Source: Polymorphobacter fuscus (GTDB lineage Bacteria; Pseudomonadota; Alphaproteobacteria; Sphingomonadales; Sphingomonadaceae). Taken from it: 64,000 bases of DNA. The translations under genes were made by a program, and so were the position numbers. The stretch is from assembly GCF_011927825.1 (NCBI RefSeq), contig NZ_JAATJI010000002.1, forward strand, positions 496,001 through 560,000. The letters run 5' to 3'. The notes under the pieces were generated by a model. The model had not been told where the DNA came from and searched no databases. It worked only from the letters and a program-made list of their open reading frames with translations. Positions 1 through 64,000 of the stretch are shown here, in pieces. The first letter of the stretch is position 1, and the number at the start of each line of letters is the position of its first letter.

Positions 1-1341
1 CAGCGATTTGTAGCCCTTGACGAAGGCCGATGGCACCCGCTCGGGCTCGCTGACGACCTCGATATTGTCGAAGCGCGCCAGGATTTCCTCCCACAGGATC
101 TTCAACTGTAGTTCGGCCAGCCGGTTGCCGACGCAGCGGTGGATGCCGAAGCCGAAGGACATGTGCTGGCGCGCGCGCGGCCGGTCGATGATGAAGGCGT
201 CGGGGTTTTCGATGGCGCGTTCATCGCGATTGCCCGAGGCGTACCACATCACCACCTTGTCGCCCTTGGCGATGTGCTGACCACCCAGGATGGTGTCCTC
301 AAGCGCGGTGCGGCGCATGTGCGCCAGCGGCGTCTGGTAACGGATGATCTCGCTGACCATCGGTTCGATGAGGCCGTGGTTGGCGCGCAACTTGGCATAT
401 TCGGCCGGATTGTCGTTGAGGAACTTGAGGCCCCCGGTGATCGAATTGCGTGTCGTGTCGTTGCCGCCGACGATCAGCAGCACGAGATTGCCCATGAACT
501 CCATCGGCGGCATGTTGCGCGTCGCCGGATTGTGGGCGAGCATCGAGATCAGGTCGCCCTTGGGCTCGGGGTCGTTGACCCGATCGTTCCACAACCCCAT
601 GAATTCCTGCAACATGCCGAGCAGCGCCGCCTGGCGCTCCTCCTTCTGCAAGTTGCCCGGCACTTCGGGATCGGCGGTGGCGATGTCCGACCACCAGGTC
701 AGCTTGCGGCGATGTTCCTGCGGAAAATCGAACAGCGTCGCCAGCATGCGGCTGGTCAGTTCGATCGAAACGCGGTCGACCCAGTCGAATTCCTCGCCGC
801 GCGGCAGGCCGTCGAGAACCTCCTGCGTGCGGCTGCGGATCAGCGCTTCGAACGCCTGCAGGTTGGACCCCGAAACGATCGGGTTGACCGCCTTGCGCTG
901 CACATCATGCTTGGGCTGATCCATGGCGATGAACATCGGCATGATGAAATCCTGGTCCATGTCGAATAGCGTGATGCCGCCGAGATGGGCGTCTGACGAA
1001 AAGATCTGGTGGTTGGTGTCGACCGCCATGATGTCGGCCCAGCGCGTGACCGACCAATAGCCGCGGTGGCGGTTGGCGTTGACGCCGGTAAAGTGAACCG
1101 GCGCTTCGTCGCGCAGCCGCTTGAAGAAGGTCCAGTGCGTGTCGGTTTCCCAATACATCGGGTCGGCGATGTCGACCTCGTCGAGCGGTGCGGTCGCGAG
1201 ATATTCGCGCAGCGATTCGGCGCTGTAATCCTTCAGCGGCGGGCGGCGGCGCGGCGGCAACGGCCAGACATATTCATAATCCTCGCGGGATACCGTGTGG
1301 CTGATCGGCGCTTCGGCGCCCAGGCTCGGTTGCGTGGCCAT
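1..1341 (-). CDS. Cytochrome P450, CYP153 family alkane/fatty-acid omega-hydroxylase (3' end cut by window edge)
   Basis: A haem monooxygenase that would hydroxylate the terminal carbon of medium-chain alkanes or fatty acids, using a separate ferredoxin and reductase that are not in view. The visible 447 residues contain the I-helix oxygen-activation motif GGNDTTRN, the K-helix ExxR (EIIRYQTP) and the Cys-ligand loop [10 protein letters not shown]. The blocks [25 protein letters not shown] and [12 protein letters not shown] are characteristic of CYP153, whose usual length is about 420-470 aa, so only a few C-terminal residues are lost off the left edge. The ATG at 1341 follows a good GGGAGAGA ribosome site. 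The gene diverges from the glutaminase gene across about 130 bp. The subfamily is inferred from remembered motifs; P450 identity is certain. Confidence 0.9.
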
Positions 1342-1473
1342 CGCTGTCTCTCCCATAACCGATCCCGTTGCAGCGAGATTCGGCTCCATCCCCGATCACG
1401 TTGCTACACTACGTGTAATTCAAGTGCTACTCATATTCTAGGTTGCGGCGCGCCCTTGCAAGGACCTTTCGAG

Positions 1474-2403
1474 ATGGCCGATCTAGCGGAAGTGGTAGCT
1501 GCCATCGCGGCACGCGGGGCGGAAGCGACCGACCGCGGCCGCGTCGCCGACTATATTCCCGAACTCGCCAAAGTGTCGGCCGGCCATTTCGGCATTGCCG
1601 TGGTCACGGCCGCCGGTGCGGAACATGTTGCCGGCGATGCCGACACCCCATTCTCCATCCAGTCGGTCAGCAAGGTCTTCGCGCTTGTCGAGGCGCTGTG
1701 CCGCCATGGTGAAGGCGTCTGGGACAGGGTGGGGCGGGAGCCTTCGGGCAGCGCCTTCAACTCGATCATCCAGCTCGAGCTGGAACAGGGCCGTCCCCGC
1801 AACCCCTTCATCAACGCCGGCGCCATCGCCGTCAGCGACCTGATCGCTGCCAGTTGCGAACCCGGCGCCGCCATCGGCGCCATCTTGGCGCGCGTCCGCG
1901 CGCTGGCCGGAGATGACAGCATCGCCGTCGACGCCGCCGTCGCCTGGTCGGAAGCCGTGACCGGCTATCGCAACGCCGCGCTGGCCAATTACATGCGGTC
2001 GTTCGGCACCATTGCCGGGCCGGTCGATGCCACGCTCAGCGTCTATTTCCAGCAATGCGCCATTGCCATGTCGTGCCGCCAGCTGGCGCGCGCCGGGCGC
2101 TTCCTCGCCGCCGGCGGTGTGCAGGACGGTGTTGTCATCGTCTCCCCCGAACGCGCCCGCCGCATCAATGCGCTGATGCTGACCTGCGGCCATTATGATG
2201 CGTCGGGTGATTTCGCCTTCCGTGTCGGCCTGCCGGCAAAATCGGGCGTCGGCGGCGGCATCCTCGCCATCGCGCCGGGCCGCGCCAGCATCGCCGTCTG
2301 GTCGCCGGGCCTCAGCCCGCAGGGCAATTCGTTGCTCGGCACGGCGGCGCTGGAGCAACTGGCGCAGGCGATGGGCTGGAGCGTGTTCAACCCCGATCTG
2401 TAG
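1474..2403 (+). CDS. glsA: Glutaminase A
   Basis: Hydrolyses L-glutamine to glutamate and ammonia in the cytoplasm. The protein is 309 aa, the normal length for the serine-dependent, beta-lactamase-like glutaminase family. Visible hallmarks are the catalytic SxxK in [10 protein letters not shown], the block [18 protein letters not shown], and the C-terminal [11 protein letters not shown] and SPQGNS motifs. The ATG at 1474 was chosen because AAGGA lies about nine bases upstream and because the family normally starts here; the open frame runs much further upstream, but that stretch is antisense to the P450 gene and not credible. The gene stands alone, with the small secreted-protein gene convergent 18 bp downstream. 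Confidence 0.93.
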
Positions 2404-2421
2404 CGACAGGCGCGAACCGGC

Positions 2422-2721
2422 TCAGCGGTAGGCGAGGATCAGGCGCGCCTTGCGCTGCAGGTAAAGCGTGCTCTTGCGGCTCAACCTGCCGCCATCCTGC
2501 GCTTCCAGAACCAGCGCCTCCTCGCGAAGCGCGACGGCGCGGGCCAGCTTCTCCGCGCGGACTGCCGCCGTCTCCTTGGGTGGCAGCGGGTCGCGTCCCT
2601 CCATCGAACTGCGTTCGGTGCTGTAGTTCGGCATGTTCATAGACGGCTGGGGATTGGAGAGCGACTGGGCAAAGGCCATGCCGGGGACCAGCAGCGCAGC
2701 AGCAGCAATCATGATTTTCAC
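2422..2721 (-). CDS. Small secreted protein of unknown function
   Basis: A 99-residue protein starting at GTG 2721, seven bases after AAGGA. It opens with a clear signal peptide, a hydrophobic run ending PGMAFAQ, and should be exported to the periplasm. The mature part is short, Pro/Asn/Ser-rich at first, then a charged, probably helical stretch rich in Ala, Glu, Arg and Leu. I do not recognise the family. An in-frame ATG 48 bp upstream also exists but would bury the signal peptide behind 16 hydrophilic residues. It lies between glsA (convergent) and dnaE (same strand, upstream), with 83 bp between its start and the dnaE stop, so it may have its own promoter. Confidence 0.6.
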   Translation of the reverse strand: MKIMIAAAALLVPGMAFAQSLSNPQPSMNMPNYSTERSSMEGRDPLPPKETAAVRAEKLARAVALREEALVLEAQDGGRLSRKSTLYLQRKARLILAYR

Positions 2722-2804
2722 GTCACCGTCCTTCACTTGCACGAAGTCCTTGTGGCGATACGGTAACATGACAGCAGACAGGGGATCAACCGCGGTGCCT
2801 CGGT

Positions 2805-5800
2805 CTATCCCACCAACGCCAGTCGCGGCGGGTCGAGCGCCTGCGACACGACCCGCTCCGCGCCGAACGCGCGCGACAGCCGACTGAGTGTTTCGACATC
2901 GACAAGATAATCACCGCCCAGCCGCACCCGCGCCACGCCAGCCGCGGTCGGCACCGTCGCCACCAGTTCGCCGCGACCCTTGCCGCGGACCGCGGCGACC
3001 AGCGCCGCCAGCTGTGCTGCGTCGTCAGCGCTCTCCAGCGCCACCACCAGCCGGCTGCGCGTCCGCTTCGCCATTTCGGCCAGCATCGTTATCCCGCGCA
3101 TGGTGATTCGCGGCACATCCTCGCCCTCGCGCCATTGCAGTTCGGCCTGGACGAGCACCGCGGCCGCTTCGCCGCCGATCGCCTCGATCCGCGCCTGCGT
3201 GTCTTCCTCGAAGCAGCTCGCCACATATTGGCCCGACCGGTCGGACAGGGTGACGAGCAGATAGCGGTTGCCGCGCCCCGTTTGGGGCGTTCGCCAGCGC
3301 ACCTCCTCGATCAGCCCGGCCATGACGACACCGCGCCGGCCACCGCCCGCCGGCGCCGGCAGCGCCGCCACTTCGGCAAAGCTGAGGGCGCCATTGGCAT
3401 CGAGCACCGGCCGCCACGCCTCGACCGGGTGGCCGGAGAAATAAAAGCCGAAGGCCTCCTTTTCCTGCGCCATGGTCTCGGCCAGCGTCCAGCTGGCGCT
3501 GGCCGGCACCAGCATCGCGAGACCGCCATCGTCGACAAACCCCGTCGCCTCGCCGAACAGCGCCGTCTGGGCCGACTCGCGCGCCGCCTGCGCCGATTGC
3601 GCCGTTCCCAGAATGGCTTCCGCCAGCAGGTGCACACCGGCGCGATTGGCGGCGATCCCGTCAAAACAGCCGGCGGCGATCAGGCTTTCGAGCTGGCGCT
3701 TGTTGAGCAGGCGCGGGTCGACCGACTTGGAAAAGGCCGGCAGGCCCGAATAACCGGCGCCGCGTCCGGCGACGACGACTTCCATCGCCTTTTCGCCGAC
3801 ATTCTTCAGCGCCGCCAGCGCATAGCGCACGCAACCGTCCTCGACGCTGAAATCGGCCTGCGAGGCGTTGATGCAAGGCGGCAGCAGCTTGACGCCGCAG
3901 CGCCGCGCATCGTCGGTGAAGGCGGCCAGCCGATCGGTGTTGGTGATGTCATAGGCCATCGACGCGGCGAAGAATTCGACCGGATGGTGCGCCTTCAGCC
4001 AGGCGGTCTGGAAGCTGACCAGTGCATAGGCGGCGGCGTGCGACTTGTTGAAGCCGTAGTTGGCGAATTTGAGAACCAGGTCGAAAATGGCGCTGGCAGT
4101 CGCCTTTTCGATGCCGTTGGTGGCAGCGCCTTCGGCAAAACGCTCCTTCTGCGCCACCATTTCGGCGTGGATCTTCTTGCCCATCGCCCGGCGCAGCAGA
4201 TCGGCTTCACCCAGGCTATAGCCGGCCAGCGTCCGAGCGATCTGCATCACCTGTTCCTGGTAGACGATGATGCCATAGGTCTCCCGCAGGATCGGCTCCA
4301 TCATCGGATGCAGCAGCGCCACCGCCTCGCGCTTGTGCTTGCGATTGGCGAAGGACGGGATGTTGTCCATCGGTCCCGGCCGGTACAGCGCGCCCAGCGC
4401 GACGATATCGGCGAAACAATCGGGCCGGACCTGGCCCAGCGCCCGCCGCATGCCTTCCGATTCGAACTGGAACACACCGACCGTATCGGCCCGCGCCAGC
4501 AGCGCATAGACCGCCGGGTCGTCGAGCGGCAGGTCGAGCCAGTCGACCTCGACGCCGCGGTTTTTCAAAAGCTTGGCCGCGCGGTCGAGCACCGAAAGCG
4601 TCTTCAGCCCGAGAAAGTCGAACTTGACCAGCCCGGCCTTTTCGACCGCCTTCATTTCGAACTGCGTCACCGCCATGTCCGACCGCGGGTCGCGGTACAG
4701 GGGCACCAGCTGGCTGAGCGGCCGATCGCCGATGACGACGCCGGCGGCATGGGTCGAGCTGTGGCGCGGCAGGCCCTCCAGCTGCAGCGCGATCTCGATC
4801 AGCCGCTTGACCTTGGGGTCGCGGTCGCGCTCGGCGATGAATTCGGGAACGCCCGGATAGCGTTTGCCGTCCTTGTCCTTGCCGATGCCGAGCGTGCGCG
4901 CGAGCGTCCAGGGGTCGGTCGGGTGATTCGGCACCAGCTTGGACAAGCGGTCGGTCTGGCCATAGGGCATTTGCAGAACCCGGCCGACGTCCTTCAACAC
5001 GGCGCGCGCCTTCATCTTCCCGAAGGTGATGATCTGCGCCACCTGGGCGTCGCCATAGCGTTGCTGCACATAGCGGATGACCTCGCCGCGGCGCGTTTCG
5101 CAAAAATCGATATCGAAGTCGGGCATCGACACGCGGTCGGGGTTGAGGAAGCGCTCGAACAGCAGCCCATGTTCGAGCGGATCCAGATCGGTGATTGTCA
5201 GCGCCCAGGCGACGACCGAGCCGGCGCCCGACCCGCGCCCCGGACCGACCGGGATACCCTGTGCCTTGGCCCAGCCGATGAAGTCGGCAACGATGAGGAA
5301 ATAGCCTGGAAAGCCCATGGCGTTGATGACGCCAAGTTCGAAGGCCAGCCGCTCGCGATAGGGCAGGGCGGCCTCGCCGGTGATGCCGCGCGCCGCCAAT
5401 CGCTTGTCGAGTCCCGCTTCCGCAGCGGCGACCAGCGCCGGGTCCTCCGAGGCACCGCCTTCGGCCATGCGCGGCAGGATCGGCTTGCGCGCCGGCGCGG
5501 CGACGGCGCAGCGCTGGGCGATGACGAGCGTGTTGGCGATCGCTTCGGGCAGGTCGGCGAAGGCCCGGCGCATCTCGTCGGCGGACTTCAGCCGGTGCTC
5601 GGGGTTCGACTTGCGGCGATCCTCCGCCTCGACATAGGCCGAATCGGCGATGCACAGCAGCGCGTCGTGCGCCAGGTGCACCCGCGCTTCGAGGAACTTG
5701 ACCGGGTTCGTGGCGACGATCGGCAGGTCGCGCGCCGCCGCCAGCCGCAACAACCCGGCTTCGGCGCGCTGCTCGATGGCATCGCCGCAGCGCGACAGCT

Positions 5801-6326
5801 CGATGTAAAGACGGCCGGGGAACAGCCGCACCAGCGCCTCGGCATAGGCATCGACGTTCTGGCCATCGGCCAGCAGCCGCGCCAGCGCGCCATCGGCACC
5901 AGCAGTCAGGCACAGCAAGCCCGTCGTGCGGTCTTCGAAATCCGCCAGCTTCAAATGCGGGTCGTCGCTGGGGTCGACTCCCAGATGCGCCTGGCTGACC
6001 AGCGCGATCAAATTGGTGTAGCCGCCGGCATCCTGCGCGAACAGCACCAGCCAGTCGTGCACCGGCCGGGTCAGCGCGGTGCGCGTTCCGGGCCGCTCCA
6101 CCGGCACCATCGCACCGATGACAGGCTGCACGCCGGCATCCTTGGCGGCAGCCGAAAAATCCATGGCGGCGAACATGTTGCCGCGGTCGGCGAGGCCTGC
6201 GGCAGGGAACAGCCCGCGCCGGCAGGCCTTGGCCAGATCGTCGGGCTGAATCGCGCCTTCCAGCATCGAATAGGCCGATTGCAGGCGCAGATGGACAAAT
6301 CCGCTATGGGCGCTGGTCGACGGCAT
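2805..6326 (-). CDS. dnaE: DNA polymerase III subunit alpha
   Basis: The replicative DNA polymerase catalytic subunit. It has the N-terminal PHP domain (FVHLRLQSAYSMLEGAI at the start), the polymerase palm with the catalytic aspartates in PDFDIDFC near residue 400, the family block GRGSGAGSVVAW just before it, the fingers region with GIIVYQEQVMQIA, and C-terminal OB-fold and tau-binding regions. At 1173 aa it matches DnaE1 (about 1160 aa), not the shorter error-prone DnaE2. The ATG at 6326 was chosen; a TTG six codons upstream (6344) is possible, and neither has a strong ribosome site. The gene sits alone on the minus strand between a DUF1275 gene and a small secreted-protein gene. Confidence 0.96.
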   Translation of the reverse strand: MPSTSAHSGFVHLRLQSAYSMLEGAIQPDDLAKACRRGLFPAAGLADRGNMFAAMDFSAAAKDAGVQPVIGAMVPVERPGTRTALTRPVHDWLVLFAQDAGGYTNLIALVSQAHLGVDPSDDPHLKLADFEDRTTGLLCLTAGADGALARLLADGQNVDAYAEALVRLFPGRLYIELSRCGDAIEQRAEAGLLRLAAARDLPIVATNPVKFLEARVHLAHDALLCIADSAYVEAEDRRKSNPEHRLKSADEMRRAFADLPEAIANTLVIAQRCAVAAPARKPILPRMAEGGASEDPALVAAAEAGLDKRLAARGITGEAALPYRERLAFELGVINAMGFPGYFLIVADFIGWAKAQGIPVGPGRGSGAGSVVAWALTITDLDPLEHGLLFERFLNPDRVSMPDFDIDFCETRRGEVIRYVQQRYGDAQVAQIITFGKMKARAVLKDVGRVLQMPYGQTDRLSKLVPNHPTDPWTLARTLGIGKDKDGKRYPGVPEFIAERDRDPKVKRLIEIALQLEGLPRHSSTHAAGVVIGDRPLSQLVPLYRDPRSDMAVTQFEMKAVEKAGLVKFDFLGLKTLSVLDRAAKLLKNRGVEVDWLDLPLDDPAVYALLARADTVGVFQFESEGMRRALGQVRPDCFADIVALGALYRPGPMDNIPSFANRKHKREAVALLHPMMEPILRETYGIIVYQEQVMQIARTLAGYSLGEADLLRRAMGKKIHAEMVAQKERFAEGAATNGIEKATASAIFDLVLKFANYGFNKSHAAAYALVSFQTAWLKAHHPVEFFAASMAYDITNTDRLAAFTDDARRCGVKLLPPCINASQADFSVEDGCVRYALAALKNVGEKAMEVVVAGRGAGYSGLPAFSKSVDPRLLNKRQLESLIAAGCFDGIAANRAGVHLLAEAILGTAQSAQAARESAQTALFGEATGFVDDGGLAMLVPASASWTLAETMAQEKEAFGFYFSGHPVEAWRPVLDANGALSFAEVAALPAPAGGGRRGVVMAGLIEEVRWRTPQTGRGNRYLLVTLSDRSGQYVASCFEEDTQARIEAIGGEAAAVLVQAELQWREGEDVPRITMRGITMLAEMAKRTRSRLVVALESADDAAQLAALVAAVRGKGRGELVATVPTAAGVARVRLGGDYLVDVETLSRLSRAFGAERVVSQALDPPRLALVG

Positions 6327-6383
6327 CGCACCATTGTCGGCCAAACCGCGCCGCAGCGATAGGCGGCAATGCGGCGCGCTGCA

Positions 6384-7034
6384 TCAATTCTGGGGATAAT
6401 TGGCCCGGTCGATCCGCGCGCTGACGATGGCGAGCAACAGGGCAACGGCTGCCGCGACCCAAAGGCCCGCCAGCCCCAGCGCCGGCCAGACGGCGGCGCC
6501 CGCCACCGCGCCGCCGACCATCGCCGCCCACAGGGCCAGATAGGGCAGCCACGCCCAGCCTGCGCCCCCGATCAGCATGTTGGCGAGGCGCTGGCCCGTC
6601 TTGACGAGGTTTCCGGTCATGTAGGTCAGGCTGATGCGGACTTCGCCATCGGCCTCGAACACGGTGTTCTCTGCGCCCATGGCAAAGGCGGTGGCGACGA
6701 ACGCCGGCCATGGCCAGCCATTGCCCGCCAGCGCGGCCGCCGAGGCCAATATCGTCGCCAGCAGCAGCAGCACGGCCGGTCGGTGCCAGGTCCCGGCAGC
6801 CCGGCCCGTCAATGTGCCGGTCATCACCCCCACGACAAACGCCAGGATCAGGCTGGCGGCGATCACGGCGTCACCGCCATTGCCGGCCAGCCCGACCCCG
6901 AGCCGGGTCGAATTGCCGGTCATGAACGACAGGAAGAAGCCGCCAGTAGCAAGGAAGCCGGTGCCATCGACGAAACCCGCCAGTCCGGCGAGGCCGGTGG
7001 CGAGAAACTGGTTGCGGCGGTCAATGGCGATCAT
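6384..7034 (-). CDS. DUF1275 (YoaK-like) integral membrane protein
   Basis: A 216-aa membrane protein with about six hydrophobic segments. The N-terminal FVDGTGFLATGGFFLSFMTGNST and the later SLTYMTGNLVKTGQ are the repeated MTGN-type signatures of the DUF1275/YoaK family, whose biochemical role is not established. The start at 7034 (ATG, MIAIDRRNQ) fits the family N-terminus; the longer open frame upstream runs through the neighbouring sulfatase gene and is a shadow. It lies 32 bp downstream of the sulfatase stop on the same strand and so could be transcribed as the last gene of that group. Confidence 0.85.
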   Translation of the reverse strand: MIAIDRRNQFLATGLAGLAGFVDGTGFLATGGFFLSFMTGNSTRLGVGLAGNGGDAVIAASLILAFVVGVMTGTLTGRAAGTWHRPAVLLLLATILASAAALAGNGWPWPAFVATAFAMGAENTVFEADGEVRISLTYMTGNLVKTGQRLANMLIGGAGWAWLPYLALWAAMVGGAVAGAAVWPALGLAGLWVAAAVALLLAIVSARIDRANYPQN

Positions 7035-7066
7035 GCCCGACCCTAGACGATCATGCGCCGCGCTGC

Positions 7067-8797
7067 CTAACGCCGTGCACGGCGCCACAGCAGGGCGCCC
7101 GCCACCAGCCCCAGCAGCGCCGCCGCCCAGCCCAGCACCGGCCGCAGCCGCGGCCACAGCAGGTCGTCCATCGCATTGTCCATGATCTGCTGCGGCGCGC
7201 TGTAGCCCGCGGGCATCGGCAGCACCTTTTCGGCCGCGGCCCAATTCCGGTAATCCGCCTTCATGGCTTTGAAAGTGGCCGGCCGCGCCGATGCCAGATC
7301 GTTGGTTTCGCCGGGATCGGCAATGATATCGAACAGATGCCAGTGACCGTCGCCATAAGGTGGCAGGTTCTTCACCAGCTTGAGATTGCCCTTCCACAAC
7401 ACGGCATTGCCCGACAGTTCATACCCCAGGGCTTCGTCGGCCCCGCGCACCCCCATGCTGCCGCCGCCGAGCATCGGCGCAAGGCTGTGGCCCGTCATCG
7501 CGGCCGCCGGCGCCGCGCCGGCAAACTGCAACAGCGTCGGCGCCACGTCGACGACATGGGCAAAGCCGCCGGCGACCGCGCCGCGGGCTATCGCCGGGTT
7601 GCCCGGCCAGGCAATGATCATCGGCACCCGCAGGCCGCCCTCGCTGGCGGTGAACTTGTACCCGCGCAGCGGCGCCGACGCGGCACTGGCGAAACCGGCG
7701 CCGATGGCGGTCAGTGAACCTGGCCGCCCCTGTTGCATTGTCCGCTGGTCGTAGTTGAAGATGGCGTTGGCGCGCGGCACCGGGGACGCCATCGGGTCGG
7801 TCGCTTCGGCGCCATTGTCCGACAGAAAGACGAACACGCTGTTGTCATAGCGGTCGGTGGCCTTCAGATGCGCGACGAGCCGCCCGACCTCCCGGTCCAT
7901 CGCCGTCGCCATGCCGGCATAGGCTTCCATGGCGCCGCGCCGCTGCGCCTGTTCGGCCGGAAACTGACCGGCCCAGTCCGGGGTCGAAGCCATCGTCACC
8001 ATCGCCATCCCCGCCGGCATCACGCCCCTGGCAATGGCGCCGTCGCGCCGGGCCGCGCGCAATGCCGTCCAGCCGGCGTCGTAGCGGCCGCGATAGCGGG
8101 CGATATCGGCGTCGGGCGCCTGCAACGGAATGTGATTGGCAAGAAAATTGACCGAGGCAAAGAACGGCTTCGCCCGGTCGCCGCCATCGAGATAGGCGAT
8201 CATCCTGTCCACGATGAATCGCGACGAATAAAAGTCCCTTGGCAGTTGCGCCGGCTTGCCGTCCTCGGTCCAGTCCGCCTTGCCGTAAAGCAACAGATTG
8301 GGTTTGTTCTCGAAATTATCGGCGCCCGATTGCGACAAGGCAAAGGCGCGGTCGTATCCGCGTCCGGTCGGCAGCGTGTCGGGGGTGTGGCCCAGATGCC
8401 ATTTCCCGGTCAGATAGGTGCGATAGCCGGCCGCGCGCAGGCGTTCCGCCAGCGTCGCCACCCGGTTGCTGAGGACGGTTTCATAACCCGGCTTGCCGCG
8501 ATGAGCCGGTGGGATGGTCTCGGGCATGTTGCCAAGCCCCGCCCGATGGCTCGACACGCCGGTCTGCAACATGGCGCGCGTCGGCGCGCAGGATCCGGCG
8601 ACATGGAAGTTGGAAAAGCGCACGCCGGCAGCCGCCAGCGCGTCGATGTTCGGAGTCGCGATCTCCCCGCCGAATGCCCCGACGTCGGTGAAGCCCCAGT
8701 CATCGGCGACCAGGACGACGATATTGGGCCGTTGCTGGCTTGCACCGGGCGCAGCCGTGGTCAGCAACAGCGCGGCCAGGGCGCCCCGGACTCTCAC
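7067..8797 (-). CDS. Sulfatase (formylglycine type), exported, with C-terminal membrane anchor
   Basis: A 576-aa member of the arylsulfatase/alkaline-phosphatase superfamily that would hydrolyse sulfate esters. It has a signal peptide (residues 1-20), the metal-binding block NIVVLVADDWG, the modification site CAPTR (C-x-P-x-R, where Cys becomes formylglycine), TGKWHLG, and SDNGAEAT in the second metal-binding region. The C-terminus ends in a hydrophobic stretch followed by RRARR, consistent with an inner-membrane anchor facing the periplasm. Its start overlaps the stop of the upstream metallo-hydrolase gene by 4 nt, indicating co-translation. No sulfatase-modifying enzyme is visible in the window. 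The natural substrate is unknown; a phosphonate monoester or phosphodiester substrate is possible within this superfamily. Confidence 0.92.
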   Translation of the reverse strand: MRVRGALAALLLTTAAPGASQQRPNIVVLVADDWGFTDVGAFGGEIATPNIDALAAAGVRFSNFHVAGSCAPTRAMLQTGVSSHRAGLGNMPETIPPAHRGKPGYETVLSNRVATLAERLRAAGYRTYLTGKWHLGHTPDTLPTGRGYDRAFALSQSGADNFENKPNLLLYGKADWTEDGKPAQLPRDFYSSRFIVDRMIAYLDGGDRAKPFFASVNFLANHIPLQAPDADIARYRGRYDAGWTALRAARRDGAIARGVMPAGMAMVTMASTPDWAGQFPAEQAQRRGAMEAYAGMATAMDREVGRLVAHLKATDRYDNSVFVFLSDNGAEATDPMASPVPRANAIFNYDQRTMQQGRPGSLTAIGAGFASAASAPLRGYKFTASEGGLRVPMIIAWPGNPAIARGAVAGGFAHVVDVAPTLLQFAGAAPAAAMTGHSLAPMLGGGSMGVRGADEALGYELSGNAVLWKGNLKLVKNLPPYGDGHWHLFDIIADPGETNDLASARPATFKAMKADYRNWAAAEKVLPMPAGYSAPQQIMDNAMDDLLWPRLRPVLGWAAALLGLVAGALLWRRARR

Positions 8798-9885
8798 ATC
8801 AGGCGCCCGGCCGTGGTCGCCGTGCCGTTCGCCGGCAGGGTGAAGATCATCCCGTCCTCGCCCACGGTGATCGGCCCGTCGAAACGCCGCGCCGCATCGC
8901 CGAGAAATGCCGGATAGGCAAAGCGGAACGGCATCGGCGGCACGACATGGTTGAGTACAAGCTGGCGTGCACCGGCCGTGCGCGCTGCATCGGCGGCCTG
9001 TTCGGGGCTGCTGTGGTAATTCAGGATATCGCGTGTCACCTGCGCCGTGTTGGCGACACCGCGCGCCACCAGGGCATCGGTCAGGCGCGCGACGAGTGCT
9101 GGCTGCAGGGCTTCATGGACCAGCAGATCGGCGCCGCGCGCTGCCGCCGCCACCGATGGCGATGGCGCCGTATCGCCGCTGATGACCACCGAGCGGCCCT
9201 TGTAGTCGAACCGATAGCCGACCGCCGGCGAGACGGGACCGTGGTCGACGGGAAAGGCCGTCACGCGCACATCCTGGTCGTCGAGCACCACCACCGGCGC
9301 CGCGCCGAAGGCGAAAGGCATCGCCACGCCGCCGGCACCCCCCGGGGGCATGATTGCCGCGCCGTGATGCGCGGTGCGATAGCCGTTGTCGCGAGCATAA
9401 GCCTGGTTGAATCCGGCGACGACCGCCTCGACGCCCGTCGGCCCGGCGACCGGCAGCGGCGACAGGTTCGGCCTGGCCGACCAGCGCATCAACAGCATCG
9501 GGCCCATGCCGTCGATATGGTCCGAATGGAAATGGGTCAGGAACAACCGATCGATACGCCCGGTCGGCAGCCCCATCAGCAGCAGGTTGCGCGCGGCGCC
9601 TTCGCCGGCATCGACGACATAGATGTGGCGGCCGGCGATGATCATCGTGCAGGGGCCGGCGCGGGTCGGGTCGGGAAGCGGCGACCCCGTCCCGCAGAGA
9701 ATGACGTGCAGCCCGTCAGGCAGGCCCGCAGTGGCGTCGCGGCCGGCGCGTTCCTGGGCGACGCGGGTGAGCAGCAGCGTACCGAGCTGCGGCTGGAACA
9801 ACCAGACGCCGAGGCCCGCGGCGGCGATGATGGCCATGACACCGATCATCACGGCGCCGATCGTCCGCCAGCCTGCCTTCCCCAT
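8794..9885 (-). CDS. Metallo-beta-lactamase-fold hydrolase (RNase Z / AtsA-arylsulfatase-like), membrane-anchored
   Basis: A 363-aa metal-dependent hydrolase. After an N-terminal hydrophobic anchor (about residues 8-30) comes the beta-lactamase fold with the metal motif THFHSDHIDG, the GTGSPLPDPTRAGPC block and a later VISGDTAPSPS. This arrangement resembles the zinc-dependent arylsulfatase AtsA and RNase Z-like enzymes; an N-terminal membrane segment argues against a true RNase Z. The ATG at 9885 was chosen because GAGAGGG lies upstream; an in-frame start at 9981 would overlap the divergent promoter region. Its end overlaps the downstream sulfatase by 4 nt, so the two probably act together outside the cytoplasm. 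Arylsulfatase activity is inference. Confidence 0.82.
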   Translation of the reverse strand: MGKAGWRTIGAVMIGVMAIIAAAGLGVWLFQPQLGTLLLTRVAQERAGRDATAGLPDGLHVILCGTGSPLPDPTRAGPCTMIIAGRHIYVVDAGEGAARNLLLMGLPTGRIDRLFLTHFHSDHIDGMGPMLLMRWSARPNLSPLPVAGPTGVEAVVAGFNQAYARDNGYRTAHHGAAIMPPGGAGGVAMPFAFGAAPVVVLDDQDVRVTAFPVDHGPVSPAVGYRFDYKGRSVVISGDTAPSPSVAAAARGADLLVHEALQPALVARLTDALVARGVANTAQVTRDILNYHSSPEQAADAARTAGARQLVLNHVVPPMPFRFAYPAFLGDAARRFDGPITVGEDGMIFTLPANGTATTAGRLM

Positions 9886-9952
9886 GCCGTCCAGCCCTCT
9901 CGCGCCTGTCGCAAACATGGCGGAAATAATTGGCGCACGCAATGCCGAAACC

Positions 9953-9981
9953 TTGTCGGGCTGGCTGGCCTGCGCTAACAT
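9953..9981 (+). promoter_or_regulatory. Candidate sigma-70-type promoter for the DUF4345/sulfatase pair
   Basis: TTGTCG (9953-9958) and TAACAT (9976-9981) are separated by 17 bp and each match four of six consensus positions. They lie 39 bp before the GTG of the next plus-strand gene, in the divergent gap. This is pattern matching only. Confidence 0.35.
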
Positions 9982-10020
9982 GCTATCACTGCGGCATGGC
10001 CGGACAAAGGGGAGGGTGGC

Positions 10021-10404
10021 GTGCGGACCGTCTTGCGCATCGTCATCGGGCTGATCGGCCTGTTCAATATCGCCATCGGGCTGGGATTCCTGCTCGCCCC
10101 CGACCGGCTGGGGCTGGCGTTCTTCCTGCAGCCGATGGGCAGCCAGGGGCTGGCGACGATGCGCGCCGACTTCACCGGCTTCTTCATCGGCGCCGCCACT
10201 TTCGCCCTTGTCGGGGCGATCACGGCGCAGGCGCGGCCGCTGCTGGTGCCGATCCTGATGCTCGGGCTGGCGCTGCTCGGCCGCTTCATCAGCCTGGCCG
10301 TTGACGGCATGGCGCCGACAGCGGTGCAGCCGATGGTGGTGGAGGCGGTGATGATCACGCTGCTGGTGCTCGGCTGGCGCAATTTCGATCGGCCCGGTCG
10401 GTGA
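10021..10404 (+). CDS. DUF4345-like four-helix membrane protein
   Basis: A 127-aa protein with four hydrophobic segments: residues about 4-27 (VIGLIGLFNIAIGLGFLL), 50-66, 73-95 and 104-120. The LFNIAIGLGFLLAPD and ADFTGFFIG blocks are typical of DUF4345 inner-membrane proteins, which have no assigned function. It starts with GTG at 10021, shortly after AAAGGGGAGG, and ends in a GTGA 4-nt overlap with the downstream sulfatase, so the two are translationally coupled. Confidence 0.75.
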   Translation: MRTVLRIVIGLIGLFNIAIGLGFLLAPDRLGLAFFLQPMGSQGLATMRADFTGFFIGAATFALVGAITAQARPLLVPILMLGLALLGRFISLAVDGMAPTAVQPMVVEAVMITLLVLGWRNFDRPGR

Positions 10405-12083
10405 GGCTCTGGGCCAAGCTGCTGCTCGGCACGCTGGTTGTCGGCGCCGCCGGGCTGTTCGCGTCGCGCGATTACATCAAGCTGCACATGGCCGGATGGA
10501 TGGCGGGGCCGGTGGCGCCGAACCGGCCGGTGGCATGGGCGCAAGGCCCCGCCACCGCGCCGGCAGGCCAGCGCCCGCCCAACATCATCCTCATCATCGC
10601 CGACGACCTCGGCATCAACGACATCAGCCTGACCGGCAGCGGCGTCGCCGGGGTGAAGACCCCCAACATCGACGCCATCGGTCGACAGGGTGTCGTCTTT
10701 GCCAATGGCTATGCCGGCAATGCCACCTGCGCACCGTCGCGCGCCGCGCTGATGACCGGGCGCTATGCGACGCGCTTCGGTTATGAATTCACGCCGACCG
10801 ACCCAAACATACCGAAATGGTTCCCGATCGAACAGTTCCGGGTCGACCATATGTTCGCCCGCAATATTGCCCATATGGACAGCGATTCGGTCCACAAGCC
10901 GATTTTCGATGAGGAAGCCGCCGCCAATTCGGCATTGCCCGGCGGCAAGGGCATGCCGGCATCCGAAATCACCATCGCCGAACAGCTTAAATCGCGTGGC
11001 TATCACACCATTCACCTCGGCAAATGGCACCTGGGCGAAGCGAAGGGCATGCGGCCCGAGCAACAGGGGTTCGACGAAAGCCTGGGCTTCATGATCGGCG
11101 GCATGAAATTCCTGCCCGAAGGTGACGCCGATGTCGTCAATTCGCGGCAGGATTTCGACCCGATCGACAAATATCTCTGGGCCAATCTGCCCTTCGCCGT
11201 GCAGTTCAACGGCGGACCGCGCTTTGCCCCCGACCGGTACATGACCGACTATCTCACCGAAGCAGCGCTCGCCGGCATTCGCGCCAACCGCAACCGGCCG
11301 TTCTTTCTCTATCTTGCCTATAACGCGCCGCACACGCCGCTGCAGGCGCTGAAATCGGATTATGACGCGCTGCCGCAGATCAAGGACCATCGCTTGCGAG
11401 TCTATGCGGCGATGATCCGTGCCCTCGACCGCGGCGTCGGCAAGGTGCTTGCCGAACTGAAGGCCCAGCGTCTCGACGACAACAGCATCGTCATCTTTTC
11501 GTCGGACAATGGCGGTGCCAATTACATCGGATTGCCCGATATCAACCGTCCCTATCGCGGCTGGAAGGCGACCTTCTTCGAAGGCGGCACCAAGGTGCCG
11601 TTCATGATGCGCTGGCCCGGCACCATTGCAGCGGGCAGTCGCTTTGCGCCGCCGGTCAGCCACTTCGATATTTATGCGACGGCAAGCGCCGCCGCAGGGG
11701 CGGCACTGCCCGCCGGACGCGTGATCGATGGTGTCGACCTGCGCCCCTATGTGGCTGGCGACAAGGTCGGCATGCCCCACCAGACCTTGTTCTGGCGCAG
11801 CGGCGCCTATCGCGTGGTACGGGATGGCGACTGGAAGCTGCAGTCGCTCGACCTGCCGCGCCAGGACCTGCTTTATGATTTGAAGGTCGATCCTACTGAA
11901 AAAAAGGATGTTGCCGCTGCCAATCCGGCAAAAGTGACCGAATTGCTCGCCAAGTTGAAGGCGCATGACGCCCAACAAATGCCACCGGCCTGGGCGTCGC
12001 TCGTCAAGGCGCCGATTGCCATAGATCGGCCGCTTGGAACCCCGTCTGTTTCGGGGGAGGCCTATGTCTATTGGTCGAACTGA
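10401..12083 (+). CDS. Sulfatase (formylglycine type), exported/anchored
   Basis: A 560-aa sulfatase with an uncleaved-looking N-terminal hydrophobic anchor (residues 3-22), the metal-binding stretch NIILIIADDLGIND, the formylglycine site CAPSRAALMTGR, HLGKWHLGE, YLAYNAPHTPLQA and FSSDNGGANY. It lacks the C-terminal anchor seen in the minus-strand sulfatase. The GTG at 10401 overlaps the preceding stop by 4 nt. It faces a second sulfatase and a metallo-hydrolase across the divergent gap at 9886-10020, so the locus looks like one sulfoester-processing cluster. The CAPSR site fits the cysteine-type C-x-P-S/x-R consensus exactly. Substrate unknown. Confidence 0.93.
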   Translation: MRLWAKLLLGTLVVGAAGLFASRDYIKLHMAGWMAGPVAPNRPVAWAQGPATAPAGQRPPNIILIIADDLGINDISLTGSGVAGVKTPNIDAIGRQGVVFANGYAGNATCAPSRAALMTGRYATRFGYEFTPTDPNIPKWFPIEQFRVDHMFARNIAHMDSDSVHKPIFDEEAAANSALPGGKGMPASEITIAEQLKSRGYHTIHLGKWHLGEAKGMRPEQQGFDESLGFMIGGMKFLPEGDADVVNSRQDFDPIDKYLWANLPFAVQFNGGPRFAPDRYMTDYLTEAALAGIRANRNRPFFLYLAYNAPHTPLQALKSDYDALPQIKDHRLRVYAAMIRALDRGVGKVLAELKAQRLDDNSIVIFSSDNGGANYIGLPDINRPYRGWKATFFEGGTKVPFMMRWPGTIAAGSRFAPPVSHFDIYATASAAAGAALPAGRVIDGVDLRPYVAGDKVGMPHQTLFWRSGAYRVVRDGDWKLQSLDLPRQDLLYDLKVDPTEKKDVAAANPAKVTELLAKLKAHDAQQMPPAWASLVKAPIAIDRPLGTPSVSGEAYVYWSN

Positions 12084-12105
12084 GAATATTTGTTAAGTAT
12101 GGCCG

Positions 12106-12690
12106 ATGCTCATGGAAGACACTCAACCGCAAACCGATGGCCGCCGTCGCCGCTCGCAACAAAGCCGTGACCGGATCGTCGCCGCGATGATGGCGCTGGT
12201 CGAGGAGGGGCAGATCAGCCCCATCGCCGAACAGGTGGCAGAGCGCGCCCAGGTCGGATTGCGCAGCGTCTTTCGCCATTTCAATGACATGGAGAGCCTT
12301 TTTGCTGAAATGGCGGTGCGTCTGACCCGGCATTACCAGGGGGCTCTGGTGCCCTTTGCCAGCGGCGACTGGAAGGGCCAGCTGTTCGAGGCCATGGATC
12401 GGCGCATCGACATCTACGAGAAGCTGCTGCCGTACAAGCGCGCGGCCGACGCCCACCGCCATAGTTCGCCCGCCTTGCAGGCCAATCACTCCGAAACATC
12501 GCGCCTGCTGCGCGCCCGGTTGCGCAACATGCTGCCGCCCGCGCTGGACGACGACGCAGTGGCCATCGAAACGCTCGATTTCCTGCTCAGTTTCGACAGC
12601 TGGCAGCGGTTGCGCGTCGAACAGAATCTGTCGCCCGAGGTGGCGCGCGCCGTCATCGAGGGCCAGGTGAAGGCATTCGTCGCCGCCTGA
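12106..12690 (+). CDS. TetR-family transcriptional regulator
   Basis: A 194-aa one-component regulator. The N-terminal helix-turn-helix spans about residues 15-60 (RRSQQSRDRIVAAMMAL, then ISPIAEQVAERAQVGLRSVFRHFNDMESLF), and the rest is a divergent alpha-helical ligand-binding domain. Two Met codons near the start (12106 and 12112) are both possible. It begins 22 bp after the sulfatase stop and so may be cotranscribed with the sulfatase pair and regulate it or itself. The ligand is unknown. Confidence 0.87.
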   Translation: MLMEDTQPQTDGRRRRSQQSRDRIVAAMMALVEEGQISPIAEQVAERAQVGLRSVFRHFNDMESLFAEMAVRLTRHYQGALVPFASGDWKGQLFEAMDRRIDIYEKLLPYKRAADAHRHSSPALQANHSETSRLLRARLRNMLPPALDDDAVAIETLDFLLSFDSWQRLRVEQNLSPEVARAVIEGQVKAFVAA

Positions 12691-13035
12691 CGACGGCGCA
12701 GTTTACGCCGGCATTATTGTTGCGGCCGCGAATTCCGCGCGCGGCCTTACCGGGTCCGGTTGCATCAAGGCCAGCAGGCAACATGCCGCTGGAGTATCGA
12801 AATGATTCAGACACCATGGCTCGGGAAACACGCTGTCCGGAATCCGTGTCATATCCGCAACAGCCGTTCAAAACCGGTAAATTCATGCTGCAGCGCAGCT
12901 ATACAAGGCCGTTCCGAACGGCCTAATGTTACGACTGTTGCACTGACCGGAACCCCGCCGTCCGAAGGATGGTCGAGAGGAGCGGCAGGCAGTTGGGAGA
13001 GGGACATTCAACCCCCAGCAGAGGGAAAATGTCTC
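12691..13035. other. Intergenic region with a perfect inverted repeat (12906-12924)
   Basis: I see no credible gene in these 345 bp. AGGCCGTT-CCG-AACGGCCT at 12906-12924 is a perfect 8-bp-arm inverted repeat, about 110 bp before the porin start; it could be an operator or a hairpin. A second GC-rich stem (GGCCGCG near 12722 with CGCGGCC near 12740) lies about 30 bp after the TetR stop and could end that transcript, although no T-run follows. Confidence 0.4.
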
Positions 13036-13875
13036 ATGCGTCATGTCTTCACCAGCGCCGCCGCGTTCATGGCGATCGCCATCGCTTCGCCTGCGCTTGC
13101 CGCGGACGAGCCCGAACCCGATTTCAAGATTTCGGGCTTTGGAGCCGTCGTCACCGATTATCGTGTCCGCGGCGTCTCGCAGTCGGACAAGGGATTCGCC
13201 GCCCAGGCGGGTGTCACCGTCGGCCATAGCAGCGGGCTCTATGCCGGCTTCTTCTCGTCCAGCCTTGCCGGCTGGGGCACCTTCGGCGGTCCGAACATCG
13301 AATTCGATCTCATCGGCGGCTACAAGCGCGCCATCGGCAACGGTGCCTTCGACCTCGGCCTCACCTGGTACATGTTCCCGGGCGGCGCCAAGCTGACCGA
13401 TTTCGCCGAGCCCTATTTCAAGGTCAGCGGCACGGCGGGCCCGGTTTCGCTGCTCGGCGGCGTCGCCTATGCGCCCAAGCAGAAGTCGCTCGGCCGATGG
13501 TTTTTCACCGGCGCCGATTATGCCGCCGGCGTTCCCAACGCGCCCGATGCCAAGAACGACAACCTCTATCTCTGGGGTGACTTCGCGACCGGCATCCCGT
13601 CCACGCCGATCACCGTCAAGGCGCATATCGGCTATTCGGACGGCAACCCGGGCCTCGGGCCCAACGGCACCAGCGTCGCGCCGACCGGCAAATATTGGGA
13701 TTGGCTGATCGGCGTCGATTATGTCGTCGGCCCGGTCACGCTGGGGGTTGCCTATGTCGATACCGACATCAGCGTGCGCGATGCGCTCTATCTTCAGCCG
13801 AGCTTCTCCTCGACCAAGGATGGCTCGTCGATTGCAGGCAGCAAGATCCTGTTTTCGATCACCGGCGCTTTCTAG
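13036..13875 (+). CDS. TorF-family putative outer-membrane porin
   Basis: A 279-aa outer-membrane beta-barrel candidate. Residues 1-22 are a signal peptide ending SPALAAD. The mature part opens with FKISGFGAVVTDYRVRGVSQSDKG and continues as alternating aromatic/polar strands (GLYAGFFSSSL, FDLGLTWYMF, WDWLIGVDYVVGPVTLGVAYVDTDIS), ending in the barrel-type aromatic terminus ITGAF. This matches the TorF/TIGR02001 (Gcw_chp) group of alphaproteobacterial outer-membrane proteins of unknown transport specificity. The ATG at 13036 follows AGAGGGA. It is monocistronic, with a candidate terminator directly after it. Confidence 0.85.
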   Translation: MRHVFTSAAAFMAIAIASPALAADEPEPDFKISGFGAVVTDYRVRGVSQSDKGFAAQAGVTVGHSSGLYAGFFSSSLAGWGTFGGPNIEFDLIGGYKRAIGNGAFDLGLTWYMFPGGAKLTDFAEPYFKVSGTAGPVSLLGGVAYAPKQKSLGRWFFTGADYAAGVPNAPDAKNDNLYLWGDFATGIPSTPITVKAHIGYSDGNPGLGPNGTSVAPTGKYWDWLIGVDYVVGPVTLGVAYVDTDISVRDALYLQPSFSSTKDGSSIAGSKILFSITGAF

Positions 13876-13893
13876 CCATAGACTGTGAAAACC

Positions 13894-13917
13894 GGGCCGC
13901 GGCAGCCGCTGCGGCCC
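13894..13917 (+). terminator. Candidate intrinsic terminator after the porin gene
   Basis: GGGCCGCGGC-AGCC-GCTGCGGCCC forms a 10-bp stem with one G-T wobble and a 4-nt loop, 18 bp after the porin stop. It is followed by a pyrimidine-rich TTCCCATTTCCCCC instead of a pure T-run, so strength is uncertain. Confidence 0.5.
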
Positions 13918-13979
13918 TTCCCATTTCCCCCTTCACAACTTAACGTCCGGCGCTTGCCTGTCTCCGGGGGAGCGCCAGT

Positions 13980-14462
13980 TTGAACGATCCGCTTGTCGGC
14001 ATCATCATGGGATCGACGTCCGATTGGGCGACGATGACCCACGCCGCCGAAACGCTTGCCGCACTCGGCGTTGCGCACGAAACCCGTGTCGTCAGTGCCC
14101 ATCGCACACCGCAGCGGCTGTATGATTACGCCGGCGGCGCCGCCGCGCGCGGGTTGCAGGTCATCATCGCCGGCGCTGGCGGTGCCGCGCATCTGCCGGG
14201 CATGGCGGCCGCGATGACGCGGCTGCCCGTACTCGGCGTGCCGGTCGAATCGAAGGCGCTGAGCGGCATGGACAGCCTGTTGTCGATCGTCCAGATGCCC
14301 GCCGGCATCCCGGTCGGAACGCTTGCCATTGGCAAGGCCGGCGCCATCAACGCGGCGCTGCTGGCGGCGGCGATGCTGGCCAATGGCGATGCCGCACTGG
14401 CCGAGCGCCTCGACGCCTGGCGCCAGGCGCAGACCGATGCCGTGGCGCAAGCCCCCGAATGA
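13980..14462 (+). CDS. purE: N5-carboxyaminoimidazole ribonucleotide mutase
   Basis: Purine biosynthesis: converts N5-CAIR (made by PurK) to CAIR. The 160-aa protein has the class I PurE motif GSTSDW (residues 11-16), [14 protein letters not shown] and [13 protein letters not shown], all active-site loops. It starts with TTG at 13980, directly preceded by the strong GGGGGAG ribosome site; no ATG in this frame would preserve the family N-terminus. The purK gene follows within 10 bp, giving the standard purEK pair. Confidence 0.96.
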
Positions 14463-14472
14463 CGGTTTCAGC

Positions 14473-15531
14473 ATGATCGAACCGGGATCGACGATCGGCA
14501 TATTGGGCGGCGGCCAGCTCGGGCGAATGCTCGCGCTGTCGGCAGCCTCGATGGGCTATCGCGTTCATGTGCTGGCACCGGAGGCGGAGCTGCCGGCCGG
14601 CGATGTCGCGGCACAGGTCACGCGCGCCGAATATGGTGACCTGGCCGCACTCGACCGCTTTGCCGCGAGCGTCGATGTCGTCACCTTCGAATTCGAAAAT
14701 GTCGACACGCTGGCGATCCGCCATCTCGCCGCGCAGGTTCCCGTGCGTCCGGGCGTCGCCAGCCTTGAAGTGGCGCAGGACCGGCTGGCGGAAAAGACCT
14801 TTGTTGCCGGGCTGGGTGGTCGCCCGACGCCGTTCCGCGCCGTCGATGATCGCCACGGGCTCGATGCGGCGCTGGCCGATCTGGGCTGCCCGGCAGTGCT
14901 CAAGACCCGGCGGTTCGGCTATGACGGCAAGGGCCAGGTTCGGCTGCGCTCGCCGGACGAGGCCGATGCAGCCTTCGCAGCGATCGGCGGCCAGCCCGCC
15001 GTGCTGGAAGCCTGGGTGACCTATTCGCACGAATTTTCGGTCGTGCTGGCACGCGGGGCGACCGGCGATATCGCGGTCTGGCCGGTGCCGCACAATGTCC
15101 ATGTCGCCGGCGTGCTCGATACGTCGCAGGTTCCGGCGCCGGCCGAAATCCTCGCCCAGGCGGCCGAGGCGGAGGCGCTGGCGCGCCGCGTCGCCGATGC
15201 GCTCGGCCATGTCGGGGTGCTGACGCTGGAATTCTTCGCCACCGCCGATGGCCCGTGCTTCAACGAAATGGCGCCGCGCGTCCACAACAGCGGCCATTGG
15301 ACGATCGAAGGCGCGCGCGCGTCGCAGTTTGAAAACCATATTCGCGCCATCTGCGGCCTGCCGCTGGGGTCCACCGAGATGACGGCGCCTTCGGTGCTGA
15401 TGCGCAACCTGCTGGGGGACGATGTCCATGACTGGCATCAGATCCTCGCCGATGCCCGCGCCCATCTTCATCTGTACGGCAAGAGCGCGGTCAAGCCCGG
15501 TCGCAAGATGGGCCATGTGACGTGGCTCTGA
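14473..15531 (+). CDS. purK: N5-carboxyaminoimidazole ribonucleotide synthase
   Basis: ATP-grasp enzyme that carboxylates AIR with bicarbonate to N5-CAIR for PurE. The 352-aa protein starts IGILGGGQLGRMLA (nucleotide-binding fold), continues with FEFENV, VLKTRRFGYDGKGQ and ends with the ATP-grasp metal loop EMAPRVHNSGHWTIEGA. The ATG at 14473 is 10 bp after the purE stop. Its last 10 bp overlap the start of the MFS gene, so translation of the three genes is probably linked. Confidence 0.96.
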   Translation: MIEPGSTIGILGGGQLGRMLALSAASMGYRVHVLAPEAELPAGDVAAQVTRAEYGDLAALDRFAASVDVVTFEFENVDTLAIRHLAAQVPVRPGVASLEVAQDRLAEKTFVAGLGGRPTPFRAVDDRHGLDAALADLGCPAVLKTRRFGYDGKGQVRLRSPDEADAAFAAIGGQPAVLEAWVTYSHEFSVVLARGATGDIAVWPVPHNVHVAGVLDTSQVPAPAEILAQAAEAEALARRVADALGHVGVLTLEFFATADGPCFNEMAPRVHNSGHWTIEGARASQFENHIRAICGLPLGSTEMTAPSVLMRNLLGDDVHDWHQILADARAHLHLYGKSAVKPGRKMGHVTWL

Positions 15532-16775
15532 AGGCGGCGGCAGCGCCCGCCGGGGAACGGCGGGCGCTGCTGTTCGTCTTCGTCACCGTCCTGATCGACG
15601 CCATCGGCTTCGGCGTCGTCATCCCGGTCTTCCCCGGGCTCATCGTGCAATGGACCGGGCGCAGCCTGGCCGGCGCCGCCGAAATCGCCGGCTGGATCAG
15701 CTTTCTCTACGCCGCTGTGCAGTTCCTCTGCGGTCCCGTCATCGGCGGGCTGTCGGATCGCTTCGGCCGCCGCCCGGTGCTGCTCGCCAGCCTGTTCGCC
15801 TTCGGCGTCGATTATCTGGTCATGGCGATGGCACCGAACCTCTGGTGGCTGGTGGCGACGCGCGTCATCGCCGGCGTCACCGGCGCCACCTTTCCGACCG
15901 CCTATGCCTATATCGCGGATATCTCGACGCCGGAACGCCGCAGCGCCAATTTCGGCATCATCGGCATGGCCTTCGGCTTCGGCTTCATCATCGGCCCGGC
16001 GCTCGGCGGCATCGTCGCGCAGTTCGGCGACCGTGTTCCGTTTCTGGTTGCCGGCGGCCTGGCCTTTGCCAACGCTGCCTATGGCTGGCTGGTGCTGCCC
16101 GAAAGCCTTGCACCGGCCAACCGGCGGCCGTTCGACATCCGCCGTGCCAACCCGATCGGCGCGCTGTCGCGCCTGCGCTCGGCGCATCCACGCGTGCTGC
16201 TGCTCGCCATCACCGTCTTCATCTGGGCGATGAGCTATCAGTCGCTCTATTCGGTATGGAGCTTCTTCGGCATCGAACGCTTCGGCTGGACCCCGGCGCA
16301 GGTCGGCTGGAGCCTTGCCGCGGTCGGCGTCAGCGGTGCGCTGGTGCAGGGGGTGCTCAGCCGGCGGCTCATTCCACGCTTCGGCCAGCGCAACATCATC
16401 ATTGCCGGCGCGCTGTCGGGCATGGCGGGTTACACCCTCTATGCCTTCGCCTGGTCGGGCTGGGTGGTTTACGTCGGCATCGCCGTGGCGGCGCTGCAGG
16501 GGCTGGTCTTTCCCTGCCTCCAGGGCCTGATGTCTGCCGATGTGTCGGCGCGGGAGCAGGGCGAATTGCAGGGCGCGATCACCAGCATCCAGGCGCTCAG
16601 CGCGATCATGGGGCCACCGCTGATGACATCGACCTTTGCGTGGTTTTCCGGCGGCGGCAGCCAGATCTATTTCCCCGGCGCCCCCTTCCTGCTGTCCACC
16701 GCCTTTGCCGGGCTGGCCTTGGCGATGTTCTTCCAGGCGGTCGCACGCGGCGCCGGGCGGCCGGCCGAGGCCTAA
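15522..16775 (+). CDS. MFS transporter, TCR/Tet (TetA-like) group
   Basis: A 417-aa drug:proton antiporter-type protein of 12 predicted membrane segments. The N-terminal [29 protein letters not shown] (MFS signature between TM2 and TM3) and [23 protein letters not shown] are typical of the TetA group, but chromosomal alphaproteobacterial members are usually not tetracycline determinants, so no resistance is claimed. The GTG at 15522 overlaps purK by 10 bp. It ends convergently on the M16 peptidase gene with a 4-nt overlap (CTAA). Confidence 0.88.
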
Positions 16776-19555
16776 CGCACCACGATCGGCAGCCCCAGCT
16801 TCTGCAACTGCGGCTCCACGACCTTGCGATCGCCGACGACGACCCAGGTGAAATTGTCGGTCGAAAGCAGCTTTGCCGCTTCGTTGAGCTGCGCTGGGGT
16901 CAGTGCCTGCAGGCGCGGCACCAGCTTGCCGTAATAATCGTCGCCGCGCGCATAAATGGCATTCTTCTCGATCGCGCCGAGCAACGCCGCGCCGCTTTCG
17001 AAGTCACCGGGGAGCGATCGCACCGTGTTGTCGATCGTCGCATCGCGCTCGGCCGCGGTGATCGGCTGGGCGCCGGCCAATGCCTTCACATCGGCGATCA
17101 TCGCGGCGATCGAATCGCCGGTGCGATCGGCCTGCACCGGCGCCACGATCTGCGCCGTCACCCGGTCCTGCGCATCGCCGACACCGCTCGACACGCCATA
17201 GGCCCAGCTCTTGTTCTCGCGGATGTCCATGTTGAGGCGGGAACTGAACAGGCCACCCAAAATGTCGTTGGCGGCGCGCAGCGCGATCGGGTCGTCCATT
17301 CCCTTGGTCGGCAGGACGACGCCGCCGCGGATGAAGCTCTGCGGGCTGCCGGGGCGATCGACGAGGATGATCCGCCCGCCGCGCGGCACGGTAACCGGCG
17401 GAAACTGCTTGTCCCCCTTGGCGACCTTGGCATCCGGCTGCCAGGTCCCGAAACTTTCCTCCAGCAGCGGCTTCAACTCCGCCATGGTGATGTCGCCGAC
17501 AACGAACAGCCGGGCATTGTCGGGGCGAATCCACGCCTTGTGCCAGCGCACGATATCGTCGCGCGTCACCGCCTTCACGCCGGCGGCGGTGCCGCTGCCG
17601 CTCGACGGCACGCCATAGGGGTGTGCGGCGCCGTACAGCTCCACGGGCAGGATGCGGCGGGTGATGCTGTTGGGGTCGGCCTCCTCCAATGCGATGCCGG
17701 TCAGCACCTGGCCGCGCACCCGCTCGATTTCCGCCGGCTTGAAGTCGGGCCGCTGGACGATGTCGGCGAACAGGGCGAGGCTGGCGGCAAGATTGGGCTT
17801 GACCGCGTCGAGGACGATCCGGGTCCGGTCGGGCCCGGCGCTGGCGCCGATGGCGGCGCCCAGCCGCTCGCGCGCCTCGGCGATCTGCGGCCCGGTCATC
17901 CCGGCGGCCCCTTCATCGAGCAGGCCCAGCCCGAGGCCCTGCACACCGAGCTTTGCCCGGTCGTCGGCGGCATAGCCGGCGTCGAACGACAGCGCCATGC
18001 GCACCAGCGGCACCGATTGGCGCTGCACCAGTTCGACCTGCATGCCGTTCGCCAGCGTCGCGCGTTCGACGGCGGGAACCGTCAGCGAAGGCGTGCCGCC
18101 GATTGCCGGCGGCGCGGCGCGGGGGGCGATGGCGATTGCCGGTGCCGGGACGGGCGGAGTCGTCGCCGGGGTCGAATCCTCGGCCTTGGGCCGCGTCCCG
18201 GGCAGCACCGTCAGCCGATAGTCGCCGCGCCCGAGCCATTTGGCCGCTGCCGCCTTGACGCTCGCCGGCGTTGCGGCCGCATAGGCGGCGAGCTCCTTCT
18301 TGTAGAAATCGGGATCGCCGGCATAGACCGCGCCTTCGGCCAGCGTCACCGCCTTGCCGCCGAAACCCCCCACCGCTTCCAGCCCGCGGATGGTGCCGGT
18401 AACGTTGCGGGTTGCAACGCGACTGACTTCGTCGGCGGTCGGGCCGTTGTTGACGAAATCGGCGATGGCACGGTCGATGATCGCGTCGACGGCCTTGGGG
18501 TCGGCGCCCTTGGCCAGGGTGACGGCGATATTGGCCATGGAGATTTTTTCGAACGGCTGGGCGCCGCCCGAAACCGCGACCGCCAGCTTCTTGTCGCGCA
18601 CCAGTTCATTGTACAGGCGCGACGAGCCACCACCGGCCAGGATTGTCAGCGCCACATCGACAAGGGCGGTGTCGCCGTCGAGCCGGCCGGGGATGACCCA
18701 GTTGCGATCGAGCTGCGGCGTCGGGATCTGGTCGTACATCGTCTCGGTACGTGTCGTCGTCCACACCGGCACCGGCGCGTCATAGCGCTTGATGGTGGGC
18801 CCGGCCGGAATGTCGCCGAAGAACTTCTCCACAAGGGGCCGGGCGGTGGCGACGTCGATGTCGCCGGCGAGCACCAGCACGGCGTTGCCGGGGCCATAGT
18901 TGGCCTTGAACCAGCTGCGCACATCGGCCATCGACGCCGCGTCGAGGTCGGCCATGCTGCCGATGGTCGAATGGCGATAGGGGTGGCCTTCCGGGAACAT
19001 CGCCTTCAGCTTGGCATATTCGGTCAGCCCCAGCGGGTCATTGTCACCCTGGCGCTTTTCATTCTGGACGACGCCGCGCTGCACATCGAGCTGCTGTTGC
19101 GTCACCGCGCCGAGCAGATGCCCCATCCGGTCGCTTTCATAGTAGAGCGCCAGCGGCAGCGCCGGGGTCGGGACGTTCTGGAAATAATTGGTCCGGTCGA
19201 ACCAGGTCGTGCCGTTCAACTGGGTCGCGCCGACGCCTTCCAGCGTCTTGATATAGGACCCCTTGTTGTTCTCGCTGCCGCCGAACATCAGATGTTCGAA
19301 CAGATGCGCAAAGCCGGTCTTGCCCGCCGGCTCGTCCTTCGACCCGATGTGATACCAGACGCTGACCGCGACGATCGGCGCCTTGCGATCGGTGTGAACG
19401 ATGACCCGCAACCCGTTGGGCAGGGTGAAGCTCTCATAGGGAATGTCGACCGACTTGACGAGTTCGGCGACCGGCGCCGGTGCGGGCAGGGCGGCAAGCC
19501 CCGGCGTGGTCAGCGCAGTGGCGAGAAGCAGGCCGGCAACGATCTGAAAGCGCAT
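16772..19555 (-). CDS. M16 family zinc metallopeptidase, two-domain, exported
   Basis: A 927-aa periplasmic protease of the pitrilysin/insulinase group. A signal peptide occupies about residues 1-21. The first M16 domain carries the inverted zinc motif HLFEH (H84, E87, H88) and downstream Glu-containing helix; the second M16 domain (from about residue 520) lacks HxxEH and should be the non-catalytic partner domain, as in other fused M16 proteins. A Pro/Ala-rich linker lies between them. The ATG at 19555 follows AGGAA; the frame extends 44 codons upstream but that part has no signal-like sequence. The gene is on the same strand as dsbD, with a small possible gene between. Confidence 0.9.
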   Translation of the reverse strand: MRFQIVAGLLLATALTTPGLAALPAPAPVAELVKSVDIPYESFTLPNGLRVIVHTDRKAPIVAVSVWYHIGSKDEPAGKTGFAHLFEHLMFGGSENNKGSYIKTLEGVGATQLNGTTWFDRTNYFQNVPTPALPLALYYESDRMGHLLGAVTQQQLDVQRGVVQNEKRQGDNDPLGLTEYAKLKAMFPEGHPYRHSTIGSMADLDAASMADVRSWFKANYGPGNAVLVLAGDIDVATARPLVEKFFGDIPAGPTIKRYDAPVPVWTTTRTETMYDQIPTPQLDRNWVIPGRLDGDTALVDVALTILAGGGSSRLYNELVRDKKLAVAVSGGAQPFEKISMANIAVTLAKGADPKAVDAIIDRAIADFVNNGPTADEVSRVATRNVTGTIRGLEAVGGFGGKAVTLAEGAVYAGDPDFYKKELAAYAAATPASVKAAAAKWLGRGDYRLTVLPGTRPKAEDSTPATTPPVPAPAIAIAPRAAPPAIGGTPSLTVPAVERATLANGMQVELVQRQSVPLVRMALSFDAGYAADDRAKLGVQGLGLGLLDEGAAGMTGPQIAEARERLGAAIGASAGPDRTRIVLDAVKPNLAASLALFADIVQRPDFKPAEIERVRGQVLTGIALEEADPNSITRRILPVELYGAAHPYGVPSSGSGTAAGVKAVTRDDIVRWHKAWIRPDNARLFVVGDITMAELKPLLEESFGTWQPDAKVAKGDKQFPPVTVPRGGRIILVDRPGSPQSFIRGGVVLPTKGMDDPIALRAANDILGGLFSSRLNMDIRENKSWAYGVSSGVGDAQDRVTAQIVAPVQADRTGDSIAAMIADVKALAGAQPITAAERDATIDNTVRSLPGDFESGAALLGAIEKNAIYARGDDYYGKLVPRLQALTPAQLNEAAKLLSTDNFTWVVVGDRKVVEPQLQKLGLPIVVR

Positions 19556-19628
19556 GTGAGTTCCTGTTGCAATCCTGGCCCCAAGGGCAGGTGAGAGACC
19601 ATCGGCAATTGCCATCGCCGCGGTCGAT

Positions 19629-19745
19629 TTAATCCGCCATGAACGCCCCGGCGGGACCCGGGAAAACCACCGGGCTGGCACTGCCATCGGCGCCCAGCGC
19701 CGGCGCGGCGCCGAGCAACAGCGCCGCGCCGATCAAGTCTCGCAT
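19629..19745 (-). CDS. Possible 38-aa secreted peptide between dsbD and the M16 gene
   Basis: A short frame starting at ATG 19745, seven bases after AGGA, encodes a 38-residue peptide beginning MRDLIGAALLLGAAPALGAD, a convincing signal-peptide pattern, followed by only about 20 mature residues and a TAA at 19629. It fills most of the 223-bp gap between dsbD (stop 19779) and the M16 peptidase (start 19555), all on the same strand. The ribosome site and signal pattern support a real gene; the length and lack of a recognised family argue for caution. It might instead be the remnant of a longer exported protein. Confidence 0.35.
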   Translation of the reverse strand: MRDLIGAALLLGAAPALGADGSASPVVFPGPAGAFMAD

Positions 19746-19778
19746 TGGGTCATCCTGTCAGGGGAAGCTGCCCGCACT

Positions 19779-21854
19779 TCAGCCGAGCGAGGTCAGCGCG
19801 TCAACCGTCAGGATCTGCGGCAATTCCCGGTCGCGGCCGTCGGCGCCATAAAAGACATAGACCGGCACCCCGGCGCGGCCGCGTTCGGCGAGCCATTTGG
19901 AGATCACCGCATCGCCGCGCGTCCAGTCGCCTTCCAGCACGGTGATCCCCTTGGCCCGGAACGTCCGGGCGACTTCGGCATCGGCCATCGCGCCGCGTTC
20001 GTTGACCTTGCAGGTCAGGCACCAGTCGGCGGTCATGTAAAGGAACACCGGCTTGCGGCTCGACCGCAGCGCCGCCAGCCGTTCCGGCGTATAGGGTTCG
20101 GCCATCAGGCCGGCGGGGGCGGAGGTGCCCCTGGCCTGCGCCGCCGGCTCGCCGACCGGCAGCAGCAGGATCGCGGCCACCCCGGCGGCAATGGCGGCGC
20201 TTGCCGGCAGCCAGCCACCGCCGCCGCCGCCATGCTGGCGACTGCCCAGCCACCACAGCAACAGCCCGGTGATCAACGCCCCGGCAACGCCCGCCGTCAT
20301 CCCTTCGACGCCCGCCTGCCGCCCCAGCACCCAGGCCAGCGCCAGCGCCGTCAGGAACATCGGCACGGACAATATGGCGCGCAGCCGGTTCATCCACGCG
20401 CCGGGCCTGGGCAGGCGCCGGCGCAGCGCCGGGATGAAGCCGATGGCAAGAAAGGGCAGCGCCAGCCCCAGGCCGAGCCCGGCAAACACCGCCAGCGCCG
20501 CCACCGGCGGCAGCACCAGTGCAGCCCCCAGCGCGCCCGCCATGAACGGCCCGGTGCACGGCGTCGCCACGAACGCCGCCAGCGCCCCGGTGGCGAAACT
20601 GCCGAGCGCGCCGCCCTTGCGGATCGTCTCGTCGCCCAGCGACCCGGTCGACGCCGTAATCTCGAACACCCCGGCGAGATTGAGCGCGATGGCGGTGACC
20701 AGCAGAAGCAGGAAGGTGATGACGCGCGGATCCTGCAACTGGAACGCCCAGCCGACCTGCGATCCGGCCGCGCGCAGCAACAGCACGAGCCCGCCGAGCG
20801 CCGTGCAGACCAGCACGATACCGGCGGTATAGGCCAGCGCGTCGCGGCGGGCGCTGCCGGCGTCGACATTGGCCTTGCTCAGGCTCAGCGCCTTCAGGCT
20901 CAGGATCGGGAACACGCACGGCATGATGTTGAGGATGATGCCGCCGACGATGGCGGCAAGCAGGATGGGCAGCAACGTCGGGGCGGCGGCGATCGGGTCG
21001 TCCGGCTTGCCGAGCGGCAAGCCGGCAGCCGGCACGGCGCCCGGGTTCGCGGTGATCGCAAAGCCCAGGGCATGGTCCATGTCGGATTGCACGACGCGCA
21101 GCACGCCGGTGACCGGGCCCGATGGCGGCGGCGTGGCGGCGGCGGTTTCGATCCGCAGCGCCTCGCCGGCAATGGTTACCGTCTGCGGCGCGGCAAAATC
21201 GACGACGCCTTCCTTTTCGGGGAAGAAATAGGCCGCCGTCACCTTGTCGGTGCTGCCGAACGGCACGGACAGCACGAAACGGCCACCATCGGCCTTCCAT
21301 GTCGCGGGCCATTGGACCGGCTTGGGAACGGCCGCCCGCGCCGCGGCGATGCGAAAGCCCATGTCCGGGTCGGTGTCGCCCTTGCCGATCGTCAGCGGCA
21401 GCGTGACGGTGGCGCTTTCGGGGACGCATTGTTCCATGCTGCACACCAGCCAGTCGGCCTTGACCTTGACCGGAAACGCCGTGCCCTTGGCCATGTCCGC
21501 CGGCGGCGTGACCGTTGTCAGCAGCACATTGGCATTGGGATAGACATAGTTCATCAGCCCCGACACGACCAAGGTTTCGGGCAGCGGATACGCCAGCGGC
21601 CCGGGCTGTGCGGTGCCGGCAGGGACCGTCCATTCGACCCGCGTCGGCGCGCCGGCGTCGCCCGGGTTCGACCAATAGGTATGCCAGCCGGGCTTGGGCG
21701 TCAGCACCAGCCCGATCGCAACCGGCTGGCCGGCCGCCGGCGTGGTGCTTTCGGCGATGATCTCGATGCGGGTGTTGGGCTGCTGCGAAAAGCTCTGGGC
21801 CGTCGCCGGAACAGCGAGAAGCGCAATGAGGATCAGTAGCAGGGGGCGAATCAT
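19779..21854 (-). CDS. dsbD: Thiol:disulfide interchange protein DsbD (ScsB/DipZ-like)
   Basis: Transfers electrons from cytoplasmic thioredoxin across the inner membrane to periplasmic thiol proteins. The 691-aa protein has a signal peptide (residues 1-20), an N-terminal immunoglobulin-like periplasmic domain with the Cys pair in VCSMEQCVP, a central multi-helix membrane domain with MPCVFPILS and ATPCTGPFM (the two redox Cys), and a C-terminal thioredoxin-like domain with WCLTCK. All three Cys pairs are present, so the relay looks intact. The ATG at 21854 starts the signal peptide; the upstream extension is unlikely. The extended N-terminal domain suggests the ScsB-type subgroup. Confidence 0.92.
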   Translation of the reverse strand: MIRPLLLILIALLAVPATAQSFSQQPNTRIEIIAESTTPAAGQPVAIGLVLTPKPGWHTYWSNPGDAGAPTRVEWTVPAGTAQPGPLAYPLPETLVVSGLMNYVYPNANVLLTTVTPPADMAKGTAFPVKVKADWLVCSMEQCVPESATVTLPLTIGKGDTDPDMGFRIAAARAAVPKPVQWPATWKADGGRFVLSVPFGSTDKVTAAYFFPEKEGVVDFAAPQTVTIAGEALRIETAAATPPPSGPVTGVLRVVQSDMDHALGFAITANPGAVPAAGLPLGKPDDPIAAAPTLLPILLAAIVGGIILNIMPCVFPILSLKALSLSKANVDAGSARRDALAYTAGIVLVCTALGGLVLLLRAAGSQVGWAFQLQDPRVITFLLLLVTAIALNLAGVFEITASTGSLGDETIRKGGALGSFATGALAAFVATPCTGPFMAGALGAALVLPPVAALAVFAGLGLGLALPFLAIGFIPALRRRLPRPGAWMNRLRAILSVPMFLTALALAWVLGRQAGVEGMTAGVAGALITGLLLWWLGSRQHGGGGGGWLPASAAIAAGVAAILLLPVGEPAAQARGTSAPAGLMAEPYTPERLAALRSSRKPVFLYMTADWCLTCKVNERGAMADAEVARTFRAKGITVLEGDWTRGDAVISKWLAERGRAGVPVYVFYGADGRDRELPQILTVDALTSLG

Positions 21855-21916
21855 TGCGCCGTTATGCCTGCATTGCTGCGGGTGCGAAAGCGCGGCGGTT
21901 TCGACGGTAGAATGGC

Positions 21917-21946
21917 AAAAAAATGGCGTGGGAAAGCCCACGCCAT
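21917..21946 (-). terminator. Intrinsic terminator of the rplM-rpsI operon
   Basis: On the minus strand a perfect 10-bp stem, ATGGCGTGGG/CCCACGCCAT with a 4-nt loop (21923-21946), is followed directly by a run of T (complement of A at 21917-21922). It lies about 85 bp after the rpsI stop and just upstream of dsbD, separating the two units. Confidence 0.85.
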
Positions 21947-22030
21947 CGGAAGGGTTTGGTGGCGGAACGCCACGGCCCGGTTTGGCCCCGATCCGCGCCG
22001 AAGCAGACTTCGGCGCGGCCGTGTTCGAAC

Positions 22031-22567
22031 TTAACGCTTCGAGAACTGGAAGCTCTTGCGCGCCTTGGCCTTGCCGTACTTCTTGCGCTCCACGACGCGC
22101 GGATCGCGGGTCAGGAAGCCGGCCTGCTTGACCGTCGTGCGCAGCGTCGGCTCATAGCGGGTGAGCGCGACCGAAATGCCGTGCTTGACCGCACCGGCCT
22201 GGCCCGAAAGGCCACCGCCGACGACGGTGCACATCACGTCGAACTGGTCGCGGCGATCGGTCACGTCGAACGGCTGGTTGATGACGAGGCGCAGTGTCGG
22301 CCGGGCGAAATACACCGTCTGGTCGCGACCGTTGACGATGATCTTGCCGGTGCCGGGCTTCAGCCAGACGCGGGCGATGGCGTTCTTGCGCTTGCCGGTC
22401 GCATAGGCGCGGCCCTGGGCGTCGATTTCCTGCGGGCGCAGCGGCGCCGGCGGGCCGCCGCCGCCGGTGTGGACCGGACGTTCGGACGGTGTGTTGGCGG
22501 CGCCCTGGTTGAAGGTGCCATCCTGCATGCCGCCCAGATCGGACAGCGACTGACGCGTATCGGACAT
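22031..22567 (-). CDS. rpsI: 30S ribosomal protein S9
   Basis: Small-subunit ribosomal protein whose C-terminal tail reaches the P-site tRNA. The conserved S9 core runs from [15 protein letters not shown] through [14 protein letters not shown] to the terminal [17 protein letters not shown]. At 178 aa it is longer than the enterobacterial protein (130 aa); the extra 45-50 N-terminal residues are Gly/Pro-rich, as is usual in Sphingomonadales. The ATG overlaps the rplM stop by 1 nt (TAATG), giving the canonical rplM-rpsI pair. Confidence 0.97.
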
Positions 22568-23058
22568 TAGTTGGCAGCCTTCTCAGCGGTAAGGGTCGAG
22601 TTCTTGCGGTTCATCGCGGCAACATCGACGATTTCGGGGTTCTGGGCGGTGTGCGGGTGCTCGCTGCCCTTGAAGACGCGCAGGTTGCGCATCTGCTGGC
22701 GGCCGAGCGGACCACGGGGAACCATGCGCTCCACGGCCTTGACGAGGACGCGTTCCGGGAAACGGCCTTCCAGGATCTTGGCCGGCGAGGTTTCCTTGAT
22801 GCCGCCCGGGTGGCCGGTGTGGCGATAATAGACCTTGTCGGTCGCCTTCTTGCCGGTGAAGCGCACCTTTTCGGCATTGATGACGATGATGTTGTCACCG
22901 CAATCGACGTGCGGGGTGTACGACGGCTTGTGCTTGCCGCGCAGGCGGTTGGCGATGATCGAGGCAAGGCGACCGACGACAAGCCCTTCGGCGTCGATGA
23001 TCAGCCATTTCTTCTCGACCTCGGCGGGTTTGATCGAGGCGGTTGAGCGGGTGAGCAT
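22567..23058 (-). CDS. rplM: 50S ribosomal protein L13
   Basis: Large-subunit assembly protein, 163 aa. Family blocks include [45 protein letters not shown] and the [18 protein letters not shown] motif. The ATG at 23058 ([18 protein letters not shown]) was chosen over an upstream start because the latter lies within a probable leader or terminator hairpin. It is the first gene of the rplM-rpsI operon; the NUDIX gene lies 84 bp upstream on the same strand. Confidence 0.97.
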
Positions 23059-23073
23059 GATGAAATATCCGGC

Positions 23074-23108
23074 AAAAAAGCGAAACGGCCGGGGCGACAC
23101 CCCAGCCG
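23074..23108 (-). terminator. Hairpin with T-run between the NUDIX operon and rplM
   Basis: On the minus strand CGGCTGGGG/CCCCGGCCG (23086-23108) pairs with one G-U wobble and a 5-nt loop, followed by TTTCGCTTTTTT (ending at 23074). The plus strand would carry a C-A mismatch, so the fold favours minus-strand RNA. It may terminate the heme A synthase/NUDIX operon, or form an rplM leader structure. Confidence 0.45.
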
Positions 23109-23142
23109 GATGACGCGCATATCGCGGAAACGCCCGATTGCG

Positions 23143-23613
23143 TCAAGCATTTCCGGGGTTTTTGGACGTGGTATCAAGATACCGTACGGTTTCGTCTGCC
23201 GCCAGATAATGCCGCAACCATTCGCGCAGCCGCGGCACCGCCTCTGCGTCGTCGATGAAGTCGGCGACCGGCATCAGCGCCCAATCCTGGCCCTCGTCGC
23301 CGAACTGCACGCTCGCCACCTCCTCGGCGGTCAGGCGGACGGCGAGGAAATGCGACACCGTCGCGCCGTCGCCCAGGAGATAGGCGCGGCGATAGTGGAT
23401 TCGTGCCGACGGCACGACGATTCCGAATTCTTCCGCCAATTCGCGCAGTGCGCAATCTTCGGGACTTTCGTCGCCCTCCCGACCGCCGCCGGGAAGGTCG
23501 ATCATGCCGGGAAACGGCAGTTCCGGCCGGTCGTCGCGCCGATAGGCGAGCAAGCCGCCGTCATGCAACGCTGCCAGCTTGGCACCGCCGAAATCCGCGC
23601 CGTCCCATCTCAT
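23143..23613 (-). CDS. NUDIX hydrolase
   Basis: A 156-aa pyrophosphohydrolase acting on a nucleoside diphosphate linked to some moiety X. The NUDIX box is visible as GGGREGDESPEDCALRELAEEFGI (positions within residues about 43-66: G, E, the REL and EE residues fit GxE... REUxEExGU with a slightly divergent start). The C-terminal part is short and the substrate cannot be read from it. The ATG at 23613 overlaps the stop of the DUF2237 gene by 4 nt, so it is the third gene of the ctaA operon. Confidence 0.85.
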   Translation of the reverse strand: MRWDGADFGGAKLAALHDGGLLAYRRDDRPELPFPGMIDLPGGGREGDESPEDCALRELAEEFGIVVPSARIHYRRAYLLGDGATVSHFLAVRLTAEEVASVQFGDEGQDWALMPVADFIDDAEAVPRLREWLRHYLAADETVRYLDTTSKNPGNA

Positions 23614-23975
23614 GATGCAGTGGAATAGGCCTGAAGATGGCCCAGGGCGATCGTTTCCAGGGCCTTGGCGTGCGTCGCCGCCAGCACGACTTCGGGCGCG
23701 AAGCCGGCGACCCGCGCCTCTTCCCACCGCGCTGCACACAGGCACCAGCGGTCGCCGGGGACGAGCCCCGGAAAGCCATACTCCGGTCGCGGCGTGCTCA
23801 GATCGTTGCCCTGCGCCGCGCTGAAAGCGAGAAATTCGGCCGTTACTTCGGCGCACACGACATGGCGGCCATTGTCGGCGGCATCGGTGTTGCAGCAGCC
23901 ATCGCGCGTCCAGCCGGTGAGCGGTTCGACCGAGCATAGGTCGAGCGCGCCGCCAAGGACGTTGGTTGCCGTCAT
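23610..23975 (-). CDS. DUF2237 family protein
   Basis: A 121-aa soluble protein of the DUF2237 family, recognised by NVLGGALDLCS, PLTGWTRDGCCNT, HVVCAEVTAEFLAFS, GNDLSTP, PEYGFPGLVPGDRWCLCAARW, and AHAKALE-type C-terminus. The family is widespread and uncharacterised; several conserved cysteines could bind metal. The ATG at 23975 overlaps the ctaA stop by 4 nt, and its own stop overlaps the NUDIX gene by 4 nt, so the three are translated as a coupled set. Confidence 0.88.
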   Translation of the reverse strand: MTATNVLGGALDLCSVEPLTGWTRDGCCNTDAADNGRHVVCAEVTAEFLAFSAAQGNDLSTPRPEYGFPGLVPGDRWCLCAARWEEARVAGFAPEVVLAATHAKALETIALGHLQAYSTAS

Positions 23976-25012
23976 CTGCGCGTCCCCTGCATCGACCAAT
24001 GCGCCGCCCATATTGTGGCTGCCACCAGCAGCGCCCCGCATGCCTGGTGCGCCACGCCGAGCGGAATCGCAACGCCGCTCAGCACCGTTGCGACGCCCAG
24101 GGCGAATTGCGCGACGACAAGGCCGCCCAGCGCCAGTGCACGCGCACCCGCGCCGGCGCGCCAGAGCCGCACCGCGATCAGCAACGCCGACGCAGCGACA
24201 ACCCAGGCCAGCGAGCGGTGGAGAAAATGGACCGTGGCCGGGCTGTCGATCAGGTCGCGCGCCGTCGTCACCAGGCCCTGCGGTACCAGCACTCCGAACA
24301 TCAGCGGCCAGCTATCGGACACATGGCCGGCGCGCATGCCGGCAACGAATGCGCCCCAGATGATCTGCACCGCGAGCAGCAGTGCGAACGGCACCACCCA
24401 GCGGTGCGGGCGATCCCCGGACGGAGTGCCGGACCGCAGCAGGTCGAGTGCCGTCCAGATGCAGCCGGCCATGATCGTCAGCGCCACCCCCAGGTGCACC
24501 GCCAGCCGTTCATGCGCCACCTCGGTCCGCCCTACGAGGCCCGACGATACCATCCACCAGCCGATGGTGCCCTGCAGCGCGCCGAGCATCAGCAGCGCCA
24601 GCAGGCGCGGCTTGTAGCCATCTGGGATTGCTTTCTTCACCCAGAACCACAGCAGCGGCACCGCAAATGCCAGTCCGATCACCCGTCCCAGCAGACGATG
24701 CACATATTCCCAGAAGAAAATGCCCTGGAACTCGGCCATGGTCATGCCGCGGTTCATCAGCTGATATTGCGAGGACGCCTTGTAAGCTTCGAACTGCGCG
24801 GCCCAGGCCGCCTCGCCGATGGGCGGCAGCGTCCCCGACACCACATCCCAACGGGTGATCGAGAGCCCCGATTCGGTCAACCGGGTGATGCCGCCGACAA
24901 CGACCATGGCAAAGACCAGCCCGGCCACGGCGAGCAGCCAGACCGCCACGGCACGCGGCCGGGCGGCGGCGAGGGGCAGGGGCGGGAAAGTCGGGGCGGC
25001 GGCGCTGGCCAT
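23972..25012 (-). CDS. ctaA: Heme A synthase (COX15/CtaA)
   Basis: Converts heme O to heme A for aa3-type cytochrome oxidase, in the inner membrane. The 346-aa protein has about eight hydrophobic segments and the family motifs VVGGITRLTESGLSI, FFWEYVHRLLGR, HERLAVHLG and VHFLHRSLAW, whose His residues are heme ligands, plus GVAHQACGALL near the end. This is the longer alphaproteobacterial/mitochondrial type. The ATG at 25012 follows AAAGGG at good spacing; an ATG eight codons upstream has no such site. First gene of a ctaA-DUF2237-NUDIX operon. Confidence 0.94.
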   Translation of the reverse strand: MASAAAPTFPPLPLAAARPRAVAVWLLAVAGLVFAMVVVGGITRLTESGLSITRWDVVSGTLPPIGEAAWAAQFEAYKASSQYQLMNRGMTMAEFQGIFFWEYVHRLLGRVIGLAFAVPLLWFWVKKAIPDGYKPRLLALLMLGALQGTIGWWMVSSGLVGRTEVAHERLAVHLGVALTIMAGCIWTALDLLRSGTPSGDRPHRWVVPFALLLAVQIIWGAFVAGMRAGHVSDSWPLMFGVLVPQGLVTTARDLIDSPATVHFLHRSLAWVVAASALLIAVRLWRAGAGARALALGGLVVAQFALGVATVLSGVAIPLGVAHQACGALLVAATIWAAHWSMQGTRR

Positions 25013-25064
25013 GCCGGCCCTTTGCCACCATCGCACGGCGCCGCCAAGCGCGGTATCGTCGCGG

Positions 25065-25745
25065 TCAGGTCGAAGGGATGCCGGAAATGACGATCGCGGC
25101 CGTCACGAAGACGATCACCGCTTCGAAATAGGATCGTATCGCCAGCCACGCGGCACGCCCGGTCCCGCAACCGAGGCTGCTGCGGAACTGCAGGGTCTGC
25201 ACGCCGAGATACCAAAGGGTGATCAGCACAGCACCGATTTCTCCGATCATGACCGGCAGTGCGCCGCCACGCTGGATCAGGATGACCGAGGTTGCGAGCC
25301 CCAGGGCATAGACAGCAGCAAGATAGCACTGGCCGTAGAAGGGAGCCCGCAGATATTTCCGTTCCGGCGGATGTCCCTTGGCAGCGACGTAGCGCCAGGC
25401 CGCGAACAGGGGCAGCAGCGCATACAGCATCGATCGCGCCACGATCAGATTTTCGTCGGATGCGGTGATCGCGCGTGCGGCCGCAGTCTTGGCGGTCAGG
25501 ACCGGCAGGCCGAGCACCAGTTCCACGCCGTGCAGCAGCGCGATGGTGACAAGAAGAAACAGCGGCGGGCTTAGTGTGTCGGTGTAGCGATCGGTGACCG
25601 CCTCGGTCTGCTCGTGGTTGGAATAGCGCACCATGGCCAAGGGCGTCGTGATGACGCGCCACAATGTCAGCGGGTAATAAATGATCCAGGACAGCAGCTC
25701 GAAAAGCAGGTCCTCGAAGGATTTCAACAGTTTCAGAAAATCCAT
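25065..25745 (-). CDS. Integral membrane protein of unknown function
   Basis: A 226-aa protein with about five hydrophobic stretches (residues roughly 60-85, 105-120, 138-155, 160-182 and 203-222) and an amphipathic N-terminus (MDFLKLLKSFEDLLFELLSW). I do not recognise the family; it lacks channel or transporter signatures that I can identify. It stands alone: the next minus-strand gene, ctaA, begins 52 bp downstream, and the neighbour at its start is divergent. The ATG at 25745 is the first Met and fits the amphipathic start. Confidence 0.7.
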   Translation of the reverse strand: MDFLKLLKSFEDLLFELLSWIIYYPLTLWRVITTPLAMVRYSNHEQTEAVTDRYTDTLSPPLFLLVTIALLHGVELVLGLPVLTAKTAAARAITASDENLIVARSMLYALLPLFAAWRYVAAKGHPPERKYLRAPFYGQCYLAAVYALGLATSVILIQRGGALPVMIGEIGAVLITLWYLGVQTLQFRSSLGCGTGRAAWLAIRSYFEAVIVFVTAAIVISGIPST

Positions 25746-25858
25746 GTCGAAGTTGTACGAGGTTTCGCAAGGGTGTCAAAGTCCTTGAACGGCAACCGAA
25801 ATGACCGCGCCGCGTTTGTCGTTAAGGCGAAGGCACCGCCGAAGGGGAAGGGAAATTC

Positions 25859-26677
25859 ATGCATACGGCACTTTATGCACTGGTCGCTGCCGCAGCTGTC
25901 TTGCCGGCCGCAGCAATGTCACAGGATACGCCGTCGGGCCTGAAGGATCTCGTCGGCGCCAGGGCCGGCCAGTCCGAAGGCGAGCTCGGCCGCCGCGGTT
26001 ACGTCCTTGTCCGAACGCAGACAGACGATGATCGCAAATGGACCTTCTGGTTCAACGCCGCCTATGGCCGCTGTGTCTCGATCGCGACGATCGAAGGTCG
26101 CTATCAGTCGATCGTCGAAACGCCGGTCGTCGATTGCCAGGGTGGCAACCAACAGCAATCCTCCGCCAATGTCGGCAATCAGCAGCCGCCGGCTTACGCA
26201 GGCAACAGCCCGCAGACGGGCCAGCAGCAGGGCGCTCGCTACACGGTCGATGGCCGCCCGGTCGATCTCGGGCTGGTCTGTTTCGGCGAGGGGCATCGCC
26301 CCGCGATTGCCAACCGCTCCGAATGGGTGTGGAATTCCGACCGCGACCGCTACGACTACGGGACCCGCTCCGAACTGACATCCGAAAGCGTCGACGCCAC
26401 AGTGACGTTGCAACTGTGGGAGAATGGCGGCCGGATCCGTTTGCCCAAGGAACTTGTGCCGATCATCCACTCCGGCGCAAATGACGGCTGGTGGGCGTTG
26501 AACGACGTTGTAGCGATGCCCGATGTCATCACCGCCAGCTATCGGCTCAACGGGCTCAACAAGCCCAAAGTGTCCATGGACCGCCGTTCGGGGCGGATTT
26601 CGATCCGCGGTGTCTCGCCTTACGAATTCACCGGCCAGTGCGACGTGATCGATGGCGAGGACCACCGCCGCTTCTAG
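25859..26677 (+). CDS. Secreted protein of unknown function
   Basis: A 272-aa exported protein with a signal peptide (residues 1-20, ending PAAAMSQ). The N-terminal domain (about 24-92: GLKDLVGARAGQSEGELGRRGYV, then WTFWFNAAYGRCVSI) looks like a small beta domain recurring in sphingomonad secreted proteins. A Gln/Asn-rich linker (about 93-122) follows, then a C-terminal beta-rich domain ending VSPYEFTGQCDVIDGEDHRRF. The paired Cys residues suggest disulfides. No enzyme motif seen. It is preceded by GAAGGGGAAGG (good ribosome site). Confidence 0.7.
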   Translation: MHTALYALVAAAAVLPAAAMSQDTPSGLKDLVGARAGQSEGELGRRGYVLVRTQTDDDRKWTFWFNAAYGRCVSIATIEGRYQSIVETPVVDCQGGNQQQSSANVGNQQPPAYAGNSPQTGQQQGARYTVDGRPVDLGLVCFGEGHRPAIANRSEWVWNSDRDRYDYGTRSELTSESVDATVTLQLWENGGRIRLPKELVPIIHSGANDGWWALNDVVAMPDVITASYRLNGLNKPKVSMDRRSGRISIRGVSPYEFTGQCDVIDGEDHRRF

Positions 26678-26715
26678 GGGCCGGCCGCCACGAGTTTCGC
26701 CTTGCGCATCGGCAT

Positions 26716-26730
26716 GAGATATTATATCTC
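26716..26730. promoter_or_regulatory. 15-bp perfect palindrome upstream of merC-zur, candidate Zur operator
   Basis: GAGATAT-T-ATATCTC is a perfect palindrome with 7-bp arms, ending 6 bp before the merC-like start codon. AT-rich palindromes of this size are typical Fur-family targets, and a Fur/Zur gene is second in the same transcription unit. TATTAT inside it could also serve as a -10 element, so repressor binding would block RNA polymerase. The assignment is inferred from position. Confidence 0.5.
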
Positions 26731-26736
26731 CATCCA

Positions 26737-27102
26737 ATGCCAAGGCGTTTCAGCTCCTTTCTCGACAAGTCGGCCATGACCTTGTCGGGCCTGTGCCTGG
26801 TCCATTGCCTCGTCGGCGCGCTGGCGCTGACGATGTTCGCTGCCGGCGGCGCGTGGCTGAACCATGATGTCCACCTCGTCGGACTGGCGGTGGCATTGCC
26901 ATTGGCCGCGGTGGCGTTGTGGCGGGGCGTCGCGCTTCACGGCCGTATCGGGGTGGCGCTGCTCGGCGTGCTCGGCATCGGCCTGATGGGGACGTCGCTG
27001 TTCATCGCGCACGGTGCCAGTGCCGAGGTGCTGGTGTCGGTGGCGGGCGTCGCCCTGCTCGGGGCGGCCCATTACTGGAACCTGCGCGCCTCCCGCGTCT
27101 GA
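26737..27102 (+). CDS. MerC-domain membrane protein, possible metal transporter
   Basis: A 121-aa inner-membrane protein with four hydrophobic helices. The first helix carries CLVHCLVG, the Cys-x3-Cys of MerC-type mercury/metal carriers; the rest (LVGLAVALPLAAVALWRG, VALLGVLGIGLMGTSLFIAHG) fits the MerC fold. The ATG at 26737 lies just after the palindrome. Only 36 bp separate it from a Fur/Zur regulator, which makes zinc (or another divalent metal) a more likely cargo than mercury; no mer operon genes are present. Confidence 0.83.
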   Translation: MPRRFSSFLDKSAMTLSGLCLVHCLVGALALTMFAAGGAWLNHDVHLVGLAVALPLAAVALWRGVALHGRIGVALLGVLGIGLMGTSLFIAHGASAEVLVSVAGVALLGAAHYWNLRASRV

Positions 27103-27138
27103 CTTGCAGCCCGCCGCCCAAGCGCCGATATAGGCGCC

Positions 27139-27657
27139 ATGGCCACTGCCCATGATCACGATCACAGCGACCGGTCCGGCGCCGCGTTGACCGCCGCCGC
27201 CGAACGCGCGCTGGTCGGGGCCGGCGAACAATGGACGACGATGCGCGCCGCGGTGTTTTCGGCCCTGACGTCGTTCGACAAGCCGGCCAGCGCCTATGAC
27301 GTGACCGACGCCGTCAGCACCGCCCAGGGCCGGCGGGTCGCCGCCAACAGTGTCTACCGGATCCTCGACCTGTTCGTGGCCAATAATGTCGCGATGCGGG
27401 TGGAAAGCGCCAACGCCTATCTGGCCAACGCCCATCCGGATTGCCTCCACGACTGCATCTTCCTTGTCTGCGATACCTGCGGCCGGGCGACGCATGTCGA
27501 TGACGATCAGCTGTCGGCGCGAATCCGTGAAACCGCCCGTGCAACCGGCTTCCGTCCGGAAAAGCCGGTCATCGAAGTGCGCGGACGCTGCGGCGACTGC
27601 GCAGCGCCGGCCGCCGCTGCCATGCGTTCCATCGACAGCGCGGGCACAAAGCGCTAG
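27139..27657 (+). CDS. zur: Fur-family metalloregulator, probably Zur
   Basis: A 172-aa Fur-superfamily repressor. The N-terminus is His/Asp-rich (HDHDHSD). The winged-helix domain spans about residues 25-90 (TTMRAAVFSAL, KPASAYDVTDAV, AANSVYRILDLFVANNV), followed by the metal-sensing domain with HPDCLHDCIFLVCDTCGRATHVDD and a final CGDC. The CxxC pairs (structural zinc site) and the absence of the usual iron-sensor HHHDH run favour Zur over Fur. It is downstream of the MerC-like gene and the palindrome, suggesting autoregulation by zinc. Confidence 0.85.
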   Translation: MATAHDHDHSDRSGAALTAAAERALVGAGEQWTTMRAAVFSALTSFDKPASAYDVTDAVSTAQGRRVAANSVYRILDLFVANNVAMRVESANAYLANAHPDCLHDCIFLVCDTCGRATHVDDDQLSARIRETARATGFRPEKPVIEVRGRCGDCAAPAAAAMRSIDSAGTKR

Positions 27658-27694
27658 CACTGTCATAAGGACTCCATAAATCCGGCGGACATTG

Positions 27695-29626
27695 GTGACA
27701 CAAAGACCTCACACCCCACTTCTCGACACGGTCAATGTACCGGCAGACATGAAGCGGTTGAGTCAGGAACAATTGCGCCAGCTCGCCGACGAGTTGCGCA
27801 CCGAAATGATCGATGTTGTGTCGACGACCGGCGGCCATCTGGGCGCCGGGCTCGGCGTCATCGAACTGACGGTCGCGCTTCATTATGTTTTCGATACGCC
27901 CGACGACCGGTTGATCTGGGACGTTGGCCACCAGGCCTATCCGCACAAGATCCTGACCGGTCGGCGCGATCGCATCCGCTCCTTGCGTCAGGGCGGCGGC
28001 CTGTCGGGCTTCACCAAGCGCGCCGAAAGCGAATATGATCCGTTCGGCGCCGCGCACAGCTCGACCTCGATTTCGGCTGCCATCGGCTTTGCTGTCGCCA
28101 ACAAGCTGAAGGATCAGCCGGGCAAGGCCATTGCTGTCATCGGCGACGGTTCGATGTCCGCCGGCATGGCCTATGAAGCGATGAACAATGCCGCCCAGGC
28201 CGGCAACCGGCTGGTCGTCATCCTCAACGACAACGACATGAGCATCGCGCCGCCGGTCGGCGCGCTTTCCGCCTATCTGTCGCGGCTGCTGTCGTCACGC
28301 AAGTTCCTGGAATTGCGCGAAGCCATCAAGGGCATCGCCAAAAAGGCGCTGCCGCCACCGCTCAGCCGCGCCGCGGCGCGCGCCGAGGAATATGCCCGCG
28401 GCATGGCGCAAGGCGGCGGCACCCTGTTCGAAGAACTCGGTTTTTACTATGTCGGGCCGATCGACGGCCACAACCTCGAACATCTGTTGCCGGTGCTCGA
28501 AAATGTCCGCGATGCGGCCGAAGGCCCGATGCTGATCCATGTCGTCACGCAGAAGGGCAAGGGCTATGCCCCCGCCGAAGCGGCGCCCGACAAATATCAT
28601 GGCGTGCAGAAGTTCGATGTCATCTCGGGCGCCCAGCACAAGTCGACGCCCAAGGCGCCGGCCTATCAGAATGTCTTCGGGGACGCGCTGATCGCCGAAG
28701 GCAAGCGCGACCCGCGCATCGTCGCCATCACCGCCGCCATGCCGTCGGGTACCGGGGTCGATCGCTTCAACAAGGCGTTTCCGGACCGCACCTTCGATGT
28801 CGGCATTGCCGAACAACATGCGGTGACGTTCGCCGCCGGGCTCGCCGCCCAGGGCATGCGGCCGTTCTGCGCCATCTACAGCACCTTCCTGCAGCGCGCC
28901 TATGACCAGGTCGTGCACGACGTGGCGATCCAGAACTTGCCGGTGCGCTTTGCCATCGACCGGGCCGGGCTGGTCGGCGCCGATGGCTGCACCCATGCCG
29001 GCGCCTTCGACGTTGCCTATCTGGCGACCCTGCCGAACATGGTCGTCATGGCAGCGTCGGACGAGAATGAACTCGCCAACATGGTCCACACCATGGCGCT
29101 TCACGACGATGGCCCGATCGCGGTGCGCTATCCGCGCGGCGAGGGCACTGGTGTCGCCATCCAGGCGGTGCCGACGCGGCTGCCGATCGGCAAGGGCCAC
29201 ATCGTGCGCGAAGGCAAGACCGTCGCCATCCTGTCGCTCGGCACCCGCCTTCAGGAAGCCGAAAAGGCCGCCGACGAGCTGGAGACAAAGGGCCTGTCGA
29301 CCACTATTGCCGACATGCGATTTGCCAAGCCGCTCGACCAGGAGCTGATCCGCAGGCTGGCGGCCACCCACGAAGTGCTGGTGACGATCGAGGAAGGCGC
29401 CGCCGGCGGCTTCGGGGCGCATGTGCTGACCTGGCTCAGCGACGAGGGCCTGACCGACGCCGGGCTCAAGGTGCGCACCTTGCGCTTGCCCGACATCTTC
29501 CAGGACCATGACAATCCGGCGAAGCAATATGCCGAGGCGGGGCTGGACGCACCTGCCATCGTGGCGACCGTCCTGGAGGCCTTGCGGCACAATTCGGTGG
29601 GTTTCGTCGGCGGCCAGCGGGCCTGA
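27695..29626 (+). CDS. dxs: 1-deoxy-D-xylulose-5-phosphate synthase
   Basis: First enzyme of the MEP isoprenoid pathway; condenses pyruvate and glyceraldehyde 3-phosphate using thiamine diphosphate. About 643 aa, the normal length. It shows [36 protein letters not shown], the ThDP motif [17 protein letters not shown], and the transketolase-like [25 protein letters not shown] (in parts) and [20 protein letters not shown] at 27695 was chosen, with GCGGA five bases upstream; TTG at 27692 is an alternative start. No isoprenoid neighbours are present. Confidence 0.96.
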
Positions 29627-29679
29627 CCCCACTGCCGCAGGCGTGTGACGTCTCTCGACATGCGTGGGCGGCGTCCCCT

Positions 29680-30909
29680 ATGCCGCATTGCAATATGCAC
29701 GCGCCCGTTGTCTCCCCGAATCGCGTTCCGACCCGTGGGGAGATCCTGCTGCTCGGAACGCTGACGGCGTTCGGCGCGCTGACCATCGACCTTTACCTGC
29801 CGACATTGCCCAGCATCGCGCGCAGTTTCGCCGTCGCGCCGGCAACGGTGCAGCTGACGTTCAGTGCCTTTTTCATCGGCATGGCGATCGGGCAGCTTTT
29901 TTACGGTCCGCTCAGCGATCGAATCGGCCGGCGGCCGGCCATTCTCATCGGCTGCGTCGTCTATGTCGCGGCCAGTCTCGCCTGCACGCTGGCGCCATCG
30001 ATCAACTGGCTCATCGCCGGACGTTTTGCCCAGGCGCTCGGCTGCTGTGCCGGGATGGTCGTGGCGCGGGCGGTGGTGCGTGACCGCTACGACCATCGCG
30101 ATTCGGCGCGGATCTTCTCGCTGCTCGTCCTTGTCCTGGCGGTCGCGCCGCTGGTCGCGCCGACGTTGGGTGGCTGGCTGGCGCAGGCCTTTTCCTGGCG
30201 CGCGGTGTTTTTCGTGCTGGCGGTGTTCGGTCTCGCGGTCGGGACCGTGGTGTGGTTCCGCCTCGATGAAAGCAGGTCGCCGGCGACCGAGGCCAAGGCG
30301 CGGGGCGAATCGGTCATCGGCGCCTATTTCGACCTGCTGCGCAGCCGTCGCCTGCTCGGCTACACGCTGGTGTCGGCGTGCAATGGCGCGACCCTGTTCA
30401 GCTATATCGCCACGGCGCCCGACCTCGTCATCGATATCTGGGGCTTCACACAACACCAGTTCGGGCTGATCTTTGCCATCATCGCCGTCGGTGTCATCGG
30501 CTCCAGCCAGGTCAATCGGCAGCTGCTGTTGCGGCACGCGCCCGACCGAATTCTCGGCGTCGCCTGCATCTTTGCCGTCGGTTTCGGTGCCGCGCTGCTC
30601 ACCGCCGCGCTGCTCGATGCATCGAAATGGTGGATCATGGCCGGGCTGTTTGCGGTGCTGACATCCAACGGCTTCATCGCCGCCAACGCCCTTGCCGGGG
30701 CGCTCAATGTCGATCCGCTGCGCGCGGGCACAACGTCGGGCCTGTTCGGCGCCGCCAACTTCGCACTCGGCGCGGTGGCTTCGGCAGCGGCGGCGGCGCT
30801 GCACGACAATACGGCGGTCCCGGTCGCCATGGTCATCACCACCGCGCTGGTCGCCGGCGCCGCGGCATATTATTTTCTCGCCCAGCCCCGGCATGGCAAT
30901 TCGGTGTGA
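29680..30909 (+). CDS. Bcr/CflA-family MFS efflux transporter
   Basis: A 409-aa 12-helix drug exporter. The family signatures DLYLPTLPSIARSF in TM1, FYGPLSDRIGRRPAILIG between TM2 and TM3, and RFAQALGCCAGMVVARAVVRDRY in TM4-5 identify the Bcr/CflA group (bicyclomycin, chloramphenicol-type substrates), but no specific substrate can be read. It ends in a GTGA overlap with an EamA transporter gene, so the two exporters are coupled. It begins about 50 bp after dxs. Confidence 0.9.
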   Translation: MPHCNMHAPVVSPNRVPTRGEILLLGTLTAFGALTIDLYLPTLPSIARSFAVAPATVQLTFSAFFIGMAIGQLFYGPLSDRIGRRPAILIGCVVYVAASLACTLAPSINWLIAGRFAQALGCCAGMVVARAVVRDRYDHRDSARIFSLLVLVLAVAPLVAPTLGGWLAQAFSWRAVFFVLAVFGLAVGTVVWFRLDESRSPATEAKARGESVIGAYFDLLRSRRLLGYTLVSACNGATLFSYIATAPDLVIDIWGFTQHQFGLIFAIIAVGVIGSSQVNRQLLLRHAPDRILGVACIFAVGFGAALLTAALLDASKWWIMAGLFAVLTSNGFIAANALAGALNVDPLRAGTTSGLFGAANFALGAVASAAAAALHDNTAVPVAMVITTALVAGAAAYYFLAQPRHGNSV

Positions 30910-31811
30910 CTTTCGGGACTTTCGACGCAAAGGCCTTTCTGCTCGCGCTGGCTGTCGTCGCTGTCTGGGGCACCAATTTCGTCGTCATCCGGCTGGGGCT
31001 CGATGCCCTGCCGCCGCTGCTGTTCGCGGCACTTCGCTTCACGCTGGCGGCGTTGCCGATGGTGTTCTTCCTGCGCCGGCCGGCGGTGCCGTGGCGCGAT
31101 CTGGCGGCCTATGGCGTGCTGATCGGCGTTGGCCAGTTCGGGCTGTTGTTCATCGCCATCGATGGCTGGATCGCGCCGGGGCTGGCGTCGCTGGTCGTGC
31201 AGGTCCAGGTCGTGTTCACCATCGGGCTGGCGATGCGCGGCACCGGGGAACGCCTGGTGCCGGTGCAATATGCGGCGCTGGCGCTGGCGGTGGCGGGCAT
31301 CGCCATCATCCTTACGCACACCGGCGGCACCACGACGCCGCTCGGCGTGGCGCTGGTGGTCGGCGCGGCGCTCGGCTGGGCGCTCGGCAACATGGTGCAG
31401 CGGCGCGCCGGCCGGGTCGACATGCTGGGCTTTGTCGTCTGGTCGAGCCTGTTCGCCATCCCGCCGCTGTTCGCCCTCGCCTTTGTGTTCGAAGGCGCGC
31501 CGCGGATCGCCGAAGCGCTCGGGGCTGCCGGGCCGCAGGTCTGGGCGGTCATCGCCTGGCAGGCGGTCGGCAACACCATGTTCGGCTATGGCGCCTGGGG
31601 CTGGCTGCTGGCGCGCTATCCGGCGTCGTCGGTGGCACCCATGGCGCTGCTGGTGCCGGTGTTCGGCATGGGGTCGGCGGCACTCTGGCTCGGCGAACCG
31701 CTGCCGGGCTGGAAGCTGCTCGCCGCGCTGTGCATCGTCGGCGGGCTCGCGGTCAACATGTTCGGCCCAAGGCTGTTGGCGCGGCGCGTCGCGACGTCGG
31801 CGGGGGGCTAA
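30906..31811 (+). CDS. EamA/DMT-family transporter
   Basis: A 301-aa ten-helix permease of the drug/metabolite transporter superfamily with two EamA repeats (about residues 10-133 and 145-285). The first begins AVVAVWGTNFVVIRLGLDALPPLLFAALRF; the second has the duplicated pattern around WQAVGNTMFGYGAWGWLLARYPASSVAP. This matches YdcZ/YedA/O-acetylserine-type exporters in general shape; the substrate is unknown. GTG start overlaps the preceding MFS gene by 4 nt; the end overlaps the convergent GST gene by 4 nt. Confidence 0.87.
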   Translation: MTFGTFDAKAFLLALAVVAVWGTNFVVIRLGLDALPPLLFAALRFTLAALPMVFFLRRPAVPWRDLAAYGVLIGVGQFGLLFIAIDGWIAPGLASLVVQVQVVFTIGLAMRGTGERLVPVQYAALALAVAGIAIILTHTGGTTTPLGVALVVGAALGWALGNMVQRRAGRVDMLGFVVWSSLFAIPPLFALAFVFEGAPRIAEALGAAGPQVWAVIAWQAVGNTMFGYGAWGWLLARYPASSVAPMALLVPVFGMGSAALWLGEPLPGWKLLAALCIVGGLAVNMFGPRLLARRVATSAGG

Positions 31812-32440
31812 CCCCGCGCCGTGAAATTATACGGCTCGGTCTTTGCCGCCGCCGCCTGCCACGCCGGCCGTGCCTGCAGCCGGGTCACATAGGCCGGAAT
31901 GTTGGGGAAGTGCGCACCGAGCCCCTGTGCAGCGGCAATCTCAGCCACGAAGCTCATCATCACATCGGCGCCCGACAGGGTGTTTTCGACCAGCCAGTCA
32001 TTGCTGCCCAGGCTTTGCGAAAAATAGGCGACATGCGCGCCGATCTGATCCTGGATCCGCGGTTGCAACGGCGCGGCGGCATCGCCCAGCCGCGCCGTGT
32101 ACAGCGCGAGAAGAAACGGCGTCATCGCCGAGCCTTCGGCGAAGTGCAGCCATTCGAGATAGGTTTCGTGCGCGTCGCTGCCGGGGGCAGGGGCCATGCG
32201 GCCGCCGCCATGGCGGCGAATGACATAGTCGGTGATCGCCCCCGATTCGGTCACGACCCGGCCATCGTCGTCGATCACCGGCGACTTGCCGAGCGGATGG
32301 ATGGCCTTGAGCTCGGGCGGCGCCAGGTTGGTGGTCAGGTCGCGGGTATAGGCCTTGATCTGATAGGGAACCGCCAGTTCCTCGAGCAGCCACAAGATGC
32401 GCTGCGACCGGCTGTTGTTGAGATGGTGGACGGTGATCAT
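31808..32440 (-). CDS. Glutathione S-transferase family protein
   Basis: A 210-aa soluble protein. The N-terminal thioredoxin-like domain (residues 1-80) contains HHLNNSRSQRILWLLEEL and the glutathione-binding KSPVIDDDGRVVTESGAI (cis-Pro and Glu-Ser motif). The C-terminal helical domain follows. The Ser in NNSRSQR is the likely catalytic residue, as in beta/theta-type GSTs. The ATG at 32440 follows GGAACC; an upstream frame extension is not supported. Convergent on the EamA gene, divergent from arfB with about 70 bp between. Confidence 0.9.
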   Translation of the reverse strand: MITVHHLNNSRSQRILWLLEELAVPYQIKAYTRDLTTNLAPPELKAIHPLGKSPVIDDDGRVVTESGAITDYVIRRHGGGRMAPAPGSDAHETYLEWLHFAEGSAMTPFLLALYTARLGDAAAPLQPRIQDQIGAHVAYFSQSLGSNDWLVENTLSGADVMMSFVAEIAAAQGLGAHFPNIPAYVTRLQARPAWQAAAAKTEPYNFTARG

Positions 32441-32511
32441 CGGCGGTTCCTTTTGCTTGCGGCACTGGTAGCGCCATTCCGCGCGGGACGAAAATCGCAT
32501 ATTGCACAGCC

Positions 32512-32919
32512 ATGGCGATCATCATCCCCGAAGCCGAGCTGGTCGAAAGCTTCATCCGCGCCTCGGGGCCGGGCGGGCAGAACGTCAACAAGGTGTCGAC
32601 CGCGGTGCAATTGCGTTTCGACGTGCGCGCTTCGCCCAGCCTGCCCGACGATGTCGCCGTGCGCCTGATGCGGCTCGCCGGCAGCCGGATGACCCGGGAT
32701 GGCGTCATCATCATCACCGCCGACCGGTTTCGCACCCAGGATCGCAACCGCGCCGATGCGCGCGAGCGCCTTGCCGCGCTGGTGGCACAGGCCGCCGTGC
32801 GCCCCGTCAAGCGACGGCCGACCAAGCCCAGCGCCGGATCGAAGGAGCGCCGGTTGACCGGCAAGGCGGTGCGATCGGGCGTGAAAGCGGGCCGCACAAA
32901 AGTTCATCATTCCGATTGA
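32512..32919 (+). CDS. arfB: Alternative ribosome-rescue factor ArfB (peptidyl-tRNA hydrolase)
   Basis: Releases ribosomes stalled at mRNA ends without a stop codon. The 135-aa protein has the release-factor GGQ in SGPGGQNVNKVSTAV (residues about 19-33) and a basic, flexible C-terminal tail (about 100-135: KRRPTKPSAGSKERR and TGKAVRSGVKAG) that enters the mRNA channel. The size matches YaeJ/ArfB and not RF1/RF2. Monocistronic. Confidence 0.93.
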   Translation: MAIIIPEAELVESFIRASGPGGQNVNKVSTAVQLRFDVRASPSLPDDVAVRLMRLAGSRMTRDGVIIITADRFRTQDRNRADARERLAALVAQAAVRPVKRRPTKPSAGSKERRLTGKAVRSGVKAGRTKVHHSD

Positions 32920-33022
32920 ACCATTCGCGCGCACGGGTGTTAAGATCGTACCTCTTTCAAAACGAGTGTGCCGTCCCCAATTGAAGGCCGGCGTTCGAAT
33001 ATCGCCCACGAAAGGAACTCTC

Positions 33023-33394
33023 ATGGCTATCAATTCCGAAGGTATCGAAGGCACGTTCAACGAAGGCGTCGGCAAGGTCGAAGGCAAGATCGGCAGCGTG
33101 CTCGGCGATACCCAGACCCAGGCCGAAGGCAAGGTGACCGAGCTCAAGGGCAAGGCCGAACAGGCCATCGGCAAGGGCAAGGAAATCTACGAAAAGGCGA
33201 CCGATACGGTTCGCGAATATGCCGACAAGGCCCCGGAGCAGATCCGCGAAGCCCGTGAGAAGGCCGCTCGTGCGGCTGAAGAAGCCACCACCAAGGCACG
33301 CCATGCCGTTCAGGAACAGCCGATCGCTGTTCTTGCCGGCGGTATCGCCCTGGGCTTCGTGGTCGGCTGGCTGGTCAGCGGCCGCAAGGACTAA
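33023..33394 (+). CDS. CsbD-like/DUF883 membrane-associated stress protein
   Basis: A 123-aa protein. Residues about 5-55 (GTFNEGVGKVEGKIGSVLGD, AEGKVTELKGKAEQAIGKGKE) follow the CsbD repeat pattern, and the C-terminus (about 96-123: QEQPIAVLAGGIALGFVVGWLVSGRKD in parts) is the single membrane helix of DUF883/ElaB proteins. The highly charged middle should be a long helix. CsbD-type proteins are general-stress induced in many bacteria, but no ECF-type promoter could be defined here. Start ATG 33023 follows AAAGGAA. Confidence 0.82.
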   Translation: MAINSEGIEGTFNEGVGKVEGKIGSVLGDTQTQAEGKVTELKGKAEQAIGKGKEIYEKATDTVREYADKAPEQIREAREKAARAAEEATTKARHAVQEQPIAVLAGGIALGFVVGWLVSGRKD

Positions 33395-33442
33395 GCCAGT
33401 CGATGTGGCGTCCGCAACGGGCGCCATCGGCTCGCGAGCACG

Positions 33443-34345
33443 TCAAGCCGCGTCTTCCCTCTCGATGGGGGAAGGCGCGGCATTGTCGTCTCTTGCCTTG
33501 GCCGTGCGCAGCGTGATGATCGCGACACCGATCAAGGTCAACGCGCCGCCGATCAGCATCTGTGTCGTTATCGGCGTGTTGAACACGATGACGGCGATGA
33601 TGACCGACAGCAGCGGCGTCGGCAGCGTGAGCGGCGAAACTGTCGCCACCGGGTAGCGCTGGAAGAGCCAGCTCATGCCGCCGTGCCCGAGCAACGACGA
33701 CAGCAGCCCGGAGAACAGCAGGCAACCCCAGGTCAGCCACGACAGACTGGCGATGTTGCCCAACCTCTGCGGCTCGAAAATCGCGGCTGCGCCTGCGAGG
33801 ATTGGCACGCTGACCGCCGCCAGCCAGGCGTGGATGGTCAACACCGGCACACCGGCAAGTTTTCGGAACAGCAGGTTGCCCATCGCCCAGCAGAGCGCGG
33901 CAGCGACTGTGAGCCACAGGGCAATGCTTTCATCGGCGATGGCAGGGTCGAAGCCCATGACGGCGACTCCGGCAAAGCAGAGCGCCACCGCCGTGATGCG
34001 CGGCCAGCGAATACGCTCCTTGTAAATCAGCACGGCGAGGATGAGGCTGAACGGGACTCCCAATTGTCCGGCGATCGCCAGTGCCGACACATTCTGTGCG
34101 AGCGCAAAACTCAGCGAGCCCAACCCCATGAACAGGGCACCGGCGACAAAGCCGGTTATCAACACCCACAGCATCCGACCCGGCAGCCAGCGCAGCCACG
34201 GCAGGGTGACAACGAGGACGATGGCGTAACGCAGCAGCACGGCTGTCAGCGGCCCTGCGGCTTCCACGGCCAGCTTCACCGGAACGATGTTGAAGGCCCA
34301 GATCAGATCGATGAACAGGATCAGCGCCAGATGCTCGCGCTTCAC
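33443..34345 (-). CDS. EamA/DMT-family transporter
   Basis: A 300-aa ten-helix permease with two EamA repeats (about 5-135 and 147-278). Distinct in sequence from the EamA protein at 30906. First repeat: LILFIDLIWAFNIVPVKLAVEA; second ends LIGGALTLIGVAIITLRTAKARDD. GTG start at 34345 overlaps the upstream DjlA-like gene by 4 nt. Substrate not deducible. Confidence 0.86.
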   Translation of the reverse strand: MKREHLALILFIDLIWAFNIVPVKLAVEAAGPLTAVLLRYAIVLVVTLPWLRWLPGRMLWVLITGFVAGALFMGLGSLSFALAQNVSALAIAGQLGVPFSLILAVLIYKERIRWPRITAVALCFAGVAVMGFDPAIADESIALWLTVAAALCWAMGNLLFRKLAGVPVLTIHAWLAAVSVPILAGAAAIFEPQRLGNIASLSWLTWGCLLFSGLLSSLLGHGGMSWLFQRYPVATVSPLTLPTPLLSVIIAVIVFNTPITTQMLIGGALTLIGVAIITLRTAKARDDNAAPSPIEREDAA

Positions 34346-35097
34346 CGGCCGGCCGCCCGGCCGATTTTCTGGCCGTTGTCCTTGCCGGTGACCCGGGCAT
34401 AGGCGGCGTTGATGATCGCCATGCGGCTTTCGGCGACGCGAATGAACTCGGCCGGCACGCCTTCGGCGAGATGGCGATCTGGGTGATATTGGCGCACCAG
34501 GTCATGATAGGCTCGCCGCAATGTCGCCGCGTCCGCCCCCGGCGTCACCCCCAGCACGGCCCAGTCGTCCGCCGCCGACCCGACATCGGCCGGCGCCAGA
34601 TGCCGCGCCCGCACTCGCGCCGTCGCCGCTGCATCGAATCCCAGCCGCGCCGCCACCGCGTCGAGATAGGCGATCTCGGCTGGATGAAAACCATCCACCG
34701 CCGCGATCAGCCACAGGGCATCGAGCAGATCCTCGAGGACCGGCGACCCGGCGCCGAGCAGGGTCGCCGCTTGGTCCGCATAGGCTTCGAAACCCGCCAT
34801 CGACTGTTTGGCGAGGTCATAGAAGCGGCGGGCATTGTCCGCCTCGCGCTGTTCGACGTGGAACAGGCGCTGGAAGGTGGCGAATTCCGCAGCGCTCGCC
34901 TCGCCATCGGCACGCGCCATTTTTGCAGCCAGCGCGATCGCGGCGATAGTGAAGGCGACACGCCGCCGGTCGGGACTGGCGGTGCGGCGAATTCCGAGGT
35001 CCAGCGCCCCGCCCGCCGCCGCGCCGGCAAGCGCGCCGAGCGGCCCGCCAAGCAGCAGCCCGGCCGCGGCGCCCGCCAGCGCAACCCAGACACTCAT
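34342..35097 (-). CDS. DjlA-like membrane-anchored J-domain protein (TerB + DnaJ)
   Basis: A 251-aa co-chaperone candidate. It has an N-terminal Gly/Ala-rich membrane segment (about 2-32), a central TerB-like helical domain (about 50-165, FTIAAIALAAKMARADGEAS and LWLIAAVDGFHPAEIAYL), and a C-terminal J domain with the HPD motif in YHPDRHLAEGVPAEF. This layout is that of DjlA, which anchors DnaK to the inner membrane. The ATG at 35097 is used; the stop overlaps the EamA gene by 4 nt. Confidence 0.88.
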   Translation of the reverse strand: MSVWVALAGAAAGLLLGGPLGALAGAAAGGALDLGIRRTASPDRRRVAFTIAAIALAAKMARADGEASAAEFATFQRLFHVEQREADNARRFYDLAKQSMAGFEAYADQAATLLGAGSPVLEDLLDALWLIAAVDGFHPAEIAYLDAVAARLGFDAAATARVRARHLAPADVGSAADDWAVLGVTPGADAATLRRAYHDLVRQYHPDRHLAEGVPAEFIRVAESRMAIINAAYARVTGKDNGQKIGRAAGR

Positions 35098-35174
35098 CGA
35101 AAAAGGACTCCGTTCACCAGCGCTTCTTAGGCGATCGGATCGAAGGGGTCACCGTGCCCGCCGATGTTAATGCC

Positions 35175-35708
35175 TCAGTTCCAGCGAATGCCGTCGGCGG
35201 TCGCCGTGACAGCCGCACCGGCGCGAACGGCTGCGGCGGCCACCATGGCCGCAACGGCTGCGCGGCTGTCGGTCGGGGTTTCGCCCGCCAAGGCCGCCAA
35301 GACGGAGTCGGGCAGCGTGCGTGCCGCGTCCCACCGCACACCCGACGCATCGACGGTAACGGCGCTTCCGCGCGCCAGATCGGCCAGCAACATCGCAGCG
35401 CCTGCCACCAGAGCCGCTTCGGGTCCGCTGGCATCGCCGGGCCGTTCCCAGGTCAATGGCGTGCCGTCGATCCCGTCGCGTACCAGCCTTTCGAGCGCTG
35501 TGCCCGACATCGCCGCACCGCCGGGGGCAAACGCCGCGCGGATCAGCCGCAGCCGGGCGACCAGTCGCTTGGCGCCGTCCTGGACCAACCCGTTGATCTC
35601 GGCATCCCCGGTGGGGCCAAGCAACTCGCTCGCCGTCATGACGGTCGCAGCGGGTGTGGCGAGGTCGTGGCACAGCCATTTGCTCAGCAGCGCGGGCAAG
35701 TCGGTCAT
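35175..35708 (-). CDS. chpT: ChpT-like histidine phosphotransferase
   Basis: A 177-aa protein of the alphaproteobacterial ChpT group, which relays phosphate from the CckA kinase to CtrA and CpdR in cell-cycle control. The N-terminal helical hairpin has the phospho-accepting His in SKWLCHDLATPAATVMTASELL (H14), and the C-terminal domain is an ATPase-like fold without ATP-binding residues, as in ChpT. Start ATG 35708 overlaps the cold-shock gene by 4 nt. Similar DHp-only phosphotransferases exist, so the exact orthology is not certain. Confidence 0.78.
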   Translation of the reverse strand: MTDLPALLSKWLCHDLATPAATVMTASELLGPTGDAEINGLVQDGAKRLVARLRLIRAAFAPGGAAMSGTALERLVRDGIDGTPLTWERPGDASGPEAALVAGAAMLLADLARGSAVTVDASGVRWDAARTLPDSVLAALAGETPTDSRAAVAAMVAAAAVRAGAAVTATADGIRWN

Positions 35709-35941
35709 GGCAATGGCTCCTGGTCGGGCGTTGGCATCGGCCGCCGCAGGCCCAATGCCAGCAAACGTCCGTCACCGCCCTGTGTTAATTCGAATTCCAA
35801 GCGGTCGCCCGGCTCGAGCCGGTCGATGGCAGCCGCGGTCAGCGCCGACACATGGACGAACACGTCACAGGGACCAAGATCCGGCGTGATGAAACCGAAG
35901 CCCTTGGCGGCATTGAACCATTTGACGGCGCCACTGGCCAT
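35705..35941 (-). CDS. Cold-shock domain protein (short)
   Basis: A 78-aa single-domain RNA/DNA-binding protein. GAVKWFNAAKGFGFITPD contains RNP1 (KGFGFI) and DVFVHVSAL is RNP2. The C-terminus carries a small extra tail (LRRPMPTPDQEPLP). Its ATG at 35941 overlaps the JAMM gene's stop by 1 nt (TGATG), and it is followed by chpT with 4-nt overlap, giving a tight JAMM-csp-chpT unit. Confidence 0.93.
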   Translation of the reverse strand: MASGAVKWFNAAKGFGFITPDLGPCDVFVHVSALTAAAIDRLEPGDRLEFELTQGGDGRLLALGLRRPMPTPDQEPLP

Positions 35942-36372
35942 CAGGCGGACAGCAGCTGCACCGGCAGGAACCGCCCGTGGACGCAGCCGTCGTCGCGCGG
36001 ATCGTCGGCTTCGCGCTGGCCCACGACCTCCCACCCCGTCACGGCGCCATCGGCGAGGATCAGCCACAGCTGCCCGTTGTGGACGGCCCGCGCTGCATCG
36101 CGTGGCGACGGTTCGGCGCTGCCATTGGGATGGCTGTGATAATGTCCGATCACATGGCGCTGCTCCGCGCGCACATCACGCTGGGTGCGCATCAGCGTGC
36201 CGGGGTCGATCTCGAAACTGGTGGCAGGGTGCGGGCTGACATTCCGGGCTGGCACCACCGCCTCGATGAGGCCCGGTTTGCCGGTCACGAGCCCGCAGCA
36301 TTCGTGCGGATGTGCCTTCTGCGCCTCAGTCTGAAGCGATTCGAACACCCCGCTTGATATTCTGATGATCAT
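35941..36372 (-). CDS. JAMM/MPN-domain metalloprotease-like protein
   Basis: A 143-aa single JAMM domain protein. The zinc motif H-x-H-x10-D is visible in GHYHSHPNGSAEPSPRD, and E24 in HECCG fits the upstream catalytic Glu. Such stand-alone bacterial JAMM proteins cleave isopeptide-type or sulfur-carrier-protein tails (as in Mec+ type), or are uncharacterised. First of the JAMM-csp-chpT operon. Its start codon is only 17 bp from the divergent rluD start. Confidence 0.88.
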   Translation of the reverse strand: MIIRISSGVFESLQTEAQKAHPHECCGLVTGKPGLIEAVVPARNVSPHPATSFEIDPGTLMRTQRDVRAEQRHVIGHYHSHPNGSAEPSPRDAARAVHNGQLWLILADGAVTGWEVVGQREADDPRDDGCVHGRFLPVQLLSA

Positions 36373-36389
36373 TCCAACATGGCTAAGTC

Positions 36390-37352
36390 ATGGGGGCCGA
36401 AAAGTCGATAAACGTCATCTTGCCGGCCTCCGCAGCGGGGCTGCGCATCGACCGTGCCCTCGCCATGGCGCTGCCCGAGCACAGCCGGGAGCGGCTGAAG
36501 GCCATGGTCGGCGGCGGCCGTGTCGCCGGTGCCGCCGGGACGATCTGGGACCCGGCGCAGAAGATGAAGGGCGGCGAGGCGCTGACCTTGGTCATTGCCG
36601 CGCCGCGTCCCTCCACGACGCTCGCGCAGGATATTCCCCTTACCATCGTATATGAAGACAGCGCGCTGCTGGTGGTGGATAAACCCGCTGGCCTGGTCGT
36701 GCACCCGGCCGCAGGGAACTTCGATGGCACCATGGTCAACGCGCTCCTCCACCATTGTGCCGGCCGCCTGTCGGGTATCGGCGGGGTCGCGCGTCCGGGA
36801 ATCGTGCATCGGATCGACAAGGACACGTCGGGGTTGCTCGTCGTCGCCAAGACCGATCCCGCACACGAATTCCTGTCGCGCCAGTTCGCGGCGCATAGTG
36901 TCGACCGCCGCTACACCGCTGTCGTGGCGGGCGTGCCGGCGCCGCCCGCGGGCCGGATCGAAGGCGCATTGGCGCGGTCGCCGGCCAATCGTCAGAAGAT
37001 GGCAATCGTTGCAGCGGGGCGCGGCAAGCACGCCGTGACGCATTATCGCACGGTGCGCGCCTTTGCGCGGTCGGCCCAGCTCGAATGTCGCCTTGAAACC
37101 GGGCGGACCCACCAGATCCGTGTTCACATGTCATCTATTGGCCATGCTCTGCTCGGCGATGCGACCTATGGTCGGACCCCGGGCAGCCTTGCGGCGTTGC
37201 TGCAGGACCTGGGCTTCGCCCGCCAGGCCCTGCATGCGGCGACGCTGGGGTTTGTCCATCCGACGACACAAGAAAAACTGTCTTTCGAATCCGCCCTGCC
37301 GGCGGATATAGTGGAGTTAATCGGTCGTCTTTCAGACGCTGAACCAGAGTGA
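36390..37352 (+). CDS. rluD: 23S rRNA pseudouridine synthase (RluA family, RluD-like)
   Basis: Isomerises uridines in 23S rRNA helix 69 if truly RluD. The 320-aa protein starts with an S4-like RNA-binding domain (about 15-75) and has the catalytic HRIDKDTSGLLVVAK (Asp in RID) and ETGRTHQIRVHM. It is 10 bp upstream of rpoH. The start ATG 36390 gives a normal family N-terminus. Confidence 0.93.
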   Translation: MGAEKSINVILPASAAGLRIDRALAMALPEHSRERLKAMVGGGRVAGAAGTIWDPAQKMKGGEALTLVIAAPRPSTTLAQDIPLTIVYEDSALLVVDKPAGLVVHPAAGNFDGTMVNALLHHCAGRLSGIGGVARPGIVHRIDKDTSGLLVVAKTDPAHEFLSRQFAAHSVDRRYTAVVAGVPAPPAGRIEGALARSPANRQKMAIVAAGRGKHAVTHYRTVRAFARSAQLECRLETGRTHQIRVHMSSIGHALLGDATYGRTPGSLAALLQDLGFARQALHAATLGFVHPTTQEKLSFESALPADIVELIGRLSDAEPE

Positions 37353-37362
37353 AGGGGTTACC

Positions 37363-38271
37363 ATGGCAAATCTTCCCGCAGTCAAAACCAGCATCCCGGC
37401 ACTTGGCGGTGAAGCCGGCCTCAACCGCTATCTGTCCGAGATCCGGAAATTCCCGCTGTTGGCGCCCGAACAGGAATATATGCTCGCCAAGCGCTGGGAA
37501 GAGCATCAGGATCCCGAAGCGGCGGCAAAGCTCGTCACCAGCCATCTGCGGCTCGTTGCCAAGATCGCCATGGGTTATCGCGGGTATGGTCTGCCCGTCG
37601 CCGAACTGATCAGCGAAGGCAACATCGGCCTCATCCAGGGCGTCAAGAAGTTCGATGCCGAAAAGGGTTTTCGCCTCGCCACCTATGCGATGTGGTGGAT
37701 CCGCGCCTCGATCCAGGAATATATCCTGCGGTCGTGGAGCCTTGTGAAGATCGGCACGACGGCAGCCCAGAAAAAGCTGTTCTTCAACCTGCGCCGTTTG
37801 AAGGGCAAGCTCAACGCCATGGAAGACGGCGACCTGCGCGGGGCCGATGTCGAAAAGATCGCGACGACCTTGGGTGTGACCGAGGACGAGGTCATTTCGA
37901 TGAACCGCCGCATGTCGATGGGCGGCGACACGTCGCTCAATGCGCCGTTGCGCGAGGAAGGCGAGGGGGAATGGCAGGATTGGCTTGCCGACACCGGGCC
38001 GTTGCAGGACGAGATGGTCGCCGATGAACAGGAACGCGACCAGCGCCATGCGCTGCTGACGTCGGCGATGGATGCGCTCAACGAGCGTGAGAAGCATATC
38101 CTGACGCAGCGTCGCCTGATCGATGAACCACTGACGCTCGAGGAACTGTCGCAAAGCTATGGGATCAGCCGCGAGCGTGTTCGCCAGATCGAAGTCCGCG
38201 CGTTCGAAAAACTGACCAAGGCGATGCACAGCCTGGCAAATGAGCGTCACCTGCTGCCCGAACCTGCCTGA
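37363..38271 (+). CDS. rpoH: RNA polymerase sigma-32 factor RpoH
   Basis: The heat-shock sigma factor. The 302-aa protein has region 2 (HLRLVAKIAMGYRGYGLP, LISEGNIGLIQGVKKFD, ATYAMWWIRASIQEYI), the diagnostic RpoH box QKKLFFNLRR, and the region-4 helix-turn-helix (LEELSQSYGISRERVRQIE). Translation probably couples to rluD: only 10 bp separate the stop from the ATG, and the ribosome site AAGGGG overlaps the end of rluD. Confidence 0.97.
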   Translation: MANLPAVKTSIPALGGEAGLNRYLSEIRKFPLLAPEQEYMLAKRWEEHQDPEAAAKLVTSHLRLVAKIAMGYRGYGLPVAELISEGNIGLIQGVKKFDAEKGFRLATYAMWWIRASIQEYILRSWSLVKIGTTAAQKKLFFNLRRLKGKLNAMEDGDLRGADVEKIATTLGVTEDEVISMNRRMSMGGDTSLNAPLREEGEGEWQDWLADTGPLQDEMVADEQERDQRHALLTSAMDALNEREKHILTQRRLIDEPLTLEELSQSYGISRERVRQIEVRAFEKLTKAMHSLANERHLLPEPA

Positions 38272-38369
38272 TACGACGCCGGCCGCGCGGCCACTGTTGA
38301 CCTTCAGGCAGCAAAGCCGACAAGGTCGGCAGTGCCGGCAGGCGCGGCAGCAATGGGTTCGGGGGCAAG

Positions 38370-39083
38370 GTGGCCGCAGCGAGACGGAGCATGACAGGCC
38401 GGGTTGCCATCTTCCTGGCCAAGCTGGTGGCTGTGTTTGTGGTGGCGTCCGTGCTGTGGGTCGTGGCCTATCGCTTTCTCCCCGTGCCGATCACCTGGCC
38501 GATGGCGCGCGATGCCATTGCCGGCAAGCATGTCGAGCGGGACTGGGTGCCGCTGACGGCAATGGCCGCCGCCGTGCCGCGTGCCGCGATCGGCGCCGAA
38601 GACGCGCGCTTTTGCGACCATAATGGCTTTGATCTGGCAGCAATGGAGGCCGCCGCCGCGCGCAATGCCAAGGCGGCGGCCAAAGGCAGCGCCAAGGTTC
38701 GTGGTGGCTCGACGATTAGCCAGCAGACGGCAAAGAACGCCTTTCTCTGGCCGGGGCGATCCTATGTGCGAAAGGCGCTGGAAGCCTGGTTCACGGTGCT
38801 GATCGAAACGATCTGGGGCAAGCCGCGGATCATGGAAGTCTATCTCAACATCGCCGAGATGGGCCCCGGCATCTACGGTGTGGAGGCAGCGGCGCGGCAT
38901 TATTTCAACACCAGTGCCGCCAATCTGACCACGGCGCAGTCCGCGCGCCTTGCCGCCGTTCTGCCACAACCGGTCAAGCGCGACGCGGCCAACCCCGGCC
39001 GCATGGTCAAACGCTATGCCAAAAGGATCGAGCGCCGGGCGCGGGTCGTCAGGACCGAAGGCATCGACCACTGCCTGGCCTGA
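38370..39083 (+). CDS. mtgA: Monofunctional biosynthetic peptidoglycan transglycosylase
   Basis: Polymerises lipid II into glycan strands at the outer face of the inner membrane. The 237-aa protein has one N-terminal transmembrane helix (about 12-36) and the GT51 motifs EDARFCDHNGFD (catalytic Glu), GGSTISQQTAKN and YLNIAEMGPGIYGVEAAARHYF. A GTG start at 38370 is used; ATG at 38391 is possible and would leave a similar anchor. It is the last backbone gene before the tRNA fragment and the island. Confidence 0.92.
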   Translation: MAAARRSMTGRVAIFLAKLVAVFVVASVLWVVAYRFLPVPITWPMARDAIAGKHVERDWVPLTAMAAAVPRAAIGAEDARFCDHNGFDLAAMEAAAARNAKAAAKGSAKVRGGSTISQQTAKNAFLWPGRSYVRKALEAWFTVLIETIWGKPRIMEVYLNIAEMGPGIYGVEAAARHYFNTSAANLTTAQSARLAAVLPQPVKRDAANPGRMVKRYAKRIERRARVVRTEGIDHCLA

Positions 39084-39142
39084 ACGGGCAAAAAGCAAAG
39101 GTCGCGGCGCCGAGGAGGCGATCTCAATAAGGCGATTGATTA

Positions 39143-39190
39143 TGGTGGACGCACCAGGGTTCGAACCTGGGACCCGCTGATTAAGAGTCA
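39143..39190 (-). other. 3' half of tRNA-Lys(CTT), island attachment site (att)
   Basis: On the minus strand the sequence runs from the anticodon loop (TGACTCTTAATCAGC, anticodon CTT) through a variable loop and the T-arm CCAGG-TTCGAAC-CCTGG to an acceptor strand TGCGTCC, discriminator A and an encoded CCA. The 5' half is absent: upstream of TGACTCTTAATC the sequence diverges (GATCGGCA instead of a D-arm and the paired anticodon stem). A tRNA cannot fold from this. In tRNA-targeted integration the recombinase leaves exactly such a 3' fragment at the far end of the element and rebuilds the full tRNA at the other end. Confidence 0.85.
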
Positions 39191-39215
39191 TGCCGATCTT
39201 CAATGAAATCAACGT

Positions 39216-39282
39216 CCATTCCAACATTTCACGGTTTGTTCCCATGTGCCGTATCAATAGGTTACGAGCCGTGTTGGAATGG
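39216..39282. repeat. 11-bp inverted repeat next to the attachment core
   Basis: CCATTCCAACA (39216-39226) is the exact reverse complement of TGTTGGAATGG (39272-39282), 45 bp apart. Starting 26 bp inside the island from the tRNA fragment, it is placed where recombinase arm sites or recombination directionality factor sites occur. Function is inferred from location. Confidence 0.45.
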
Positions 39283-39504
39283 GTTCAATGTGCCTGACAG
39301 GGCTTATTCGGCCCACGCTGTCGATTGTCAAAGCAAGCTCGACTAGCACCGGGTCCCCTACTTGCATCTAAAATGGGGCGCGTGACGGTCGCCATCGGGA
39401 TGGGCAGAAAGAACTGCGCTCTTGGTGCTGTGGCAGCGATAAGGCAAGGCCGCTGGCCGCTTAGCGTGCTTTCTGCCACGTTAGTCCCCGAAGGAACGAC
39501 CGGT

Positions 39505-39527
39505 GCGCGAAACACTCGCGCTTTTTT
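39505..39527 (+). terminator. Intrinsic terminator-like hairpin
   Basis: GCGCGA-AACAC-TCGCGC, a perfect 6-bp stem with a 5-nt loop, is followed at once by six T (39522-39527). It would stop plus-strand transcripts entering from the backbone before the Zorya operon, or mark the end of a small untranslated RNA. Confidence 0.55.
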
Positions 39528-39721
39528 GGCAAACTTGATCTGCGTCGGAGCCCGAATGCTTGTCGGTGGGCTTCCTAAACGGTCGTCGATTTGATGAAAC
39601 CGCAAAGCACAGAGTGATGCGCCTTAGCCTACATTCGATCTGTGCTGTTATTGAATCTTGGCGTGAGCGTTGTGGCCCGGTACGGTTTCATCCAGCGAAG
39701 GGTGCCATTGCTCGGCTGCGT

Positions 39722-39737
39722 TTGGCGATTTCGCCAA
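39722..39737. promoter_or_regulatory. 16-bp perfect palindrome upstream of zorA, candidate operator
   Basis: TTGGCGA-TT-TCGCCAA is a perfect inverted repeat with 7-bp arms, ending 56 bp before the zorA start. It overlaps a weak -35-like TTGGCG; TATACG follows at 39747-39752 with a long 19-bp spacer. A repressor or sensor site is plausible; no regulator gene is nearby. Confidence 0.4.
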
Positions 39738-39793
39738 CTTCCGTGGTATACGAGTAGGAGCCCTCCGCTTCCGAGGGTTTCAGGGGGGACGAC

Positions 39794-41719
39794 GTGGGAA
39801 TTACCGAGTGGCTCGGTCACGCATTAATCTATTTCTTCACTAAGATTCCGATCATCGGCGATGCGATGGCAGCTTTTCTTGCTGTCGCCCTTATCGGGAC
39901 AGCCTTTGTGATAGCGCTGCGCTACAAGCGTGATCATCACGAACCCCTTGCAAAAGCGATCGAGGCGAGGGTCCGTCTTCTTGATGAGGTGACGGGTGGG
40001 AGCATGGCAGACGTCGATCTGGCGCGCGTGGAGTTTGCACGCCGGTTCAACGACATCGATGAACAAATGATGCAGGCGGACCATCCCGAAACCCTTCCAC
40101 TTCGCAGAACATGGGAAGAGTACAGGGAAACGATCGTTGATCCGGCTGCGGACGTCTTAAAGAACTCTGCCCGTCCTGAGCATTTTTTCGCAAACATCGG
40201 GGACCATCACCGTGGCCTGAACTGGTTTGCGAATATCTTCATTGCTATCGGTCTGCTCATTACCTTCCTGGGAATCATTGCCGCTCTCTCCACTCTCGAC
40301 TTTAGTGGAGGCGTTGATGCGATGCAGGAGCGTCTTAATGAGTTAATGAAAGTAGCCGGTGCAAAATTCTGGGCCTCGGTCGGCGGCATCGTCGCATCAA
40401 TCGTATTGCGATCTTACGACTACCGGTTTGGCAAGCGGATCAACGACGGCCTCTCTGCGCTCTGCGACAAGCTTGAGCATGGTATGGTATACCTACCACC
40501 ACAGCGCATCGCGAGTGATCAGCTCGAGCAACTGAAAGAGCAGACGCCGGCTCTTAGGGCATTTTCCGAGCAGCTGGCGGCTGCACTCGACGGCGCACTC
40601 GAAAAGCAGATGGCGCCCATGATCACCTATCTTGGTTCCATCCAGCAGGGCATCGATAAGATTAGTGGTGGCGGTGGCGAGGCCGTTCGTGATGCAATTG
40701 CTACAGGCGCAGGCGTGGAAATGGCGGGGTTAGCTGAAGCTATCGCGGCCATGACTGCGTCGATGGTCACAATGTCAGAGCGCCTTGACAAGCAAACCGG
40801 CGAGTCTGATCGCCAGATTGAGGAAGCGGTGCGCAGGTTTGGTCAAGCGTCCGAAGAGATGCGGGCCGCATTTGGTGACCTCAATCGAAACTTTGGAGTC
40901 GTTGCTGACCGCATGCGTGATGAGAACGAGCAGGCTAGTGCTCTCGCCCGCCAGCGCATGGATGAGCTGCTCAGCAGTCTCGGCAGCACCCTCGACGACA
41001 TGAAGGCCGGCCTCGCTGCTGCGGCTGGCCAACTTGGGCAGGCGTCGGCTCGAGCTGCAAATGATGCGGCGCAAATCGGCCAGGAGGCGATGGAGAAGTC
41101 ATTCGCTGAATTCGTAGAGCGCTTTAACGGGGCGGGTGGGCCTCTTGTTACCAGTATGAAGGACGCTGGAAGTGCGATCTCGGGTTCAGCCGACCGGCTG
41201 TCCAGCGCGCAAAGCGCGATAGGTGACCACGCGCGCGCCATCGAGCAAGTGGCCGCCCGCTCAGGTGATTTGGCGACAGCGTTCGGCACTGTGGCCAATG
41301 ATGTACAGGCTGCCGCCGCCCCCGTACGCCAGTCTGCTCTCTCAATCGCGGAAGCTGTCAAATCGGTGGAAGCCGTCATTTCCAAGGATGCACAATCGTC
41401 CGAGAACGCGCGCCAGGAAATGCGCCAGCTCGCAGCAGCGCTTAATCAAACTGCAACCGCAGCGTCTTCGGCTTGGTCAGAATACCGAGCTCGTTTTGAG
41501 GACGTCGATCGGTCGCTCGGAGAGGCCATAGATAAAATCACCGATGCCGCCGTCAATCATGCCTCAAGTCTCAATGACCGCGTCGGTCAGATTGACAAGG
41601 CGCTCGGCGAGGGCGTTGCCCAGCTTGCTGGCGCACTTGAGCCTTTGGCAAACCTTAGAGACACGGTTGAAGAGCTGGCAGCTGTGCTTGCCAATCGAAA
41701 CCGGGAAGCTGCTGAATAA
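39794..41719 (+). CDS. zorA: Zorya anti-phage protein ZorA (MotA-like channel subunit with long tail)
   Basis: Inner-membrane stator-like protein of the Zorya defence system. The 641-aa protein has three membrane segments near residues 10-40, 140-168 (WFANIFIAIGLLITFLGIIAAL) and 190-212, the MotA/TolQ/ExbB-like core, followed by a cytoplasmic tail of about 400 residues rich in Ala, Glu, Gln and Ser that reads as coiled coil. The long tail is the defining ZorA feature that separates it from MotA and TolQ. The start is GTG 39794, seven to eight bases after GGGGGG. Its TAATG stop/start overlap with zorB, and the following zorC/zorD, give the complete type I set. Confidence 0.93.
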   Translation: MGITEWLGHALIYFFTKIPIIGDAMAAFLAVALIGTAFVIALRYKRDHHEPLAKAIEARVRLLDEVTGGSMADVDLARVEFARRFNDIDEQMMQADHPETLPLRRTWEEYRETIVDPAADVLKNSARPEHFFANIGDHHRGLNWFANIFIAIGLLITFLGIIAALSTLDFSGGVDAMQERLNELMKVAGAKFWASVGGIVASIVLRSYDYRFGKRINDGLSALCDKLEHGMVYLPPQRIASDQLEQLKEQTPALRAFSEQLAAALDGALEKQMAPMITYLGSIQQGIDKISGGGGEAVRDAIATGAGVEMAGLAEAIAAMTASMVTMSERLDKQTGESDRQIEEAVRRFGQASEEMRAAFGDLNRNFGVVADRMRDENEQASALARQRMDELLSSLGSTLDDMKAGLAAAAGQLGQASARAANDAAQIGQEAMEKSFAEFVERFNGAGGPLVTSMKDAGSAISGSADRLSSAQSAIGDHARAIEQVAARSGDLATAFGTVANDVQAAAAPVRQSALSIAEAVKSVEAVISKDAQSSENARQEMRQLAAALNQTATAASSAWSEYRARFEDVDRSLGEAIDKITDAAVNHASSLNDRVGQIDKALGEGVAQLAGALEPLANLRDTVEELAAVLANRNREAAE

Positions 41720-42447
41720 TGGATGGCGCTGTTCGCAGGAAGCCGCCCGAAGAAGGCGAAAGCTACTTTATGTCCATGACGGACATGATGGTCGGCTTGC
41801 TTCTCATCTTTATCATTTTGCTGGCCTATTTCGCCCTCAACCTGCAGTCCAAGACCGAAGAGTTGACGGGCGCTAACCGAACCCGCGAAGTGATCCTGAA
41901 CGGGTTGAAACAGGCGCTCAAAAACAAGGGGTTGCAGGTCGAAATCGATACCAAGACAGGCGTCCTTCGTCTCCCCGATGACGTGCTCTTTGAAAAGGGA
42001 AGTTGGGATCTAACTGACAGCGGGCAGGCGGCTATCAGCAAGGTCGCCAGCGCCATGGTTGAGGTGTTGCCATGCTACACCACGTCGAACCGGTGCAAAG
42101 GGACGCGTTCACCACACCTTATCGACGCAGTCTTTGTTGAGGGGCACACCGATTCAGACGCCATGTACGGCGAGATGAATAACTACGGCCTGTCTGCGAG
42201 ACGGGCTGAAATCACGTTCACCATGCTGCAGCGCAATCAGGCCGCGCTACGAGAATTCCTCAATAAGCCGCCTGGGGAACCCGGCTCTGCTCCTATCCTG
42301 GGCCTAAGCGGCTATGGACCAGATCGACCCATCGCTGATGGGGACAGTGAAGCGGCGAAAAAGCGTAATCGCCGCATCGACTTGCGCTTTCTTATGACAA
42401 CACCGAACGCTGGTATGGACAAGGACATCCTGAGGCGACGGCAGTGA
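41719..42447 (+). CDS. zorB: Zorya anti-phage protein ZorB (MotB-like, OmpA domain)
   Basis: The peptidoglycan-anchoring partner of ZorA. The 242-aa protein has a single N-terminal membrane helix preceded by SMTDMM, whose D22 matches the proton-binding Asp of MotB, and a periplasmic OmpA/MotB-type domain (EGHTDSDA, NYGLSARRAEI, and RNRRIDLRF). The ATG overlaps the zorA stop by 1 nt; zorC's GTG overlaps its TGA by 4 nt. A Cys pair (CYTTSNRC) within the periplasmic domain may form a disulfide. Confidence 0.93.
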   Translation: MDGAVRRKPPEEGESYFMSMTDMMVGLLLIFIILLAYFALNLQSKTEELTGANRTREVILNGLKQALKNKGLQVEIDTKTGVLRLPDDVLFEKGSWDLTDSGQAAISKVASAMVEVLPCYTTSNRCKGTRSPHLIDAVFVEGHTDSDAMYGEMNNYGLSARRAEITFTMLQRNQAALREFLNKPPGEPGSAPILGLSGYGPDRPIADGDSEAAKKRNRRIDLRFLMTTPNAGMDKDILRRRQ

Positions 42448-43850
42448 GCTTTCTGCGTTCTTCGATTGCTCGGATGGACGCGCTTGCGTCGGCAGGCCTG
42501 GCCAAGCCCCCGACAACGCAGCCTGAGTTGCGGCGGCAACTCGCCAAGTTCGACACCAATGTCGGCGCAGCGGAGCCAACCGTTGATCTGAAGCCCTTCT
42601 TACGTGGCGCTGTGCAAACCGGCGCTCACGCGCTGCCGCGCTTCCAGCTGAACCGGGTGCTTCGCGGGGCTTGGTGTGATGCAGAGTTTGACGATCTTGG
42701 GTCCGCCGCCCTGGATCGCGCAGTTGGCGATCTGCGACGCAGTTCCGATCAGGCCGTAATCGATGGATATCTCACCTATTTTCCAAAAGACCGCCCGATC
42801 ATCGGCAAGCTTGCCGCCGCCGCCTCCAGCGCTGCCCAGCGATACGAATGGACTTGGCGTGACCGGAACATGCGGTGGAGTTTGTTCACGCCGGGCCAAG
42901 GTCCGTCAAAAGTCGCGCTTGATTTCATATCGCGCGATACTGCCGGCATCGAGCAGCTGCTAAGAGGTACTGGTCTTGGCACCAACCTGGCTGCGAGTGG
43001 TTTCGGCCAGGCAACATTCGCGCAAGCTTGCGTGGCCACAGCGGGATTACCGTCTAGGCACGCTGTAGGAGCACAGCGCAACATACTGGCTCTATTTGAT
43101 AAAGACGCGCTGGCGGGACAACTCGAACTGGTTGTGCGAGCCTTGTTAGAGCCTTGGATAAGCGAAAAGCCGGATCCTGAGCATCGCAAGGCAATCTCGG
43201 CGTTTCTCCTCGATCAGGTCGGGGACCCGCGACTTCAGCGAACCCGTTGGGCTAGGATTGTCAATTCTTTGGCAGAGACGATTGGAGAAGCAAGAGCGCG
43301 CGAGATTGCGCAGGTGTTCAAGCGCTGGCTGACAGAAGTTGCTATGCGCGAATTCTTTCGCGCTATCGCCAAGACCACCGATAGGCCTGACCAGTGGGCT
43401 CAGCGCGAGAAGTTCTGGATGGCCTATCTCGACGAAGGCCTCGTCACTGATGCTTGGCCAGCCCTTGGCATCCGCGCGCGCAACCGGATCGAGGAAATTA
43501 TCCGGCAAAGCGGCGAACGGCCGGAATATGGCATCATTCGTGGCGGAACCGCCTCATCGTCTTCAATCATCATGCGGATAGGCGATCTCCGGATCGCTGA
43601 GTGGAGTGACAGTGGGTCGTGTCGCTTTTGGAGTGACAGCGATCCCGGTGCGCCACCACTATATGCGAAGACGTATGACGGCGGAAAACTGCGTACCACC
43701 GCCGGCCGGGCGGATTTCGAGTTTGAGTCGCACGTTCCCGCCAGCCCGGGCTGGGAGACCAAATTTGCAGGCATAATACACCGCCGAACGTCAATATCGC
43801 ATCCGCGGTCCGGAAAAGGTCGTGCCCGAAACTGGAACGATAAGTGGTGA
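42444..43850 (+). CDS. zorC: Zorya anti-phage protein ZorC (EH_Signature domain)
   Basis: A 468-aa cytoplasmic protein with the layout of ZorC: a variable N-terminal half and an EH_Signature domain at about residues 100-420, recognised from FWMAYLDEG and the spaced acidic-aromatic pattern near it. In type I Zorya, ZorC is needed with ZorD for the anti-phage response downstream of the ZorAB motor. The function of the EH domain is not defined biochemically with certainty. The gene is bounded by a GTGA overlap upstream and a 7-nt overlap with zorD. Identity rests on context plus the FWMAYLD pattern. Confidence 0.85.
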   Translation: MSFLRSSIARMDALASAGLAKPPTTQPELRRQLAKFDTNVGAAEPTVDLKPFLRGAVQTGAHALPRFQLNRVLRGAWCDAEFDDLGSAALDRAVGDLRRSSDQAVIDGYLTYFPKDRPIIGKLAAAASSAAQRYEWTWRDRNMRWSLFTPGQGPSKVALDFISRDTAGIEQLLRGTGLGTNLAASGFGQATFAQACVATAGLPSRHAVGAQRNILALFDKDALAGQLELVVRALLEPWISEKPDPEHRKAISAFLLDQVGDPRLQRTRWARIVNSLAETIGEARAREIAQVFKRWLTEVAMREFFRAIAKTTDRPDQWAQREKFWMAYLDEGLVTDAWPALGIRARNRIEEIIRQSGERPEYGIIRGGTASSSSIIMRIGDLRIAEWSDSGSCRFWSDSDPGAPPLYAKTYDGGKLRTTAGRADFEFESHVPASPGWETKFAGIIHRRTSISHPRSGKGRARNWNDKW

Positions 43851-46800
43851 CGACCAAGTTTATCGCAACCCAACGGAGCGACGGCGGCGAGGCGATCACT
43901 CTGTCGCGCGAACACCAGAAGGGACTGTTTCGGCGTGCGTCAAGCGAGAAGGTCCCGGTTTCAGAGTGGCCCAAGGTGGCACCCGAAGCAGGGCAAGCGG
44001 CATTGGCTCTTGCACGATCATACGATGACGATGGCCAAATTATCGAGCAGGAGAGCGAGATCGCCCTTCCAGCGCATGTCGTTGCGCGATTGGACGAGGC
44101 CGATGCCTTTGCGTTGGGATTGCCGCCAGCCACTTACCTGACCCTGCAGCTCAATTCAGACGGTTCACTTTCCGAAGGAACCATCAAGGTAAACACGAGA
44201 TGGGTTCGCCGGGGTGGGTCGCCCGTTCGTGCCGACATTGTGGGAGCACGTGTTCGCGAAGGCGGACGGGTCAGCCGGATGCCCGAGCCAATCTTTTCGG
44301 TTTTCAACGCTGCGCTTGCCGTTAATGCCGCTGATGATCCTGACTCACGCCGAGCGGCCTTTGCGTATCTTCGCGAGCAGCTTGGTGATGAGATCGGCGC
44401 CGGCATTGAAGCTGACGGGTTTCTTGAAAGAATCCGCATCGCATATGCCTCCAACTTCTCCTTGAACGCCAAAACAGATCACGGCCGCTTCGATTTTGAT
44501 CCGATACTCTTCTCGAGGAGTGTGGGCGAAGCACCGGATGGAGATCTGATCGATGAAGCCGATGCGTCGCTGCTGACCGCTCAGGACAACCAGCATTTCC
44601 AACGCAGGTTTAGGAGTCAGGAAGGGGGGCGGCGCAGTTACCTTTTATCAGATGGAACGCTGCTGTTCCTTGATCCATTGCTGGGGAAAGCTCTAGACAT
44701 CGTTCGTACCAAGCAGGCGGGCACGTCGCGGGAAAGGCGCGAATTCTTGCGCTCGCCGCAGCGCATCCTACGCGAAGAGCTCGACCTCGACGCGAGTGGA
44801 GACGACGAAGCCGCCGATCGACTCTTCATCGAGACCCAGCAATTCTCGGAGCGCGTCAGCGGCATTGAGGTTTGGCAGAAACCAGTCCTGCCCTGGATTA
44901 AACCGAAGCTCAACACGTGGCTGCCAGAAGACTTTGGCCTGCGGATTGGCGATCCTCCTAATGCGCGTCATATCGAACTGGCGCCGGGCGATGCAGAAGT
45001 TCTTGCCGGCACGGTTAAAGCCGCCATTGAATCCGGTAATGAGACCGTTGCATGGCGCAATGAAGATATCCCTGCAACACCAGCTACTCTCGGGGCGGCG
45101 CGCGCTGTCGCTGATCTTGAAAGGCAGATTGCCTCGGAACGTGATGGGCAGACGCTCAGTGGCGGTGCGCGTGAAAGCGTCGAGATCCTGTTCCTCCAGG
45201 TTGGGGCTAATTTCGAGCAACTCGACTACGCTCGCCTGCCCCGGTCAAAACCAGAATCGGTGCCGTTCATCGTCCCATCGCTTCCCCAAGGTCTGAAATC
45301 GGAGCCGAAGCCTCACCAGGTAGACGCGTTCTCTTGGCTGACAGAAGCTTGGGAGCGTCGGATGCCAGGCATCCTCCTTGCTGATGACATGGGGCTAGGC
45401 AAGACATTCCAGGCGCTGATGTTCCTTCTATGGCTGCGGAGCAACTCTGCTCACGCAAAGCCTGTTCTGATCGTTGCGCCGACCGGCCTGCTCAAGAATT
45501 GGCAAGCAGAGCTAGCGCAACATGTCGAGGCCGGCCTCATGGGGCCGGTCGTCGAGGCGTTTGGGACAAACTTGCAGAGCTTTCGGCTCGACGCTGGGAG
45601 CGACATCCGCGGTGGTACCTCGCGGCTGGATTCGGCCATGTGGGAAGGCGCAGGAATCGTCCTTACGACCTACGAGACGATGCGTGACTATCACATTAGC
45701 TTCGCGCGCATTCCGTTTGACGTGATTGTCTACGACGAGGTTCAGAAGCTGAAGAATCCTGCCAGCCAGATGACCCGGGCAGCCAAGGCGTTAAACGGCC
45801 GTCTCCAGATTGCCATGACCGGCACACCGGTCGAGAACAGGCTTCAGGATCTCTGGTCGATTGCTGATACGGTTTATCCGGGCTTTCTCGGATCCAGTCG
45901 AGAGTTTGAAAGCAACTTCCCATCGAACGATCTCGATCGCTTGTCTGAACTTCAACACCGGCTGATCGACCGCGATGATGAACTACCGCCCTTCATGCTT
46001 CGGCGCATGAAGGACGAAATTTTGACGGGGTTGCCCAAGAAGAGTGCTCGCAAGTACGCGGTCGAGATGCCGCCAGTACAAGCCGAGGCCTATGATCTCG
46101 TGCTCGCCCGTGCACGGGCGCTGCGGCAAAGCGGCGAGCAAGGTGCGATGTTGAAGGTGCTGCATATGCTGCGCGGCACATCGCTCCATCCATCGCCGCC
46201 ACGAGGCATTGTCGATATCGATGAGTATATCGCGCAGTCCGCTCGCCTGAAGAAGACCTTCGAAATTCTCGAAGATCTCCAGAAGCGGGGGGAAAAGACA
46301 CTAATCTTCTGCGAAGACCTTGAAATGCAGACCTTTCTCGCAATGGCGATTCAGGAGCGCTTCAACCTTGAACGCAGACCTATGTGCATCAGTGGGAAGG
46401 TGGCCGGACACAAGCGGCAGGACATGGTCAACACCTTTCAGGGATCGCCGGTCCCGTTCGACGTTCTCATTCTCTCTCCAAAGGCCGGCGGTGTGGGCCT
46501 TACGATTACAGCCGCTAACAATGTTATACACCTGTCGAGGTGGTGGAACCCAGCTGTCGAAGACCAGGCAACCGACAGGGCCTATCGTATCGGTCAAACA
46601 CGGCCGGTTACGATTCACATCCCGATGGCTATCCATCCGGACTCGGCGATTGGCCCATCGAGCTTCGATCAGCGCCTTGATGCCCTCATGGAGCGGAAGC
46701 GCTCGTTGTGCCGCGGTTTGCTCATGCCGCCGGAAAGCGAACATGACGTTGAGGAGTTGCTCTGTGACGTTCTCGACGGGCATCGGGTTCAAACAGGGGA

Positions 46801-47671
46801 TCAGAAAGCAAATTCTGCAGGCGAAGGCGCAAGTCGACTAATTCTCGAAGAGTCTGACACCGACAACATTCGGACAATCTCCTTAGCCGGCGCCGAGCCA
46901 GGCCGTGTCGATCTCGATCTTGCTGAGGAAAGCTCCAAGCCCGCTGCGCCTTTGGATGATGCAGAGCGCAAGGGTGCTAAAGACGAAGAGCCGCTTGCTA
47001 ATGAACCAAATCCCCAGGCCGACAAGGACCTGGCGGCTCGATCCGAGGTGCTCGACGGAGGTGCCCCGGACGCAGGTGAAAAGGCGTTTACTTCGACCAA
47101 GGCTGGCCAATCGGCTTCGCGCCCAATCTTGTCGGTGCGAACGCCCGTTGATGCGGCAGAGGCACGAGTATCATATGTTCAGCGCGTGGTTTTTGAGCAA
47201 TACGGACCACGCGACTGGGCCATATTCGAGCAGTATGCCCGCGACGCGGCCATAGCGCGGCTCGAGGTTCAGGATCCATATTGCTGCGCAGATGAGCAGG
47301 CGCGGGGACGCCTCGTCAACTTTATCGGTCGGTTTCAGCAGCTCGCTTCGGACATCGCTGCCGTTCATATTGTGGCGTTCGACGCGGACTCGGTTCAGAC
47401 AAGAGACGTTGAGAGCACAAACGATCAGCGCAAGGATCTTGAACAGCGTTGGAATCGCCTGCTCTCGTCTGTGCCGCTGCACCTTTCACAGAAGTCGCGG
47501 CGATCCGTTGGCGATTTGCACGACCGCTACGTCAAGGCCAGGCTTGGCAATGGGGATACCGTCATCTGGGACTTGGGCCGCGGAATTGACGGGGTCATGA
47601 ACGCCCGCTGGTCCTGCGTCGTCAATGCCTTCTATGACCGGTCGGCGCCGGGATCACAGTTGGTTCACTGA
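43844..47671 (+). CDS. zorD: Zorya anti-phage protein ZorD (SNF2-type helicase with MIT_C-like C-terminus)
   Basis: A 1275-aa SF2/SNF2 ATPase, the effector of type I Zorya. A non-catalytic N-terminal region (about 1-480) precedes the helicase: KPHQVDAFSWL (Q-motif region), Walker A ADDMGLGKT near 515, the DExx-box VYDEVQ near 630, GTPVENRL, and the second RecA domain ending WWNPAVEDQATDRAYRIGQ near 900. An acidic, low-complexity linker (about 985-1100) follows. The last 165 residues contain VQDPYCCADE, VHIVAFDADS and LHDRY...WDLGRGIDG, resembling the phospholipase-D-like MIT_C domain instead of the Mrr-like nuclease reported for this family. Start is one of two adjacent GTG codons (43844 or 43847). 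Longer than the ZorD I remember. Confidence 0.9.
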   Translation: MVTTKFIATQRSDGGEAITLSREHQKGLFRRASSEKVPVSEWPKVAPEAGQAALALARSYDDDGQIIEQESEIALPAHVVARLDEADAFALGLPPATYLTLQLNSDGSLSEGTIKVNTRWVRRGGSPVRADIVGARVREGGRVSRMPEPIFSVFNAALAVNAADDPDSRRAAFAYLREQLGDEIGAGIEADGFLERIRIAYASNFSLNAKTDHGRFDFDPILFSRSVGEAPDGDLIDEADASLLTAQDNQHFQRRFRSQEGGRRSYLLSDGTLLFLDPLLGKALDIVRTKQAGTSRERREFLRSPQRILREELDLDASGDDEAADRLFIETQQFSERVSGIEVWQKPVLPWIKPKLNTWLPEDFGLRIGDPPNARHIELAPGDAEVLAGTVKAAIESGNETVAWRNEDIPATPATLGAARAVADLERQIASERDGQTLSGGARESVEILFLQVGANFEQLDYARLPRSKPESVPFIVPSLPQGLKSEPKPHQVDAFSWLTEAWERRMPGILLADDMGLGKTFQALMFLLWLRSNSAHAKPVLIVAPTGLLKNWQAELAQHVEAGLMGPVVEAFGTNLQSFRLDAGSDIRGGTSRLDSAMWEGAGIVLTTYETMRDYHISFARIPFDVIVYDEVQKLKNPASQMTRAAKALNGRLQIAMTGTPVENRLQDLWSIADTVYPGFLGSSREFESNFPSNDLDRLSELQHRLIDRDDELPPFMLRRMKDEILTGLPKKSARKYAVEMPPVQAEAYDLVLARARALRQSGEQGAMLKVLHMLRGTSLHPSPPRGIVDIDEYIAQSARLKKTFEILEDLQKRGEKTLIFCEDLEMQTFLAMAIQERFNLERRPMCISGKVAGHKRQDMVNTFQGSPVPFDVLILSPKAGGVGLTITAANNVIHLSRWWNPAVEDQATDRAYRIGQTRPVTIHIPMAIHPDSAIGPSSFDQRLDALMERKRSLCRGLLMPPESEHDVEELLCDVLDGHRVQTGDQKANSAGEGASRLILEESDTDNIRTISLAGAEPGRVDLDLAEESSKPAAPLDDAERKGAKDEEPLANEPNPQADKDLAARSEVLDGGAPDAGEKAFTSTKAGQSASRPILSVRTPVDAAEARVSYVQRVVFEQYGPRDWAIFEQYARDAAIARLEVQDPYCCADEQARGRLVNFIGRFQQLASDIAAVHIVAFDADSVQTRDVESTNDQRKDLEQRWNRLLSSVPLHLSQKSRRSVGDLHDRYVKARLGNGDTVIWDLGRGIDGVMNARWSCVVNAFYDRSAPGSQLVH

Positions 47672-47745
47672 ACGCCCAATCTGCCAAATTTGTGACCGGC
47701 TTCCAATTTGGGGCGCCTTCAAGCGAGATCCCGAGCGGTGCCGGT

Positions 47746-50700
47746 TCAAGTGATGACCACGTAGCCAGCCCCGCGGGCACTCACAATTGCGTTGAATTGG
47801 GCCAGTTTAGACAATTGCTTCGTGACTTCTGCGCCAAAATCAAACCGTGCAAATGATGGCGTCCGCCAAGGACCAAAGCCTTGATCAAGGATGATGCGAA
47901 CCGCGTGATTTTGCGCAAAGTGCAACGTCAGCACCCGCCCGTGTCCGGCATTGCGATCATCGAGTTTGACGTCAAAACCAGCAGCCTCAAGCAAGCCGAT
48001 AAGCACCTCGTCGCGGTCTTCGGCAAACTGCCAATCATGATCGGGCGCAAATGGCTGCCGGTCATTCGGGCGAAGTGGATTGGTGATGATTCCGGCGGAG
48101 ATTTTCCCCTGACTGCCAAATTCCTCGTGGATGCCTTTTATCGCGTCGGTGAGAAGACGGACACTGAGCGGTGTCTGCAAGTATCGGTCATTGTACGTAA
48201 TGCGTGCCAGGGGGCCTAAGCCCCCAGCGGCTCGAATGTGCGGAGCAAGCAGTGTCGCAAAGCGGCTACCGAAGCCGATCAGATCTCCGTCCAGTTCCTT
48301 GGAAAGTTCAAGATACTGAGTGCCCGATGCGGGCAGCAAGCTGTCGAGTACAAGCCCGACACTCAGTGGTGCAGGCTCAGCCGTAATTCTGACGGCAGCA
48401 TGTCCCCAATCGGGCGACAGATTGCGGGCATGAAGATCACGCGTCACCCACGCGTACGGCCGTGCTCCATCATTTTGGGCAACGGTGATGGCGCCATTGG
48501 AATAGACAGGCGCCTTGCCGACCCTCAGGTCGAGGTTGAGTGCTTTGGCGGCATCGCGTAGGGCAAGCCGAGCCGCAGGGTCGAGTTTGTCCAGCCATGC
48601 CTGTTCAATCACCAAGCGCACCCGCTTGCCTTTCGTGGTGATCTTTTGGACCGTTGCCTCAAAGAGACCGCGACCTACGTAAGCGACATCCGTTTCAGGA
48701 CCAGCCCAGACCGTAACTGTCTGGGCACCACCTTCAACCGCGTCCACCAGCGCGTCAGCCACGGACGGGCAATGGCGCGCATCGGGTGCCGCCATGTCGG
48801 CTTCATCGATACGTCCGAGCGCCTCAAGAGTGGTCCTGGCCCAGCTCAACGCAGCTTGCCTGTCGATGCTCTCTTGGTGCTTGAACAAGTCCACCGTCAG
48901 CACGCAAGCGGAGCAGCCTTTGACGCAGCCGGGCTCTTGGCAGTCTAAAATTTGTGCCGCCTCATGCAGCAGCTCTTCGAACCATCGCACCGCATTTGGC
49001 GCGAAGCCTGCCCCACCGGCGGCGCGATCGAAAAGGAATAGCGAGTGGGTTTTCTGCCCCAAGATGCTGCGTGCAGATCGTACGGCAATCCCGATTTCGT
49101 TAGTTTCAATTCCTAAGCGCCGGCAGAGGGCTTCTCGTAACGCTGCAACCGCAGCCCAGGCAGCGCCTTCATTCTCGAGACCAACAGGCTGGAGCTCGGT
49201 AACATCAGTGGCCGCCTCATACCCAAGCGCGATGGGAGTGGTGATCTTGAACGACTTCTCGTTGCCTGGGCATAGGCCGGCGGCATTTCGGCGCGTACCG
49301 CGCAAGGGGGCGTGATCCAGCAATGCCTTGGTACCGCTCACAACCGCGGACACGGGCTCAGCTCGGCCACATTCAAGGCAAATATGGTAGCCCTTGTGAC
49401 CCACCCCGCGGGATGAGAAAAACACCAGGCCATCTGCGCTTGCACGCATCCGGCCAAGCTCTGGGGTCACAAATTTTTGCCAGACCGTGTTGCGAACAAC
49501 GATTTGTTCCGGCTCCGGTTCGACGTAGCGTACTTGGTCGGTATCAGCGTGTGGCTTTTCCGCCATATCGACGATGAAGCCGGTCGGTTCAAGAAAACGT
49601 CGGCTCGCACCATTGGGAAGCTCCTCGCGGCAAGACGGGCACGCGTCAGGAACGACAGGCGAACAATCGGCGGCCCCGCAGGACGGGCAAGCCCAGAAGA
49701 TCCGGAGCGACTGCACCTCCCGGGCCTGCGCATCATCAGACGGGCGCTGCCAGTTGAGAGTGACACCTGCGGATCGATAAACGAGCCCATTGACGACGAT
49801 CTCGGAGCCAGGCGCGTAGTCCCTGATAGCGATATCGAGAGTTCGGGAAGGGTAGCTGCGCCGCCGCTGGTTGCCCTCATCCTGCTGGTCCGTGCTGTCG
49901 TACGCAGCGTCATTTCCTGGTTTGTCCTCATGGACAAAGGGCACCACAGCTGTTGGCATCCCATGCGCGGGCAAAAACCCGCGGACGACCAACTCCTTTA
50001 GCAGGTTCTCGCGCGTCAACCGCTTGAGCTGATACTCAAGGCCAGCACGGCCTTCTGGGACATCGACGCTGGCGATCTGAGCCTGCATTAGCTCCCATTC
50101 GGTCACGAAGCTGGCAGCAACCTCCTCAAGCATGCTGGCTGCCGCCACGAAGAGCGACTGATCGCGATCGAGGGCTGTCCCGGTTACCAGACGACCCACT
50201 TCGTTGTGGAGTTCGCTCCAAGTGCTGGGAGCCCCCAGCCACGCAATGCAGGTTCGAACCGGGCTAGCTTCGATCGGAGGTGTACCGGATGTCTCGGGGC
50301 AGCCGAAGAAATCGCCTGCGCGCGTCTTTAGGGCTTCACCGCCTGCGCTCGCGAACCAGCGCGCGAGCAATAAAGCGTTGATATGCCGTTGGACGATGCG
50401 GCGGCTATCAAGTCGGACCTGCGGTGCGCGCGTTTGACGACTGAGATAGCCGGCAGGATCGCGAAAAGCTTCCCGATCGAGCGGAGTGTCACGCGTGTAA
50501 GTCAGCGAACTGGCAAACCCTTGGCGCCGCCGACCGACACGGCCGACCCGCTGGCGGTAGCTGGCAAGCGATGGGGGTACGTTTGTCATCATCACGGCAG
50601 AAACCGAGCCGATGTCGACGCCCATTTCCATGGTGGTCGAGCAGTTGAGGATGTTGATCTCGCCGCGTTTGAACTCCGTCTCGAACTGCCGCAGCCGGTA

Positions 50701-53700
50701 GGCTGGCTGCTGGGCCGAATGCTCGGCTGCGCGCATGTAAGGCGACAGAACAGCCACGCGATCGTGCAAGTTGGTCCAAACCCCGACGTCCCTTAGCGTC
50801 TTCACCTGCTCATCGTCTGATAGCCAGGCTCGTATTGCCAGCACGCCATCTGCGTTGGGGAAAGACACCGGCAGCTGCGGAAGCTGGATTATAGACGGGG
50901 ATGTGTCGGCTGTTTTCAGCCCATCTCGATGGCCATAGGGACTGTAACCCAAGACAGTGGCCGGCAGCACCTGGCCGGTCACCGGACACAGCCATGCATC
51001 GGTGACCGGCGCAATCCGTGCTTTGGCGAAATCCAAAGCGTAGCCCGGTTGTTGCTGCGATGACAAAATGGGGCGCAGGGCAAGCCAGGCGGAATTCAGG
51101 ATACTGTTGATATCGCGCCGATCTTCTCCCTTGTCATGATCAAGCTGCAAGGCTTTTTCGAGGGCAAGAACCAGGTTGGACGGCAATCCGCCGGGCTTGT
51201 TGATTTGGGGCCAAGCAAGTTCCCGCCTCGCTTGGCTTGTCTCACCTGGGGGCAGCAACGTCGAAAGCGGCGTTTGCGACCCGAGCCAGTGCACGTCGTT
51301 CCAATCGGCTCGAATGACGGCTTGAGCCCGCACAACTGTATCGATCATGACGTAGAGCAGGTCTCGCCAATCACCGACGCCTTTCCCTTTGGCCTGCAGC
51401 TCGGGCGGAACGATCTTCACGTTGTCCACGGCATCGAAGCGTAGGCGCGCCAAGCCCATCGTCTCCGGCGTACTGCCGCGGCGCGGCCGGCGATTGAATT
51501 CGCGGAGAAGAAGAAACTCGGCAAAGGCGATCGGGTCCTTGCCATAACGATCCTCTCGCGGGCCCCAGACCTTGGCCATCCAATGATGAATCTCGGGAAG
51601 GGCGGCGAAATGCTTGCGGAACTCAGGCCAGGCAATCCCACCGAGGTTGGGCTGTAACTTCTGAGCCAAGTCAGCTTCACGTGCCTTGATCATGTCCTTG
51701 AGATCGGAAGGCGCGCTTGCTCCTAACTTCAGCGCAAGGCCTTCGAGGGTGGCGATCTCACTTCGGATGGTCCCGATTTCAGGATCCTCGTCGCTGCCAG
51801 CAGCCATGCTGCCTTGGACAGAATGATAAATGATCCCTCTGACGAAGGCTCTTTCTGACGTTGTCTGCAAGCTGGCAGCAAAACGCGCGGAACCTTGCCG
51901 GCTGTCTGTGAACGACAAGAGTTGGCGCCCATCTGCGGGCGCCCTGTAGGCCCCTGGCGTCTCTACCTTTCGCGGCTCTACGCCTTCCAGCAGGACCGGG
52001 GCAGCGTTGCCAATTAGATAGGGGGCGCCGAAACGGATCGGCCGCAGAACAATGCTACGCTTGGGGGTAGCAGACGCATTGCATGCTCCGCAGCTTTCCG
52101 TCTGATAGATGGGGTAGGTGTGGGTGGCAGAAGTTGAACTGTCGTGGCGCACACCGGACATCGGCTCGACATAGGCATCGCGGGCTCCACTCAGTCGGCG
52201 CACCCCGACGGACTGGCGCAGTGCATCGTAGCTCGATGCGGTATTTTCGTCTTGGTCTTGGTCATCGTCGCCGTCATCGACAAACTCGCGTTCCCTAAGC
52301 GCTGCGAATTCGTCCAGAACGGGCGGGGTGTAGCGGGCCTGCAATCGCCCTTCTCGTTCTTCGCAGTCCAGATACGGCTCGCCGCATTCACTGCAGGTGA
52401 GAATCTCTAGAACCGGCGCCTTGCATGTCGCGCAGTTGTCAGTGCGCTCCACTGATATGGCTCCATAGGGCCATCCAGCTGGCTGGTCAGCGCAGTTGGG
52501 ATTTATACAACTCCAAAGGCCCGGCACCGCGCGCAAGAACCCGTGAATGCGCAGCGGCAGCAGCGGCCCACGCTGGCGATCTTGATCGTTTGCGATGGCC
52601 TCGATGACTTGGTCGAGCGGCTGTCCGACCGGTTTCAAAAGCCGGGCAGCCTGCGCCAGCGGTACGGGCTTGCATTCAGCTTCCCGAATAAATGCCTGAA
52701 CAGCTGGACTAGCCGCGACGCGGTCTCGGTTTGTCAGGTCGACTGTGCTCAGAGACGACGAGAGGGCGGGCTCCGGCAGCAGTATTTCTTCACGTTTGCC
52801 TAGTACGACATGGACTTTGCGCTCATCTGTGCCCGAAATATCCCGCAAGAACCGCCGCAGCTCGTCAGTGACATCCATCCCTTCGCCGCCGATCGTGGCC
52901 GATGTCGCCACGAACCGCACTTGCTCGGCGGTCACACCAAACGTCAGCAGGACCCGCCGTAGCAGAAGTGCAATCTCGGCGGCCGATGAACCCACATAGC
53001 TGTGTGCCTCGTCGATGATAATCCAGCGCAACGTGCCCTGGCTTTTCTCAATCAGCGGCCGATCGATCCGGCGCACGAGCATATACTCGAGCATGGCAAC
53101 GTTAGTCACAAGGATAGGCGGCGGATCACTGCGAAGCGTTGCGCGATCAAGCACTTGTTCAGGCCGAACCTTGTCTTGGGCCCGCAATCTTTCCTGCGTC
53201 AAACCATTGTAGAGGCCAAAACGCACCTTGCCATCGAACGGGGCGGTCCACGCTCGCAGTCGTTCTTGCTGGCTCGCAATCAGGGCATTCAGGGGATAGA
53301 GAGCGATTGCCCGCACACCCTGCAATCGACCGGCCTGCTCAGCTTCACAGGCAAGATCGTGCAGCAGCGGCATCACGAAGCATTCGGTTTTGCCAGAACC
53401 TGTGCCGCTCGACACCAGCACTGAACGCCGATCGGGTGCCGTCAAATGTTCCCAAGCAGCGATCTGGTGGCGGTATGGCTGGGCATCGGGCGGAAAGCGA
53501 TACTCACCTGCGCTCTCGCTCGAAATCGCGCTAATAACTTTGGGGTGGAGAAGGGAGCCCGCGCAATCGGCAAAGGTGCGTCCCTCCACTTCAAATGGCG
53601 CAGCGCCTTCGATCACCGGCTCGCGCACGAGCGCGCCTTCACTCACATCGCGTGATCCTAACCGGCGGCGGATTTCAGCAGCCAGCGCGCGGTGATTGAG

Positions 53701-53811
53701 CCCTGACCGGCCGAGGACGGCTTCAACGGTCCGCTCCCGGATCAACTCCATGGTCTTTAATGGGCCCGTTACAGGGCGCATTGGCAGCATCGGAGCATCT
53801 GTTTCAGCCAC
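47746..53811 (-). CDS. druE: Druantia anti-phage protein DruE (DEAD/DEAH helicase, DUF1998)
   Basis: A 2021-aa helicase of the Druantia system. The N-terminal RecA domain has Walker A SSGTGSGKT (about 134-142), VTNVAMLEYMLVR and the DEAH box WIIIDEAHSY near residue 265, then SATIG. Zinc-ribbon Cys clusters follow (CATCK, CSECGEPYLDC, later CPSCGAADC and CPSC). The second RecA domain holds STTMEMGVDIG and QRVGRVGRR. The DUF1998 region is near 1600-1700 (FLFDRAAGGAGF, then CVKGCSACVL). The C-terminal 300 residues include VTVWAGPE and LDQGFGPW, possibly PLD-like. GTG 53811 abuts the druH stop with no spacer. Size and pairing with druH identify type III Druantia, not DISARM DrmA/B. Confidence 0.88.
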   Translation of the reverse strand: MAETDAPMLPMRPVTGPLKTMELIRERTVEAVLGRSGLNHRALAAEIRRRLGSRDVSEGALVREPVIEGAAPFEVEGRTFADCAGSLLHPKVISAISSESAGEYRFPPDAQPYRHQIAAWEHLTAPDRRSVLVSSGTGSGKTECFVMPLLHDLACEAEQAGRLQGVRAIALYPLNALIASQQERLRAWTAPFDGKVRFGLYNGLTQERLRAQDKVRPEQVLDRATLRSDPPPILVTNVAMLEYMLVRRIDRPLIEKSQGTLRWIIIDEAHSYVGSSAAEIALLLRRVLLTFGVTAEQVRFVATSATIGGEGMDVTDELRRFLRDISGTDERKVHVVLGKREEILLPEPALSSSLSTVDLTNRDRVAASPAVQAFIREAECKPVPLAQAARLLKPVGQPLDQVIEAIANDQDRQRGPLLPLRIHGFLRAVPGLWSCINPNCADQPAGWPYGAISVERTDNCATCKAPVLEILTCSECGEPYLDCEEREGRLQARYTPPVLDEFAALREREFVDDGDDDQDQDENTASSYDALRQSVGVRRLSGARDAYVEPMSGVRHDSSTSATHTYPIYQTESCGACNASATPKRSIVLRPIRFGAPYLIGNAAPVLLEGVEPRKVETPGAYRAPADGRQLLSFTDSRQGSARFAASLQTTSERAFVRGIIYHSVQGSMAAGSDEDPEIGTIRSEIATLEGLALKLGASAPSDLKDMIKAREADLAQKLQPNLGGIAWPEFRKHFAALPEIHHWMAKVWGPREDRYGKDPIAFAEFLLLREFNRRPRRGSTPETMGLARLRFDAVDNVKIVPPELQAKGKGVGDWRDLLYVMIDTVVRAQAVIRADWNDVHWLGSQTPLSTLLPPGETSQARRELAWPQINKPGGLPSNLVLALEKALQLDHDKGEDRRDINSILNSAWLALRPILSSQQQPGYALDFAKARIAPVTDAWLCPVTGQVLPATVLGYSPYGHRDGLKTADTSPSIIQLPQLPVSFPNADGVLAIRAWLSDDEQVKTLRDVGVWTNLHDRVAVLSPYMRAAEHSAQQPAYRLRQFETEFKRGEINILNCSTTMEMGVDIGSVSAVMMTNVPPSLASYRQRVGRVGRRRQGFASSLTYTRDTPLDREAFRDPAGYLSRQTRAPQVRLDSRRIVQRHINALLLARWFASAGGEALKTRAGDFFGCPETSGTPPIEASPVRTCIAWLGAPSTWSELHNEVGRLVTGTALDRDQSLFVAAASMLEEVAASFVTEWELMQAQIASVDVPEGRAGLEYQLKRLTRENLLKELVVRGFLPAHGMPTAVVPFVHEDKPGNDAAYDSTDQQDEGNQRRRSYPSRTLDIAIRDYAPGSEIVVNGLVYRSAGVTLNWQRPSDDAQAREVQSLRIFWACPSCGAADCSPVVPDACPSCREELPNGASRRFLEPTGFIVDMAEKPHADTDQVRYVEPEPEQIVVRNTVWQKFVTPELGRMRASADGLVFFSSRGVGHKGYHICLECGRAEPVSAVVSGTKALLDHAPLRGTRRNAAGLCPGNEKSFKITTPIALGYEAATDVTELQPVGLENEGAAWAAVAALREALCRRLGIETNEIGIAVRSARSILGQKTHSLFLFDRAAGGAGFAPNAVRWFEELLHEAAQILDCQEPGCVKGCSACVLTVDLFKHQESIDRQAALSWARTTLEALGRIDEADMAAPDARHCPSVADALVDAVEGGAQTVTVWAGPETDVAYVGRGLFEATVQKITTKGKRVRLVIEQAWLDKLDPAARLALRDAAKALNLDLRVGKAPVYSNGAITVAQNDGARPYAWVTRDLHARNLSPDWGHAAVRITAEPAPLSVGLVLDSLLPASGTQYLELSKELDGDLIGFGSRFATLLAPHIRAAGGLGPLARITYNDRYLQTPLSVRLLTDAIKGIHEEFGSQGKISAGIITNPLRPNDRQPFAPDHDWQFAEDRDEVLIGLLEAAGFDVKLDDRNAGHGRVLTLHFAQNHAVRIILDQGFGPWRTPSFARFDFGAEVTKQLSKLAQFNAIVSARGAGYVVIT

Positions 53812-56800
53812 TCACGAATATCCTTGCAGGGAGACGGCAAACGCCTCTGAGAACCAAGTGGGAAAGGTCCGTTCGATCAACTTAAAGTGCTGAATATCAC
53901 TTGGCGTAGGGTTCCACTCGCCGCGGACAGCGAGGGCTGCGGCACAAGGTGCGTCCAGCGTGTCGTAATACTGCTGGTTAAATCGCTGGAAGTAGGCAGG
54001 CAGCGCCGTGGCGAGACGGGCCCTGTATCGTGTGCCGTGGGTAGTTTGGATCTGTTGCACTGCATGTCGCATGAAGGCCTGTGCGGCATCCCCTAGCGGG
54101 ACGGCATCGCATTCGCCGAGCACCGGCGCCAGCAACGGCTGGCGTTCGCTGATGGCCTTCCTCGCCATTTCAATGCGCTGCAGGGAAAAGCGTGGGGCAT
54201 CAGCGCCCAAATCCTTGAACAGTTCCATACTGGCCTGGCCAAAGGCTTGTTCGGCAGCTTTCCAATGGCATTTGGCGATCGTGAACCAGGCAAAAGGCAA
54301 GCCAAAAGCCAGGCCCATCACCGCATCGCGCTGATCCGGCTGCGCGCAATATGCGAGGCGGGCCAGGACGTCCGGAAATGCCGGCAGCTTGGTAAGCACG
54401 TTAAAGGTTACAGGGGGCAGGCCCTTCAGGCTTTCCACCAGCTTGAGCAATTCCGCCAAGGCAGCAGCTGATTCCGGTTCATCGCTTCCAGCAAGTTTCA
54501 AGAATTCGGCCAGCGCCTGATCTTGAGCAGCGCCGAAAGGGGCCGCCATTGCCTGCGCGAGTATACCAACGGGCGCTGATCCCGATGGCACCGTCCGGAC
54601 ATATTGGGGCCGGGTCAACACGCGGGTTTCGCGACGCAGATAGACCAGCCAATCGCCGTGCAACTCGTCGGGCAGTGCGATCGGCCGGTGATTGCTGTCA
54701 CTGAGCAATGAGTATGGGCCAAAGCTTTGTTCAACGAGCGGATCGAGGAACGATCTTCCCCAAAGCTCAACGCTGTCGTCCACGATCGCCTCGCTCGCGA
54801 CAAAGCGAGTGCCTTCCTTCTTCAATTCTAAAGGAAATTGCCGGACGTGCCAGTTAGTGTTGATCCCGTTGTTCATGTCGAGGACCACCTCAGCGTCGAT
54901 CGAGGTCGGCAGCAACACACTTGCAATGTCCAATGCGATCGCGCTCATCGGCATTTCTCGCGAGAATGACCACGACATCTCAGCGCGGATCGACGACTTG
55001 GGGTCGCGCAAGTGCGCAAGCAGGACCATGTCCCCTTGATCGACCGCCACCAAGCCAGACAGGTCATCGATGGTCAATATAGACCTGTGGGGCAGGATGC
55101 GACCATCCCAAGTCGCAATAGAAGCTTCGACCGGATAGGCGATCGTCACCATCAGTGGCGTCGCGCTTTGCCAGTCAATCTTGGCCGAAAAGCAGTGCGC
55201 CATAGTTGGCACAGGCTTTGGCAGCCAGCGGTCCCCTTTTGCGGAAGCCTGGACCGGTGCGTCGCCGGCGGGAGAAATGGCGACACCTTCAAAGCCCGTT
55301 AGCTCGAATTCAGCGCCGCTGCTCTTGAAGACGGTCGTGATGTTCGCGGTTACGGGCAAGACTGCGACACGCCGGCGGTCGACCATGATCCCGTCTTGAC
55401 GCAGGCCAAGCTCATAATGGCCGATTGGCAAACTAGCGGGCGCCGGCTTCCACAAGCTGCTTCCTAGTTGCCGGACCACCAGGTTTCCCTCGGCTGATTT
55501 GGAGACGTGCGGCGGTCCTGCAAAAAGGTCGACATCTCCCTCAACGGACGCCCACCGCGGGTGACTGCCAATGAGATCTATTCTGGCCGCCTGATCCTTC
55601 GATTGCCCGCACAAGACCTTGTAAATGTCATTGGTCGGGTCAGTGAGACGCGCGCCGCCTGTGACCCGCCAAATTTTGGTTTGACCGACCCCGGCACCGA
55701 GGTCGGTGATACTGCCTTGGTCCGTCGCAAACACCGCCCAGTTGGCTGGCACTTGCAGGAAAAGCTCAGACTGGCGATAACTACCCGAACCCGAGCCCAC
55801 GACGCGCAATGCCCGTGGTACGTCGATATCGCCCTCTTCGAGTACGCATACCAAAAGCTGACCGCGGCGGGGCTTCCCACCCGGTAAGTCGACTTGAGAG
55901 ATGAGTCGGCTTCCGGCTCGCAAATCGATCTGCAGTGCACAATTGAAGGGTAGAGGCCTAATGCCTCGTGCGTCCCGACTTGACCTTACGCTCCAAGTGT
56001 TTGCGTCGAATGCGGGCGGGTCAAAGAGTGCCAATTCACCCGGCAAATGCTTGGCCATCGCACCGGCTGCGAAGGCGCGAAGGCGTCCATGCGACTTATC
56101 AACTGACGCCATATTTGCGGCTGATATTTCGCCATCCAGGACAAGCCTGACAGCTTCCCGCCAAGCTCCCTCAAATGGATCGCGAAGTAGAAATCTTTCA
56201 ACGGTGACGACCGATCCCTTGATGGCCTCGACCTGGATCAGCGCTTCGATAAGCTTGTCAGCTTCAGCTTCCCCCGTCGAGATCGGTAGGACGTTGTGCC
56301 AATTTGGCTGGTTGAGTTTCAACCAGGAGGCGAGCGGCATACCCTCTGCGTTCGCCGCTGGTTCATAGTCGCGCCGCACCTTGACGATTGCGAACGCTAG
56401 GTCAGCGCAAAGCTGGATGAACTCCTGGTCTTTGAAGACGCCTGGCAGATTGATAGCTTGCTCCTCAGCGAGCGCCAGTGCGTCGATTTCATTGGTTGCT
56501 GCAGACCGCATCAGGCGCTGCACGATCGCCTCGAGGATAGCTTTGGCCCAACCTTGTGCACCTGCTGCGACCGCATATGCCGGGAACCCGCCTTCCCTGG
56601 CTAACGTGGCCAGATATTGATTGCTGGTCTGGCTATAAACCGGCCGGCCCCACTGCTTAAGACCAGAGCGCGTGATATCGCGGAGCACGTTCTGCTCAAT
56701 CTGGCCCGGCTGGGGCAGCCCAAGAACGGATGTAAGGCTATCCCAATTCCGAGAGCCCCCACGATAGGACCTGCGGAACCATTCCGATGCCCAAAGCGCA

Positions 56801-57192
56801 AACAGCCCGGGATTATAACCAGTGTCTAGGCGCTTGTAGCTTCGGTGCTGAGCCAAATCCGCCTGCAAGGCCGAGAAGTTGTTAGCGGTCAACCGGTAAC
56901 CATGGAGTCTGCGCCCATCCGGCGCTGGAAGGCCATAAGCGGTGGCAAAGGGCGTCTTCGGTGTGGATGTCTGTGCGTTGTCCGATGAGTTCGACTTGGG
57001 AGTTACGCCGGGCGTCGCATTGCCCTTCAAGGCATTCCGGCGAACAGCGACGGCAAAGCGCCACTTGCGTGCCCCAGAGCCCAACGCTTCTAGATCCTTG
57101 TCGATCGAGTCCAGCTCGTCCAGGGCAAGGGCTGCCGCGATGCGAGCCCGCCAATAATCGTCTGAATTAAGTGTTTCCTGCTCGCCGTCCAT
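53812..57192 (-). CDS. druH: Druantia type III protein DruH (STY4851/ECs_5259 family)
   Basis: A 1126-aa protein of the STY4851/ECs_5259 family, the hallmark partner of DruE in type III Druantia. No enzymatic motif is apparent. Recognisable pieces are an N-terminal helical part (YWRARIAAALALDELDSIDKDLEAL), LYGYRLTA-like HGYRLTANNFSALQADL, WASEWFRRSYRGG and a beta-rich central half. Identity rests on length, N-terminal blocks and the partner gene. The ATG at 57192 follows GGGGGGAG. Only druH and druE form the unit; their zero spacing implies coupled translation. The molecular role of DruH is unknown. Confidence 0.87.
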   Translation of the reverse strand: MDGEQETLNSDDYWRARIAAALALDELDSIDKDLEALGSGARKWRFAVAVRRNALKGNATPGVTPKSNSSDNAQTSTPKTPFATAYGLPAPDGRRLHGYRLTANNFSALQADLAQHRSYKRLDTGYNPGLFALWASEWFRRSYRGGSRNWDSLTSVLGLPQPGQIEQNVLRDITRSGLKQWGRPVYSQTSNQYLATLAREGGFPAYAVAAGAQGWAKAILEAIVQRLMRSAATNEIDALALAEEQAINLPGVFKDQEFIQLCADLAFAIVKVRRDYEPAANAEGMPLASWLKLNQPNWHNVLPISTGEAEADKLIEALIQVEAIKGSVVTVERFLLRDPFEGAWREAVRLVLDGEISAANMASVDKSHGRLRAFAAGAMAKHLPGELALFDPPAFDANTWSVRSSRDARGIRPLPFNCALQIDLRAGSRLISQVDLPGGKPRRGQLLVCVLEEGDIDVPRALRVVGSGSGSYRQSELFLQVPANWAVFATDQGSITDLGAGVGQTKIWRVTGGARLTDPTNDIYKVLCGQSKDQAARIDLIGSHPRWASVEGDVDLFAGPPHVSKSAEGNLVVRQLGSSLWKPAPASLPIGHYELGLRQDGIMVDRRRVAVLPVTANITTVFKSSGAEFELTGFEGVAISPAGDAPVQASAKGDRWLPKPVPTMAHCFSAKIDWQSATPLMVTIAYPVEASIATWDGRILPHRSILTIDDLSGLVAVDQGDMVLLAHLRDPKSSIRAEMSWSFSREMPMSAIALDIASVLLPTSIDAEVVLDMNNGINTNWHVRQFPLELKKEGTRFVASEAIVDDSVELWGRSFLDPLVEQSFGPYSLLSDSNHRPIALPDELHGDWLVYLRRETRVLTRPQYVRTVPSGSAPVGILAQAMAAPFGAAQDQALAEFLKLAGSDEPESAAALAELLKLVESLKGLPPVTFNVLTKLPAFPDVLARLAYCAQPDQRDAVMGLAFGLPFAWFTIAKCHWKAAEQAFGQASMELFKDLGADAPRFSLQRIEMARKAISERQPLLAPVLGECDAVPLGDAAQAFMRHAVQQIQTTHGTRYRARLATALPAYFQRFNQQYYDTLDAPCAAALAVRGEWNPTPSDIQHFKLIERTFPTWFSEAFAVSLQGYS

Positions 57193-57215
57193 ACTGCTCC
57201 CCCCGGCCTTTGCTC

Positions 57216-57243
57216 TCGATAGGCTTTAGTCCTTTGATGTCAA
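57216..57243 (-). promoter_or_regulatory. Candidate sigma-70 promoter for druH-druE
   Basis: On the minus strand TTGACA (57238-57243, perfect consensus) is followed after 16 bp by TATCGA (57216-57221). The predicted start would be near 57209, about 17 bp before the druH ATG. The perfect -35 is unusual for this GC-rich genome and fits a transferred, self-contained locus. Confidence 0.5.
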
Positions 57244-57452
57244 TTCGTTGATGGTGGGACGCCCGCGCATCAGCAAATTCTGTGTTGAACTTTCTGGAGT
57301 GCCAGATTTCCCCTTTTGACTTGCTCGCCTATTCCGGAAACCCGAGCAGGAGATTTGTACTTTGTAATCGCTAGCCGATCCGTTCAGCAGCGATAACGCG
57401 ACGTACACAGCGCTAAAGACGTGTCTTCAATTCGCGGAATCTCTGGTACCGC

Positions 57453-57785
57453 TCAACCGCCGGTGAGACAGGCTTTGTCAAACGCCGCTTCGAGGCCAGT
57501 GTTGGAGCCGCGAACGCCAGCAACCACCTTCTTCGCCCATTCAAAATACTCCCAGCGCCTTTCGTCCGACCAGTCCGCCGGTGGCGTGGTGGCGAGGTCG
57601 CGCAGGTTGCAGGTCTTGTCGGCGAGCTTGACCAGTTTGGCTCGCGGCGAGGCACGCGCGGCGTGCTCGATCTGCAATAGCTTGCGCTCGGCTTTGTCGA
57701 GCGACTTTTCGTCAGTCACCTCGGCGACGACGTCGGCGATCTCGCGGCCAAAGGCGCCGACCAGCTCCTCGTATGAACCTGTCAC
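57453..57785 (-). pseudogene. 5'-truncated RelA/SpoT-like HD-domain (p)ppGpp hydrolase fragment
   Basis: A 110-residue open frame matching the C-terminal two thirds of a small HD-domain phosphohydrolase of the MESH1/SpoT-hydrolase type: EELVGAFGREIADVVAEVTDEKSL, KLVKLADKTCNLRDL and RRWEYFEWAKKVV. The N-terminal part carrying the metal-binding His and HD residues is missing; upstream of GTG 57785 the frame reads unrelated residues. The fragment lies between druH and a peptidase-like gene on the opposite strand, so its loss probably followed an insertion or rearrangement here. It could still be translated but would lack the HD active site. Confidence 0.7.
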
Positions 57786-57853
57786 GCTGCAGGCATTGCA
57801 TCGATCTCGAAAACGTGTGCCAAAGCAGGCATCTGAGGGGGCCAGTTGTTCTG

Positions 57854-58537
57854 ATGAGAAAACCTAAAACCGTTCAGGGTCTGACCGACCTGGGCCGCGT
57901 TCGCTTGTCGAAGAGCTTCTTTCTGCGCGATTTCTTGTATTCGGATATCGCCGCCATTCACGGACTTTCGAACATCCCCGACGATCCTGATTTAGCTATC
58001 AAGACTGGAACACGCCTTTGCGAGGATATTCTCGAGCCCCTTCAGGACACGTTTGGGCGGATCGCCATCCGGTCGGCGTACCGCTCCGCCCAGGTTAACG
58101 GATTGGGCAACCAGATGATGCGCGAAGGGAAGGGCGGCTATAACTGCGCGACAAACGCTGACAATGCCGCCGGCCATATCTGGGATATGGCTGCTGCCGA
58201 CGGCAGGATCGGCGCCACCGCCTGCATCGTCGTTCCGGCATTCTGGGACGCATTTCAGGAACCCGGAGACTGGCAGAAGCTCGCCTGGTGGGTCCACGAT
58301 CATTTGCCCTACTCCGGGATGTATTTTTTCCCGAAGTTTTGGGCGTTCAATGTGACATGGAGCGATCAGCCAAAGAGACAAATCAGGAGCTATCCCGTGC
58401 CGACAGGTACGTTGACCAAGATGGGCATGGAAAACAATTTGGGCAGTCACGAGGATCAGTGGCGCGGCATAGTCGATATATCGCAATCAGTACGCAGTCT
58501 TGTATCGGAGATTCACGCAGGTCGAAATCCGCTCTAA
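57854..58537 (+). CDS. Peptidase M15-like protein of unknown role
   Basis: A 227-aa protein with a zinc-peptidase flavour: RIAIRSAYRSAQVNGLGNQ resembles the RS(A/G)YRS...N block of M15 D,D-carboxypeptidases, AAGHIWDMAAADG could be the H...D metal pair, and WVHDHLPYSGMYFFP a later His motif. Spacing deviates from the canonical SxHxxGxAxD, so family membership is tentative. No signal peptide, so it would act inside the cell unless exported otherwise. ATG 57854 is used; the longer frame from 57773 overlaps the HD fragment. It lies convergent to, and 3 bp from, the frameshifted helicase gene end. Confidence 0.55.
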   Translation: MRKPKTVQGLTDLGRVRLSKSFFLRDFLYSDIAAIHGLSNIPDDPDLAIKTGTRLCEDILEPLQDTFGRIAIRSAYRSAQVNGLGNQMMREGKGGYNCATNADNAAGHIWDMAAADGRIGATACIVVPAFWDAFQEPGDWQKLAWWVHDHLPYSGMYFFPKFWAFNVTWSDQPKRQIRSYPVPTGTLTKMGMENNLGSHEDQWRGIVDISQSVRSLVSEIHAGRNPL

Positions 58538-58540
58538 AAT

Positions 58541-61139
58541 CTAATACGGTATTTCGCAATCGTCGAAATCGATGGGATTTGGACTGCTTGGTGTAATTGA
58601 GCTGCTTTCTGTACGGGGATTTGGGTTCAGGATTTCAGGTCGTCGGAAGACCAGTTCCGCCATAAGTTTCGAGGTATGACGGCACCGAGGGTAGTTCGAG
58701 CAGCCCCGGAATTCGCCGTATCGGCCCGATATTTTTTTGAGGGTGCCAACCCTGCAAGTTGGACAATAAACGGCCCTTTCCCCATCGACTGCCTCAATTG
58801 CAATACAACCGTCGGTTTCCATCTCGATCAGGAATCGAGAGACTTGGTCAAGGCCGGTATAAATCCAGACTTCTCGCCTCGCACGCGTCAGGGCCACATA
58901 AAAGAGGCGCCGTTCTTCAGCCATAGGGAAGGGATCGGGTGCTGGCATCGGGATTTGCAAGAGACTGTCGTCTTGGATCTGGCTTGGGAAGCCTTTTGGC
59001 CCTTCTTTCACATTTAGAAGCACAACAAACTCTGCCCAGCCCCTTCGCTGAGTGGATCGTCCGGAAGTCTATCGCCAGCCTGTCTCTAAACATCCGCTGC
59101 CATCGCGCGATTTCGGCGGGCTTGTCCGACCTATATCGGCCAAGGATCATCACGCGGACGAGATTGCTCGTTCCAGAATGGTGGTTCGCATCCGCCGAAT
59201 GATATGCCTTGTTGAGCTGGCTTTCCAGATGTCGGGAGGCAGTGTCAACGCCGGCAAAGCCAAAGGCGAACACAGATTGTCCCTTCAGCAGGCTTGTAGT
59301 TTTAACTTCCTTCTTAATTTGAGCCGGGTTCTTCTGAATAAATGCACTCGATGCGTCGCAGAGGGTTTGAGGAAACCGGAACGTTGTTCCCAAAGCCAAG
59401 CGACTTGAATTCGAGAAATTGCGTTCAAATTCGTTCATGACCGATATGTCGGCGCCAGCAAACCGGTTGATGCCCTGCCAATCGTCTCCGACAGCACAGA
59501 GGTGAATTCCCTCACGTTGCGCTGTCAACGCTTTGAGGAGCCGGATGCGTGCACGGGAACTGTCTTGGAACTCGTCGGCCAAAACCATCTGGAAGGGGCT
59601 AACGTACCGGCCGGATTCGACATGGGCGGCAGCTTCTAGGAGCATGTCATCGAAGTCTATGCTCTGCTCCCGTTCAAGCCTTCGCTGCCACTCGCCCGCG
59701 ATTGCAAGGTAGAGCGACAGAAAGGTACGAATGCGAGCGGGGAAGCCTGTCTGGCAGTAGCGGTCCGCCGCGACCTGGAGCGCCGCGGTTGTGAGGCCGT
59801 TGCCTTTGACGTGCTGCTGGAAGACGCGGACGAGACGCGCCATCGAACGGTTGTCCATTGGCAATGGTGACTGTGGTCGAATGGAGTGATCGCGCTTTGG
59901 ATCAAGCCCGTGCTTTCGCAATTCGGCTTCGAGTAATCGTGGCATATCGCCGTCGACAAACTGCTGGAATGTCGTCTCAAAAAGCTTGGTGCCTTGCTGC
60001 TTGTGGAGGTCGCGCTTCCAGGCAACACCATCCATATAGCCTACGAACTTCTCAAAACTCGCACCGTTTGATTTTATGGCGAAATGCTCATGGTAAAGGT
60101 TGATGTCAGGATAGAAAAAATCAGGTCGGTATTGACCATGGTACTTGTCGGCCGTTTCGTGTTCATACGGCCTTTCATATTCAAAACGAATGCCCCGGAA
60201 GTAGAGCCAGTTGGCGATGGTGCGTTCGCCTTCACTTTTGACGACTATGCCACTTGCGGTCCGAAAACCTGCGACGCCGTTTGCATAGGAATCGGGTGTT
60301 TCATCGTCACCGGGATTCAAAATGTCACGTGCGTATATGGTTTGAAAGTCATCCCAGGCGGCGGCGAATTTTGAGTCGCTGCGCTCTAAAAAAGTGATGA
60401 TCTCGCTGACAGTTGCCACATCCTGGCCTGGCTCTGCCCATCGAGCAAGAGAAGGCTTTTTTCCCGTTGCAGTGCCGATGACGTGCAACCCGAAAGCATG
60501 AAACGTCTCTGCGACGACCCGATCAACTTTCTCGAAAAGCGCCAGGCGTTTTTTTACTCGTTGCTTGAGCTCGATCGCAGCATCTTTGTTGAAGGCCAGC
60601 ATTAGGATCTGATCAGGCTCCGCCAGCCCTTGCTTCATGGCGTACCCTGCCTTGGCCACCATTGTAGAGGTTTTACCAGAGCCTGCGGCGGCAACGACCT
60701 GCACAGCGTCATCCATGCAAATGCAGGCATCCATCTGCTCATCCGTGAGTGGAGCCTCCTCGACGGTTGAAAAATACTCCTGAAGTTTGATCTTTTGATC
60801 GACCAGAAACTTCTCGTTGTGCGCTGCGAATTCAGCGAGCAATGCTTTGAGTTTCCACGACCTATTGAGATTCGAATGGACGGTTCCAGTGTCAAACCCG
60901 GGTAGTGGAAAGCCCGCCATGATCCGATGAGCCGTACTTTGCGGAATCCACCGTGAGCGATCAACGCTCGGTTCCCATCGCGCGCGCCAGAGCTTCTGCT
61001 CGTTGTCCTGTTTCTGGCGCCACTCGGCTTCGTTGAAGCGTACAGGTTGAAATCCGCCAGATGACGAGCGCTTGCTGTCTAAGCCAAAAAGGCCGTCGGC
61101 AACGACTGCAGCAGCCGCAAGGACAAGCCACTCAATCAC
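58541..61139 (-). pseudogene. UvrD/Rep-type helicase with C-terminal zinc finger, frameshifted
   Basis: A superfamily 1 helicase split by one frameshift. The first frame (58917-61139) runs from an N-terminal hydrophobic segment through Walker A AAAGSGKT (about residue 152), LMLAFNKDAA, an inserted nuclease/restriction-like block (FRGIRFEYERPYEHE), DEFQDSS and TTFRFPQTL to IHSAKGL near 700, then continues into nonsense. The second frame resumes at EFVVLLNVKEG and carries motif VI (FYVALTRARREV) and a topoisomerase-type C4 zinc finger (CPTC...CSNYPRC). Joining them gives about 865 aa. The break is near 59033-59039. Compared with KGLxxEFVV in relatives, two bases appear missing. It is 28 bp downstream of the next helicase gene. 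Confidence 0.75.
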
Positions 61140-61167
61140 AATTCCGTCCAGACGAATTTAGAGCCCG

Positions 61168-63225
61168 TCACGCGCGAAGATCATCGAGAAATTCCGATCC
61201 CGGGCGGACGGCGCTAACCATCAACCCATCGCGTGCCCGGGTGCAAGCCACGTAAAGCAGATGTCGTTCGGTATCGTATGCGGTGGCAAGGTCGGCGTCG
61301 TCACCAACGGCTCGTAAGCGTTCCGGATCAGGCAGGGCATCTTCGTCGCAAGCCATTACAGCTACGGATTTGAATTCAAGTCCCTTGACATCGTGCATCA
61401 ACGCGATGACCGGTGAAGCCGCGTTGCGCGGGTCGAAGCCAGCCATTGAGATCGCCGCTCGTGCCCTTTTTAGCTGGGCATTTCCGCGAACAAGGACAGC
61501 GACTTCCGATGCCATTGCGCCCGTGGTGCAGGCGGTCTCGATGAACTTTGCAACGCCTGCAATTTCCGCTTCTTGGTCCGCGAACAGAGACACGCTCGGC
61601 ACCGGCCCATCGAACACCGAGACAGTACCCCTGCGGCCGTCTTCGACACCGTCCATGTCGGCAATAGTCGCCGGCAGCAGGCGGTCAGCGGAAACGCGGA
61701 TCTGGTGTGAAGTGCGATAACAAACCTTGAGGCAGTGGCTACGCCCGCGGACATCAATCCCGAGCTTCGCCCAGGAAAACGGCAGATGAAAGATGCGCTG
61801 CCCGAGATCGCCGGCAAAGAACAGCGCTTCGCTGCGGCCCTCTCCAGCCTTCGCCAGGAAGCGTGCTTGCGGCACAGTCAGGTCCTGCGCCTCATCGACA
61901 ACGATATGTGTGAACGGCAGCTTCCCGATCGCCGCGGTGCTCAATTGCCCGTAGATCTCCGGCCAGGTTGTCAACTTGCGCTGCGCCAAACGTTCACGCA
62001 CGAAATCGAACACCGCCCAAGCTGCAGTCCGTTGCCGCAAGCCGAGACGTGTCTTGCGTCCAATCCTGGGCACCTCCGCATAGGCAGCTTCCGAACTGAC
62101 CTGCCAGGCATCCACCACCTCGTCCCACTCGTCGAACAGGAATTCAGCCGTCATACAGCTTTCGGGATCAGCATCGAGCGCTGCCTTGATGGCTGCTTGT
62201 ACTTGGCTCGCTGTTGCTAGGTTCGGTTGACCAAAGGCACGTGAGAAAAGCTCATAGGCTGCCTGATCGAGCGCTCGCACTGTAACTCTGGATCTGACCG
62301 CGATCTCCGCTTCGGTCAGGATGTGCAGCTTGCCTTCCAAGGCCGTTGCCAGAGACTTGGAGAAAGTTGTCAGCAGGACGTGCGCGCCTTCATCCTCTCG
62401 GGCCAGATGGACAGCCCGGTGCAACGCCACAATCGTCTTGCCGGTGCCTGCCGAACCCGCCACGCGCGCCGGGCCTGACCATTTCCGTTCCACCAGCGCC
62501 CGTTGTGCCGGATGTAGGAAAACCGCCCATTTTTCGAATGGCTGATCGAGCGCGGCCCGCAGTTCCTCGATGTTGTCGACAGTTCGAAATCGGCGTTGGG
62601 CATCCGGGTGGGTGAACGGATCGGCATCGACAGCCTTCACCGCAATATGGTCCTCCAATCGCCCGCCGGTGGCGTAATCTGTGAGGGCTTCCGCGGCTTC
62701 GGCGGGTAGCTTTGCATAAAGCTGCACCACGTCGTCGAGCTTTGTTTCCCTGACTAGCTTCAGCCAGTCCCGCGGCACACCGACATCGAGCATCTGGTCG
62801 TCGGTCAGAGCAGAGAACGGGTAGCTTGCAGGTGCCGGCTTCGTCTTCGTCTCGATCGGCAGCGCAGCCGAAATGGTCGGCACAACAGGCGCAGCATCGA
62901 CGACGATCGGCATTTCGACAAACTGCATCGCGCCGGTGCGTTCATGGGCCACGACACGTTTTCGTTCTGCCCACCAATATGCGGCGTCATGATGATCAAC
63001 GTACGCCAGCAGTGTCGTCTCACCCTCCTTGTAGAGAATGATGCGCAGGTCACCGCTGACGCGCACCGACCAAAACCCAGGCGCCTTTTCTATCCGGTGC
63101 ATCTGAAGGCCATTGCCGCGAGGATCGAGCTGCAGATCGAACGCTGCCAGTTTGGCCTGCTTCTGTTCGGGCGCCGCCAGACGCCCAAGCGCGTCGGTGA
63201 ACGTAGAGGCGTAGAGCAAGGTCAT
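61168..63225 (-). CDS. UvrD-type helicase fused to an N-terminal RelE/ParE-like toxin domain
   Basis: A 685-aa superfamily 1 protein. Residues 1-90 have the RelE/ParE pattern: an opening helix pair, GLQMHRIEKAPGFWSVRVSGDLRIILYKEG and a final YVDHHDAAYWWAERK. After a linker (about 91-200) come the helicase motifs: GSAGTGKTIVAL near 260, TFSKSLA, VVDEAQDL, GDLGQRIFH, CYRTSHQIR, VKGLEFKSVAVMACDEDALP and LLYVACTRARDGLMV. All SF1 motifs are intact. The ATG overlaps the stop of the 233-aa gene by 4 nt (ATGA), so both are made together. RelE-type folds on helicases are known from database annotations; whether this one cleaves mRNA or serves as a ribosome/nucleic-acid adaptor is unknown. Confidence 0.85.
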   Translation of the reverse strand: MTLLYASTFTDALGRLAAPEQKQAKLAAFDLQLDPRGNGLQMHRIEKAPGFWSVRVSGDLRIILYKEGETTLLAYVDHHDAAYWWAERKRVVAHERTGAMQFVEMPIVVDAAPVVPTISAALPIETKTKPAPASYPFSALTDDQMLDVGVPRDWLKLVRETKLDDVVQLYAKLPAEAAEALTDYATGGRLEDHIAVKAVDADPFTHPDAQRRFRTVDNIEELRAALDQPFEKWAVFLHPAQRALVERKWSGPARVAGSAGTGKTIVALHRAVHLAREDEGAHVLLTTFSKSLATALEGKLHILTEAEIAVRSRVTVRALDQAAYELFSRAFGQPNLATASQVQAAIKAALDADPESCMTAEFLFDEWDEVVDAWQVSSEAAYAEVPRIGRKTRLGLRQRTAAWAVFDFVRERLAQRKLTTWPEIYGQLSTAAIGKLPFTHIVVDEAQDLTVPQARFLAKAGEGRSEALFFAGDLGQRIFHLPFSWAKLGIDVRGRSHCLKVCYRTSHQIRVSADRLLPATIADMDGVEDGRRGTVSVFDGPVPSVSLFADQEAEIAGVAKFIETACTTGAMASEVAVLVRGNAQLKRARAAISMAGFDPRNAASPVIALMHDVKGLEFKSVAVMACDEDALPDPERLRAVGDDADLATAYDTERHLLYVACTRARDGLMVSAVRPGSEFLDDLRA

Positions 63226-63923
63226 GTTTTCACGTCATCGTCTTCGTACTTGCCGACCACCCAGATGAAGCTTTGGATGTCGATATTGTCTCTTGCCTCC
63301 AGCGAGCTGATCGCAGCGCGCGTCGCGCCGACGAGGTCAAGCAGGCTTTCATAGGTTTGAGCGTTGATCTCGGCCTTGTAGTCATCGTGAAAATGGTGGC
63401 CAACGCGCTCCGAAAAGTCGACCGTCACGAGTGGTTTCAAGAACATGTGCTGCTGGAAATCCCAAAGATTAGGGAAATACGTCGCCATCGGCCATGAAAT
63501 CCGGCCATGCGGCTGAACGGCCTTGTCCATGCCACGGCCACCATCTGCAAAATCCCCAAATGCGAAGCGGGCAGCAGACCGCAGGAAGGCGCCGCCATTC
63601 GAGCCGTTCAGCACATCTTTCAGGCGCATGGATTCGAACTGGGAGAGGAGGTTGATCCAGCAGCGTGCATGGGCGACGCGCTGAGCATCGTCATCGCTGG
63701 CATTCATAGCGGCATCGAGCGGCAATACCTTTGCCAATGCCAGTGCTGCATCCACCTTATAGGTTCGCTCCATTGCGACATTCGTGTTGCCGCGGAGACC
63801 GTCCGGCATAAAATCGCAGAAGCGCCTCATGGCGCCGTCGAAGCCGACATAATGAGGATGCAATTTGCCGGCCTCGTTGCGCAGCCGGGCAATCAATCGT
63901 TGTTCGTTGTTGTCGTGAAACAC
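63222..63923 (-). CDS. Protein of unknown family (233 aa) in the helicase operon
   Basis: I do not recognise this protein. It is soluble, has no signal peptide, and is largely alpha-helical in appearance (RLIARLRNEAGKL; AALALAKVLPLDAAM; CWINLLSQFESMRLKDVL; YESLLDLVGATRAAISSLEARDN). The only compact motif is a His/Asp cluster, GHHFHDDYKAEINAQ (about residues 174-188), and HYVGFDGAMRRFCDFMP near the start. GTG 63923 directly follows the TAG of the preceding gene, and the stop overlaps the helicase ATG by 4 nt, so it is translationally coupled to both neighbours. Confidence 0.65.
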   Translation of the reverse strand: MFHDNNEQRLIARLRNEAGKLHPHYVGFDGAMRRFCDFMPDGLRGNTNVAMERTYKVDAALALAKVLPLDAAMNASDDDAQRVAHARCWINLLSQFESMRLKDVLNGSNGGAFLRSAARFAFGDFADGGRGMDKAVQPHGRISWPMATYFPNLWDFQQHMFLKPLVTVDFSERVGHHFHDDYKAEINAQTYESLLDLVGATRAAISSLEARDNIDIQSFIWVVGKYEDDDVKT

Positions 63924-64000
63924 CTAGGAACGCTTGCCGGCAAGGATCACGACGCCGGCAAATCCATACTGCTTGTCGGGCTGCCATCGAATCGTCGCGT
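63924..64000 (-). CDS. 3' end of an unidentified gene cut by the window edge
   Basis: The last 25 codons of an open frame entering from beyond 64000 end at TAG 63924-63926; the visible tail reads TIRWQPDKQYGFAGVVILAG and KRS. It abuts the GTG start of the next gene with no gap, so it belongs to the same operon. Too little is visible to name it. Confidence 0.5.
   Translation of the reverse strand, partial: ATIRWQPDKQYGFAGVVILAGKRS

Follow-up and report, generated by a model that had tools for sequence, protein, structure and literature searches.

The distal end of the stretch of Polymorphobacter fuscus DNA analysed here (64,000 nucleotides in all, hereafter the window) raises the question of whether a few tightly packed genes lying beside known anti-phage systems form a defence module of their own. 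An earlier note, made from the sequence alone, proposed such a module, comprising four minus-strand genes with junctions of 0, 4 and 28 bp. The strand, the 4-bp overlap between the gene termed here F268 and the RelE-UvrD fusion gene (63222-63225), and the 28-bp gap between the latter and a zinc-ribbon helicase gene (61140-61167) all hold, but there is no fourth protein, and what looked like a 0-bp junction is a TAG lying in frame inside F268. The defence setting is equally sound: the two adjoining systems are Zorya I and Druantia III, of which ZorA-D and DruH were matched and DruE was scanned with Pfam alone; DruE, downstream of RelE-UvrD, belongs to Druantia III. It had also been foreseen that the completeness of the module would hang on DNA past position 64000. 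The contig runs past the window end (560,000) to 573863 and the same-strand gene run continues upstream there (Table 1), so that the proposed boundaries were wrong, RelE-UvrD being the end of a longer restriction cassette. The genes seen here probably close a mosaic defence operon at its downstream end; in this operon a type III-like cassette supplies the backbone and F268 and the zinc-ribbon helicase form a separate, interrupted module. An apparent new module at the edge of a window can thus consist of the end of a longer operon together with pieces of broken genes.

Table 1. Features of the locus. Coordinates are those of the window, or of the extended locus L004 where so marked; base p of L004 is window base 56999 + p.
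Feature	Coordinates	Strand	Basis or remark
Zinc-ribbon UvrD-type helicase (split)	58541-61139	-	ORF list, Pfam, alignment to relatives
Zinc ribbon (C4) of helicase	about 58664-58771	-	Pfam
Inserted stretch in helicase	about 59805-60272	-	conserved in relatives; nuclease-like residues by eye
RelE-UvrD fusion, 685 aa, ArmD-like	61168-63225	-	Pfam, conservation in 26 aligned sequences, neighbourhoods
RelE/HigB-like part of RelE-UvrD	about 62956-63225	-	Pfam PF05015
F268 gene (interrupted)	63222-64028 (in window 63222-64000)	-	116 homologues, frame, stop
HD_4	L004 7069-7629	-	ends 39 bp upstream of F268 ATG
DUF488	L004 7671-8102	-	PDC-M45 member by PADLOC
DUF488 (second)	L004 8099-8698	-	PDC-M45 member by PADLOC
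DuOB	L004 8695-9369	-	PDC-M45 member by PADLOC
178-aa gene	L004 9366-9902	-	
Type III-type methyltransferase, 954 aa	L004 9904-12768	-	PADLOC MTase_III, 1170.9 bits
Lipoprotein-like ORF	L004 12808-13365	-	read by eye
REase-ARP	L004 13362-14363	-	
GmrSD_N	L004 14360-16378	-	
BPTD_3080 endonuclease, 1027-aa ResIII protein	L004 16237-19320	-	NCBIfam restr_BPTD_3080, 1289.6 bits (cut-off 800)

The F268 gene comprises 268 codons and begins with an ATG at 64028, 28 bp past the window end. Codon 35 is the TAG (63924-63926), which is directly followed by a GTG, and the ORF that is left (63222-63923) encodes 233 aa. Homology to the F268 family extends upstream of this GTG in the same frame, through the TAG to the ATG, and one internal TAG was likewise reported when the genome was searched with a profile of the family. 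What had been taken for a separate protein, visible by its end only, is therefore the severed N-terminus of F268 rather than a fourth gene. Likewise, the 233-aa protein 'of no recognisable family' does indeed lack a family match in Pfam, PADLOC and NCBIfam at the limits used, but it is the remainder of a longer gene. The length of the family is well defined, with 106 of the 116 homologues falling between 255 and 290 aa and the nearest of them (P0001, 268 aa) being 94% identical. An 80-aa frame at 63757-63999 was rejected as a gene, as it is an off-frame reading of F268.

The helicase gene is interrupted in a different manner. Its product carries a UvrD-helicase domain (133.6 bits) and the zinc ribbon Zn_ribbon_Top1 (45.2 bits) in Pfam, in keeping with its description as a zinc-finger helicase, but the gene consists of two ORFs. 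The first (58917-61139) aligns to residues 1-701 of helicase relatives and the second (58541-59023) to what follows, starting at residue 703 or, in one relative, at 712; because they match successive parts of the same proteins, a single frameshift is placed near 59030-59040, parting in this assembly the front of the helicase from its C-terminal helicase motifs and zinc ribbon. Relatives that are open across this point exist, and they lie directly downstream of F268 in three of 80 F268 loci, 13 bp away in L010 and L013 and with a 4-bp overlap in L036; for two further close relatives, both on plasmids, the 8 kb on each side gave no match to F268. The inserted stretch gave a single match to PDB profiles (E 0.63), to an unrelated protein. 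Against DNA helicase IV (PRK11054) the window ORF scored 296 bits and an 883-aa relative 357.6, below the cut-off of 543.

As both of its genes are interrupted here, the F268-helicase module has probably lost its function in P. fuscus. An alternative is that the stop and the frameshift are assembly errors and both proteins are intact, or that F268 is restarted at the GTG and works without its N-terminal strands. Re-initiation there is possible, giving a product that would miss the first strands of F268, and in its favour are the position of the GTG right behind the TAG and the distant homologues, most of whose alignment rows begin at or past the N-terminal part. The alternative is nevertheless unlikely, for the two adjacent genes are broken separately and each in a different way. 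In L034, L035 and L036, moreover, F268 matches are short or in pieces, and the helicase match in the genome of L013 contains one TGA, near a contig end, which suggests that decay of the pair may be common.

The evidence for the restriction cassette comes from the genes beyond the window and from its recurrence. RelE-UvrD was matched at E 1e-60 or better in 18 of the 385 genomes of the class (own genome included), in 20 rows: the window copy, G122, which was left out, and 18 that were fetched with their neighbourhoods. Three of the last (L107, L129 and L132) have less than 1 kb upstream and were set aside, leaving 15 matches with more than 1 kb. A methyltransferase homologue is present in 14 of these 15 neighbourhoods and a BPTD_3080 homologue in 11; L138 has neither, while L128 (at a contig edge), L130 and L135 have the methyltransferase only. 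Of these 14, 12 have RelE-UvrD downstream of the methyltransferase and on its strand, the genes being convergent in L133 and L134, and L130 is a second copy in its genome, accompanied by a 383-aa methyltransferase remnant. On plasmids, the cassette was found in five of six records chosen from the 71 matching (L091 being the exception), with the methyltransferase match spread over two ORFs in L092 and L094. RelE-UvrD is consequently not tied to the cassette, given that L091 and L138 lack it and L130 and L135 retain only its methyltransferase.

The cassette is variable in content. In the slot between endonuclease and methyltransferase, L122 and L127 have GmrSD_N, L092 has REase-ARP and L094 a gene annotated DUF3883, and in L123 a SNF2-type helicase, whose best NCBIfam match is DrmD, below cut-off, is found between methyltransferase and RelE-UvrD. 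In the P. fuscus genome this latter interval is occupied by HD_4, F268 and the DuOB/DUF488 trio, which corresponds to the PADLOC candidate system PDC-M45. Their presence there was counted against the cassette explanation. Compared with BPTD_3080 type III-like restriction-modification elsewhere, the locus has the endonuclease and type III-type methyltransferase in one run with RelE-UvrD last, as in other loci, but differs in the extra PDC-M45 trio, HD_4 and F268 after the methyltransferase and in the second, broken helicase after RelE-UvrD.

How well does the original proposal survive this comparison? If F268, RelE-UvrD and the zinc-finger helicase together made up a single new defence system, F268 acting as sensor and the helicases as effectors, the tight packing of the three genes, with their overlap and short gap, would be explained, as would the F268-helicase pairs seen elsewhere and the single operon-like run in L008 that holds both F268 and RelE-UvrD. 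Recurrence of the gene order had been set as a test beforehand, and the parts recur but the whole does not: all three genes occur together in none of 80 F268 loci and none of 24 further RelE-UvrD loci, within flanks of up to about 10-15 kb, some of which are cut by contig ends. RelE-UvrD instead tracks the methyltransferase and BPTD_3080 genes, and F268 and the helicase are interrupted in the window, so that the proposal is now very improbable. L008, the only one of the 80 F268 loci with a methyltransferase homologue, also carries RelE-UvrD; because F268 and RelE-UvrD share one run there, a link between F268 and the cassette is still possible. Least probable of all is that RelE-UvrD and its upstream neighbours are accessories of PDC-M45 rather than of the cassette, as the position of the PDC-M45 genes in P. 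fuscus might imply, for among the ORFs of 30 loci neither DuOB nor one of the DUF488 proteins came out as a best match (E 1e-5), and most of these loci keep RelE-UvrD together with the methyltransferase.

With the mosaic operon as the preferred reading, a scheme can be inferred in which only the gene content, the recurrence of the cassette and the interruptions in the assembly are observed. The backbone runs from the BPTD_3080 endonuclease through a nuclease slot of varying content (GmrSD_N and REase-ARP in P. fuscus), the methyltransferase and variable small genes to RelE-UvrD. The methyltransferase would mark host DNA and the BPTD_3080 protein would attack incoming DNA that is unmarked. RelE-UvrD, like ArmD, might be an ATP-driven helicase unwinding or clearing that incoming DNA, its RelE part perhaps acting as a conditional RNase. 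In the second module, which surrounds RelE-UvrD, F268 would recognise DNA and the zinc-ribbon UvrD helicase would be the motor.

For the RelE-UvrD protein a described counterpart exists. The earlier identification of a RelE/ParE-helicase fusion stands as regards the UvrD domain, whose motifs look intact by eye, and probably as regards a RelE/HigB-like N-terminus, although the window copy itself scores 15.5 bits (E 0.025) against PF05015, below the cut-off of 27. Of 13 relatives in the alignment, 10 have PF05015 listed at E of 5 or lower, the best at 2.5e-6, and the best PDB profile match to residues 1-86 was to RelE3, a weak one (E 0.29). Conservation was judged from 26 aligned sequences; from a later alignment (A7) L126 was left out, its row being out of register. 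No relative of RelE-UvrD was confirmed in viral contigs.

The view that the genes fit no named system does not hold for RelE-UvrD. It ends a BPTD_3080-type cassette, and a fusion of this kind has already been published, in a preprint (PMC12458937), as ArmD of ARMADA II. In that system deletion of any of the four genes is reported to have abolished protection, as did a change in the Walker A motif of ArmD, while a Walker B change led to only a partial loss of activity. This partial loss was counted against the cassette explanation. The likeness to ARMADA Type II lies in a last gene encoding a GajB-like UvrD helicase with a RelE-like N-terminus, in the methyltransferase and another helicase upstream, and in the proximity of Druantia III and Zorya (PMC12458937). 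The two differ in that P. fuscus has a methyltransferase of the type III kind, and BPTD_3080 as its helicase-nuclease. Membership of ARMADA Type II was rejected, as the ordered series of BrxHII-like helicase, PglX-like methyltransferase and YprA-like helicase is lacking immediately upstream. Gabija was similarly considered and rejected: both window helicases match GajB profiles in PADLOC, but no GajA was found among the 20 locus proteins scanned, for some of them among the best 25 matches (DruE and the lipoprotein-like ORF were left out).

A relative of RelE-UvrD on an E. coli plasmid (about 32% identity over 97%) is preceded, with a 4-bp overlap, by a gene for a long DEAD/DEAH helicase, an arrangement consistent with ARMADA II. 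That it follows this helicase instead of the cassette counts against the cassette explanation. E. coli is also reported to carry Zorya II, Druantia III and ARMADA II as a conserved array (PMC12458937), and the side-by-side placement of Zorya I, Druantia III and the RelE-UvrD cassette in P. fuscus may parallel it by chance or for functional reasons. An ArmD-type helicase is thus the last gene of another system built around a methyltransferase, and with this reuse its role, be it general DNA-clearing motor or conditional RNase, becomes testable across systems.

While the cassette is the ordinary part of the locus, F268 is its unusual and novel lead. The family is rare, occurring in three of the 385 genomes of the class at E 1e-30, own genome counted, and when 36 relatives were compared with Pfam only scattered single-member matches were obtained (best E 0.0043). 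Among the papers listed in literature searches, none with text on F268 or on the RelE-UvrD cassette was found; an unnamed family cannot be searched by name, and an account of BPTD_3080 may exist elsewhere. The fold of F268 appears weakly like the HhH-GPD fold of 8-oxoguanine DNA glycosylases (best Foldseek E 0.38). By sequence profile, solved structures were matched only at E 0.57 or worse, and comparison with Ogg-HhH (PF22175) by hhalign gave probabilities of 0.24% and 0.16%, that is, no sequence-profile relation. Unlike HhH-GPD glycosylases of the Ogg2 type, F268 appears from a by-eye overlay to lack the catalytic Lys and Asp, W179 and K198 lying at their places. Defence based on glycosylases is known from Brig1 (PMC11078745) and the restriction glycosylases (PMC10273834); the structural matches of Brig1 are reported there to be uracil DNA glycosylases (PMC11078745), in distinction to the weak resemblance of F268 to the 8-oxoguanine type.

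The neighbourhoods of F268 were compared in 80 of 94 confirmed loci, using a common set of 19 queries for RelE-UvrD, the zinc-ribbon helicase, genes of the cassette, Druantia, Zorya, DISARM, Gabija and MmeI, with thresholds of E 1e-20, at least 100 bits and at most 8 kb. Of the 31 closest loci (L006-L036), 15 have a tested defence gene within 8 kb; of the 49 distant ones, none has. The closest loci are mostly alphaproteobacterial by title, the exceptions being L025 (Halieaceae) and L033 (Chloroflexi); the distant set also includes alphaproteobacterial titles (L050, L074). DISARM accounts for eight of the closest loci, in which F268 is located between the methyltransferase and DrmA on the same strand; NCBIfam recognised DrmA in L015, L020 and L027, and in L020 DrmD and DrmB as well. 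The other seven are the three helicase pairs, the BPTD_3080 cassette of L008, Gabija in L025, Zorya in L032 and a GmrSD_N/DruE-like locus, L017. The DISARM and Gabija queries were taken from L020 and L025, so those two rows are self-matches; L020 was named independently by NCBIfam and L025 by PADLOC. Neighbours in unannotated loci were picked by a longest-ORF rule, which is error-prone in G+C-rich DNA, and family scans of neighbours covered chosen genes only.

F268 is found inside or beside several DNA-targeting defence operons and could be a shared sensor. A bolder reading, less likely than not, makes F268 a DNA-recognition subunit of a kind not yet described, which unrelated defence machines would have in common as a portable part and which might flip modified bases by means of a glycosylase fold. 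It would be employed in DISARM, before the zinc-ribbon helicase, before the BPTD_3080 cassette, near Gabija and Zorya, in McrB-like ATPases by way of its C-terminal signature, and as lone cargo of prophages. This signature is also present in AAA_5 (McrB-like) ATPases in L081 and L088-L090. A constant place for F268 among the DISARM genes was rejected, as it is present in two of 37 plasmid records with DrmA, both from Ensifer adhaerens, and in neither of two genomes with DrmA. The rows of L142 and L139, where the F268 match is on the other strand, were left out. A phage record collection yielded no match to F268; eight prophage loci were found, and in the five inspected F268 is opposite in strand to most of its neighbours, which were read by eye as virion genes.

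The F268 family, named for the 268-codon gene that runs past the end of the window, is found in several settings. In five prophage contigs (L151, L152, L155, L156 and L158) it is a single gene on the strand opposing most of its neighbours, apparently in one shared place, and here it is possibly cargo acting alone. Elsewhere it adjoins an MmeI-type restriction-modification gene, or an exonuclease I-like gene with RNase_T and Exonuc_X-T_C domain matches (see the table). The N-terminal part of a distant homologue scores 20.1 bits against DUF3553, just below the cut-off of 20.3.

The 254-aa gene that faces the zinc-ribbon helicase gene may also be part of the F268 context. A relative lies near F268 in locus L006 (226 bits) and another directly after F268 in L008 (305 bits). 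A Pfam scan of the 254-aa gene gave no match; the annotation of one plasmid relative is peptidase M15.

Features of the window and of the compared loci
Feature	Locus and position	Strand	Remark
Zorya I and Druantia III	window 39794-57192	+ and -	convergent, 74 bp between ends
110-aa ORF	window 57453-57785	-	HD_4 match, profile positions 56-135 only
254-aa gene	window 57773-58537	+	convergent with helicase, 3 bp separating both ends
Distant F268 homologue	L066 9731-10600		N-terminal part resembles DUF3553
271-aa ORF	L101 3049-3864, end of contig C2		upstream of BPTD_3080 gene
Second RelE-UvrD gene of the same genome, 706 aa, and preceding methyltransferase remnant	L130 12128-16061 (G000:C1)		
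F268 and MmeI-type restriction-modification gene	L139 6888-10643	-	F268 directly upstream
Ogg-HhH (PF22175) glycosylase gene and neighbours	L140 26-3264		
F268 and exonuclease I-like gene	L141 1396-3690		F268 ends 6 bp ahead of exonuclease I-like gene

Zorya I, Druantia III and the RelE-UvrD cassette of the window resemble the Zorya II-Druantia III-ARMADA II array that PMC12458937 reports from E. coli. The 110-aa ORF is possibly the remnant of an HD gene, comparable to the whole HD gene beyond the window.

The second RelE-UvrD gene follows a 383-aa methyltransferase remnant, and no BPTD_3080 homologue was found in that stretch. Upstream of the BPTD_3080 gene of L101, the 271-aa ORF, which on visual inspection looks like a protein with an ASCH-type domain, reaches the contig end, and thus the operon may begin further out.

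A possible modified-base defence cluster was seen in L140, where the glycosylase gene is flanked by what look by eye like a TIR/TGT-like and a QueC-like gene, with a further TIR-like ORF following.
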